Shown one piece after another: positions 1 to 39,276 of a DNA stretch of 39,276 bases; position 1 is the first letter of the stretch; every line of letters starts with the position of its first letter. The stretch is from a virus. The DNA lies in IMG/VR virus record IMGVR_UViG_3300025889_000309, positions 1 through 39,276 of that record; one strand, given 5' to 3'. The position numbers and the translations under genes were made by a program. A model generated the notes under the pieces. It was not told the DNA's origin. It was given only the letters and a program-made list of their open reading frames with translations, and made no database searches.

Positions 1-106
1 ACTCTACTCGCCAGTCAAGACCTGCTTGTTTCATTAGGTCATGTGCTGTATTAACTTCGTACTCACAGTGCGTACCAATTACTGTGTATGGATTACGTCT
101 AGTCAT
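1..106 (-). CDS. DUF932-type protein, N-terminal fragment cut by the window edge
   Basis: An ATG at 106-104 opens a frame that runs off the left end after 35 codons. Its last visible residues (AGLDWRVE) match the start of the reading frame at the other end of the window (AGLDWKVT), and 'AGLDW' near the N-terminus is usual in DUF932 (TIGR03299-like) phage proteins. I read this as the missing N-terminus of the gene at 38374-39276, giving roughly 320 residues once joined. The start overlaps the end of the 105-residue gene upstream, so the two are probably translationally coupled. The alternative is a second, tandem DUF932 gene. Confidence 0.6.
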   Translation of the reverse strand, partial: MTRRNPYTVIGTHCEYEVNTAHDLMKQAGLDWRVE

Positions 107-416
107 TCTGTTCCTCTATCATCTCTGCAAATGCAGCATCTAGATCTATGTCTGTCATTTCTTTTGTAATTAATTCATCTATTGCTTCTTCAGCATAGTC
201 AAATGCTCCAGCTAGTAGCAGTATTGCTAGTTGCTTGGCATCTTCCATAGCTTTTGTTCTATCATTGCGCTCAAGTAACTTGTAAATTTGGTATAACGCT
301 TGAAGAAAATCAAGGGCTACCTTATCTGTTACTTGTATACCTACAATCTCTGGATAATTTTCGTCTTCGTACCATTTGAACGGGTCGCTAAACCACGGCT
401 CGTCTTTGATGCTCAT
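99..416 (-). CDS. unknown acidic 105-residue early protein
   Basis: I do not recognise this protein. It is acidic and mostly helical by composition, with an Asp/Glu-rich C-terminus. Its ATG (416-414) overlaps the stop of the 133-residue gene by one base (TAATG), and its own stop overlaps the next start, so it lies inside a coupled early operon. No signal peptide, membrane segment or metal motif is visible. It could be a regulator or inhibitor of a host process, but that is only inferred from its place among small early phage genes. Confidence 0.75.
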   Translation of the reverse strand: MSIKDEPWFSDPFKWYEDENYPEIVGIQVTDKVALDFLQALYQIYKLLERNDRTKAMEDAKQLAILLLAGAFDYAEEAIDELITKEMTDIDLDAAFAEMIEEQND

Positions 417-817
417 TAAATCTCCTGTGCTTCTACTTTTTCAATCTCTTCATTCTTTGTTGTCCACTCATCTTCATCTGCTTTTTCAATCAATTCGCTT
501 AGGCAGTATGCTTCATCGGCTTGATCTTCTGCATCATCTTCATCACGTGCAGTTACTTGTACTGTTACTTCTACTTCTTGAATGCGTGTCAATGTGTATG
601 TAACTGCATACTCTCTACGCATAACTGGTATCTCAAAGAACTTAAGACTTTTATTTACTTCATAAGCCCAGTCATCATACTCACTACACCAATTCATCTC
701 TCTAGCTTTTTCATAGATAGCATTGGTAATTTTGTAGCCATCTTCCATGACTTCATTGATCTTGTCAGTCATTTCTTTTTCTGTGTAGTACTTAGTACCA
801 CTGCTAGTCTTAATCAT
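416..817 (-). CDS. unknown 133-residue early protein
   Basis: A longer frame exists back to 880, but I chose the ATG at 817 because GGAGG sits six bases upstream and because it overlaps the stop of the 47-residue gene (ATGATTAA). The product starts MIKTSSGTKYY. Its first half is helical and its second half has a beta-prone stretch (YAVTYTLTRIQEVEVTVQV) followed by a very acidic tail. The pattern 'Y.V.Y.....VEVTVEAD.EDEA' is seen in many small phage proteins of unknown role. No catalytic motif is visible. Confidence 0.75.
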   Translation of the reverse strand: MIKTSSGTKYYTEKEMTDKINEVMEDGYKITNAIYEKAREMNWCSEYDDWAYEVNKSLKFFEIPVMRREYAVTYTLTRIQEVEVTVQVTARDEDDAEDQADEAYCLSELIEKADEDEWTTKNEEIEKVEAQEI

Positions 818-953
818 TCCATACCTCCAACTTGCATTCGAATTTGTATAGGTCTTCATCGTGATGCGGACACCAAGCAAAGTAACCTGGTGTCACATGC
901 TCAAACTCAACAGGTGTGTTGCATCTATTGCATACAGCTTCTGACTTAATCAT
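810..953 (-). CDS. 47-residue cysteine-pair (zinc-ribbon-like) micro-protein
   Basis: The ATG at 953-951 overlaps the stop of the 29-residue gene upstream (ATGA), and the TAA at 812-810 overlaps the start of the 133-residue gene, so the frame is locked in place on both sides. The protein begins MIKSEAVCNRCNTPVEF and has CxxC at residues 8-11, then a Cys-Pro-His-His group near residue 28 and a last Cys near 40. This spacing suits one bound zinc. Function is unknown; nucleic-acid or protein binding is the usual role of such ribbons. Confidence 0.7.
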   Translation of the reverse strand: MIKSEAVCNRCNTPVEFEHVTPGYFAWCPHHDEDLYKFECKLEVWND

Positions 954-1039
954 TTTGTCTGCCTTAATTTACGAGTTTGTCTTTTTTCTCGTTTTATTTC
1001 TTTATGACCTTTTGTTATTACTTGTATTCTTTTACCCAT
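950..1039 (-). CDS. 29-residue, very basic micro-protein
   Basis: The ATG at 1039 overlaps the stop of the upstream gene (ATGGGTAA) and the TGA at 952-950 overlaps the next ATG, so this short frame fills the gap exactly. AGGA lies about seven bases before the start. Some 13 of 29 residues are Lys, Arg or His and almost none are acidic. A peptide of this kind could bind RNA or DNA or a host target. The evidence for translation is the double coupling, not homology, so a translated spacer without function remains possible. Confidence 0.55.
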   Translation of the reverse strand: MGKRIQVITKGHKEIKREKRQTRKLRQTK

Positions 1040-1607
1040 CCAAATGTCCTGTTGGATTTGTTACTTTGTGGAACGATACTGCTACTAGTGACTGATAGAA
1101 TACAACTGGTGGTACGTCATGGCGACGTGCTAGTTGTAATAGTTTTAATAGACTAGCTTGGCAGCCTAGTGCTTCTGCTTCACGTAGTAAATCATCAACT
1201 AATTTAAGTTCGTAATCAAGATCACGATCTTCATCAAAGTCTTCATGCATACCTGCATGGCATAATAAGAATGCTGCAAGTAACATTGATGAATTACCAA
1301 TTACTTCTGCATCACAGTTGCATCCATCATCATCTGCTCTGTCAACCATTACTTGGCTGATGATTGTAAATGATTTCATAATGTCTACTCGCACATTGAA
1401 TGGTGCATCAGCAAAGTATTTAAGTACACCGTCACGAATCTTGATGTCGGTGCAAGCTGTGTTGATTAGTTCGTACTGCTCTGTTGTTAGTGCTTCATAG
1501 TTGGCATCTCCGTCTAGTAAGAATGCCATGATCTTGTATACTTCTTGAACATTCTTTAGATGTTCTGGCGTTAGTGCGCCAAGGTCAATCTCTTGTGTTG
1601 TGCTCAC
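1032..1607 (-). CDS. DUF4192-like early protein, 191 residues
   Basis: The frame is open to an ATG at 1646, but the GTG at 1607 overlaps the TGA of the 63-residue gene (GTGA) and follows a purine-rich AGAAGAGAAG stretch, so I use it. The protein is helical. Segments such as IKIRDGVLKYF, followed by an alanine/leucine-rich block (SSMLLAAFLLCHAG) and a final LLQLARRHDVPPVVF, recall the C-terminal half of DUF4192 proteins, which are common in actinobacteria and their phages. That assignment is from memory and weak. No enzymatic motif is visible. It lies in the small-gene block of the early arm. Confidence 0.7.
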   Translation of the reverse strand: MSTTQEIDLGALTPEHLKNVQEVYKIMAFLLDGDANYEALTTEQYELINTACTDIKIRDGVLKYFADAPFNVRVDIMKSFTIISQVMVDRADDDGCNCDAEVIGNSSMLLAAFLLCHAGMHEDFDEDRDLDYELKLVDDLLREAEALGCQASLLKLLQLARRHDVPPVVFYQSLVAVSFHKVTNPTGHLDG

Positions 1608-1795
1608 TTGCTTCTCTTCTCTGTTAGTGTTTCTATTTCTCCGCATTTAATACATGCGAATTCAGGACAATCTTTCTTGTATCTTGCACAAACAATCCAT
1701 CTGTATGTGTTGTCTTCTCCACAACTGTCACACTCTGGACTATAAACATGATTACACTTAGTATGTTCTGTTGTACTTACAAACTTAGTAATCAC
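1604..1795 (-). CDS. 63-residue cysteine-rich zinc-finger-like protein
   Basis: A GTG start (1795-1793) is preceded by AGGAG at a four-base gap. Cysteines fall in pairs: C14 with H16, then CxxC at 22-25, C36, C43, and CxxC at 48-51, which could hold one or two zinc ions. The gene is the first after the terminator hairpin at 1823-1853, with only 27 bases between, and overlaps the next gene by four bases. This position suggests that its expression depends on read-through or on a promoter hidden in the terminator region. Function is unknown. Confidence 0.75.
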   Translation of the reverse strand: MITKFVSTTEHTKCNHVYSPECDSCGEDNTYRWIVCARYKKDCPEFACIKCGEIETLTEKRSK

Positions 1796-1822
1796 TTGTC
1801 TCCTTACAATTTAAGATAAAGA

Positions 1823-1853
1823 AAAAGTCAGAGTAATTTCTACTCTGACTTTT
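1823..1853 (-). terminator. rho-independent terminator/attenuator in the early arm
   Basis: A perfect 13-bp stem (1823-1835 with 1841-1853) closes a five-base loop. In the minus-strand RNA it ends in a U-rich run (TTTTTCTTT), the classic intrinsic-terminator form. The A/T flanks are symmetrical, so it could also act on plus-strand RNA. It separates the SSB-like gene from the 63-residue gene and may meter transcription into the rest of the early arm. Confidence 0.8.
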
Positions 1854-1866
1854 CCTTTACTTGTAT

Positions 1867-2193
1867 TTAGATATCTGCTAGTTCTACTGACTTGATAAGT
1901 ATGCGAGTTAAAGGCGCACGACGATCTGAATTTTCTACTCCAAATCGTGTATCGAACTTGGTGTCTAATTCACCTACGATATTCACTACTGGTGTAAAAC
2001 CTTGACCGTCTTGCATTTCACGTAATCCACGTAGAGTTGCTGCTACACTTTCATCGAAGCAAGCTACTGGAATGGTGAACTTAGCTCGTTCATTGCCAAC
2101 CTTTTGAGTTAGCTGACCTACTATCATCAAGCCGTACTGATCGAACTCCTTGATGTTCTTCAACTTACCTGTCACTGTTAGTGAGTTATTCAT
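1867..2193 (-). CDS. putative single-stranded DNA-binding protein (OB-fold-like)
   Basis: The 108-residue protein has an alternating beta pattern: LTVTGKLKNI, then GLMIVGQLTQKV, then KFTIPVACF, then PVVNIVGELDTKF, and at the end LTRILIKSVELADI. This 'variant-G-strand ... turn ... strand' rhythm and the length fit a minimal OB fold such as phage SSB. AAAGG and AAGGA elements precede the ATG. It has no acidic C-terminal tail of the kind that recruits host proteins in E. coli SSB. A role in covering ssDNA with the primase and helicase of the same arm is inferred. Another OB-fold protein is possible. Confidence 0.6.
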   Translation of the reverse strand: MNNSLTVTGKLKNIKEFDQYGLMIVGQLTQKVGNERAKFTIPVACFDESVAATLRGLREMQDGQGFTPVVNIVGELDTKFDTRFGVENSDRRAPLTRILIKSVELADI

Positions 2194-2216
2194 CCTTTAT
2201 CCTTTACCTTTGGAGA

Positions 2217-2247
2217 GCCAACGCCCCCCGCGAAGCAGGGGCGTGGC
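2217..2247 (-). promoter_or_regulatory. intergenic hairpin A (shared 14-nt core)
   Basis: A seven-bp GC-rich stem (2221-2227 with 2238-2244), extended by GCC/GGC around a bulged A, closes the ten-base loop CCGCGAAGCA (plus sense). The core CCCCGCGAAGCAGG is identical in hairpin B at 3040-3053. There is no T-run, so a processing or stability element is more likely than a terminator. It lies 24 bases before the SSB-like start. The rest of the 2194-2357 gap holds another inverted repeat (ACCTGC/GCAGGT) and a possible but unsupported 28-codon frame. Confidence 0.65.
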
Positions 2248-2357
2248 GATTTCTGTCATAAGTAATGAGCAGTTTATACTCATGCTCAGGAGTGTCCCCT
2301 TTATTTTACCTGCGTGGCTGTAGCAGGTTTTGGTTTCGGTAATGTCCTACTCCCAAG

Positions 2358-2981
2358 TCATACTGTTACTAGTACTCTGTCACAATTCTGACAGGTTTCT
2401 AGTCGTGTTGGTGTATAAATAAAACAATTAGAACATACTGAATTGAGACGAGTGTAATAAGTCTGATCACTTTCTATGTACCTCAGACCTGGTAGTCCCA
2501 TAAAGAAATTCTCTGATGGTCGGTCAGCTATAGAGTTCCAATCTTGCTTGAACTCATAGCGGATCTCATCTTCTAGTTCAATCAATGGAATGTGACTACA
2601 CTTACTATCCATACAATCAGCTTCTTTTAGACCGCAAGCTGCTTTAACTCCAGTTACTACATAGATTTTACGACCAGTGTTAGTTACTGAAGATACCCAG
2701 TCGTGACCTGATACTGGCTCTGTCTCTAGAGAGATAGTAGATGCAGCTGGTGTTACTGTCCATCCATCTATGCCATTAAGTACAACATCACCAAATACAT
2801 AGTCAGTAGTATCATGTCCATATTTAGCTTGAACATCTACCCAGTTATCTTCGATTGCTTCTACTTCGTCTTGGTCTAGCCTAGATTGGATGGAAACTAC
2901 CATACCAAATAGTTCACTTGCTTTTAGCACGTCGAGAATACTAGCTAACTTCTCGTCGTCATCATACACTGCATCAGTCAT
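2358..2981 (-). CDS. unknown 207-residue protein with C-terminal zinc ribbon
   Basis: The ATG at 2981 follows AAGGAG at a good distance. The N-terminal 60 residues are acidic and helical. The middle is beta-rich and contains 'CGLKEADCMDSKCSH'. The C-terminus carries two CxxC pairs (CSNC ... CQNC) about fifteen residues apart, a typical four-cysteine zinc ribbon. I do not recognise the rest. The ribbon suggests a nucleic-acid or protein contact. It sits in the first early block, flanked by hairpins A and B. Confidence 0.8.
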   Translation of the reverse strand: MTDAVYDDDEKLASILDVLKASELFGMVVSIQSRLDQDEVEAIEDNWVDVQAKYGHDTTDYVFGDVVLNGIDGWTVTPAASTISLETEPVSGHDWVSSVTNTGRKIYVVTGVKAACGLKEADCMDSKCSHIPLIELEDEIRYEFKQDWNSIADRPSENFFMGLPGLRYIESDQTYYTRLNSVCSNCFIYTPTRLETCQNCDRVLVTV

Positions 2982-3032
2982 TGTCTACTCCTTGTTTTGT
3001 GACTGGCTGGCTTCCGTCTAGAAACCATAGCA

Positions 3033-3060
3033 ACGACCACCCCGCGAAGCAGGTGGTCGT
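3033..3060 (-). promoter_or_regulatory. intergenic hairpin B (same loop as hairpin A)
   Basis: A perfect nine-bp stem (3033-3041 with 3052-3060) closes CCGCGAAGCA, exactly the loop of hairpin A, while the stem bases differ from those of A. A conserved loop over a changed stem looks like a recognised RNA element, for example for RNase processing or protein binding. No T-run follows. It lies between the membrane-protein gene (stop at 3072) and the 207-residue gene (start at 2981). Confidence 0.7.
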
Positions 3061-3071
3061 CACCAAAGTGT

Positions 3072-3353
3072 CTAGAATACTTTGCAGTAACATTCGTTGC
3101 CTGTTACCATTTCTTCAATACCTAAACAGTACATACATTCTGGTGATGCTAGATATGGTTGTGCACTGTTTAAGCTATCTATCTCTGCACTTAGTGTTTG
3201 TATGTCAAGCCTTAAGAAATGATTATCTTGAGATACTTCTACTATCTGTCGCACATATGAATTACATTCATCATTGAGGTTGATTGCCTTGAACACTAAA
3301 GCTACAATTACAATTACTAGCAATAAGTCAAAGCCATTGATGGTTTCTAACAC
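3072..3353 (-). CDS. small single-pass membrane protein with cysteine-rich tail
   Basis: The open frame reaches a GTG at 3410, but the GTG at 3353 has AAGGAG at about seven bases and gives a compact protein of 93 residues. After a short N-terminus it has one clear membrane segment (FDLLLVIVIVALVFKAINL), then a helical, probably coiled stretch, then a cysteine-rich end (ECMYCLG ... CYCKVF) suited to metal binding or disulphides. An early phage membrane protein might act in exclusion of other phages or in membrane anchoring of replication; both are guesses. It could not be a holin on its position alone, because the holin-like gene is next to the lysin. Confidence 0.7.
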   Translation of the reverse strand: MLETINGFDLLLVIVIVALVFKAINLNDECNSYVRQIVEVSQDNHFLRLDIQTLSAEIDSLNSAQPYLASPECMYCLGIEEMVTGNECYCKVF

Positions 3354-3500
3354 GGTCTTGCTCCTTTCTAGAGCGTTTGATGGTTGGAAGAGAGAGTCGG
3401 TGTCTCCCACTCTCCAAGCGTAATCAAGACTTTCTTGACCCTTCCGTCGCTTGTTATCTACTTAGTAAGCTGATGTCTTACTACGAACGATTACTTAAGA

Positions 3501-3536
3501 GAGCGAGCCGAGGCGGTTACCCGCCCCGACCCGCTC
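3501..3536 (-). promoter_or_regulatory. 16-bp GNRA-capped RNA hairpin
   Basis: Arms 3501-3516 and 3521-3536 form a 16-bp stem. In minus-strand RNA all 16 positions pair (three as G-U) and the loop is GUAA, a GNRA tetraloop. In plus-strand RNA the same three positions are A-C mismatches. The structure therefore favours the minus-strand transcript, in which it follows the 65-residue gene. No U-run follows, so it looks like an RNA-stability, processing or binding element rather than a simple terminator. The gap 3354-3546 holds no convincing gene. Confidence 0.7.
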
Positions 3537-3546
3537 GATGCGACTG

Positions 3547-3744
3547 CTACCAGGCACTCACGACTTCTGGTTCGTACGCTACTCGTTCCTCGTCGGTCAA
3601 CTGGCGGTCGAACGCGACAACGGTTACAAAGCCTAACTCTGGGTTGGCTTCCTTCTGCTGGATTGCGTTCCAGCGTGCTTGCTTCTCACTCGCGAACGAT
3701 ACGCGACTCAAGCCAACAAGGGCTTCATATAGATAGAAATGCAT
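3547..3744 (-). CDS. first early gene, unknown 65-residue protein
   Basis: A perfect AGGAGG lies five bases before the ATG, the strongest ribosome site in the early arm. The product starts MHFYLYEALVG. I do not recognise it. It is visibly richer in G and C, with G/C third positions, than its neighbours, which suggests recent acquisition or selection for high expression. As the first gene from the divergent control region it is likely made immediately after infection and may act on the host. Confidence 0.75.
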   Translation of the reverse strand: MHFYLYEALVGLSRVSFASEKQARWNAIQQKEANPELGFVTVVAFDRQLTDEERVAYEPEVVSAW

Positions 3745-4110
3745 CTTAACCTCCTACAGGCAACAACCCACGGAACGGTTCAGTGGGCAACAAAATGCAA
3801 AAAAAGAGAGATTAGTAAAAGCCAGCCAAGGGGGGAAAGTATGTAAGGCAGACAGTCAACCAAACAAACAAGTGATTTAAAACGATGTAATAGTTTATTT
3901 AATAGGGAAGGGGTAGTCAGTCTAGTGGTAGGGGGACTATCTCTGCTCCAATTTGTACTGCTCTAGACTGAAGAACTCTAAGCCCGTAGGTGGTCTGTAT
4001 AGCTTAGATCTTGACCTACGGTTATTAACTGCGTAGTGGTGTAATACTGTAGACTCTCTAATAATTTATAGTTAGTTGTTTGCCCGTAGTATTATTTATT
4101 TGTTTCGTTT

Positions 4111-4172
4111 ATAACAATCTATGTGAATTAGATAACAATTTGGTAACAGAGCGTTACAAGTCGTCTGTAACA
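4111..4172. repeat. TAACA repeat cluster, possible operators or iterons
   Basis: TAACA occurs at 4112, 4133, 4144 and 4168. The first two lie in the identical octamer ATAACAAT, 21 bp apart, which places them on the same face of the helix, and the third follows 11 bp later. Between the third and fourth is GTTACA, which forms a six-bp hairpin (4153-4158 with 4166-4171). Such spacing fits cooperative protein binding, for instance by the phage WhiB partner, a repressor, or an initiator. Confidence 0.4.
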
Positions 4173-4202
4173 GGGTTAGTTATAGTGTAGGTTATTATAT
4201 TA

Positions 4203-4256
4203 GCAAGCCTGCCTTATGGCTTGCCAGTTAATTGCAACCCCCTTTGGAGGGGTTGC
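4203..4256 (+). promoter_or_regulatory. tandem hairpins before the terminase gene
   Basis: The first stem is GCAAGCC/GGCTTGC (4203-4209 with 4218-4224, eight-base loop). The second is GCAACCCC/GGGGTTGC (4234-4241 with 4249-4256, seven-base loop). Neither is followed by a proper T-run on the plus strand. They could be a terminator pair for stray transcripts, a structured late leader, or part of a packaging recognition site beside the terminase gene. Confidence 0.55.
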
Positions 4257-4309
4257 TTACTATTACTATTATTAATACTAATAGTATTATTAGGATAATT
4301 AGGTTTATT

Positions 4310-6202
4310 ATGGCTGCTAAAGCTGGAGATCAACACCATACCAGACTTCGGCAAATTGAAGATCAGAGAAAGTTTATTTCATTTCTCAAGCAGGGCATTG
4401 ATATGGATTCCGCCCTTGCTGCTGTGGGGAAGAAAAAGACTGCCCTTAGATCTTGGCTCCTAGATGGGGAATTTGCGGCACAGGTTGAGGAAGCCTCTAA
4501 ATTTGGATCCGATGCCATTGCTGCCTCACTAGGTGAGAATAAACATAATATTGATTTTGCCACGTTCTCGCGAGAGTTCTTGAACACCGAGGTATTCCCT
4601 CATCAGCAAAACTGGATTGACGTTCTTGAGGGTCGTGACCCGACGTGGCAACACCCTTCCATGACGTTTGAGCAGGGTAATCGCCGTAGGCTATTGATTA
4701 ACGTGCCACCTGAACACGCCAAGTCAACCACCATGACGGTTAACTACGCCATGTACAAAATTGCTCTAAATCCAAATATTCGGATTGTTATCATTTCCCA
4801 GACCCAGACACGCGCCAAAGAGTTCCTGTATTCTTTAAAGCAGCGCATGACTGAAGAGCCGTGGCTTAAGATGCAACAGGTCTATGGACCCCCAGGGGGC
4901 TACAAGGAGACGGCAGACCAATGGACTGCAGACAGAATTTATCTCGAACGCGAATCAGGAGAGAAGGACCCGACGGTTCAAGCTCTTGGTATTGGACAAC
5001 AGATCTACGGTACTCGTGCGGATCTAATCATCATGGACGATATTGTCTCAACGACAAACGCGCACGAATGGGAGAAGCAGCTCAACTGGTTGCAGAAGAT
5101 GGTTGTTACCCGTGTGGGTTCGACTGGGACCTTGCTGATTGCTGGGACTAGAGTTTCCTCTGTAGATCTATATAAAGAAATTAGAAATCCTGAACACTGG
5201 ACTGGTGGTAAGTCCCCATTCACTTACCTAGCCATGCCAGCTGTACTTGAGTTTGACGACAAGCCTGAGAAGTGGAAGACACTCTGGGCTAGGTCTGATA
5301 GACCGCTGGATGGGGCTGACGAGTTTGATGATCCAGAATTACTTACCCCCGATGAAAACGGGCACTTTGTAAAGTGGGATGGTAAGCGACTGTTTGAGCG
5401 TCGTAGTGAAGTCAGTCCCTCCACGTGGGCACTTGTTTACCAGCAGCAAGATGTTGAGGAAGATGCGATATTCCCACTTCCAGTTGTGAACGGTTCAATT
5501 AACCGAATGCGTAAGGCTGGTAAACTAAACTTTAACGCCCCTGGACATCCAAGTTATGAAGGTTCTTGGTTTATTATCATGGGGCTTGATCCTGCTATGT
5601 CAGGCAAAACCGCTATGGTTGTGTATGCAGTCAACCGAGAAACCCAAAAACGGTACGTCTTGGATGTACACAACATGGCTGAATCTACCCCACAAAAAAT
5701 TGATAGCCTCATAAAGGAATGGGTAGAGACATATAACCCGCAAGAACTGCGGATTGAAATCAATGCTTATCAGAAAGCTTTCTCGCTTGACGATCAGCTG
5801 CGAATGTGGCTCGCTAGTCGCGGAACTGCACTGCGAGAGCACTTCACCAGCAAGAATAAGTGGGACGTTAACTTTGGTGTAGCTGCCATGTCATCTTTGT
5901 TTGGTAGTATGCGAGATGGAAAGTTTAATAAAGATAACCTTATTGAGCTTCCTGATAACTCTAATGAACACGTTAAGGCTTTGGTTAACCAGTTAATTAC
6001 CTGGAAAGCTGATACTAAAGGACCAACTGACTGCGTTATGGCATTGTGGTTCTGTGAGATCAGAGCCAAAGAATTAATTCAACAAAGTAATTTTAGAACG
6101 GCTCATGCTAATAACAGATGGGCAACAAGAAGAAACGTTGCTATGCAAGGTGTTGTAAATCTTGATGAAATGGCAATGGAAACATTGTCAGGTCTATACT
6201 AG
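4310..6202 (+). CDS. terL: terminase large subunit (packaging ATPase-nuclease)
   Basis: This 630-residue motor cuts concatemeric DNA and pumps it into the prohead. Walker A-like NVPPEHAKST is at residues 131-140, Walker B LIIMDD at 239-244, the coupling motif LLIAGTRV at 275-282, and the RNase H-type nuclease begins with GLDPAMSGKTA at 425-435, where D427 is the first metal ligand. A TTG-started extension from 4232 would cross the hairpin at 4234-4256, so I use the ATG at 4310. Residues 21-59 look like a helix-turn-helix of the small-terminase kind. No separate small terminase gene is visible, so DNA recognition may be built in. Confidence 0.95.
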   Translation: MAAKAGDQHHTRLRQIEDQRKFISFLKQGIDMDSALAAVGKKKTALRSWLLDGEFAAQVEEASKFGSDAIAASLGENKHNIDFATFSREFLNTEVFPHQQNWIDVLEGRDPTWQHPSMTFEQGNRRRLLINVPPEHAKSTTMTVNYAMYKIALNPNIRIVIISQTQTRAKEFLYSLKQRMTEEPWLKMQQVYGPPGGYKETADQWTADRIYLERESGEKDPTVQALGIGQQIYGTRADLIIMDDIVSTTNAHEWEKQLNWLQKMVVTRVGSTGTLLIAGTRVSSVDLYKEIRNPEHWTGGKSPFTYLAMPAVLEFDDKPEKWKTLWARSDRPLDGADEFDDPELLTPDENGHFVKWDGKRLFERRSEVSPSTWALVYQQQDVEEDAIFPLPVVNGSINRMRKAGKLNFNAPGHPSYEGSWFIIMGLDPAMSGKTAMVVYAVNRETQKRYVLDVHNMAESTPQKIDSLIKEWVETYNPQELRIEINAYQKAFSLDDQLRMWLASRGTALREHFTSKNKWDVNFGVAAMSSLFGSMRDGKFNKDNLIELPDNSNEHVKALVNQLITWKADTKGPTDCVMALWFCEIRAKELIQQSNFRTAHANNRWATRRNVAMQGVVNLDEMAMETLSGLY

Positions 6203-6210
6203 GAAATTAA

Positions 6211-7962
6211 ATGGCATTATCAACCGAGCAAGTTACCAATAAGGTATTAGCTCTTACACGTCGCTACGCAGAACGTGACTTCAGAATGGCAGACATTACT
6301 GCTGTTCGTCGTGGCAACATGGAGTCTGTATACCCAGATATGTTCCCAGAGGGCATGTCTCGCCCAATGATTGCTAACTTTGTTGATGTTGCTGCTCGCG
6401 ACATTGCTGAAGTACTTGCTCCACTTCCTTCATTTAACTGCTCAACTGCAAACATTAACTCTGATAAGGCAAAGAAGTTTGCTGACAAGCGAACCATTAT
6501 TGCCAATAACTACATTGAGTTTTCTAATCTTCAGACTCAAATGTATACAGGTGCAGACTGGTATCTAACCTACGGTTTCTTGCCAATCTTTGTTGATGCT
6601 AACTTTGATGCAAAGATGCCACATATTCGTGTGGAAAATCCAATGGGTTCATACCCAGAGTTTGATCGTTTTGGTCGTTGTGTATCTTTTACCAAGAAAT
6701 ACATTAAGACAATTCGTGAACTAATTGTTGATTTCCCTGAATACGAACGTGCAATTCTTGGCGATCTTGGTCGCAATATGGCTGATCTTGACACCAACAT
6801 GGAATTAATGCGCTATGAAGACGCAGATCAAGTTCTTTTATTCTTGCCACAACGCGGTAATTTAATTCTTCGTAAGGCTAAAAATCCAATTGGAATGCTT
6901 TCAGTTGTAGTTGCTCGTCGTCCAGGACTTGATCTAGATGACCCACGTGGTCAGTTTGATGACGTACTATGGGCGCAGATTGCACGTGCTCGCTTTAGCA
7001 TGTTGGCTATGGAAGCTGCAGAAAAATCTGTACAAGCTCCATTGGTTTTACCTAACGATGTATCTGAATTTGCTTTTGGTCCTGATTCCGTTATCCGCAC
7101 AAACAATCCTGCTGGTGTACGTCGTGTAGCTCTTGAACTACCTACTGGTGCATTTACTGAACAGCAATTGCTTGAGCAAGAAATGCGAATGGGTGCTCGT
7201 TACCCAGAGGGAAGATCAGGTAACATTGATGCGTCTATTATCACTGGTTCGGGAGTTCAAGCACTTCTTGGTGGTTTTGATTCACAGGTAAAAGCTGGTC
7301 AGCAAATTCTTGCTGAAACATTCCAAAAGGTTATGGAACTTTGTTTTCACATTGACCAGACTTTGTTTAATCAAGAAAAGATGATGGCTGGTGTTTATCA
7401 AGGCGCACCATACGAAATTACTTACTTGCCATCTAAGGACATTAAAAACGACTATAGCATTCAAGTTCGCTATGGTGTTATGGCTGGACTAGATCCATCA
7501 CGTGCTCTTATCTTCTCGTTGCAAGCTTTGCAAGCTGGTCTGTTGTCACGTGAATTTGTAATGAGTGAACTTCCTTGGAGTATGAACGTTGGACTGGAAA
7601 AAGACCGTATTGATGTTGAGCGAATGCGTGATGCTCTTGCTGGTTCTATAGGAGCCTTAACTCAAGCAATTCCACAGATGGCAGCCAATGGATCCGACCC
7701 TTCAGAGATCATTGAAAAAATTGCTACGGTAATTGACATGAAAAAGAAGGGTACTGCAATTGAAGATGCAGTAATTGAGATTTTCAAAAAAGAAGAAGCT
7801 GAAGTAGAAGAAGCTCCAGGAATGCCTGAACAACCTGAAGCTCCTGAAGAAATGCAACAAGGTGCTCCGTCTCAACCTGCACCTGCAGGACCAGAGGGTC
7901 AGCCAGCAGGACCACCACCAGATGTTGCTAGTATTCTAGCTCGTCTGGGTGGCGGGGCATGA
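6211..7962 (+). CDS. portal protein
   Basis: The 583-residue size, the place directly after the terminase, and the composition (helical core, central segment with RARFSMLAMEAAEKS, ending in a Pro/Glu/Gln-rich tail) fit the dodecameric portal through which DNA enters and leaves the head. The last 60 residues are low-complexity (PEQPEAPEE and similar), typical of portal tails exposed at the crown. The stop overlaps the next start by four bases (ATGA). I rely on context and overall resemblance, as portal sequences are poorly conserved. Confidence 0.85.
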   Translation: MALSTEQVTNKVLALTRRYAERDFRMADITAVRRGNMESVYPDMFPEGMSRPMIANFVDVAARDIAEVLAPLPSFNCSTANINSDKAKKFADKRTIIANNYIEFSNLQTQMYTGADWYLTYGFLPIFVDANFDAKMPHIRVENPMGSYPEFDRFGRCVSFTKKYIKTIRELIVDFPEYERAILGDLGRNMADLDTNMELMRYEDADQVLLFLPQRGNLILRKAKNPIGMLSVVVARRPGLDLDDPRGQFDDVLWAQIARARFSMLAMEAAEKSVQAPLVLPNDVSEFAFGPDSVIRTNNPAGVRRVALELPTGAFTEQQLLEQEMRMGARYPEGRSGNIDASIITGSGVQALLGGFDSQVKAGQQILAETFQKVMELCFHIDQTLFNQEKMMAGVYQGAPYEITYLPSKDIKNDYSIQVRYGVMAGLDPSRALIFSLQALQAGLLSREFVMSELPWSMNVGLEKDRIDVERMRDALAGSIGALTQAIPQMAANGSDPSEIIEKIATVIDMKKKGTAIEDAVIEIFKKEEAEVEEAPGMPEQPEAPEEMQQGAPSQPAPAGPEGQPAGPPPDVASILARLGGGA

Positions 7963-8207
7963 CAGACGAAGAACGTTTAGTATTATTTAGAAATAAGTTA
8001 AAAGATCTACTTGATGAGTATGGTAAAACATTTCATCAAGATGGTGCATTTTGCACTACGTATTTTGTTACCGCAGAATTTTTTGACGGTGATGGTCAAT
8101 GGTGGGCAAGCACAATATTTGATGACAAGTCACCAATATGGCATGTAACTGGATTAATTCAACATGCATTAGAAAATGATTTTGTTGAAGAAGAAGAAGA
8201 GGATTAG
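7959..8207 (+). CDS. unknown acidic 82-residue protein
   Basis: It is coupled to the portal gene by an ATGA overlap and ends in a run of acidic residues. Aromatic-rich beta segments (FCTTYFVTAEFF, WWASTIF) suggest a small folded domain. I do not recognise a family. In this position it is probably a virion or assembly factor, possibly a portal-associated protein. Confidence 0.75.
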   Translation: MTDEERLVLFRNKLKDLLDEYGKTFHQDGAFCTTYFVTAEFFDGDGQWWASTIFDDKSPIWHVTGLIQHALENDFVEEEEED

Positions 8208-8209
8208 TT

Positions 8210-8611
8210 ATGGCACAGCAAGGTGGTAAGCGACCAGTTCGCACCAAGACTCAAGCTAAGCCAGTATCTGGACCAGGTGCTTTGTCACAGCGTACTGATA
8301 TGGTTGCTAGTGATCCAAATGTTTACGGTGATCGTAAGGCTACTCAAGAATTAATGTCTGCTGCTCCTATGGCTAAGGCTCGACCAGTTCCTGCACCAGC
8401 ACCAATTACTTCACTATTTTCTCCTACTGAACGACCTAGCGAACCAATTACAACTGGTAATCCAATGGGTCCTGGTGCTGGACCAGAAGTTCTTAATCTT
8501 CCTGCTCGTACTTTTAGTGCAACACAAACATTAAGCAAGCTTGCACAAAACGATCCAACTGGTCAGATTGAAATGATTCTTAACGATCTTAATGCAAGAG
8601 GCGTTGTATAG
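8210..8611 (+). CDS. unknown proline-rich 133-residue virion-type protein
   Basis: It starts two bases after the previous stop and its final base is shared with the GTG of the giant gene. It is rich in Pro, Ala and Gln and largely without predicted secondary structure, with a basic N-terminus (KRPVRTKTQAKP) and a helical last 30 residues. It could be a scaffold-like or internal head protein. No family is recognised. Confidence 0.7.
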   Translation: MAQQGGKRPVRTKTQAKPVSGPGALSQRTDMVASDPNVYGDRKATQELMSAAPMAKARPVPAPAPITSLFSPTERPSEPITTGNPMGPGAGPEVLNLPARTFSATQTLSKLAQNDPTGQIEMILNDLNARGVV

Positions 8612-11600
8612 TGACTGTTGGACCATTTGATCAGCAGCAAAGTAGATTTGCTCAAGAGAGTCCATTTGGTGGACCACCAATAAGCGATCCTAGTGCTGCT
8701 GTAAAACGATCACTAAAGCCTAGTGTTGGAGAAATTAGTCCTGCACTTTATGCTGCTGGTGCTCGCACAAATTTAACTCGTGAAGAACGTAACCTTATTG
8801 AGAACTGGGCTGAAGTTAAAGGTACTCACGAAAAGCTAATGGCTATGGATAACAAAAAAGCTGCTGAAGCTTTTAATAAAATGGATCCAGAGTGGCAAGC
8901 AATTCTTGAAGGATACTACAAAGTTGACTACGCCAATAAGCCAAACCGTAACATGCTTATTGAAGATCCAGCTAAAAGAAAAATTCTTGGTTTAGATAAT
9001 GGTATAACCATTGGAGATTATCTTAAGTCTCCATTTCGACTTTTCTTTGCAGCATCAGAGCAATACTATGATTTGTATAATACTCCATATCGAATGGCTC
9101 AAGAAACTGTTATTAATCGCGAAAGTTTTTGGACTCGTTCTAATTTTGAAACTTCTTTTGATGGTGATTTTAACTACGATAATAATGAAGCAGAAAAACT
9201 AGTTAATAAACATGGCAAAGAGTTAAGCTTTGTTGCCATGCATTTACTTGCAGGTGCAACACCTGGTGAAATTATTGATGCTTGGGGTCCAAACGATGGA
9301 GCTATGCTTGAAGCAGTTAGCAAAGTATTTAATGAACCAGACACCATTACAAGTGTTATGGATGAATTTGATCGCGCACGTTTGTCTCCTGGTCGGAACG
9401 TTGCTCGTTGGATAAACAAGTCACTAGGTATTGAAGCGGAAGAAAATCAAACTTTATTTAAAGTTGGTTCTGGTGCTATTGATTTAGCATTTCAAATTTT
9501 TGGTGATCCACTAACATATGTAACTGGTGGACTTAATAATCTTGGTAAAGCGCAAAAGTTAACTCAAGCATTAAAGACTAGTCGCAATGTTGTTGAGCAT
9601 TTTGCTGATCCAGCTGTTGTAAAATACTTTAAAGGTTATGGCGAAAAAATTGGCGAGTACGCCAAGGCAATGGATGCTAAAGACGCAAAGACTGCTGCTA
9701 AATTAAAAGATCAAATTTCTAGGCGTTATGCACTGCATGGCACAGATGAAGAAATTGATTTATGGGCTAGAAAAGGAGTAGTTGATTATGACTCCTTTAA
9801 GGGTCAATTTACAAATGAAGATCCCCAAAACTTTGAAAGATTAATTTCTGGAAAAGTTGCTGGAACTTCATTTTCTAAAGAAGCTGCAGCTGTAGCTCGT
9901 CCAGGTCGAGAACTTACATTACGTGCAAAAGAAAAAGTACGAGAAGTTTTTGTTGGAAAACCTAATTGGGATAAATTGGACGAAGCTTCAACTCAAAAGT
10001 TGCTTGACGATTTATCAACTGGAAATATTACTGAAGTTGAAAAAGTAATTCAAGAAACTGCTGGTAAAGGCATTAACAAAGTACGTCAGCAAATTAGTTA
10101 CCAATTATCGCTACATCCTGGTAGCAAAGGTGTTTTTGTTTCTGACGATCGAGTAATAGATACCCTTGATATTGTTAGGCAACAAGCTAACTTAGCTTTT
10201 AAAGATAAAACACTTGCTCATCTTTTTGCTGAACACTTTAGAACTTCTACTCAAAAAGAAAGAATTTTTCTAAAAAGAAATCTTGATGAATTAATTTTGC
10301 GTAGTGCTGGTGTACATGGTTTGCCTGGCGGTAAAGAATTTATTAAAAAGCAACTTGATTTTCACTACGGTAAAGACTTTACTTACACTGCTGCTGATAA
10401 ACTTGAAGCTCCAAATCAATGGGGTGTAACAAATTTATCAACTGATGTCTTAGGTCCTTTGGGTCCTAGCCAAATGAAAGATATGATTGGTTCTCTTGAT
10501 TACCGCAGAATTTCTGAATTTGTTGCTTCACAACAGATTCGTTTAAAGAAAGAACTTAACGTAGCTAGTGCTTCTAGAATTATTGGTGGAGTTTATAACA
10601 GTAAGGTAACTGGCGACCTAATTGATCACTGGAGCCTTTTAACTCTTTATCCACAACTTGGTGTACGAACTGCTGTTGATGAAGGCTTCTTCTTTGCATT
10701 AACTGCAAAACTAGGAATGATTCACGAGTTTGCTCGCGCCCAAAAGTATGGCAATATATTTACTGCATACACTGGAGCTAAAGAGGGAACTGGTGCAGTA
10801 AAAAACATTTTTCAAATTGCTGCTACTAAGTTAACTGGTAAAGATGTTGGTGCTATAAGAACTATTGATCAAGCAACACGCGATGCCGTCTTTTTAGATA
10901 AGCAAATAAACTTTGCTGATTATGAAAATGCATTTGAAGCTGAACGAGCAGCACGTAAAGAATTATTTACAATAGCTTTAAATAGTAAGTACGGATCAAA
11001 ACTTACGCCTACTGAACGTGAATACTTGTTAGATCTTGCACTTTACAATCCTGGAGCAATGGCTGACTCAAGTGCAATAAAAATTATTGATGCATCAATG
11101 AATCGCCAAAATGTTCGTGGAGATAATCGAGTAATTTCAAAAAGCAATAATGATAAGTCTTTAGAAGAAATGAATGCTGCTGCTACTGGCAAGTATGATA
11201 TTCTCAGACTAAAAGATTTATCTGAAGCTGAACTTGACACAATCATGTTCAATAACTTTATTACAGGTTTTATTCAAGATGGTTTTAAATTTGGTGGTAA
11301 GACAGTTGCTGAAGCTGATCCAGCAAGATTGTTTATTGCTAACAACGGTTTAAGAACTGCAGAGGATTTTGAAAATGCCGTTAATCAATTCTTAAAAGGA
11401 ATTGGTTTTGAATTTAATGGCAAAATCTGGCAAGTCAATAACAAGAAGGTTGGAGACGTAAAGAAGTTTCTTGAATCCTCAACTCACTTTGAAAAGTTTG
11501 ATGGACTTCCAGATGTAGAAAAAGCAAGAGGATTTATTACAGATCTTTACACCGATCTTTATGTTCGTTTTCATGGCGATAGAAATAACTTTAATGAAGA

Positions 11601-13779
11601 ATTGCTTAAGGTATTCCAACCGTTTATTAATGGTTATGTAAAAGATCACAGACAAATTCTTAAACAAATGGATAAGAATAATGACTTTACGCATCCAAGT
11701 GGCAATATTAAAATTCCAAGTTACTCAAGTCTTGTCAAAAATAATCGACCTAAAGAAGAAATTATTTCTGATTTAGATTTTGAATACGGTCTTGAAGCTA
11801 ACTACCGTAAATACGGTGATCGCATGTATGAAATGATGAGTCGTGCAAGTGATGACTTATACCGTAACGCTTCTGTCCAAGCTCACTACATGGTATTCCG
11901 TAAAGAGCAATCCGTAAGCGAAGGTTTGTACGCAGCAAAAATAACTAAAGATTTAATTGCTCAGGGCATGGATCCAAAAAAGGCTAAGAAGCAAGGTTAC
12001 GAAGTTGCTACTAGGTTTTACACTGACCGAGCAATGACTCGTGCAACTAATCAAGTTCTTAAGTATGCTGATAATCCAGAAATCAGAAGTGTTTTTGCTT
12101 ACAACGTACGAACAGTTGGTCGTTTTTATCGTGCTGTAGAAGATTTTCATCGTCGTTTATTTAGACTAGTTAAAGAAAACAAGCTAGATACAATTTACCG
12201 TATGCGTTTATTGTCTACTGGACTTAATGCTTTTGGTGATGTTCACGAAGATCAAAATGGCGAAAAATATGCTGTGCTTCCAATGGATGATGTTATTTAT
12301 GGTGCAGTAGATGGAACTCTTCGCATGTTAACTGATGGTAAAGTAGGTGTTGGTCAACCATTATTTAATGACATTACCTTTAATATAACTGCAATGAATC
12401 CATCATTCCAAACTGATGCTGGTGTTCCGTATCTTTCTGGTCCTGCTGGTTCTCTTTCTGTACTAGCTGTTAAGTCTTTGCTTGGAAAGTTTGATGGTCT
12501 TGCTAACACTGCTGAAGATTTAGATCAGTGGACACTAGGAACAATGGGTGACAACGTAACTGTTCGTAGTGCAATTGTTCCAAAGTTTGTTAATAATATT
12601 TGGAAGATGCTTTCTCCAGATGAACGTGATCAGCAAGAAGTTTCTGCTTATGTTCAGGCACTTGCTTACAATCAAGCAAATGGTTATGGAATTGATCCGC
12701 TTGAATATGCAAATGATAAAGCAGGTTTAGACGAAGCAAAGCGTAAGTATCTTGCTGACGTTAAAATTTCTGCACACAATATCATTGTTACTCGTGCATT
12801 GCTTGGCATGATTCTTCCAATGTCTGTCCAAACTAAAGATACAAAAGATTTGCCAGAGTACCTAAAGGAAAATGGCGTAGTTAGCATGAAGGCAAGCTTC
12901 TACGAATTACTTGATGAAATTAAACTTAAGTATCCAGACGTAGAAGATCCTTACGAACTTGCCTATGCAACTTGGGCTGGTGAAAATCCTGGCAAGGTTG
13001 TTTATCTTGTTTCCACTAATCAAGAAGGCGTTAAGCCTCTTGTTAAGTACTCTAATGAAATGCAAGACTGGGCTATTACTAATAAGAATGACATTGAAAA
13101 GTATGGCAATGGTGCTTTACTTTTTGCTCCAAATACTGGAGAATTTTCTCCTGGTGCATACAAGTGGGCAGTAGCTGCTGGTCTTGTAAATAAAATTCCA
13201 GGTGACAAGAGTGTATCTCAATACATTGAGGATTACTACGAAAGTGTAATGCTTCAAGAACACGCTAATGATTACTATAACATTGGTGAAAGAGAAGAAG
13301 AAGACCTTCGCAACATTCCGTTTACAAATACACAATTACGTAGGGCAGCATTAGATGCTTATACAAAATTACGTGAACAAAAAATGCTTGGTGTACCTGG
13401 TTTAGATGATTACATTAAAGGCGATGTAGCTAATTCAGATGCTTCTAATTTTGTTCAATCTGCTTATAACTACGCCAACTCTGAAGGTTCTGCGGTTAAA
13501 CCAGAAACAAGAGATAAAATTAATCAGGCATATCAAATATTTAATGAGTTTATGGAGTATGCAAATTACATTAATACTCTAGATCCTTCTGGCGCATCAG
13601 ATCTAAAAAGAATCGAAAAAGAAAAAGCTAAAGCAAAAATTCAAGAACTTGTTAATTCCGATACAACAAAAGTTCTTGAGCAGTACTACAAGTATGGATT
13701 ATTAAAACTAATGAATGCTAAGTCTCGCGATGCACAACCAGGAATTTCAAGAAATGTTGTTAAGAAAGTGGTAAATTAA
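8611..13779 (+). CDS. giant virion protein (1722 residues), probable internal/ejection protein
   Basis: This is the largest gene, about 13% of the window, starting at a GTG that overlaps the previous stop. The sequence is helical and charged, with hydrophobic stretches such as SGAIDLAFQIFGDPLTYVTG near residue 290 and a tract around residues 680-700 (DHWSLLTLYPQLGVRTAVDE). I find no lysozyme, protease or transferase motif with certainty. Size and composition recall podovirus internal virion proteins that leave the head with the DNA, but those usually lie downstream of the capsid gene. Here it lies between portal and capsid. A tape measure is unlikely because other long-tail genes are absent. 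Confidence 0.75.
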   Translation: MTVGPFDQQQSRFAQESPFGGPPISDPSAAVKRSLKPSVGEISPALYAAGARTNLTREERNLIENWAEVKGTHEKLMAMDNKKAAEAFNKMDPEWQAILEGYYKVDYANKPNRNMLIEDPAKRKILGLDNGITIGDYLKSPFRLFFAASEQYYDLYNTPYRMAQETVINRESFWTRSNFETSFDGDFNYDNNEAEKLVNKHGKELSFVAMHLLAGATPGEIIDAWGPNDGAMLEAVSKVFNEPDTITSVMDEFDRARLSPGRNVARWINKSLGIEAEENQTLFKVGSGAIDLAFQIFGDPLTYVTGGLNNLGKAQKLTQALKTSRNVVEHFADPAVVKYFKGYGEKIGEYAKAMDAKDAKTAAKLKDQISRRYALHGTDEEIDLWARKGVVDYDSFKGQFTNEDPQNFERLISGKVAGTSFSKEAAAVARPGRELTLRAKEKVREVFVGKPNWDKLDEASTQKLLDDLSTGNITEVEKVIQETAGKGINKVRQQISYQLSLHPGSKGVFVSDDRVIDTLDIVRQQANLAFKDKTLAHLFAEHFRTSTQKERIFLKRNLDELILRSAGVHGLPGGKEFIKKQLDFHYGKDFTYTAADKLEAPNQWGVTNLSTDVLGPLGPSQMKDMIGSLDYRRISEFVASQQIRLKKELNVASASRIIGGVYNSKVTGDLIDHWSLLTLYPQLGVRTAVDEGFFFALTAKLGMIHEFARAQKYGNIFTAYTGAKEGTGAVKNIFQIAATKLTGKDVGAIRTIDQATRDAVFLDKQINFADYENAFEAERAARKELFTIALNSKYGSKLTPTEREYLLDLALYNPGAMADSSAIKIIDASMNRQNVRGDNRVISKSNNDKSLEEMNAAATGKYDILRLKDLSEAELDTIMFNNFITGFIQDGFKFGGKTVAEADPARLFIANNGLRTAEDFENAVNQFLKGIGFEFNGKIWQVNNKKVGDVKKFLESSTHFEKFDGLPDVEKARGFITDLYTDLYVRFHGDRNNFNEELLKVFQPFINGYVKDHRQILKQMDKNNDFTHPSGNIKIPSYSSLVKNNRPKEEIISDLDFEYGLEANYRKYGDRMYEMMSRASDDLYRNASVQAHYMVFRKEQSVSEGLYAAKITKDLIAQGMDPKKAKKQGYEVATRFYTDRAMTRATNQVLKYADNPEIRSVFAYNVRTVGRFYRAVEDFHRRLFRLVKENKLDTIYRMRLLSTGLNAFGDVHEDQNGEKYAVLPMDDVIYGAVDGTLRMLTDGKVGVGQPLFNDITFNITAMNPSFQTDAGVPYLSGPAGSLSVLAVKSLLGKFDGLANTAEDLDQWTLGTMGDNVTVRSAIVPKFVNNIWKMLSPDERDQQEVSAYVQALAYNQANGYGIDPLEYANDKAGLDEAKRKYLADVKISAHNIIVTRALLGMILPMSVQTKDTKDLPEYLKENGVVSMKASFYELLDEIKLKYPDVEDPYELAYATWAGENPGKVVYLVSTNQEGVKPLVKYSNEMQDWAITNKNDIEKYGNGALLFAPNTGEFSPGAYKWAVAAGLVNKIPGDKSVSQYIEDYYESVMLQEHANDYYNIGEREEEDLRNIPFTNTQLRRAALDAYTKLREQKMLGVPGLDDYIKGDVANSDASNFVQSAYNYANSEGSAVKPETRDKINQAYQIFNEFMEYANYINTLDPSGASDLKRIEKEKAKAKIQELVNSDTTKVLEQYYKYGLLKLMNAKSRDAQPGISRNVVKKVVN

Positions 13780-14766
13780 ATGGCTCCAGTATATCCTCCA
13801 GGTTGGCAAGGACCAGGCAAGCCACTTAAACCAAATGAAATTACTTCTGAAAATAATTTTACCACTTGGGGCAAGGGTGCTGGTACAGTAAATCAGCCAA
13901 TTAAAATTAACTACACTCCAGCAGGTAATCCTTTTGGTCCAGGAGGATTTTCTTGGAACCCAGATCTTCGTGGTTACCAATGGAATCAACAAGCAGAAGT
14001 TCCAATTGCAATTGCACTCATTGGTGATGCAACTGGAAAGTATTTACCAAATACAATTACAACTCTTGGTGCTGCTCCTGGTTCTCCTATTTCTATAGAT
14101 GAAGCAAAAAATACTATTATTGCAAAGGCTCAAGCAAAGCCTGGTGGTATTGCTGAATTAAAAAAACAGTTTGATGCAAAAGAATATTACGTTAATGCTA
14201 TAAAAGGAAAAGATTCTATTGCTTTAGGCGATGCTCCTGATCCATATTTTTATGATGCACTAGAAACTGCTCTTACTTACGCAACAATGTATAACATTGA
14301 GCAAGCTGCAGGACAGGGTAACGTTACAAATCCTAAAATTTTGTCGTTTGAAGCATTTCTTTTACAAGCACCAAAGAGTGGAATGTATAGTTCTACATCA
14401 TTTGGTGGTGGTAGTGGTGGTAGACAAACTACTATTACTCATCAAAAGTTTAAGCCAGAAGATTTTGATGTAGCGATTGATCAGTTATTTCAGCAAACTG
14501 TTGGTCGTGGTGCGACTGAAGAAGAATTAAATGAGTTTGTTTCTAAACTTCAAGCTTATGAAAATAAAAATCCAGAAAAATCAGTAAGTATTAAATCTGG
14601 CGATACTACAAGAATTACTCGAAGTGGTGGAGTAAGTGGAGATATTATTCAGTCAATGATGCGTGATGAAGCATTGGCTAATCCAGAAGCCGAACAGTAC
14701 AACAAAGCTACAAAATATCTTAGTTACTTTATGGAAGCTTTAGATAATCCGATTGAATTAGGTTAA
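13780..14766 (+). CDS. unknown 328-residue virion-type protein
   Basis: It begins right after the giant gene. The N-terminal 80 residues are rich in Pro, Gly and Trp (FGPGGFSWNPDLRGYQW), the middle is helical, and a glycine/serine linker (FGGGSGGRQ) precedes a helical C-terminal domain with QLFQQTVGRGATEEELNEF, which resembles a packed helical segment found in several phage internal proteins. Function is unknown; the gene block suggests a virion part that works with the giant protein. Confidence 0.75.
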   Translation: MAPVYPPGWQGPGKPLKPNEITSENNFTTWGKGAGTVNQPIKINYTPAGNPFGPGGFSWNPDLRGYQWNQQAEVPIAIALIGDATGKYLPNTITTLGAAPGSPISIDEAKNTIIAKAQAKPGGIAELKKQFDAKEYYVNAIKGKDSIALGDAPDPYFYDALETALTYATMYNIEQAAGQGNVTNPKILSFEAFLLQAPKSGMYSSTSFGGGSGGRQTTITHQKFKPEDFDVAIDQLFQQTVGRGATEEELNEFVSKLQAYENKNPEKSVSIKSGDTTRITRSGGVSGDIIQSMMRDEALANPEAEQYNKATKYLSYFMEALDNPIELG

Positions 14767-14767
14767 C

Positions 14768-15850
14768 ATGGCAGACAAAATTAGTATTTTTGAAACTACG
14801 ACTAGTACAACAGACGGTAAGCCAACAAAAATTAAATCACCGCGACCTAAGCCTGGTAAAGCATGGAAAAAACAAGGCAATTATTATATAAAGCCAGCCA
14901 AACCTAAATTAGCAAATGGCAAAACTGATACAAATGTAGCTTGGGATGATAATAAAGGTTGGATTACAGCTGCTAGTCAAGCAACTGCATGGGACATTCC
15001 CCTTGCAATTATTAAATCTGATCCTAAACTTGAAGCACTTTTTAATGAAGCTTGGGCTGCACAAAAAGATGGTCGAGAATGGACTCAAGAAACATTTACA
15101 ACCAAGCTTAAAGCACTTGACTGGTATAAAACTAAGAGCGAAGCGCAACGTAAATACTATACTTTATCTAAAGATCCTGCTCAAGCAGCAGAGTTTGCTG
15201 CACAAATAGCTGCAAATAAAGCTACTGTTCAAGATGTTGCTGGATTACTTGGTGCTACATTAACTGACGAACAAGCAGAGATGGTTGCTAAAACCAATCT
15301 GCAAAATGGTTTTAATGAATCAGAGTTAAAGAACTTTTTATCTGGTTACATCACATTTATTGGTCAAACTGATGAAGAAAAAATTGGTTCTTTATATGGT
15401 GTTGCTGGTGATGCGGAAGATAGTATTCGTCAATGGGCTAAAAAGAATAACGTACAAGTAACTGAAGACTGGATATTAAATCAAGTGCGTGGTGTAGCTG
15501 CAGGAAACTTTACTGTAGATAAAGCAAAAGATTACGTTACAAATATTGCTAAGCAACAGTATTCTGCATGGTCAGATAAGTTAGATGCATTTAATAGCGT
15601 TGAAGATCTAGCTGCTGGCTATCGCCAACTTGTTGCAAAAGAATTTGGTGAAGAATTTGACAACGTTGGACTTGATAACGAGTTTGTTAATAGTGCAATG
15701 CTTGCTACAGATGATAAGGGTAGACCAATTACTAATCAATCATTGTTAAAAACAATGCGTAAAAGTGATGCATGGGTAGATGTTCCAAAGAACAAAGAAA
15801 AGGTTTACTCTTTGGCAAATGATGTTCTAACTAGATTTGGAATACGATAA
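14768..15850 (+). CDS. unknown 360-residue virion-type protein
   Basis: A Lys/Pro-rich N-terminus with repeated aromatic residues (RPKPGKAWKKQGNYYIKPAK) precedes a wholly helical body. The pattern of short helices with LGATLTDEQAEMVAKTNLQ and IGQTDEEKIGSLYG suggests repeated helical bundles. It follows the 328-residue gene closely and ends with a one-base overlap with the next start (TAATG). No family is recognised; a role as an internal or core protein is inferred from order. Confidence 0.75.
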   Translation: MADKISIFETTTSTTDGKPTKIKSPRPKPGKAWKKQGNYYIKPAKPKLANGKTDTNVAWDDNKGWITAASQATAWDIPLAIIKSDPKLEALFNEAWAAQKDGREWTQETFTTKLKALDWYKTKSEAQRKYYTLSKDPAQAAEFAAQIAANKATVQDVAGLLGATLTDEQAEMVAKTNLQNGFNESELKNFLSGYITFIGQTDEEKIGSLYGVAGDAEDSIRQWAKKNNVQVTEDWILNQVRGVAAGNFTVDKAKDYVTNIAKQQYSAWSDKLDAFNSVEDLAAGYRQLVAKEFGEEFDNVGLDNEFVNSAMLATDDKGRPITNQSLLKTMRKSDAWVDVPKNKEKVYSLANDVLTRFGIR

Positions 15851-16680
15851 TGGCAGAAGAATTATCTGGATGGGAAATCCTGCGACAGTTATTTCGTGAT
15901 AGTGGTTTACCAGAACTTGCTGATGTAATTACTGAAATTGCACAGGAAGAAGGCGTAGATGCTGGAAGTATTATTACCGAAAAGCTTCGCCAGACTGATA
16001 CATACAAGCAAAGATTTAAGGGTAATACAGATCGCCTAGCTGCTGGTAAGTCTGTTCTTAGCGAAGGTGAATACCTTTTTCAAGAACGTCAGTATACAGA
16101 AACCATGAAAGCATACCAAGCTGGTGGCTTGGCTACACGCGATAACTTTGCATCGTTAATTGCTAACGATGTATCTATTAAAGAAGTTCAGGATCGTTTT
16201 GCAAATGCCTATACAAGAGTAAGAAATGCAGTTGATTCTAATGATGCACCACTTGTTAATGAGTTGCGAAAACTTTATCCAGGTATTAGCGATAACGAAA
16301 TTGCTAATAGTTTAGTTCTTGGTAATGAGGGTGCTAACTACTTAAAGAGTAAACTTGATATTGCAGACATTAAAGCAGCTGAAACTGAAACTGGTGTTAA
16401 GTCTATTCTTGGTGCAAACTTTCTTGGAAGTCAAGGTATTGGTCGCGCTGAAGCAAGAATTGGACTATCTAAAACTGCAGAACAAAAAACTGGTTACGAA
16501 CAAGCATCTCGTATGTTTGGTGAAACTAGTACTGAAGGTTTGCAACAAGAACTTGAGCAAGAAAACCTTCTTGGTCAAACTAGCAAGCGTACAAAGCGTT
16601 TAGCTTCACAAGCTCGTGCACAATTTGCTGGAAGCAGTGGTATTACTTCTGGTTCGCTAGGCAAAAAGAAACAAATATAA
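15850..16680 (+). CDS. unknown 276-residue helical virion-type protein
   Basis: It is coupled to the previous gene by TAATG. The protein is helical and Glu/Gln/Ala-rich with a basic C-terminal tail (TSKRTKRLASQARAQFAG). In the same operon and with the same style as the two genes before it, it may form a third part of an internal core. After it the operon pauses at a 118-base structured leader before the scaffold and capsid genes. Confidence 0.75.
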   Translation: MAEELSGWEILRQLFRDSGLPELADVITEIAQEEGVDAGSIITEKLRQTDTYKQRFKGNTDRLAAGKSVLSEGEYLFQERQYTETMKAYQAGGLATRDNFASLIANDVSIKEVQDRFANAYTRVRNAVDSNDAPLVNELRKLYPGISDNEIANSLVLGNEGANYLKSKLDIADIKAAETETGVKSILGANFLGSQGIGRAEARIGLSKTAEQKTGYEQASRMFGETSTEGLQQELEQENLLGQTSKRTKRLASQARAQFAGSSGITSGSLGKKKQI

Positions 16681-16685
16681 AGCTC

Positions 16686-16757
16686 TCGTTGGATCGACCA
16701 GCCCCAACGATGTAACAGACTGGTAGTGGAAGCCAAGTTATATTCCCCGTATAACTT
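16686..16757 (+). promoter_or_regulatory. structured leader before scaffold and capsid genes
   Basis: Two hairpins occupy the 118-bp gap: TCGTTGG/CCAACGA (16686-16692 with 16704-16710) and a perfect eight-bp AAGTTATA/TATAACTT (16735-16742 with 16750-16757). No T-run follows either. The gap ends with AAGGGAG before the scaffold ATG. This is where a separate capsid-level promoter or an RNA-processing site would be useful, since capsid protein is needed in large amounts. No tRNA-like fold is present. Confidence 0.5.
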
Positions 16758-16798
16758 TGTGGTCTGCGCTCAACTAATGAATAAGGGAGATAGTTACG

Positions 16799-17269
16799 AT
16801 GAGTAACAACAATGAATGGTACGAAGACGACGATGACTTCTTTGAAGAAGATGATCAGACTAGTGGATTACAGAATCTACGTAAAGCTGATCGCGCTAAG
16901 TCAAAGCGTATCAAGGAACTAGAAGCTGAACTAGAAGGTTTACGTAACTTCCAGCGTCAGTCTGTTGTCAGTTCCGTTCTAAATGAAAGAGGAGTTAATC
17001 CTAAGGTTGCTACATTTATTCCATCAGATGTTGCTAGTGACGCAGAGTTAATTAGTAAATGGTTAGATGAAAATGGAGAACTCTTTGGTGTTCAGCCTCA
17101 AGTACAGCAGCAAATGATAGATCAAGAAAATCTATCTGCACTGCAACAGATTGATGCTGTAACAAATTCAGCTCTTTCTCCTGACGATGTTAATGATATT
17201 TTTTCACGCATTAACAACGCTCAGAGTGCCGATGAATTAATGGAAATGATTTACGGCGCAGATTCGTAA
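16799..17269 (+). CDS. scaffolding-like protein
   Basis: The 156-residue product is strongly acidic at the N-terminus (YEDDDDFFEEDDQ), then has a basic coiled-coil stretch (ADRAKSKRIKELEAELEGL) and a helical, Gln-rich second half. It sits directly before the capsid gene. Acidic start, coiled coil and place are typical of scaffolding proteins that template prohead assembly and leave before or during packaging. There is no protease motif. Confidence 0.8.
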   Translation: MSNNNEWYEDDDDFFEEDDQTSGLQNLRKADRAKSKRIKELEAELEGLRNFQRQSVVSSVLNERGVNPKVATFIPSDVASDAELISKWLDENGELFGVQPQVQQQMIDQENLSALQQIDAVTNSALSPDDVNDIFSRINNAQSADELMEMIYGADS

Positions 17270-17298
17270 TAATCAACCAACCCTAAAGGAAAACTAAA

Positions 17299-18300
17299 AT
17301 GGCTTTTACAGGTCTATCGGGTGGTTCTGCTGGTACTAATGGTGGTCTTGGTGGTGGCGCATACGCTTCCGCTAACAACGTTGGTGCCTTCACCCCATCA
17401 AACGGTGCTGGTCTAGTTCAGAAGGCGTACGATCGTCTTATTGAATTTGAACTACGCTCAACCCCATTGCTACGTTCAGTAGCAGACAAGAAACCAGCTC
17501 GTCAGAGCATGCCAGGTTCTTCTGTAGCTCTACAGATCTACAATGACTTGGCAAAGGCTACTTCAGAACTATCTGAAGAAGTCGATCCATCTGCAGTAGC
17601 ACTTGGTACTCCAGATATCGTTACCATTACCCTAAAGGAATACGGTAACGCTACTCTAGTAACCAAGAAGCTTGGTCTTATGTCTCTTGCAGACGTAGAT
17701 CCAGCTGTTGCTAACATCATTGCATACAACATGGCTGATAGCATTGATGATCTAGCACAGACTGCACTGCTTACAGGTACTAACGTACTGTACAGTGGAG
17801 ATGCTACTGCTACTAACGAAGTTACTGCAGCAGATACTATGTCTGCAGCTGAAATTCGTAAGGCTGTAGCTAAGTTGCGTAGCAACAAGGCTAATGGTCG
17901 TAAGGGTTCACTATACTGGTGTGGTATTCACCCAGAAGTTTCCCACGACCTTCGTGCTCAAACTGGTGCTGCTTCGTGGCGTAACCCACACGAGTACCAG
18001 AGCAACGATGCAATCTGGGCTGGCGAAATTGGTCAGTTTGAAGGTGCATACTTTATTGAGTCTCCTCGTCTGTACACTGCTACAGATGGCGACACCTCTG
18101 CAAAGGTATACCGCACCTTTATCTGTGGACAGCAAGCACTTGCTGAAGCAGTAGCAGAAGAGCCACACGTAGTTGTTGGTCCAGTTGTTGACCGCTTGAT
18201 GCGTCACCGTCCAATTGGATGGTACGGCGTTCTTGGTCACGCTGTATACCGCAACGAAGCTCTATACCGCATCGAGTCTGGTTCTAGCATCGCTAGCTAA
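17299..18300 (+). CDS. major capsid protein (N4-gp56-like, HK97 fold)
   Basis: The 333-residue protein has a glycine-rich, flexible N-terminal 45 residues and then a long stretch that resembles the N4-gp56 family: EEVDPSAVALGTPDIVTITL, then VTKKLGLMSLADVDPAVANI, then a C-terminal region with GPVVDRLMRHRPIGWYGVLG. AAAGGA precedes the start. Codons here are visibly more G/C-ending and regular than in adjacent genes, as is usual for the most highly expressed late gene. It forms the icosahedral shell after scaffold-guided assembly. A stable UUCG-capped hairpin follows. Confidence 0.9.
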   Translation: MAFTGLSGGSAGTNGGLGGGAYASANNVGAFTPSNGAGLVQKAYDRLIEFELRSTPLLRSVADKKPARQSMPGSSVALQIYNDLAKATSELSEEVDPSAVALGTPDIVTITLKEYGNATLVTKKLGLMSLADVDPAVANIIAYNMADSIDDLAQTALLTGTNVLYSGDATATNEVTAADTMSAAEIRKAVAKLRSNKANGRKGSLYWCGIHPEVSHDLRAQTGAASWRNPHEYQSNDAIWAGEIGQFEGAYFIESPRLYTATDGDTSAKVYRTFICGQQALAEAVAEEPHVVVGPVVDRLMRHRPIGWYGVLGHAVYRNEALYRIESGSSIAS

Positions 18301-18317
18301 TCAGTCTCTAACTTCAT

Positions 18318-18335
18318 CCCCACCTTCGGGTGGGG
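18318..18335 (+). terminator. UUCG-capped hairpin after the capsid gene
   Basis: A seven-bp stem CCCCACC/GGTGGGG with a TTCG loop (18318-18335) is followed by GTGTTGTTAGG, a weak T-rich run. It is best read as a partial terminator or a 3' RNA stabiliser that keeps capsid mRNA high relative to the downstream genes. Confidence 0.65.
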
Positions 18336-18362
18336 GTGTTGTTAGGTACTGAAAGGGATTAA

Positions 18363-18614
18363 ATGTCTTACCTATTTGTACCACCAATAGTCGATGAAGG
18401 ACCTATGGGTGGAAACTGGTTATTTGCTCGCTATACACGTAGACAAGGTGTAACTGTTTACCGTGTTGATGGTGAGTTTTATGAGGATCGTTTTCCATCA
18501 CAAGATGATCTTGCTGATGCTGACTTAATTTATCTTGGAGGACATGAGTATGTTGTCACTGAAGATGAAAAGAATGCCCTTGAAGCGGTTGGCTATGAGG
18601 TGTTTGTCTTATGA
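18363..18614 (+). CDS. unknown 83-residue protein after capsid
   Basis: AAAGGG precedes the ATG. The protein is acidic and beta-prone, with segments FARYTRRQGVTVYRVDGEF and LGGHEYVVTEDEKNAL. Small genes of this size right after the capsid gene often encode head-completion or fibre-attachment proteins. I do not recognise the family. It overlaps the next gene by four bases. Confidence 0.75.
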   Translation: MSYLFVPPIVDEGPMGGNWLFARYTRRQGVTVYRVDGEFYEDRFPSQDDLADADLIYLGGHEYVVTEDEKNALEAVGYEVFVL

Positions 18615-18841
18615 CACTAATAGAATTATTGACAGTTGTATCATTAAGTATAGGTATCCTGACCGTACTAGTTAAATGGTTTGTAGTTAATCCACTTAAG
18701 CATTTTATTAAAGAACAAACATATCCTATTCAACCTACCGCTAATGGTGGTAGGTCTCTTCCAGACATAGCTCGTGCAGTTGACAGGATTGAAAAGCGTT
18801 TAGATGAGCATATTAATTTACATCTTAAGGATGAAGTATGA
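18611..18841 (+). CDS. small membrane protein with N-terminal anchor, 76 residues
   Basis: One hydrophobic helix near the N-terminus (LTVVSLSIGILTVLVKWFVV) is followed by a soluble tail that ends in a short helical segment (AVDRIEKRLDEHINLHL). This design is common in actinophage proteins of unknown role placed in the tail gene block. It overlaps genes on both sides by four bases. It may anchor an assembly step or be a holin partner, though the holin-like gene is at 29815. Confidence 0.7.
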   Translation: MTLIELLTVVSLSIGILTVLVKWFVVNPLKHFIKEQTYPIQPTANGGRSLPDIARAVDRIEKRLDEHINLHLKDEV

Positions 18842-19167
18842 GTGGTAAGTACAACATTGTAGCTGAGCAAGGTGCAACGTTTAATTTAAACTTTCGTGTT
18901 GAGACAGATGGTACTCCATGGGATTTATCAAGCTACACCTTTGCCATGCAAGTTCGCCGTTCTGCATCCTCAAGTACAACTTTACTTAACATTACTTCAG
19001 CAACTATGACATCTGCAGGTCATGTTTCTGTAACAGTTTCTGCTGCTACTATGGCTAATATACCTGCTGGTCGTTGGGTATATGACATTGAACTTACTTC
19101 ACTTGGTGATGAAGTTACACGTATCTTGGAGGGTCGCTTTATTGTAACAGCAGAGGTGACACAGTAA
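18838..19167 (+). CDS. baseplate/fibre-associated beta protein (BppU-N-like)
   Basis: The 109 residues form an all-beta pattern: [20 protein letters not shown], then [16 protein letters not shown], then [20 protein letters not shown], then [14 protein letters not shown]. The 'QG.tf...' opening, 'dLs.yt....vR.s' and 'leG.f.v..evT' are typical of a small Ig-like protein that precedes fibre genes in many phages and resembles the N-terminus of the BppU baseplate protein. It probably links the fibre to the tail. It overlaps both neighbours. Confidence 0.75.
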
Positions 19168-20474
19168 TGCCAGACTACACAGTCATTATTGAAGAAGAAG
19201 TTACCGCTACTACTGTTACTATTGAAGAGACTGTTACTGACATTATCCTTGGTGAAGAAGTTACACAGGAAACTGTAGTCATTGTTGACAATGCTCAAGG
19301 TCCACAAGGAACTCAAGGACCAGCTGGACCTACTGGTCCACAGGGTCCACAAGGCGTACAAGGTCCGACTGGAGAAACTGGACCTCAAGGAATCCAAGGC
19401 GTTAAGGGTGACACGGGTGACGCAGGACCACAAGGTATACAAGGTCCTCAAGGAGACACAGGGGCAACAGGAGCGACTGGAGCAACAGGAGCGACTGGAC
19501 CGCAGGGTCCCCAGGGTGAACAAGGCATCCAAGGTATACAGGGCTTACAAGGCGATACAGGACCTCAGGGACCTATTGGAGAGACAGGACTTCAAGGACC
19601 TAAGGGAGACACTGGAGATACAGGTCCCCAAGGTATACAAGGAGAGACTGGTCTACAAGGACCACAGGGAATCCAGGGTGATACTGGTCCTCAAGGTATT
19701 CAGGGTGAGACAGGTCCACAGGGACCTCAAGGTATTCAAGGTATCCAAGGTGAAGTAGGACCACAAGGTCCTCAGGGAGATACTGGTTTAACTGGACCAG
19801 AAGGACCTCAAGGTCCTCAGGGCATCCAAGGTATTCAAGGTGATACTGGACCTGAAGGTCCTCAAGGACCGCAAGGTATTCAGGGTATTCAAGGAATACA
19901 GGGAGAAGTTGGACCTCAGGGTCCACAGGGTATACAGGGAGAAACTGGTGATACTACATTTTACTACCAAGCATCTCCTCCTACAAGTGGAACTGTATCT
20001 AATGGTACTGTTTGGGTTGATAGTGACTCTGATGTTCCAACCGCTGGAGAAACCACAGCATTTAGACTTTATCAATCTTCAGCGCAATCTATTGCAACAG
20101 CAACTAACACCGCACTTCTTTTTGACTCTGAAGATTTAGACACAGATAACGGTCATTCAGTTGCAACAGATACAAGTCGCTATACCGCAACAGTAGCAGG
20201 GTGGTATTTTGTTTCTGGTACTGTGCAATTTGCCTTCAATGCTACTGGCAACCGACTTGCAACCATTCAGAAGAATGGAACAACCAGTATTAACCAAACA
20301 GGTAGGTCCTCATCTTCCAGTTCAAACACAATGGGATTACAAGTTAACGGGCTAGTTTACTTAAACGGAACTACAGATTATGTAGAACTTATTACATGGC
20401 AAAATTCAGGAGTAAGTTTGAATACCTTAACAGCAAACCCTAGTTATTTTGAAGGATTTTGGGTGAGGTCATAA
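19167..20474 (+). CDS. collagen-like tail fibre with C1q-like head
   Basis: The 435-residue protein has a short beta N-terminus rich in Thr, Val and Glu (1-44), then 73 unbroken Gly-X-Y triplets (45-263), dominated by GPQ, GIQ, GDT and GET, and then a 170-residue beta domain. That domain, with [11 protein letters not shown] ... [13 protein letters not shown] ... [18 protein letters not shown], matches the jelly-roll pattern of C1q/TNF-like heads. Trimeric collagen rods with C1q heads are known in Bacillus exosporium (BclA) and in phages. The head is the likely receptor-binding or trimer-nucleating part. No hydroxylation is implied; bacterial collagen helices do without it. Confidence 0.92.
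19299..19955 (+). repeat. tandem Gly-X-Y coding repeat (73 triplets)
   Basis: A nine-base periodicity around GG(N)CC(N)CA(A/G) runs through 657 bases and encodes residues 45-263 of the fibre. Near-identical blocks such as the run of four GAT triplets near residue 100 and the GPQGIQG units recur throughout. Such DNA can change length by slippage or recombination, altering fibre reach. Synonymous variation between units is substantial, so the array is not a very recent expansion. Confidence 0.9.
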
Positions 20475-21553
20475 TGGCTAAGAAAACATATGTTACGCCA
20501 GATGCTGGTGCTACTTGGGTGCAAGTTGCTAGTGAAACTACTGACTTAAGTGCTTATGTAGAAAAAACTGGCGATACTATGACAGGTGATTTAACTACTT
20601 CTGGCATAATTCGTGCAGACTCTGATGGTCCTGACGGTGGAATGGTAATGCGCCGTTGGACTGGTGGTAGTACCTATACAAGTCTTGCCACTAACGGAAT
20701 GACTGGCAATGAGTACCTTATGATTTCTGGTACTGGTGGAACATATGTCAGTGCTAGTGCTGGTGGAGATGTATACATTAGACCTAACGCTAATACTTCT
20801 GGCTATCAACTTAAAGTTGATGCTGCTGGAGCGCATACTTTAGGGGGTGCGCTTGACTTAAGTTCTACCCTTAACGCTGGGGCTGTGCTTGCTGGTGGCT
20901 CGCTTGGAAGTGCAGGAAAAGTATCTGGTTCTTTAGCAAACCAAGGTTTAGGATTTTTTAGCACTTCTAGTTTTTCAACTGCTACGGCTTCGGGCGGTAT
21001 TGCTCTTTACGCTCAACGACTTCAAGACGGTGGGGTTTTAGCCCTTGTCTCTGGAACTAGCACAGAGGGTACTATTTCAATTTCTGGAACAACCACTACT
21101 TATGGAAGTTTTTGTGGAGCGCACTGGTCACAGTTTAAGGGAATTACTAGACCAGATATTCTTCCTGGAACTGTAGTTGAAACCATTGATGAAATGTGTG
21201 AGTGGTGGGATGAAGAAGGTGTTCTTCAACCTAATGACCAACTTGCAAAAGTTAAAGTAAGTGACACACCAGAATCAAAAGCGGTATACGGAGTATTCCA
21301 ACGCTATGACGATGAAGAAGGTGGAGTCAACGATATAATGGTTGCCTCCATTGGTGCTTGGCTATGTCGCATACAGGCTGGTGAAATCATAGAGGTAGGG
21401 GATTTACTAGACTCTGCTGGTAATGGTTGTGCCAAGGTTCAGAGCGATGACATTATGCGCTCACGTACCATTGCTAAAGTAACTTCAACAATACCTTATG
21501 CAACTTATGAAGATGGTTCATTTGTTGTACCAGTAACACTACATTGCGGATAG
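20474..21553 (+). CDS. tail fibre with C-terminal chaperone/G2-peptidase-like domain
   Basis: The ATG at 20474 shares a base with the previous stop (TAATG) and has GAGG upstream, so I prefer it to 20459. The N-terminal part has the fibre motif VEKTGDTMTGDLTTSG, the middle is a Gly/Ser/Thr-rich beta region, and the last 130 residues (AHWSQFKGITRPDILPGTVV ... ASIGAWLCRIQAGEIIEVGD ... LLDSAGNGCAKVQSDD) match a domain common on the ends of aquatic phage fibres that resembles intramolecular chaperone (G2 peptidase-type) domains. It probably trimerises the fibre and may be autocleaved; I cannot point to a cleavage site. Confidence 0.85.
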   Translation: MAKKTYVTPDAGATWVQVASETTDLSAYVEKTGDTMTGDLTTSGIIRADSDGPDGGMVMRRWTGGSTYTSLATNGMTGNEYLMISGTGGTYVSASAGGDVYIRPNANTSGYQLKVDAAGAHTLGGALDLSSTLNAGAVLAGGSLGSAGKVSGSLANQGLGFFSTSSFSTATASGGIALYAQRLQDGGVLALVSGTSTEGTISISGTTTTYGSFCGAHWSQFKGITRPDILPGTVVETIDEMCEWWDEEGVLQPNDQLAKVKVSDTPESKAVYGVFQRYDDEEGGVNDIMVASIGAWLCRIQAGEIIEVGDLLDSAGNGCAKVQSDDIMRSRTIAKVTSTIPYATYEDGSFVVPVTLHCG

Positions 21554-21560
21554 GAAAATA

Positions 21561-21659
21561 ATGGCTTGTAGAACAGGGTGCCCAACACAGGACTGTGAGA
21601 GTTACGCAGACTGCTGCAAGGGTGTAAGTATAAATAAAAGTAGTCTGAGAGTTAACTAA
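21561..21659 (+). CDS. 32-residue cysteine micro-protein, truncated paralogue of the next gene
   Basis: AGGA lies six bases before the ATG and the TAA shares a base with the next ATG. The product starts MACRTGCPTQDCESYADC, very like the next protein's MACRTGCSTQDHDSWGDC. It has six cysteines in 32 residues. It ends where the longer paralogue continues, so it is a truncated copy or a cut-down functional form. Metal binding or disulphide bonding is suggested by the cysteine spacing. Confidence 0.7.
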   Translation: MACRTGCPTQDCESYADCCKGVSINKSSLRVN

Positions 21660-21925
21660 TGGCTTGTAGAACTGGATGTTCCACTCAAGATCATGACTCT
21701 TGGGGAGATTGCTTAAGAGCTTCTAACATACAGATGTCAACTGGTGATGCTAATGGTGAGTTAGTTGATAACGGTTGGACTAATAAAAAATGGGACAACG
21801 AATTAAAAGCTTACCGTGATGCTCGTGCTCAGGGTATACAACCAGATGGAACTTCTACTGCTCAAATTCAAAAAGCAATAGATGTAAGCAATAAGACAGG
21901 ACACGCATATGGCTCAGCCCTCTAA
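21659..21925 (+). CDS. 88-residue 'CRTGC' family protein
   Basis: It opens with MACRTGCSTQDHDSWGDCLR, a cysteine-tagged N-terminus that I recognise as recurring in aquatic phage genomes without known function. The rest (NELKAYRDARAQGIQPDGTS ...) is helical and ends with TGHAYGSAL. Its start is coupled to the 32-residue paralogue and its end overlaps the next start by 17 bases. The place between fibre and tail genes suggests a virion or morphogenesis role. Confidence 0.8.
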   Translation: MACRTGCSTQDHDSWGDCLRASNIQMSTGDANGELVDNGWTNKKWDNELKAYRDARAQGIQPDGTSTAQIQKAIDVSNKTGHAYGSAL

Positions 21926-22133
21926 GAAACCAGCAATAGGTAAGAAGAAACCAAAAGTTAATGCCAAAGCGTTAACGGCAACACGTAAGTCAGACAAGTT
22001 AACTAATCCTAAGTCTCCAAGAAATCTTCGTGATATTAAAATCACCAAAGAACGCTTAGCGTACGAAAAGGGATTTAACGATGCTATGAAAAAGAAGAAT
22101 AGCAAAAAGATTTTAGGTGGAGGTACATACTAA
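21909..22133 (+). CDS. lysine-rich 74-residue basic protein
   Basis: The start lies inside the end of the CRTGC gene, and the stop shares a base with the next ATG (TAATG). Nearly a third of residues are Lys or Arg, with little acid. The N-terminal half is disordered (KKPAIGKKKPKVNAKAL) and the C-terminal half helical (ERLAYEKGFNDAMKKKN). DNA or RNA binding inside the virion is a reasonable guess from charge alone. Confidence 0.75.
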   Translation: MAQPSKKPAIGKKKPKVNAKALTATRKSDKLTNPKSPRNLRDIKITKERLAYEKGFNDAMKKKNSKKILGGGTY

Positions 22134-22285
22134 TGTGCGCTACCTGTGGATGTAACCACATCAACTACCAACATGAGATGCCTTCAATGCCAGGTTCGGC
22201 TAAAGGTATTGACAAAGTAAATTACAACATGCCAAAGGTACCAGCAGTTCCTGCTATGCCTAAGTCAACCAAGAAAGGTAAGTAA
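22133..22285 (+). CDS. 50-residue protein with CxxCxC start and Pro/Met-rich tail
   Basis: The ATG overlaps the previous stop by one base. It starts MCATCGCNHINYQHEMP, giving cysteines at 2, 5 and 7 and a histidine at 9, a likely metal-binding cap. The tail repeats short Met-Pro units (MPSMP, NMPKVP, AMPK) and ends in lysines. I know no function. It belongs to the same cassette style as its neighbours: a cysteine tag or a basic tail on a very small protein. Confidence 0.7.
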   Translation: MCATCGCNHINYQHEMPSMPGSAKGIDKVNYNMPKVPAVPAMPKSTKKGK

Positions 22286-22287
22286 TT

Positions 22288-22959
22288 ATGGCAAAGCCAA
22301 AGCCTAAGGGCTGGAACTCAATGAGCAAAGCCAAGCAAGAAGCTTGGAAGAAAGCTAACTTTGATAGCTCAACTAAAGTAACTCAAGCACAACTAAATAA
22401 ACTACGTGCTGAAAAAACTCCTGAAAAAGCTATTGCTAAATATAAGAATGATCCAGCAATGCGTGAAGCACTTAATCGTTTTTATGGTAAAGCTCGTGTA
22501 GGTAGTGTAACTGCTACTCCTTCTACTCCTTCTGGTCCTAAAGGTAAAGGTCCAGGCTACACACGTCCAAAGCCACCACAGGGTAAAGGTCCAGGTTATA
22601 CACGTCCTAAGGGTCCAAATGCTACTACTAAAACTCCAAAGGCTCCAAGTGTTGGAAAGCAGGTAGGTGCTGCTGCAGCTGGCGTAGGTGTTGCTGCTTT
22701 AGCTGCTCGTGGTATGACAAAAATGGACAAGAAGGATGTAGCTAATGCTAAGACTGCTGCAGGTAAGCATAGAAAGACTGCATCTGGTCCAAAGCATAAG
22801 ATGACTGATCGTCCATCTAATAGTGGTAAAGCTGCAATGAAGACAGCAGCTAAGCACAAAGCTACCAGAATGGGTGTAACTAATAAGATGAAGGCACAAG
22901 GAACAAAAATTATGTCTTCTGCTGGTAGTCGTTACAATCAAGCACGACGAGGTAAGTAA
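22288..22959 (+). CDS. 223-residue basic Ala/Lys/Pro-rich protein
   Basis: The helical N-terminal 75 residues begin with GWNSMSKAKQEAWKKANFD. Two copies of GKGPGYTRPK follow in a Pro/Gly-rich linker, then a hydrophobic glycine/alanine helix (VGAAAAGVGVAALAARG) and a very basic histone-like tail with KTAAGKHRKT and KTAAKHKATR. The tail looks suited to DNA packing or crossing; the hydrophobic helix could insert in a membrane. No family is recognised. Confidence 0.75.
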   Translation: MAKPKPKGWNSMSKAKQEAWKKANFDSSTKVTQAQLNKLRAEKTPEKAIAKYKNDPAMREALNRFYGKARVGSVTATPSTPSGPKGKGPGYTRPKPPQGKGPGYTRPKGPNATTKTPKAPSVGKQVGAAAAGVGVAALAARGMTKMDKKDVANAKTAAGKHRKTASGPKHKMTDRPSNSGKAAMKTAAKHKATRMGVTNKMKAQGTKIMSSAGSRYNQARRGK

Positions 22960-22961
22960 TC

Positions 22962-23249
22962 ATGGTAGCCAAGAAGGATCCACGTCTAGCACGTGCTGGT
23001 GTTTCTGGCTACAACAAGCCAAAGCGTACACCTAACCATCCAAAGAAATCACATGTAGTTGTGGCTAAAGTTGGTGATCAGGTTAAGACTATTCGTTTTG
23101 GTCAGCAGGGTGTGTCTGGCTCTCCTAAGAAATCAGGAGAGTCAGCATCCTATGCTGCACGTAGACGGTCATTCAAAGCACGTCATGCAAAGAATATTTC
23201 AAAAGGTAAACTATCCGCTGCATACTGGGCAGATAAGGTTAAATGGTAA
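22962..23249 (+). CDS. 95-residue basic conserved phage protein
   Basis: The signature KSHVVVAKVGDQVKTIRFGQ followed by FKARHAKNISKGKLSAAYWA is one I recognise as widespread in phages, especially aquatic ones, with no known role. The N-terminus (KRTPNHPKKSH) is basic and disordered. Its stop shares bases with the next start (TAATGG). The compact beta start and helical end suggest a folded DNA- or RNA-binding domain. I do not assign an activity. Confidence 0.8.
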   Translation: MVAKKDPRLARAGVSGYNKPKRTPNHPKKSHVVVAKVGDQVKTIRFGQQGVSGSPKKSGESASYAARRRSFKARHAKNISKGKLSAAYWADKVKW

Positions 23250-23644
23250 TGGCTTATACCAATCCTGCTAAGCGAGAAGCATTAAAGAAAAAGATTATGG
23301 CTAGCTCCAAAGGAGGTAAGCCTGGTCAATGGTCTGCTCGTAAAGCACAACTACTAGCACAAGAATATAAAAAAGCTGGTGGTGGTTACTCAGGTCCTAA
23401 GACTTCTAAGCAGAAGTCACTATCAAAGTGGACTAAAGAAGAGTGGGGTACTAAGTCAGGTAAGCCAAGTACACAGGGCAAGAAGGCTACTGGTGAACGT
23501 TACCTACCTAAGAAAGCCAGAGAAGCACTGAGCAAAGAAGAATACAAAAAGACTTCTGACGCTAAACGCAAAGGCACTAAAGCTGGCAAACAATTTGTTA
23601 AACAACCAAAAACTATTGCAAAGAAAACGGCAAGGTATAGATAA
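23249..23644 (+). CDS. 131-residue basic protein of the 'GERYLP' type (DUF5872-like)
   Basis: I use the ATG at 23249, which shares a base with the previous stop, over 23243. Conserved blocks are YTNPAKREALKKKIMASSKG, then GGKPGQWSARKAQLLAQEYK, then SKWTKEEWGTKSGKPS, then GERYLPKKAREALSKEEY. They resemble proteins annotated DUF5872 in large aquatic viruses and phages; that number is from memory. It is strongly basic. Function is unknown; the company it keeps suggests an internal virion protein. Confidence 0.75.
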   Translation: MAYTNPAKREALKKKIMASSKGGKPGQWSARKAQLLAQEYKKAGGGYSGPKTSKQKSLSKWTKEEWGTKSGKPSTQGKKATGERYLPKKAREALSKEEYKKTSDAKRKGTKAGKQFVKQPKTIAKKTARYR

Positions 23645-25549
23645 ATGGCTATTAATACCATGGCAGCAACACCTGAAAATGCGGGTTACTTAGCTGAAAT
23701 TGGTGAATTTCTTTTTGCAACAGAGACAATTAAAAAAATTTCCAAGGGCGAAGGAACTTGGGGAGATGCTGCACTTGTAGGTGTAACTGCTGCTAGTTTT
23801 TTTATTGCTCCTGCTAAAATTATGCAGTTAAGTGGTAAAGCCTTAAATGCTGTAATTAAAACAACAAGTAAAACACTTGCTGATGATGCAGTAAAAAATA
23901 CAATGTCTGTTGCTGCTAAGCGAGCTGCAGCTAAAACTTTAGATGATGCTCTTACTATAAAGCGTCAAGGCTACATACCTGAAAAACCAACGCAACGTTT
24001 TAGTGGAGAGTTTGATCAACCAGTTGAACGTTTAGGTCGTACTGGCATGGGAGAACCTACTCCTCCTTATCAGGTAACAGAACGAACTGTTCCTACTCCA
24101 GCAGCTAAGGCTGAAAAAGGAATGGTTGAAAAGAAGTACAGTCGCACTTCGGATGAAGATTATAATTACTATGATCGTGACATAGATCCTTTTCAGGCTG
24201 CTGAAGATGCTATTGCAATGCGTGGTGGTAAAAGAGCAGCTAAACCCGTAGAGCCTGTAAGAAAACCTGTAACTGAAGAAGAACTTTTAGCCGAATCTAA
24301 ATTAAAAGAAATTCAAGGTTCTCAATATTATGATAAAACTAAATTTAGTCAAGATGAAATTGATTATCGGATTTCTCAATTAACTACAGAAGAAACAAAA
24401 CTTCTTAAGCGTAAGCCAGGGGAATCAGCTAAAAGTCATAAGCAAAGATTAGAAGATTATGTACGTGGTGGAGATATTGAAGATTTAACTCCAGTTCCTT
24501 ATGCCACAATAGCCATGAGAAAAACTGGTGAATATACTGATGATGAAATTAAAGCATCAGTTGCTGCACTTCGTACATTTAATAAAACTAAAACTGAACT
24601 AGATGCTAAAGAAGTAACTTATCTTTATCTTGCTATTAGAAAATTACTTAAAGATGAAAGATTAAAGAAGGGTACAGTTCCTGCCGATATTTTAAAATAC
24701 TTTAAGACTCATTTTCCAGAACTTAAAAAAGAATTTAGAAGCAAGGTTGTTAATACAGCAGAAGGCAAAGCAATACTCCGCAAGGTTGAAAAAGAAATGC
24801 CCGCTAACCCTAAGTCTAAAGATGTCTTACTTAGGTATGAAGAAAGTTTAGCCGACAATGCTAAGCCTGGTGAATTAAAAGCTTTTGTTGATGAAGTAGT
24901 AGATGATACACCTATTACAACTACGGCTAAAGGACCTACTCGCACTGGAAGAGCACCAGTAAAATTAAAAACAAAAATACCAGACGATCTTATAAAAAGT
25001 TATTCATTTGATGATGATTTAGCTAAGCATAATTTAAAAAGAGCTGCTGCTCTTTTGGCTGAAAAATCAAAGTTAAATGCATTTAATGCAACAAATGCTA
25101 CTAAATTAAAAACAGCAAAGCCAGAAGAAATCTCAAAAATTAAACAATCAACTGCAAGAAATAAAAAAATCATAGACAGAATTAATGATGAGCTTAGAAG
25201 GTCGCGACAGATACTTTCTCGTGAAGAGCAAATAGAAGCACAAAACATTGCTGATGAAGTTACTAAACGTAATCTTGCAAAGCAAAGAACAAAGTCAGAA
25301 AAAACTAATTTATCTGAAGCATTTAGTGATAAGCCAACAAAACTAAATCGACCATCAACCGTTCCTGGTAAGGGTGGAGAAACCGCAAAGCTTACAAGGC
25401 AAGGAAAGATTGCTAAAGCAAGAGCAGAAGTAGAAAGACTTAGAAAGCAATGGTCAGATACTCCTGCAGCAGATACAGAAGCTAGAAGCAGGATTGCTCA
25501 AGAAGCTAAAAAGTTTGCAGACTATATTAAAAAGTTGGAAGGTAAATAA
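23645..25549 (+). CDS. 634-residue lysine-rich protein, end of the basic cassette
   Basis: It starts two bases after the stop of the basic gene before it and overlaps the next gene by one base. Residues 40-70 are hydrophobic (WGDAALVGVTAASFFIAPAK), with an amphipathic helix after them. The rest is helical, highly charged, Lys/Glu/Arg-rich and mostly coiled, with a disordered Pro-rich part around residue 130-160. The layout suits an ejected or internal virion protein that contacts both membrane and DNA. No enzymatic motif is seen. Confidence 0.75.
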   Translation: MAINTMAATPENAGYLAEIGEFLFATETIKKISKGEGTWGDAALVGVTAASFFIAPAKIMQLSGKALNAVIKTTSKTLADDAVKNTMSVAAKRAAAKTLDDALTIKRQGYIPEKPTQRFSGEFDQPVERLGRTGMGEPTPPYQVTERTVPTPAAKAEKGMVEKKYSRTSDEDYNYYDRDIDPFQAAEDAIAMRGGKRAAKPVEPVRKPVTEEELLAESKLKEIQGSQYYDKTKFSQDEIDYRISQLTTEETKLLKRKPGESAKSHKQRLEDYVRGGDIEDLTPVPYATIAMRKTGEYTDDEIKASVAALRTFNKTKTELDAKEVTYLYLAIRKLLKDERLKKGTVPADILKYFKTHFPELKKEFRSKVVNTAEGKAILRKVEKEMPANPKSKDVLLRYEESLADNAKPGELKAFVDEVVDDTPITTTAKGPTRTGRAPVKLKTKIPDDLIKSYSFDDDLAKHNLKRAAALLAEKSKLNAFNATNATKLKTAKPEEISKIKQSTARNKKIIDRINDELRRSRQILSREEQIEAQNIADEVTKRNLAKQRTKSEKTNLSEAFSDKPTKLNRPSTVPGKGGETAKLTRQGKIAKARAEVERLRKQWSDTPAADTEARSRIAQEAKKFADYIKKLEGK

Positions 25550-26448
25550 TGGCAACATTTGGTCAAATGACTGATGAGGTATCACGTAAGTTAGCAGGTT
25601 TTACACTGCGTCAAGATCGTCAGACACATCTTACTGCTGCCGTTAATGCAACGGCAACCAGTATTACTGTTGCTTCTACACAAAATATTTCAAGTGGTGT
25701 AATTCAGATTGATGATGAACTTATTTATGTAGACTCGTATGACCGTAACTCTAATGTGCTTAGCATTCCTCCTTACGGTAGAGGGTATAATGGTACATCT
25801 GCTGCTACCCATCAGAATGGTGCACGTGTAATTATCTCTCCTACATTCCCTACTGTAGACATTAAGGGAGCAATTAATGAAACTCTTGAAGCTACCTTCC
25901 CAGATTTGTACACAATTGCTACACATACATTCTCTTACTCTCCTGCTAAAACTACTTACGCATTACCAAATGAAGTTGAAAACGTTCACTCTGTTTCATT
26001 TGAAACTACTGGTCCTTCTAAAGAGTGGTTACCTATTCGGAGTTACAGGGTTGATGCTTCAGCTAATGTTGATACTTTTAATTCTAGAAATAGCATAAGC
26101 ATTTACTCTGGCGTTGAGCCAGGTCGTACTGTACAAGTTTCTTACAGTGCTGCGCCTACTGTAATGGATACTGATGATGATGATTTTGAAACTGTAACTG
26201 GTTTACCATCATCTTGTAAAGATGTAATTGTTCTTGGTGCTTCTGCACGACTAGCTTCGTTTGTAGATCCAGGTCGTTTGACTTTTGGTTCTGCTGAATC
26301 TGATCAGCAATCACAGATTGCAGGTCGTGCATATGGTGCAGGTACAAATACTTCTAAGTACCTTCTTGCTCTTTACGAAAAGCGACTTGCAGAAGAAAGC
26401 AGAAAACTTAATGATCGTAATCCAATTCGCACTAGATTCACAAGATAG
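25549..26448 (+). CDS. tail adaptor-like protein (299 residues)
   Basis: The N-terminus is helical (FGQMTDEVSRKLAGF), followed by a beta module with TATSITVASTQNISSGVIQI and DELIYVDSYDR, which is a common small phage beta domain, and then a central and C-terminal region with FPTVDIKGAINETLEATFPD and a last helix. Helical start plus head-tail connector-like length, directly upstream of fibre and nozzle-like genes, favours a portal-to-tail adaptor. The similarity is loose, so another tail component is possible. Confidence 0.65.
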   Translation: MATFGQMTDEVSRKLAGFTLRQDRQTHLTAAVNATATSITVASTQNISSGVIQIDDELIYVDSYDRNSNVLSIPPYGRGYNGTSAATHQNGARVIISPTFPTVDIKGAINETLEATFPDLYTIATHTFSYSPAKTTYALPNEVENVHSVSFETTGPSKEWLPIRSYRVDASANVDTFNSRNSISIYSGVEPGRTVQVSYSAAPTVMDTDDDDFETVTGLPSSCKDVIVLGASARLASFVDPGRLTFGSAESDQQSQIAGRAYGAGTNTSKYLLALYEKRLAEESRKLNDRNPIRTRFTR

Positions 26449-26455
26449 GTAAATC

Positions 26456-27781
26456 ATGGCACGTAATTATTCATCCATTGCTGAACCAAAAACTTTAGCA
26501 TCAGACGTTACAATTGATGCAACACAGATTACATTAAACAATGTAACTGGTTTACCTAGTCCACCATATGTTCTTGTACTTAATCCAGATACGGCTAGTG
26601 AAGAAGCGATACTTGTAACTCTTGATCAATCTGATGTAACCGCACCAACTCTTAAAGTTCAACGTGCAATTGAAGATAATGCTACAGCAAAAGCTCATAC
26701 ATCTGGTCAAACTGTAAAGCACATGATTGTTGGAAGTGACTTGCAATTAGCTCACGATCATATTGACGACTCAAGTTTAGTTCACGGTCTTACTGCTGGT
26801 CAGGGTGATGTAGTTGGTACAGCTAAAACACAAACTCTTACTAATAAAACTTTAACTACACCAAGAGTTAATGAAAATGTTAATCTTACTGCAACGTCAA
26901 CAGAATTAAATAAGCTTGATGGAGCAACTGTAAGCACAGCAGAAATTAATTATCTTAGTGGTGTTACTAGTTCTGTAGTTAGTGTAGATAACACACAAAC
27001 ACTTACGAATAAAACAATTAATCTTGCTAACAATACAGTAACTGGAACAAAGGCACAGTTTAATACAGCAATAAGCGATGCTGACTTTGCTACTATTGCT
27101 GGTACTGAAACATTAACCAATAAAACTTTAACAAGTCCTACAATTAATACTCCTACATTTGGTTCTGGTGGTTTGTCTCCAGTCGGTTCTATGACTATGT
27201 TTGCTGGTTCGTCTGCACCAAGTGGTTGGTTGCTATGTAATGGTAATGCAGTAAGCAGAACAACATATGCTTCATTGTTTTCAGTAATTGGTATTACTTA
27301 TGGTAGTGGCGATGGCTCTACTACTTTCAATGTTCCAGACCTATTGGGTCGTGTACCTATGGGTGCAGGTACAGGTACTGGATTAACAGCACGTACTCTT
27401 GGTGCTGAAATTGGTAGTGAGTCTACAACTCTTACATCAAGTCATATTCCACAGCATAGTCATACGATTGATCATGGTCACGCAGACAATATCTCCGCAA
27501 ACCAGGCAGGACATACTCACACTATTGGTTATCAAAGCGATGGAACTAATGACCATGACCACGCTTTAAATTCTGGAACTGTAACACGTGTTGCTGGTCC
27601 TTCAGATGGTGGTGCATCAAGTACAGGAACTATTCCTTCTGGCTCTACAGACCCTGCTATTACGATTAGTGGTGGTGTTACTGACCACACTGGTTCATCT
27701 GGAAATTATGGAACTGCATCACCAACCGCTGTAACTGCAGTACAACCATCAACTGTTGTTAACTTCATCATCAAGCACTAA
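26456..27781 (+). CDS. tail fibre with phage collar domain
   Basis: The N-terminal 90 residues repeat the beta module of the previous protein (VTIDATQITLNNVTGL, then EEAILVTLD), which may be its attachment point. Four repeats of T(Q/E)TLTNKT(L/I) follow. Residues around 255-300 (SAPSGWLLCNGNAVSRTTYA, then FNVPDLLGRVPMGAGTG) are a phage tail collar domain. The tip contains histidine pairs (HIPQHSHTIDHGH, HTHTIG, HDHA), as in T4 gp12 where histidines bind metal inside the trimer. Probable receptor-binding fibre. Confidence 0.9.
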   Translation: MARNYSSIAEPKTLASDVTIDATQITLNNVTGLPSPPYVLVLNPDTASEEAILVTLDQSDVTAPTLKVQRAIEDNATAKAHTSGQTVKHMIVGSDLQLAHDHIDDSSLVHGLTAGQGDVVGTAKTQTLTNKTLTTPRVNENVNLTATSTELNKLDGATVSTAEINYLSGVTSSVVSVDNTQTLTNKTINLANNTVTGTKAQFNTAISDADFATIAGTETLTNKTLTSPTINTPTFGSGGLSPVGSMTMFAGSSAPSGWLLCNGNAVSRTTYASLFSVIGITYGSGDGSTTFNVPDLLGRVPMGAGTGTGLTARTLGAEIGSESTTLTSSHIPQHSHTIDHGHADNISANQAGHTHTIGYQSDGTNDHDHALNSGTVTRVAGPSDGGASSTGTIPSGSTDPAITISGGVTDHTGSSGNYGTASPTAVTAVQPSTVVNFIIKH

Positions 27782-27790
27782 GGATACTAA

Positions 27791-29815
27791 ATGCCAACGT
27801 ATGATATTTCAGAAAGTGTTCCGTATGATATATCGTTACCATTAACCGAAGATACTTTTGAATTAACTGACATTGCTTATGATGTAGTAATTGATGATCT
27901 TCCTTTTATTCTTAAAGTTAATAATCAAGATCCTTATGTACGTCAGACAGCTCCATATAAAAAAGAACAGTTTGATAATAGTACTGAGCCAGGTGAGCAG
28001 TCACTTACTGGTTGGTGGTTACGATCACAAACCTCATGGCACAACGGTGCTGGCATTATGTTTTATGAACCAGGTATTGACTATCAAAATGTAAGCCATA
28101 AATTTAAAGATAGTCGTGGTATTGATATTTGGACTGTTGGTGAAATTAAGTTACTTAATACTGTGTTTCATTCTTATACTGGTGCTAATGGTATTATTGC
28201 TACTGCTGATAATGATTACATTATTAATGCAGATAGTGCTGGAAACTTAAAAGTTCTTACACTTAATGGTGATTCTATTGCAACCGTTGATGACAGGACA
28301 GCTGATCTTGATGCAGATCATTCTGGAGAAGCATTTAAATCTATTACTTCAGATGGTACTCGTTACTTTGCTGTATGCACCAATGCTATCCATGTTGGTA
28401 ATATTGATGGCACAGATATTATAGCTGGTGCAAAAGATATTACAATAGCAAGGCACTCAACTGCTGGACTACATTCTATTAAGTATGTTAAAGGTTACTT
28501 AATGTTTGGTGAAGCTTGGAAACTTTATTGGGTTCCATTAGCTAATCCATTAGTTAATACTAATCACGATGGTACTGCAAACTTTCCTGCAGGAACGTTA
28601 AGTAAGTCTCACGAAAATCCTAGCTTTGTGTGGAATGTTATTGAAGGTGGCAATCGTTTTATTTATGCTGCTGGTTATGCAGGTACTAATTCAGAAATTT
28701 GGGCAGTACCTTTTGATGAAACAGACTTAACACCATATCCTCCTGCTGCTATTCAAGTAGCGCAATTGCCTTATGGTGAAAAAGTTAATGCTATGAAGTT
28801 CTATTTAGGATACATGGCTATTGGAACCAATAAAGGTATACGTATTGCTCAGGTTGCAGAGAATGGTTCATTGGTTCTTGGTCCATTGTTATTTGAATGT
28901 GATACTAATGTTACTTATTCTAACACTATTCCTGGGGTAACTGGGTTTACGGCTAATGATAATTACATTTATGCATCGACAACTGTAATGGGAACTTACA
29001 CCAATCCATCAACATTAGTAACAACTGATGTTGCCAATGCAGTTTTAGTTCGTATTGATTTATCTTCACAGTTTGAAGATGGAACATTTGCTTATGCATA
29101 TGATTTGCAATATGAATCGGATCAAGACTCTTATGGTACTGGAGTTCTATATGCAGATGATCGTTTACATATTATAGTTAACGAAGGTGCTGAAGCTGGA
29201 GAAATAAAAACAGAAAAGCTTTCTCAGAAACGTTCAAGTGGCTGGCTAGAAACAGGTAGAATTCGTTACGGTATTATTGAGCCTAAGTTCTTTAGGTACA
29301 TTAACGTTCAATGTAGTACTGGTCAAGGTGATACTATTACTGTTTACACTATTGATGAAAATGGTATTGAAAATTCTTTGTCAATTCTTTCTGCAGGTTT
29401 AAGTAATCAAGATATACTTATTTCTACGCTACCTAATAAACAAGAATATGTTTCATTTAAGTTTGTACTTAATAACTCAACTGAAGATCAAAACGTTCCA
29501 AAGCTAGAAGCTTATCAAGTTAAAGCTACACCAGCGCAGCGTCGTCAACGTTTGTATCAATATCCATTGTCTTGTTTTGATAATGAAATGGATAAATACA
29601 ATTCTGTATTTGGTTACAGTGGTAGAGCTATGGAATATTTAACACGAATAGAATCTATTGAAGCAACAGGAAAGTTTGTTAATGTTAAAGACTTTCGCAC
29701 AGGTGAAGAGTATCAAGGTGTAATTGAAGAGATTACATTTACAAATGAATCTTCTCCAGACAAAGATAGTAGTGGCTTTGGTGGAGTATTAAAGATAACA
29801 GTTAGGGAATTATAA
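27791..29815 (+). CDS. nozzle/tail-tube-like beta protein (674 residues)
   Basis: An acidic beta N-terminus precedes DPYVRQTAPYKKEQFDNSTE and GEQSLTGWWLRSQTSWHNGA, a block I recall from actinophage tail proteins. The middle has repeated blade-like segments (IIATADNDYIINADSAGNLK, then RYFAVCTNAIHVGNIDGTD) consistent with a beta propeller, and the end is a beta domain with TGKFVNVKDFRTGEEYQGVI. Podovirus nozzle proteins are propellers of similar length. In a siphophage reading it would be a minor tail protein. The first fits the lack of other tail genes. Confidence 0.7.
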   Translation: MPTYDISESVPYDISLPLTEDTFELTDIAYDVVIDDLPFILKVNNQDPYVRQTAPYKKEQFDNSTEPGEQSLTGWWLRSQTSWHNGAGIMFYEPGIDYQNVSHKFKDSRGIDIWTVGEIKLLNTVFHSYTGANGIIATADNDYIINADSAGNLKVLTLNGDSIATVDDRTADLDADHSGEAFKSITSDGTRYFAVCTNAIHVGNIDGTDIIAGAKDITIARHSTAGLHSIKYVKGYLMFGEAWKLYWVPLANPLVNTNHDGTANFPAGTLSKSHENPSFVWNVIEGGNRFIYAAGYAGTNSEIWAVPFDETDLTPYPPAAIQVAQLPYGEKVNAMKFYLGYMAIGTNKGIRIAQVAENGSLVLGPLLFECDTNVTYSNTIPGVTGFTANDNYIYASTTVMGTYTNPSTLVTTDVANAVLVRIDLSSQFEDGTFAYAYDLQYESDQDSYGTGVLYADDRLHIIVNEGAEAGEIKTEKLSQKRSSGWLETGRIRYGIIEPKFFRYINVQCSTGQGDTITVYTIDENGIENSLSILSAGLSNQDILISTLPNKQEYVSFKFVLNNSTEDQNVPKLEAYQVKATPAQRRQRLYQYPLSCFDNEMDKYNSVFGYSGRAMEYLTRIESIEATGKFVNVKDFRTGEEYQGVIEEITFTNESSPDKDSSGFGGVLKITVREL

Positions 29816-30027
29816 TGAATAATTTTGGTACATGGTTAGCTAATAGTCCTATTGCTTCTGCAATAAAGATTGGATTAGCTGCTGCTCTTGGTTGGTTTGT
29901 AGCTAACCCTGATGTACTTAATGTACATCCTGCACTTGCAATTGCTATTACTGCTGGATTACCCGTTATAATCAACTGGTTAAATCCAGATGATTTACGT
30001 TACGGTAACCATGGAGATTTAGATTAA
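29815..30027 (+). CDS. holin-like membrane protein
   Basis: The 70-residue protein has two hydrophobic segments (ASAIKIGLAAALGWFV and LAIAITAGLPVIINWL) with a short turn and a charged C-terminus, the usual two-helix holin plan. It is placed directly before the M23 lysin, sharing one base with the previous gene and one with the lysin start. It would form pores that let the lysin reach the wall at the programmed time. Confidence 0.8.
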   Translation: MNNFGTWLANSPIASAIKIGLAAALGWFVANPDVLNVHPALAIAITAGLPVIINWLNPDDLRYGNHGDLD

Positions 30028-30449
30028 TGTATCCACTTAAAGAATGGAAGACTACATTTAAGTACGGTGCTAAGTATAGAAGTGGTGGCATCCACAAAGG
30101 CATTGATGGTCGTGCTAAGGTAGGCACGCCAGTATACGCAGCAGTTAGTGGAAAAGTTATACATTCAGGAACACACAGGTTCCTTAGAGGCTGGGGTCGT
30201 TCGTTCGGGGTTCACGTAATTGTTGACAACGATAGATTCAAAGATGGTTCAGCAGGATTGTGGGCAGGTTACTGTCACCTATCTAAAGTAAAAGTAAAGC
30301 CAGGACAAAAGGTTAAGAAGGGTCAACTTTTAGGTTGGTCTGGAGCAACAGGTAATGTCACTGGTCCACATCTACACTTCCAGATTCTATCTTCCCGTCA
30401 CTGGAATCCAAGTAAGCACGTTAATCCAGACAAATGGTTGAAGGCATAA
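30027..30449 (+). CDS. endolysin, M23 (LytM-type) peptidase
   Basis: The 140-residue protein is a bare zinc metallopeptidase that cuts peptide bridges of the cell wall. The ligands are visible: H23 and D27 in HKGID, and H117 in GPHLHFQ. H115 and H84 (YCHLS) fit the catalytic histidines. A lysostaphin-like fold is expected, with GTPVYAAVSGKV as a typical strand pair. No signal peptide or cell-wall-binding domain is present, so export depends on the holin, and wall binding may come from the next gene. Confidence 0.93.
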   Translation: MYPLKEWKTTFKYGAKYRSGGIHKGIDGRAKVGTPVYAAVSGKVIHSGTHRFLRGWGRSFGVHVIVDNDRFKDGSAGLWAGYCHLSKVKVKPGQKVKKGQLLGWSGATGNVTGPHLHFQILSSRHWNPSKHVNPDKWLKA

Positions 30450-30835
30450 TGATTGATAAAGTAGTATCTAATAAAGACAAGCAGTCTATTATTTCTGGTA
30501 AGGCTGTCTTAATGCGTATAAATGGTAAGACTTCTTGGAAGGGTTCTGCTCGTCAGAAGCGCAACATGTGGGAGACTACCGTACAGGTAGAACTACCAGG
30601 TGGTGGACTGCCTAGCGTTATCCGCTTCCGCTTCTGCCGTTACCCAGGAACTGCCAAGGCAGATTACACTGGGCACTTCTCTTATCCAGTACATCCAGGT
30701 ATGGCAGGTAAGACTATCTGGGTAACACTAGCTCATGGGTTCATCTCAGGTGGCAAGATGCCAGTTGGTCTATTCATTGACCATGATGGTACAGCACCTA
30801 TCGTACTTGATGGACGACAAATTAAGGCAAATTAA
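30449..30835 (+). CDS. unknown 128-residue protein after endolysin, possible wall-binding partner
   Basis: The ATG at 30449 shares a base with the lysin stop (TAATG). The all-beta sequence (ISGKAVLMRINGKTSWKGSA, then FRFCRYPGTAKADYTGHFSY, then KTIWVTLAHGFISGGKMPVG) suggests a small jelly-roll or SH3-like domain. Place right after a lysin without a binding domain suggests a separately encoded wall-binding or spike protein. It is the last gene of the late arm. Function is not known. Confidence 0.75.
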   Translation: MIDKVVSNKDKQSIISGKAVLMRINGKTSWKGSARQKRNMWETTVQVELPGGGLPSVIRFRFCRYPGTAKADYTGHFSYPVHPGMAGKTIWVTLAHGFISGGKMPVGLFIDHDGTAPIVLDGRQIKAN

Positions 30836-30849
30836 AGTCCTATAAACAG

Positions 30850-30883
30850 TGGGTAGAATACCCATTGCTGGCTCTCAGAGCCA
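30850..30883. repeat. two small perfect hairpins
   Basis: TGGGTA/TACCCA (30850-30864) and TGGCTC/GAGCCA (30869-30883), each with a three-base loop, lie side by side in the gap between the arms, before the large terminator. No T-run follows. They may be 3' RNA stabilisers for the lysis genes or binding sites. Confidence 0.5.
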
Positions 30884-30897
30884 CGTAGAGACACGAA

Positions 30898-30952
30898 AAC
30901 CCCTCTGGGGTAGTAAAGTACCAACTTAGTACCTACTACCCTTAGAGGGGTT
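30898..30952. terminator. large two-way terminator between converging arms
   Basis: An outer nine-bp stem AACCCCTCT/AGAGGGGTT (30898-30906 with 30944-30952), an inner eight-bp GGGTAGTA/TACTACCC (30908-30915 with 30934-30941) and a top GTAC/GTAC form one long rod. It is followed by ATTTTTAT on the plus strand and by TTTTCG on the minus strand, so it can stop late and early transcription alike. Confidence 0.9.
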
Positions 30953-30976
30953 ATTTTTATGTACAAAAACTTGTAC

Positions 30977-31010
30977 AAATTTAGTATTAAATTTAGTATT
31001 AAATTTAGTG
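30977..31010. repeat. 12-bp direct repeat, 2.8 copies
   Basis: AAATTTAGTATT occurs at 30977-30988 and 30989-31000 in perfect tandem, then AAATTTAGTG at 31001-31010, directly beside the stop of the sigma-like gene. A short palindrome GTACAA/TTGTAC (30961-30976) precedes it. It may be a slippage product or a protein-binding array at the meeting point of the arms. Confidence 0.75.
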
Positions 31011-31652
31011 CTATGTATTACTATGGTAGTCTTCATCTTTTACTGGTGGATTACCACCTAGTATCTTGACCATCTTGTTGACTGCTCTGTTAGCTTCCAT
31101 CATCACTGCTTTCTGTGACTTGTCAGCATCCATGCGATCTCTTAATTCAGCACCATCTATTTGCTCACCATAAAATAAATGAACTAATGATTTCTCTCTG
31201 TCATTTAACTTATCGAAAGCAACTTTGACATCAGAACTAAATGCCATGAAGTCACCTGATTCTGCTAGTGCTTTACTAGTACGACCCATGTTACTTAGTG
31301 TGTTATTAAACTTAGTCCAATCATCGCTAAGTACTGCTGGAATCATAAGCTTAATAAACTGTTTGTTATACCAGAAGTTATCTTCTGGATTGTAACCAGA
31401 CTTATGTGCTTTTTCTTTGATGCAGTAATCTAATGCTGAATTACGTAGTGATCTAGCAAATAGTTTATCTTTATCTTTTTGATCAGGTAAAGCTAACCAC
31501 TCTTCTACTTTGTTAGGGTGTTCTGCAAACCATAACCATAGTTCTTGTTCAATGTCTTCACGTTCAACCATTGCATACTTACGCTTAAACTCTGCACTAA
31601 CTTGCTTAACCATTGCATGATACATCTCATAGACGGCTCCATTAGAACTCAT
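31011..31652 (-). CDS. sigma-70-like transcription factor, last early gene
   Basis: I use the ATG at 31652 (GAGGG upstream) over the TTG at 31667; the product has 213 residues. REDIEQELWLWFAEHPNKV followed by ARSLRNSALDYCIKEKA resembles the core-binding and -10 region of sigma factors (region 2), and FDKLNDREKSLVHLFYGEQ is like the start of region 4. The last helix would be the DNA-reading helix-turn-helix, but here the match is weak. A divergent sigma or sigma-like appropriator for late promoters is the natural reading, given its place at the end of the early arm. An RNA-polymerase-independent DNA-binding role is possible. Confidence 0.65.
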   Translation of the reverse strand: MSSNGAVYEMYHAMVKQVSAEFKRKYAMVEREDIEQELWLWFAEHPNKVEEWLALPDQKDKDKLFARSLRNSALDYCIKEKAHKSGYNPEDNFWYNKQFIKLMIPAVLSDDWTKFNNTLSNMGRTSKALAESGDFMAFSSDVKVAFDKLNDREKSLVHLFYGEQIDGAELRDRMDADKSQKAVMMEANRAVNKMVKILGGNPPVKDEDYHSNT

Positions 31653-32400
31653 AAGTCTTACCCTCAACTACAAATGATCGTCCGTTGATAGGTACAACAA
31701 CAGGAGTTACGTTACCTCTACGAATGTAAAGAATGGTAAATGCTTGTTGCCAGTTAGCACTACCAGTATTTAGATAAGACGCTTGGCTAAGATCCATAAG
31801 GTGTCCGACTTCAACTCCGTAGAGACGACTGTGAATTTTGCCGTTGTAACCTTGGTGCTCATGTTGAATTCCCGCTCTATGTGTATGCCCACAGATAACT
31901 GAAGACCCAATTTTGCGAGCAAGAGCCAGAGCTGTCCCGCCAGCTTGCCTTGAGATGTTGCCTTCATCTCCATGTGCCAGTACCCATCCTGGCGCAAACT
32001 CCCATAGTTGATTGTGATAGGTAATTTCGTTCTCGCCGTAATGTAAAAGCTTGGAGTATTCCAATTCCCGCAGACTTGCCAAGGCTGGTGCATATCTTTT
32101 GACATAGTTCTCAACGCGGTCACCGTGGTTACTCCTCATGGTATGGAAAGGCTTATCGCCTAGTTTGTTTTTAAACTCTTTCATAATTGCAGCAGTACGA
32201 TCTAGTCCACTCTGAAGTGTACCTTCAAACTCACCAGCTAATCCTTTGTTCCATCTTGATGGTTCAGGACTATCTGCTTCGTCACCAACACAGTATAGTT
32301 CATCTGGTTGGTAGTCACCTACAAAGTTTTGCACTGCACGTACTGCTCGTGGATCATGGTAAGGAACTTGCATATCTGGAATCACTATAACTGTTTTCAT
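31642..32400 (-). CDS. metallophosphoesterase
   Basis: This is a calcineurin-like two-metal enzyme of 252 residues. D9 (PDMQ), H15, D40 (VGDEAD), N91-H92 (RSNHGD), H143 (LAHGDE) and GHTH at 171-174 are the expected ligands. Such enzymes in phages are taken to cut DNA or RNA ends, cyclic nucleotides or nucleotide alarmones; the substrate cannot be read from sequence. 'DMQVPYHD' and 'EPSRWNKG' are typical of the phage branch. The gene overlaps the sigma-like gene start. Confidence 0.9.
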   Translation of the reverse strand: MKTVIVIPDMQVPYHDPRAVRAVQNFVGDYQPDELYCVGDEADSPEPSRWNKGLAGEFEGTLQSGLDRTAAIMKEFKNKLGDKPFHTMRSNHGDRVENYVKRYAPALASLRELEYSKLLHYGENEITYHNQLWEFAPGWVLAHGDEGNISRQAGGTALALARKIGSSVICGHTHRAGIQHEHQGYNGKIHSRLYGVEVGHLMDLSQASYLNTGSANWQQAFTILYIRRGNVTPVVVPINGRSFVVEGKTYEF

Positions 32401-32406
32401 ATTTAC

Positions 32407-32895
32407 CTACTTAGTAGAGTCCCATTTACCATCTATTACTAATAAAGCAATGATGGCATAGTTGAGAATATCAATAAATGTATCTTGAATACTTTCGTTT
32501 TCTGGTTCTTTTTCATTTGATAATAGATTGTTTAGTCTTGCTACTTTGTCATGTAGTCTTACACTTAGTCCATTCAACGCACCACCTGGTGCATCTGAAA
32601 TATTACTTGGTCCATAATCGTTATGCTTCTTAACCATTAGGTCAATAGCTTTGCGAGCTATGATCGCAGCTTCAAAATCTAATGGTCGTTTCATTTTAGT
32701 ACTGGTCGTTTTAATGTAAGCGTCAATCCGTTCGAGTACTTCACGTCCGTTACTTGAAGTCCCATGTTGATCAGTGCTTGGAAGATGTGGTTTATTTCTT
32801 GTTCGGTGAAGTCTTGCATTGTTATATTCCTTTACTCTTTTTTCATACTCTTCTAATTCCCATAGGTCACTTCTTTGGTATTCTTTAGTTGTCAT
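32407..32895 (-). CDS. DUF1599-type (nucleotide modification associated) protein
   Basis: The first 70 residues are charged and variable. The rest is all helical: ARKAIDLMVKKHNDYGPSNI, then GLSVRLHDKVARLNNLLSN, then ESIQDTFIDILNYAIIALL. The DYG, R..DK..R and DT..D..NY pattern is that of DUF1599 (PF07659), a MazG-like fold linked to phage nucleotide metabolism and modified bases. It may cleave or sense a nucleotide. No other modified-base gene is visible here, so hydrolysis of dNTP or an alarmone is as likely. Confidence 0.8.
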   Translation of the reverse strand: MTTKEYQRSDLWELEEYEKRVKEYNNARLHRTRNKPHLPSTDQHGTSSNGREVLERIDAYIKTTSTKMKRPLDFEAAIIARKAIDLMVKKHNDYGPSNISDAPGGALNGLSVRLHDKVARLNNLLSNEKEPENESIQDTFIDILNYAIIALLVIDGKWDSTK

Positions 32896-33166
32896 TGTTA
32901 GCCTTTGGTAGTGGTTGCTTACAGTGCGTACAAGTCTTTATGTTTAAGTCATGTGATTCAAGTACACTAAAGATAAGATCAATTGCTTGTTCTATTGCAT
33001 CAAACTTAGCATTAGCTAACTTTACTTGTGAGATTAACTCTCCTCTAGATACTGCTTCATGTTCTTTATACTTTTCTACAGCTAGTTTTTTATTAATAAC
33101 ATCTATAGATACATTAACTCCACGTCTAAACTTATCAAACTCTTCTTGCTTAACTGACTTTTTCAT
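32885..33166 (-). CDS. 93-residue coiled protein with C-terminal CxxC
   Basis: The ATG overlaps the primase stop (ATGA). Most of the protein is a charged helix likely to form a coiled coil. The end has TCTHCKQPLP, a single CxxC that would bind metal only as a dimer or with a partner. A primase or helicase accessory role is suggested by its coupling to the TOPRIM gene. No family is recognised. Confidence 0.75.
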   Translation of the reverse strand: MKKSVKQEEFDKFRRGVNVSIDVINKKLAVEKYKEHEAVSRGELISQVKLANAKFDAIEQAIDLIFSVLESHDLNIKTCTHCKQPLPKANNDN

Positions 33167-33780
33167 GCTGCAATCTTTTCTGTGAAGTAACCAGATCCAT
33201 TACGTAAGAACATTGAGTTAACGTCCTCTCCATCTGGCATCTGCATAATGATAACACTATTAAACTCTTTACTTAGACTCTTTGCAAAATCAGAGCCAGG
33301 CTGATCACCGTCAGCAAAAACATAGATAGTTTCAAAGTCTGCCAGTAAACGTCCGTAGTGCCGTTTCCAAGCATTAGCTCCAGGAACACCCACAGCAGGA
33401 ATGTTGCAAGAATAACTAAGAGTGATAGCATCTATTTCTCCTTCGCATACTGCGATAAAATTACCTGCTGTATGCAGGGCATTTACATTGTATAGTCTGG
33501 TTGAAGTTCCTGGCATACCCATGTACTTAGGTTCTTCTGGTCCCATTGATCTAAATCTTATATCTACTGCACCAGTTGGTGTCAAATACGGTATAGCTAA
33601 TCTATTTATAAATTGTTCTTGACCAGCGAGTGGATCAACGACGACTCCTAATCGAATCCTTTGTGCTGTTTCTAGACTTATTCCTCGCTGTGCTAGATAC
33701 TCTTCTGCCAAGGGCAGGTACTCCTCGTAATGACTGGTAGCTTTCTCCAGTAATACCTTCTGCGATCTTGATAGCTTCAC
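33163..33780 (-). CDS. DNA primase, TOPRIM catalytic part (separate ORF)
   Basis: Start choice: an ATG exists at 33798, but the GTG at 33780 has AAGGAG nine bases upstream, giving 205 residues. It makes RNA primers. RIRLGVVVDP and LAIPYLTPTGAVDIRFRS form the N-terminal fold, CEGEID carries the catalytic Glu (residue 113), and FADGD the two metal Asp (157, 159). Zinc-binding and catalytic parts are usually one chain in phage primases. Here the zinc part is the overlapping upstream ORF in another frame, 1 base ahead. No helicase domain is fused. Confidence 0.85.
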   Translation of the reverse strand: MKLSRSQKVLLEKATSHYEEYLPLAEEYLAQRGISLETAQRIRLGVVVDPLAGQEQFINRLAIPYLTPTGAVDIRFRSMGPEEPKYMGMPGTSTRLYNVNALHTAGNFIAVCEGEIDAITLSYSCNIPAVGVPGANAWKRHYGRLLADFETIYVFADGDQPGSDFAKSLSKEFNSVIIMQMPDGEDVNSMFLRNGSGYFTEKIAA

Positions 33781-33994
33781 CGTACTTAACTCCTTCATGT
33801 AGTTTGATTACATTAAATGCATTTCCTTTTACTCCACAACCATGACATACAAAAATATTTTCTGTTACAGATACACCAGCTGATGCATGATTATCGCTAT
33901 GAAATGGACATTTAATCTTTTGCCAACTGCCATAGTCTCTTTTAAGTCTGCCACCATAGTGCTCTATGATTGCAGCAATAGGTGGACATTCCAT
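33635..33994 (-). CDS. DNA primase, CHC2 zinc-binding part (separate ORF)
   Basis: C29, H32, C50 and C53 form the CHC2 zinc ribbon (KCPFHSDNHASA ... FVCHGCGVKGN) that reads the template. The helix after it (AFNVIKLHEGVKYGEAIKIA) is standard. Up to about residue 85 the sequence is primase-like; the last 30 residues are Arg/Ser-rich and read out of frame through the coding start of the TOPRIM part. It would need to pair with the TOPRIM protein for template recognition, or be fused to it by frameshifting. Confidence 0.85.
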   Translation of the reverse strand: MECPPIAAIIEHYGGRLKRDYGSWQKIKCPFHSDNHASAGVSVTENIFVCHGCGVKGNAFNVIKLHEGVKYGEAIKIAEGITGESYQSLRGVPALGRRVSSTARNKSRNSTKDSIRSRR

Positions 33995-34281
33995 TAGTTT
34001 CGACTTTCTTCTATTAGTTTTTGTAGTTCCATTTCTTGCAACGCTGACTTTAATTCATCTGGAATATTTAATACGTATCTTGGTGCATGCTTTTCATCAA
34101 ACATATCCCAGCTAAATTCAAATGTAAAGAATGGAATCTTAATTCCAAACCATGCTGAATCATATCTTTCAATGTGTGCATAAAATCCAATTGATACTTC
34201 GGTCATATCTCTTTCAATATGAATATTAAATCTTCCAAAGTTAATTATTTTTGTTCTTCCATAATATGATGTTATGTTCAT
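33994..34281 (-). CDS. unknown 95-residue beta-rich protein
   Basis: It shares its last base with the primase start. Beta strands with many aromatics (FGRFNIHIERDMTEVSIGFY, then WFGIKIPFFTFEFSWDMFD) are followed by a helical tail. I do not recognise a family. Coupling to the primase suggests co-expression in replication. It might be a small phage-specific inhibitor or binding protein. Confidence 0.75.
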   Translation of the reverse strand: MNITSYYGRTKIINFGRFNIHIERDMTEVSIGFYAHIERYDSAWFGIKIPFFTFEFSWDMFDEKHAPRYVLNIPDELKSALQEMELQKLIEESRN

Positions 34282-34282
34282 T

Positions 34283-34417
34283 TTAGTACTCTACTTCCTG
34301 TATTTGTACGTCATCGTACCCTATTGATTTCCAATACTCTGCCCACTTTTCTGCATCTGCTAAATCATCAATGTGATAATCATTGACTTCAGTACCACCT
34401 ACATACACGGTATACAT
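34283..34417 (-). CDS. 44-residue early micro-protein
   Basis: The ATG at 34417 shares its first base with the resolvase-like stop (TAATG), so I reject the longer frame starting at 34477. The product (MYTVYVGGTEVNDYHIDDLA ...) has a short beta hairpin and one helix ending in a strand, a pattern seen in many tiny phage proteins of the 'YTVyVGG.EvnD' kind. Function is unknown. Confidence 0.7.
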   Translation of the reverse strand: MYTVYVGGTEVNDYHIDDLADAEKWAEYWKSIGYDDVQIQEVEY

Positions 34418-34752
34418 TAGTATCCTGCTTCCTCTATTAGTTTGAACCATACACTTACTGGCATGGTTGCGTACCATAACCCAACATCTTGGGTTCCTTT
34501 TTTCTTATGAATCACTACACCTGTATCTGCTTTATCGTTAATCATTTCGACTTCTAGTTCTTTTAACCAAGCAGATAGTTCCATCTTTGCACAGTTCTTT
34601 ACTTCGAGTACAACTCCAGGCAGACCTGCAATGTCACCTCGATCATTGACTCCGTTAAGAGATCGTCGTTCGACATGCTTACGTCCTTTACTTAGTAGCC
34701 AGTTAACCACTGCTGTCTCAGCAGCTGTACCTTTTTGTTTACTTTTGCTCAT
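34417..34752 (-). CDS. Holliday-junction-resolvase-like PD-(D/E)XK nuclease
   Basis: I use the ATG at 34752, which lies within the end of the 42-residue gene. The 111-residue protein has GTAAETAVVNWL (first Glu), ERRSLNGVNDRGDI (catalytic Asp) and LPGVVLEVKN (Glu-X-Lys), the full PD-(D/E)XK set in the order of Hjc-type resolvases. It would cut branched DNA before packaging or during recombination. A simple structure-independent endonuclease is possible. Its place next to helicase and primase fits replication-linked repair. Confidence 0.85.
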   Translation of the reverse strand: MSKSKQKGTAAETAVVNWLLSKGRKHVERRSLNGVNDRGDIAGLPGVVLEVKNCAKMELSAWLKELEVEMINDKADTGVVIHKKKGTQDVGLWYATMPVSVWFKLIEEAGY

Positions 34753-34867
34753 GGCATTCACAATCACATTTCAATGTATAGTTACTTACGTTATTAGTAA
34801 ATTCTTTGGGGCATTTTTCGTGTTGTTGTTCTACTTCGTGACCAAGACACCAACCAAATTTACTCAT
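34739..34867 (-). CDS. 42-residue zinc-binding micro-protein (CxCxCH)
   Basis: The ATG overlaps the stop of the 19-residue gene (ATGAGTAA). It starts MSKFGWCLGHEVEQQH and has C7, H10, C19 and a C-terminal CDCECH, giving at least six possible ligands in 42 residues. The CxCxCH end resembles small actinophage proteins of unknown role. It is between the coiled protein and the resolvase-like nuclease, and may be its zinc-binding partner. Confidence 0.7.
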   Translation of the reverse strand: MSKFGWCLGHEVEQQHEKCPKEFTNNVSNYTLKCDCECHEQK

Positions 34868-34919
34868 CGTCGTCGTCATAGTCTGGTGTGTTATTGGGAT
34901 CCCAATTAATACGCTCCAC
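34860..34919 (-). CDS. 19-residue acidic micro-ORF
   Basis: GTG start with AGGAG six bases upstream, in the end of the 70-residue gene, and a stop that overlaps the next ATG. The peptide starts MERINWDPNN and ends in a run of Asp and Glu. The strong ribosome site and the coupling to the 42-residue gene support translation. It may only serve to couple ribosomes to the next gene. Confidence 0.5.
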   Translation of the reverse strand: MERINWDPNNTPDYDDDDE

Positions 34920-35118
34920 TTGCTTCTCCTAACTCTATTATCTTTAGATGTTGTTTATGTCTAATGTCATTTGATATTGCTAATTCTCTTTTTAATCCAC
35001 CATTAGCTGCTCGTAAAAATTCTATATCATCTAATGCTTTTTGATATAGTTCTTCTAATGTTAGTTCTGGTTTTGGATTGGGATTGTCACGAACATAAAT
35101 TCCGTTTACACCTTTCAT
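34906..35118 (-). CDS. 70-residue coiled protein
   Basis: A short disordered start (NPNPKPE) is followed by a charged helix long enough for a coiled coil. The ATG lies in the end of the helicase gene (overlap of four bases). Such a protein could be a loader or clamp for the DnaB-like ATPase, though this is inferred only from the gene order. Confidence 0.75.
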   Translation of the reverse strand: MKGVNGIYVRDNPNPKPELTLEELYQKALDDIEFLRAANGGLKRELAISNDIRHKQHLKIIELGEASGAY

Positions 35119-35900
35119 CTTGCTTCCTCCATGTCAGCTATAAACATATACTCTGGATTAAACTGTAACCATACTGGTGTCTTACCAGTCTGGTCTGCTC
35201 TACCATATCTGTTCTTGACTGCAGCTACACCTAGCAACCCATTGCCACTCTGTCCAACGGTAAGGATAAGCGCAGGTAACTGTGCTACCTTGCCTTGTAA
35301 GGATGATCTTGGTTGACATGGCTCTCCGACATAGCCTTCTTGAGTATGGTGTAATACCAAGATAGCGGCGTTAGTATCTCTTGCTAAGTACTTAAGTTCT
35401 TTAAGTGCTGACCTCATGTTACTAAATTCTTCTCCGCCATCCATACTGATATCCATCAAATTATCAATAACAATTAAGGCAGGTGCTTCTCCAAGTAACT
35501 CCTCAATCGCGGTAACCTCGTCGTCGATATCACTAAGACTAGGGGCAGAATCAAAGCTCCAATAAATATGGCTGGCAAGAGCAAGATTATTCCTAGAGTT
35601 GATTGGATCTTCCGATATGATTTTTTCTGCTTCACCTTGTGACACTCCTGTGATCATTGAATACAAACGCATAGCCATAGTATGTGCATTAGTATCTGCT
35701 GATAAGTACAGCGTTGGTGCTTGCATACGTAATGCTAAAGCTAAAGCAAGTGTAGACTTACCAGCACCTGGTGTACCAGCAATCATGCTTACTTCTGCTC
35801 GTCTCAATACAATCTGGTTTGCATCGAATGTCCTGAATACTGTAGGCATTGGCTCACCACCAATGTCAGGACGACCTACTGCTCTACTTAATGTTTTCAT
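35115..35900 (-). CDS. DnaB/RecA-fold ATPase, probable replicative helicase
   Basis: The 261-residue single-domain protein has Walker A GTPGAGKS at 42-49, Walker B ALIVID at 141-146, LVLHHTQ at 182-188 and KNRYGRAD at 229-236, an arrangement of DnaB C-terminal or KaiC-like motors. It lacks the N-terminal primase-binding domain of full DnaB. It would unwind at the fork, or act as a recombinase-like loader. A stable hairpin lies in front of GGGAG and the ATG. Confidence 0.88.
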   Translation of the reverse strand: MKTLSRAVGRPDIGGEPMPTVFRTFDANQIVLRRAEVSMIAGTPGAGKSTLALALALRMQAPTLYLSADTNAHTMAMRLYSMITGVSQGEAEKIISEDPINSRNNLALASHIYWSFDSAPSLSDIDDEVTAIEELLGEAPALIVIDNLMDISMDGGEEFSNMRSALKELKYLARDTNAAILVLHHTQEGYVGEPCQPRSSLQGKVAQLPALILTVGQSGNGLLGVAAVKNRYGRADQTGKTPVWLQFNPEYMFIADMEEAR

Positions 35901-35919
35901 TTATCTCCCAATAATAATT

Positions 35920-35957
35920 GAACGGGCAGGTAGCCTTCCCCACTACGCTGCCCGCTC
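35920..35957 (-). promoter_or_regulatory. hairpin before the helicase gene
   Basis: A ten-bp outer stem (35920-35929 with 35948-35957) and a four-bp inner stem (35930-35933 with 35943-35946) close a purine-rich loop (GGGGAAGG on the minus strand). One pair is U-G in minus-strand RNA but A-C in plus-strand RNA, again favouring the early transcript. The helicase ribosome site follows shortly after. It may process or regulate the helicase message. Confidence 0.7.
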
Positions 35958-35969
35958 AAACCTATGCGA

Positions 35970-36416
35970 CTAGAACGTAGCGTAGTCTGGGTCGTTAGCT
36001 TTTAGATAGATAGCTTTGCACTGATCAGGTGTACCCTTTGGTGTTGGACACATGAAAGCTTTGTAAGGTCCGTATGGTCCCACTCCTTCTCGCTTGGTCA
36101 TGCTACCATGAATACAACTTCTTGTTGCTGTACCTACTGCTACTCCACCACCTGTTGGCGGTGCTACTGGTGCAAACGTTGGTGTCTCGCTAATGACTGT
36201 GCCACCTAACGCAGCAACCACTGTATTGACTCCTGTGTTACTGGATTGACTGGGTTGCGTTCCAAGAAACAACTCTTCCATTGCAGCAATACTGTTGTTA
36301 AGTCCGTTACCAATTAGTGCATTGATGTTAGTTTCAAACTCAGTAGCATCGTTACCACGAACAGTAATGATAGTACCTACCTTTGTCTTTACGTTTACTA
36401 CGTAATTACTTTCCAC
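35970..36416 (-). CDS. 148-residue protein with C-terminal cysteine domain
   Basis: GTG start with AAAGGA eight bases before it, four bases after the nuclease stop. The N-terminus is a compact beta/alpha domain (VVNVKTKVGTIITVRGND), the middle is a Pro/Gly/Thr linker, and the end holds CIHGSMTKREG and FMCPTPKGTPDQCKAIYLKA, a likely Cys/His zinc site. Similar ends occur in actinophage genes near the Cas4-like nuclease. An accessory role in ssDNA handling is plausible, not shown. Confidence 0.75.
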   Translation of the reverse strand: MESNYVVNVKTKVGTIITVRGNDATEFETNINALIGNGLNNSIAAMEELFLGTQPSQSSNTGVNTVVAALGGTVISETPTFAPVAPPTGGGVAVGTATRSCIHGSMTKREGVGPYGPYKAFMCPTPKGTPDQCKAIYLKANDPDYATF

Positions 36417-36420
36417 TTGT

Positions 36421-37041
36421 TTATCCTTTTCCTTTGTACTTGCATTTATCTTTTACATTACACATTATACAATGATTAAGATTAGGTATGAACAGCTCTG
36501 CTTTACGAGCTTGATCAAATTTGCTTACGATTTCAATGATATCTTCTTTACTAAAATAGTCAAGGTCAATTAGCTCTGCCGTTTGACCAGTCCTAGCCAT
36601 CCAGTATGTACCGTAACGTGGACGAATGCCTAACATTTCTTCCATACCTGCAGCATAGAAAGCTAATTGTAAATCAGATGATGGCGTACGTACACCAGTC
36701 TTAATATCTACCACTATAAGTTCACCATCTGGATTAATCATTACTCTATCAATGTGCATTTGCACTGGTATGTCATTCCAGATAGGTGTAAGTCCTAGTT
36801 CAATAGCTGGTACTCCTGGTTGTACTTCCCATAAAGTTAATGGGTGCGTACCATTACGCCAAGTAATCCAAGAGTCAACCATCTTAGAACCTTCTACGTT
36901 CCACCAATCACCATCTTCTTTATTGGGATTAGCTTTAGTAGCACGACCAGATGCTTTCCATTCTGACTCGTCAATTCCAGTATTAGCCCACTGTTCTTTG
37001 CGCTGGCTTTCCCAAGCCTGTTCCCAATACTTGTTCATCAT
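36421..37041 (-). CDS. Cas4/RecB-like nuclease, catalytic and iron-sulphur part
   Basis: This 206-residue ORF holds the core of a PD-(D/E)XK exonuclease: HIDRV with D98, VVDIKTG with D112 and K114, Q125, and the C-terminal cysteines C191, C194 and C200 of an Fe-S cluster. The first cysteine of the cluster and the N-terminal GSAVHTATE motif are in the ORF upstream (37038-37241), in another frame. AGAAGG lies before its ATG, so it can be translated alone. The two together equal a normal enzyme in length (about 273 residues). Confidence 0.88.
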   Translation of the reverse strand: MMNKYWEQAWESQRKEQWANTGIDESEWKASGRATKANPNKEDGDWWNVEGSKMVDSWITWRNGTHPLTLWEVQPGVPAIELGLTPIWNDIPVQMHIDRVMINPDGELIVVDIKTGVRTPSSDLQLAFYAAGMEEMLGIRPRYGTYWMARTGQTAELIDLDYFSKEDIIEIVSKFDQARKAELFIPNLNHCIMCNVKDKCKYKGKG

Positions 37042-37241
37042 CTACCTTCTGTTGCGAATAGTTCTTTATCATACATCTCTGTTGCTGTATGCACTGCACT
37101 ACCACCACATAGATACCATGTTGGTTGTTCAGTTTGTTTCTCGACACGGGTTAGATAATACTTCCAACCACAGTCAAGATATGTTGTTAATGCTGAATAC
37201 GATACGTGTGCTGGCAGTTCGTATCCGTTAATAGTTATCAT
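37038..37241 (-). CDS. Cas4/RecB-like nuclease, N-terminal part (separate ORF)
   Basis: I use the ATG at 37241, equivalent to the start of intact homologues, though the frame is open to an ATG at 37262. LPAHVSYSALTTYLDCGWKY has the helical start and the first cluster cysteine (C24), and GSAVHTATE is motif I of the Cas4/RecB family. It stops with TGA in an ATGATGA overlap with the catalytic ORF. On its own it has no active site. In related phages the two parts are one chain. Confidence 0.8.
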   Translation of the reverse strand: MITINGYELPAHVSYSALTTYLDCGWKYYLTRVEKQTEQPTWYLCGGSAVHTATEMYDKELFATEGR

Positions 37242-37392
37242 GGTATTTTTTATTCCTATCATAGAAGTCTTCTTTAGCTCTACTAAGCATCATGTCTTCA
37301 ATGTGTGCTTCGATACGATCATAGCATGACTCACAGACATCTTCATCTTCTAGCTTGTATACTTCTTCTATGTCTAATTGGCAGCATTCCAT
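37228..37392 (-). CDS. 54-residue protein with cysteine pairs
   Basis: The ATG at 37392 shares a base with the WhiB stop (TAATG) and has AAAGGA upstream, so I use it rather than 37425. MECCQLDIEE begins with a CC pair, and VCESCYDRIEAH has CxxC followed by His. A zinc knuckle of four ligands is likely. The rest is a charged helix. Function is unknown; it lies between WhiB and the nuclease. Confidence 0.72.
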   Translation of the reverse strand: MECCQLDIEEVYKLEDEDVCESCYDRIEAHIEDMMLSRAKEDFYDRNKKYHDNY

Positions 37393-37691
37393 TACTTTAT
37401 TCCTTTCAAGAACCCTGAGGTCCATGGTTGTTCTAGTTTAATATTATACTTCTTTCTCCACTGACGGCGTTCATACACAGACATACCACCCCAGAATCCC
37501 CACTCTTCGTGCTTAATAGCCCAATCTCTACACTTATCAAGAACATCACAGTTTCCACAGATTTTCCTCAGCTGTGGATAAACATTACTTTTAGCCCATG
37601 CATTGTCTTCATTTTCTTCTCCTACTGGATAAAAGAAATTAGTATCCATACCATCACATGCTGCTGTCTCATATGAATTAATTTGGAACAC
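37392..37691 (-). CDS. WhiB-family iron-sulphur transcription factor
   Basis: The 99-residue protein has the four cluster cysteines C12, C45, C48 and C54 (CGNCDVLDKC) and the family loop GFWGG at 65-69, followed by a basic tail (ERRQWRKKYNIK) that would touch DNA. WhiB proteins hold a [4Fe-4S] cluster and bind region 4 of the host main sigma factor, changing promoter choice. GTG start, GGAG nine bases upstream, 14-base overlap with the gene before. In mycobacteriophage TM4 a WhiB protein blocks host septation and superinfection, so a host-takeover role is likely here. Confidence 0.95.
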   Translation of the reverse strand: MFQINSYETAACDGMDTNFFYPVGEENEDNAWAKSNVYPQLRKICGNCDVLDKCRDWAIKHEEWGFWGGMSVYERRQWRKKYNIKLEQPWTSGFLKGIK

Positions 37692-37890
37692 TTAGTTCAT
37701 CTCCTTCGTATGGAAATATATCTCCAGTGTATGGATCATACTTACAAGTAACTAAACTTTTGAACCACATAGCCTCACCTTCCATAACAACTGTATTTAT
37801 TTTTTGTAGATACTCTAATGTATCTAAACTCATAAGCACATCAGCTCTAAATCCAGTAATAGCAAAGTGATCTTCTGGTAACTCTACCAT
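37678..37890 (-). CDS. unknown 70-residue protein
   Basis: The start and stop overlap neighbours by 7 and 14 bases. The product has a helical N-terminal half (ADVLMSLDTLEYLQKINTVV) and an aromatic/acidic tail (YDPYTGDIFPYEGDELSVPN). No motif is recognised. Its coupling to WhiB suggests joint expression. Confidence 0.72.
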   Translation of the reverse strand: MVELPEDHFAITGFRADVLMSLDTLEYLQKINTVVMEGEAMWFKSLVTCKYDPYTGDIFPYEGDELSVPN

Positions 37891-38384
37891 GATGCTTGGT
37901 ACTCAATGCTGTAGTTCCAGTAATTTTCTGGCGTAATCTCATCAAGCAATTCTGTTAGTTGTTGATGTGTTTCTTCAACGTCTCGCCAGTAGTACTCATC
38001 AATCTCATACCCACCAAAGAAGAATCCTGGTGTTGGTGGCAGTAGTTCGTGAGCTAACTCTGTTGATCTTGTGTCAATTAATTGACCACAAATACTATGT
38101 AGTTCAACTAATCTATCTCTGCTTACTGGTATACGCTGGCACTCATCTACTCCATCACCACAAGTTTCTACAAACCATCCGTGAATTTGGTTAGCTTTAC
38201 GCCAATAAATAGCAGTCCATTCAACTGATACTGATGATGCGATATCATCTTTAACCTTGATACCTGAAGCTTCGATAACATTGTTGTATCTAGAATCTTC
38301 TGTGCGAACTAGATCCATTCCAACTCGTTGGTAATCGTATTGAGCAATACGTTCACTTACATTTAGGTACATATCAAGACCCAT
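37884..38384 (-). CDS. 'MGLDMYL' conserved phage protein
   Basis: The 166-residue product begins MGLDMYLNVSERIAQYDYQR, has YWRKANQIHGWFVETCGDGV and DECQRIPVSRDRLVELHSIC, then ELLPPTPGFFFGG before an acidic end. I recognise this family as widespread in phages of many hosts, with no known function; some database names for it (such as phosphoglycerate kinase) have no basis. AGGAG precedes the ATG, inside the end of the DUF932 gene. Confidence 0.85.
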   Translation of the reverse strand: MGLDMYLNVSERIAQYDYQRVGMDLVRTEDSRYNNVIEASGIKVKDDIASSVSVEWTAIYWRKANQIHGWFVETCGDGVDECQRIPVSRDRLVELHSICGQLIDTRSTELAHELLPPTPGFFFGGYEIDEYYWRDVEETHQQLTELLDEITPENYWNYSIEYQASW

Positions 38385-39276
38385 TGCTTACTCCTAATAG
38401 TTGTAGGGCACGTGACTTTACGGCTATGTCTGTGCCGAGAATCATCTTGCCTGCTTGCTTGCTATAGTCTTTACTAAAGTGATCGGTTGCTTCCACGATA
38501 GCTTGGAATGCACCGAACTTGGTGTTCTTAATGTTATGTTGCGTGTCGGTTTCACCGATCCATACGTTCCATGCATTAAGTCTATTTCTTTCTACTCTTG
38601 TCTTACTTGTACGTTCACCTGCACTAAGCATTTCATATGGTGAGAACTCAATCTTGCTAGGTAATGCATACACTCGCTTGATAAAGTTCTTGAACTCTTC
38701 GTTACTGAATTCAATTGAACGTAAGTAAGAAGATACTGTTGCATACTTCTGAACATCTTCATTCATAATTCTAAATGCTTTTCTAATATCATCTGCATTG
38801 ATACTGCTATTAGGACTATGCTTAACACGGTAGTAAATACCTTTAGCTTTACCACTCATCATGGCTGCATTGATTTGATTAGTGCAGCTTAGACGATTGA
38901 CAACTGGTGTCATTTGGAATGGCATACTACCATCGTGTGATGTACGTGCAATTACATATGCATTATGTGGATCATCACCAACTGTAATGTTAGCTGGTAG
39001 TTCAATGGTTGCCCACACTACATTGCCACCTTTAAGTTCTCCTGCTGCACCGTAACGTGCATCGCTATTCTTAACGATGTCGTCAAGGCATGAGAAGATC
39101 TCACTGTTTTGTAGTACTTTGTATCGTGAACCTACTACTGCTAATGGTTCAGCTCCAGCACCATTGTACTTAACTGTTGCATACCTATCTGGTACTTCAA
39201 CGTCTTGTGTTTCACCTTTAATAAATACATTTTCTAATGTAACTTTCCAGTCAAGTCCAGCTTGTACCATCAGGTC
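38374..39276 (-). CDS. DUF932 (phage/plasmid TIGR03299-like) protein, lacking N-terminus
   Basis: The frame is open to the right end, so the gene continues outside or at position 106. Typical features are AGLDWKVTLENVF, then AEPLAVVGSRYKVLQNSEIF, VWATIELPANITVGDDPHN, VNRLSCTNQINAAM and a C-terminal EFSPYEMLSAGERTSKTRVE. The family is common on plasmids and phages and lies close to replication or recombination genes; its role is unknown. Its joined length of about 322 residues is usual. An ATG at 39270 is internal, as homology starts before it. Confidence 0.85.
   Translation of the reverse strand, partial: DLMVQAGLDWKVTLENVFIKGETQDVEVPDRYATVKYNGAGAEPLAVVGSRYKVLQNSEIFSCLDDIVKNSDARYGAAGELKGGNVVWATIELPANITVGDDPHNAYVIARTSHDGSMPFQMTPVVNRLSCTNQINAAMMSGKAKGIYYRVKHSPNSSINADDIRKAFRIMNEDVQKYATVSSYLRSIEFSNEEFKNFIKRVYALPSKIEFSPYEMLSAGERTSKTRVERNRLNAWNVWIGETDTQHNIKNTKFGAFQAIVEATDHFSKDYSKQAGKMILGTDIAVKSRALQLLGVSNGS

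What the first reader, a model, noticed from the sequence alone, without database searches (positions are those of the whole stretch)
21561..25549. Cassette of cysteine-tagged and lysine-rich proteins between fibres and tail connectors
Eight consecutive genes, most coupled by 1-17 base overlaps: two CRTGC proteins, a CxxCxC protein, and five strongly basic proteins up to 634 residues, one with a hydrophobic Gly/Ala helix. None has a known function, though several belong to families that recur in aquatic phages. Charge and order suggest a set that condenses DNA in the head or conducts it across the envelope. It is the best candidate here for an undescribed system.
Basis: partly seen in the sequence, partly recalled or inferred. 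Interest (0 to 1): 0.62.

Follow-up and report, generated by a model that had tools for sequence, protein, structure and literature searches.

The report
Swappable basic-protein cassette in actinophages
This is a real, recurring row of small positively charged proteins in phages related to Streptomyces viruses, ending in a fast-evolving carrier protein whose relatives carry enzymes thought to disarm bacterial immunity, so it looks like cargo assembled late for the virus particle, although nobody has yet shown that any of these proteins is inside the particle.

Summary
The eight genes are real and lie where stated. Five neighbours (21909-23644) are basic (permutation p about 1e-4), but the 634-residue protein is not strongly basic (+4 net charges per 100 residues). 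The window is an actinophage whose capsid and adaptor resemble Streptomyces podophages (Beephvirinae).

In 104 complete relatives the Cys protein, a run of small basic genes and the adaptor recur in order. Streptomyces phages lack the basic run. At least 12 basic families occupy the run; two pairs never co-occur in it (KSHVVVAK/DUF6321; GERYLP/WDKPNP). Several recur, often adjacent, in unrelated cyano-, roseo- and pelagiphages.

There are two classes. The small proteins are strongly constrained (dN/dS 0.03-0.14; 0.07-0.21 for the 32-residue one). The 223- and 634-residue proteins evolve fast (0.43-0.63). Relatives of the 634-residue protein keep its N-terminus but end in NADAR, SLOG-like and DUF4326 domains, singly or combined; the window copy has none.

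Best reading: a late cargo module, nucleic-acid-binding proteins at packaging or head completion plus a polyvalent-type effector carrier. Condensation in the head is possible but unshown; conduction across the envelope has no support. No virion evidence exists, and annotation of two cyanophages leans against it.

The parts
21561..21659 (+). 32-aa CRTGC mini-protein with a C-x3-C-x4-C-x5-C pattern, a short paralogue of the N-terminus of the next gene
   Evidence: Near-invariant 31-32 aa ORF in more than 30 relatives, usually before the fibre gene there; dN/dS 0.07-0.21 where measurable.
21659..21925 (+). CRTGC protein, 88 aa, zinc-knuckle-like C-x3-C-x4-H-x5-C, phrog_10483
   Evidence: phrog_10483 E 4.6e-27; homologue of FlowerPower gp41 and 28 more Streptomyces phage records; dN/dS 0.03-0.07; CCHC form in 37 of 108 distinct members, other Cys/His arrangements in the rest.
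21909..22133 (+). 74-aa lysine-rich protein (+23 per 100)
   Evidence: Nine homologous ORFs in relatives, dN/dS 0.07-0.11.
22133..22285 (+). 50-aa CxxCxC protein with basic tail
   Evidence: 35 distinct homologues, Cys/His N-terminus and KKGK tail conserved; dN/dS 0.05-0.14; no match in isolate phages.
22288..22959 (+). 223-aa basic protein with Gly/Ala hydrophobic stretch, fast-evolving
   Evidence: B223-like family in relatives; dN/dS 0.43-0.62; hydrophobic stretch in about a quarter of members; no match in isolate phages.
22962..23249 (+). KSHVVVAK protein, 95 aa, phrog_7595
   Evidence: phrog_7595 E 2e-41; 48 isolate phage records; 27 invariant residues in 95 sequences; AlphaFold2 pLDDT 83, no PDB fold match.
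23243..23644 (+). GERYLP protein, 133 aa, a fusion of two families (phrog_17747 + phrog_14910); likely true start 23249
   Evidence: Both phrogs matched; encoded as two adjacent genes in CRP-603 gp74/gp73 and HTVC034P gp22/gp21; dN/dS 0.06-0.09; DUF5872 below cut-off, E 1.4e-3.
23645..25549 (+). 634-aa fast-evolving protein; conserved N-terminus with hydrophobic segment (residues about 42-60); relatives end in NADAR, SLOG-like or DUF4326 domains
   Evidence: N-terminus has no match in 50,697 isolate phage records; dN/dS 0.46-0.63.
25549..26448 (+). Head-tail adaptor (SU10-adaptor-like), downstream flank of the cassette
   Evidence: Pfam SU10_adaptor E 8.2e-7, phrog_7578 E 4e-102; homologue of FlowerPower gp43.
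20459..21553 (+). Fibre-like protein, upstream flank
   Evidence: phrog_10316 tail fiber, E 6.5e-5; ORF of about 355 aa in the same place in relatives.
17299..18300 (+). Major capsid protein that places the phage among Beephvirinae relatives
   Evidence: 53-54% identity to Streptomyces phage major capsid proteins.

Best explanation
The cassette is a late cargo module of actinobacterial podophages, made of two kinds of protein. (1) Small basic and Cys/His proteins (74, 50, 95 and 133 aa, with the two CRTGC proteins) under strong purifying selection. They most likely bind nucleic acid during DNA packaging or head completion and may stay with the packaged genome. (2) Two fast-evolving proteins with a hydrophobic stretch (223 and 634 aa). 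The 634-aa family looks like a carrier that is packaged and delivered with the DNA; relatives carry exchangeable NADAR, SLOG-like and DUF4326 domains at the C-terminus, predicted to process ADP-ribose signals or DNA ADP-ribosylation used in bacterial immunity. The window copy carries no such domain. Shown: gene order, family exchange, constraint, domain content of relatives. Inferred: DNA binding, packaging into the head, delivery into the host, counter-defence.
For: Late virion-gene neighbourhood, tight gene coupling and conserved order in 104 cassettes; 62% of 473 junctions overlap or abut. Two constraint classes. KSHVVVAK, GERYLP, DUF6321 and WDKPNP recur near head or packaging genes of unrelated phages: upstream of terminase in CRP-603, before scaffold and coat in KBS-S-2A, between gp4-like and gp10-like genes of a P22-like phage, between gp16 and gp17 in P-HM1, between capsid and gp11 in P-SCSP1q. 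Swappable domains in the 634-aa family: NADAR E 3e-31 to 2e-29 and DUF4326 7e-13; SLOG-like, phrog_768 DprA-like 6.5e-12, model pTM 0.84 with top PDB hit 3imk. Published analysis finds these domains fused together in DNA viruses and proposes that NADAR, Macro and Nudix proteins are often packaged into virions (PMC9503650).
Against: No virion proteomics for any close relative. In S-SM1 and S-CBS2 the DUF6321 and KSHVVVAK proteins are annotated hypothetical while neighbours are called structural. The S-SM1 proteome was mass-analysed, but its supplementary table could not be read; that S-CBS2 was analysed the same way is inferred from its wording. The KSHVVVAK proteins are far more conserved than plain charge neutralisation needs. 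The window's own 634-aa protein has no recognised enzyme domain. DNA binding is untested.
Confidence: 0.45

Rival explanations
1. The small basic proteins act only inside the infected cell, as late nucleic-acid-binding helpers of terminase or head assembly or as modulators of host nucleic acids, and are not in the particle.
For: The DUF6321 protein sits between small and large terminase genes in cyanomyoviruses and KSHVVVAK/GERYLP lie upstream of terminase in CRP-603. Annotated as hypothetical rather than structural in S-SM1 and S-CBS2. High sequence constraint.
Against: In this lineage the genes lie among fibre and adaptor genes, far from terminase at 4232-6202; small Lys/Arg-rich proteins are easily missed by trypsin-based mass spectrometry (general knowledge).
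Confidence: 0.3
2. The site is a permissive insertion hot spot between fibre and adaptor genes where unrelated small genes pile up, with no joint function.
For: Membership differs strongly between close relatives; 23 changes of the GERYLP/WDKPNP state on the adaptor tree; glycosyltransferases appear in the same stretch in other relatives.
Against: 71% of 401 ORFs of 40 aa or more in the stretch are above +10 per 100 against 4.4% of 987 other ORFs of the same loci; order is conserved and two family pairs are never together; the same pairs recur adjacent in unrelated phages.
Confidence: 0.15
3. Minor structural or cement proteins of the capsid or head-tail junction.
For: Position next to capsid and adaptor genes; constraint as strong as that of the adaptor.
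Against: Cassette-free relatives (Streptomyces phages) build particles without them; the family content of the run is exchangeable.
Confidence: 0.1

Closest known systems
Beephvirinae Streptomyces podophages (FlowerPower, Manuel, Abafar)
   Same: Same order capsid - fibre - CRTGC protein (gp41) - adaptor (gp43); capsid 53-54% identical.
   Different: Only one non-basic 172-aa gene, or nothing, between the CRTGC protein and the adaptor; no basic run.
Polyvalent proteins (Iyer et al. 2017, PMC5512222)
   Same: Relatives of the 634-aa protein combine unrelated enzyme-type domains and lie among late virion genes.
   Different: The window copy has no recognised enzyme domain; none of the published signature domains was found; packaging untested.
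Viral NAD+-ADP-ribose systems: SLOG, NADAR and DUF4326 fusions (PMC9503650)
   Same: The same three domains are fused in the 634-aa family.
   Different: Here they sit behind a shared N-terminus with no match in isolate phages, in phages of about 40 kb, where NADAR is said to be rare.
Internal head proteins and viral DNA-condensing proteins (T4 IPs/Alt, protamine-like core proteins)
   Same: Small, lysine-rich, late genes near head genes.
   Different: Several distinct, very conserved families in fixed order; presence in the head and DNA binding not shown.
DUF6321, DUF6496, DUF5872 and DUF5754 families of phages and algal giant viruses
   Same: Cassette members in relatives are DUF6321 (E 1e-20) and DUF6496 (E 1.6e-13); GERYLP resembles DUF5872 weakly.
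   Different: These DUFs have no function; KSHVVVAK reaches DUF6321 and DUF5754 only below cut-off.

Membership tests
Polyvalent proteins | Two or more disparate domains, usually enzymatic, in one polypeptide | tested here: not met
   Window 634-aa protein: no Pfam domain at E 0.01; the alignment ends before the enzyme region of relatives. Met in relatives L018, L025, L182, L188 and L189.
Polyvalent proteins | Encoded among late virion genes | tested here: met
   Directly upstream of the head-tail adaptor, downstream of capsid and fibres.
Polyvalent proteins | Packaged in the virion and injected | not testable with these tools
   Needs virion proteomics or an ejection assay.
DNA-condensing internal head proteins | Small, strongly basic, late-expressed | tested here: met
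   Four proteins at +19 to +23 per 100 and one at +10, all in the late operon direction.
DNA-condensing internal head proteins | Present in the capsid and bound to DNA | not testable with these tools
   No proteomics or binding data; annotation of S-SM1 and S-CBS2 leans against.
NADAR / NAD-ADPr counter-defence proteins | NADAR, SLOG or DUF4326 domain | tested here: not met
   Absent from the window copy; present in relatives at E 7e-13 to 3e-31, with an FRG-LSNM-TVEH-LIEGN-WGD-FWG motif in NADAR.
phrog_7595 (KSHVVVAK) | Profile match over full length | tested here: met
   E 2.1e-41, profile positions 3-96 of 96.
DUF5872 | Score above Pfam cut-off (27.5 bits) | tested here: not met
   19.7 bits, E 0.0014.
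Zinc-knuckle proteins (CRTGC family) | Conserved CCHC ligands that bind zinc | tested here: inconclusive
   C-x3-C-x4-H-x5-C in 37 of 108 distinct members, other Cys/His patterns in the rest; metal binding not testable.
T7-like internal virion (ejection) proteins | Homology to gp14/15/16 or known ejection proteins | tested here: inconclusive
   No match for the 634-aa protein in Pfam, PHROGs or PDB sequences; remote homology not excluded.

The most novel reading that the evidence does not exclude
A slot-organised phage nucleoprotein module: a set of interchangeable, highly conserved basic families, shared by unrelated aquatic phages and perhaps algal giant viruses, that organises the packaged genome and is built together with a delivered carrier whose C-terminal anti-immunity domain is swapped between phages.
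Probability: 0.2. Interest if true: 0.8.

Novelty: new variant of a known kind. Interest (0 to 1): 0.52.

Why it matters
Small basic families such as KSHVVVAK, DUF6321, DUF6496 and GERYLP are widespread unexplained genes of aquatic phages; DUF6321 alone is in 482 phage records. Showing that they form an ordered, exchangeable set beside head and packaging genes turns scattered unknowns into one testable system. The 634-aa family shows a phage lineage swapping ADP-ribose-related domains behind a common N-terminus, a direct handle on what such phages carry into actinobacterial cells.

Tried and rejected
One uniform condensing set up to 634 residues: rejected for the 634-aa protein (charge, domains, evolution rate).

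KSHVVVAK as ribosomal L24-like: the PDB sequence hit has E 0.0075, is composition-like, and the predicted structure found no PDB fold; not pursued. The search shows no relative, not that the fold is new.

KSHVVVAK and DUF6321 as proven homologues: only 19 columns align, probability 15%, though 42 of 95 members touch the DUF6321 profile weakly; left open.

KSHVVVAK as a general C-terminal tag on big proteins: PHROG positions suggested it, but in the loci only one convincing fusion was seen (L154, 226 aa).

PKVGKK/CxxC50 exclusivity as displacement: rejected, since independent contrasts show no opposing change (0 of 7), so it is a clade effect.

CRTGC matches to designed PPR proteins in the PDB: repeat-composition artefact. 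Conserved GK at protein ends: explained by the next gene's ribosome-binding site (GGTAA before the ATG), not a protein signal.

A two-sequence alignment using an arbitrary stretch of L010 was meaningless and is not used.
Full report
What the phage is. The window is a 39,276-base virus record. Its capsid protein is 53-54% identical to that of Streptomyces podophages of the Beephvirinae, and 71% to the metagenomic phage ct2KA10; one of these Streptomyces phages, Abafar, is a podovirus by microscopy. It encodes a WhiB regulator (E 6e-14), a collagen-like fibre, a terminase and an M23 peptidase. An actinobacterial host is therefore likely. A Streptomyces genome contig carries a distant relative.

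The observation. Eight ORFs are present at 21561-25549, coupled by short overlaps or gaps, each with a plausible ribosome-binding site. Of 53 window genes, six reach +10 net charges per 100 residues. Five of these are the consecutive genes 21909-23644 (permutation p 9e-5). The 634-aa protein is only +4 per 100, so the description of five strongly basic proteins up to 634 residues is partly wrong. All genes have homologues under purifying selection, including the 32-aa ORF, which recurs almost unchanged as a 31-32 aa ORF in more than 30 relatives.

The neighbourhood test. The adaptor, KSHVVVAK, 634-aa N-terminus and CRTGC queries returned about 250 loci. In the adaptor lineage the basic run follows the CRTGC protein, not the fibre or the adaptor as such: one clade has CRTGC, basic run, fibre, then adaptor. 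Of CRTGC loci with at least two genes downstream, 77 of 83 have a basic protein among the next three. ORFs of 40 aa or more in the run have a median of +19 per 100 and 71% exceed +10, against 4.4% elsewhere in the same loci. On an adaptor tree the presence of the run needs one change (support 91, with long-branch warnings), while its contents change 8 to 23 times. Streptomyces relatives have the CRTGC gene and the adaptor but no basic run.

Slots. In 104 complete, non-identical cassettes KSHVVVAK occurs in 78 and DUF6321 in 19, never together (Fisher p 2e-15). GERYLP occurs in 26 and WDKPNP in 52, never together (p 4e-10). These p values ignore relatedness. With independent contrasts on the tree, the partner moves the opposite way in about 4 of 5 and 3.8 of 8 pairs and never the same way, but with so few pairs the sign test gives 0.125. 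Functional interchange is thus suggested, not proven. A third apparent pair is a clade effect.

Outside this lineage. KSHVVVAK is in 48 and GERYLP in 20 of 50,697 phage records; ten hold both (hypergeometric p 4e-26, again ignoring relatedness). They are adjacent in CRP-603 and S-CRES1. DUF6321 and WDKPNP are adjacent in cyanophage MinM2. The window's GERYLP protein is a fusion of two families that are neighbouring genes elsewhere. Contexts are mostly late head or packaging regions: next to terminase, scaffold and coat, P22-like head-completion genes and between capsid and gp11.

Two classes of protein. Pairwise dN/dS is 0.03-0.14 for the 88-, 74-, 50-, 95- and 133-aa proteins, and 0.07-0.21 for the 32-aa one where it could be measured, close to the adaptor (0.07-0.12). 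It is 0.43-0.63 for the 223- and 634-aa proteins.

The 634-aa family. Its N-terminal 100 residues, with a conserved hydrophobic segment GVTAASFFIPPAKI, are shared by 17 of 18 distinct proteins from relatives and have no match in isolate phages. The C-termini differ: NADAR (L012, L019), SLOG-like (L010, L013, L187), SLOG-like plus NADAR (L018, L182), SLOG-like plus DUF4326 (L025, L189), a DprA-like match plus DUF4326 and NADAR (L188, 1194 aa), or none (the window, L014, L172, L176, L185, L199). NADAR and DUF4326 exceed Pfam cut-offs. The SLOG assignment rests on phrog_768 (DprA-like, E 6.5e-12), weak Pfam hits to SLOG families, and a model (pTM 0.84) whose top PDB match is 3imk, a putative molybdenum carrier, E 8e-3; 3imk as a cpYpsA-type SLOG protein is from general knowledge. 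Published work describes exactly these three domains fused in DNA viruses, proposes that they process ADP-ribose derivatives of bacterial immunity, and argues that NADAR, Macro and Nudix proteins are often packaged into virions (PMC9503650). NADARs remove ADP-ribose from guanine in DNA, phage ones included (PMC11543638, PMC11125620).

Structure. KSHVVVAK folds with fair confidence (pLDDT 83, pTM 0.68) as a helix, a beta hairpin and two helices; no solved structure matched, so the model gives no function. The CRTGC family shows a C-x3-C-x4-H-x5-C pattern in 37 of 108 distinct members and other Cys/His patterns in the rest, suggesting metal binding without proving it.

Mechanism and limits. The best-supported picture is a late module: constrained basic and Cys/His proteins that act on nucleic acid at packaging or head completion, plus a fast-evolving carrier that in relatives bears counter-immunity domains and is probably delivered with the DNA. 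DNA binding, presence in the particle and delivery are inferences. In S-SM1, whose particle proteome was measured, the DUF6321 protein is annotated hypothetical while a neighbour is called structural; S-CBS2 gp046 (KSHVVVAK) is treated likewise. This leans against packaging of the small proteins, though Lys/Arg-rich proteins are easily missed. The rival, in-cell packaging helpers, stays close behind.

Verdict. The cassette is real and, as far as the papers searched here show, undescribed as a unit. Its parts belong to known but functionless families, and its carrier resembles known polyvalent-type effectors without the window copy meeting that definition.

Noticed in passing
window 23243-23644: The GERYLP protein is a fusion of two families that are separate adjacent genes in most other phages; homologues suggest the true start is 23249.
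   Followed up: yes
L062, L066, L069, L082, L084 and relatives, between the collagen-like fibre and the adaptor: In the clade with the other gene order, one or two glycosyltransferase-like genes lie just before the adaptor, next to collagen-like fibres; judged from sequence only.
   Followed up: no
Cyanomyovirus genomes, e.g. L167 4560-5261 (P-HM1) and L168 3774-5261 (S-SM1): The DUF6321 domain is the C-terminus of the conserved T4-GC119 protein between terminase gp16 and gp17; no function is given in these records.
   Followed up: partly
window 8611-13779: A 1722-aa protein in the position of an internal virion or ejection protein with no match in Pfam or PHROGs.
   Followed up: partly
window 38374-39270 and 37392-37691 (minus strand): A DUF932 protein and a WhiB-type regulator in the early region; WhiB supports an actinobacterial host.
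   Followed up: partly
L265 (Streptomyces composti contig NZ_JAATEM010000008.1): A relative in a bacterial genome where the CRTGC gene is followed directly by the adaptor, showing the site without the basic run.
   Followed up: partly
L188 5001-8585: The longest relative of the 634-aa protein, 1194 aa, with DprA-like, DUF4326 and NADAR regions in one chain.
   Followed up: partly
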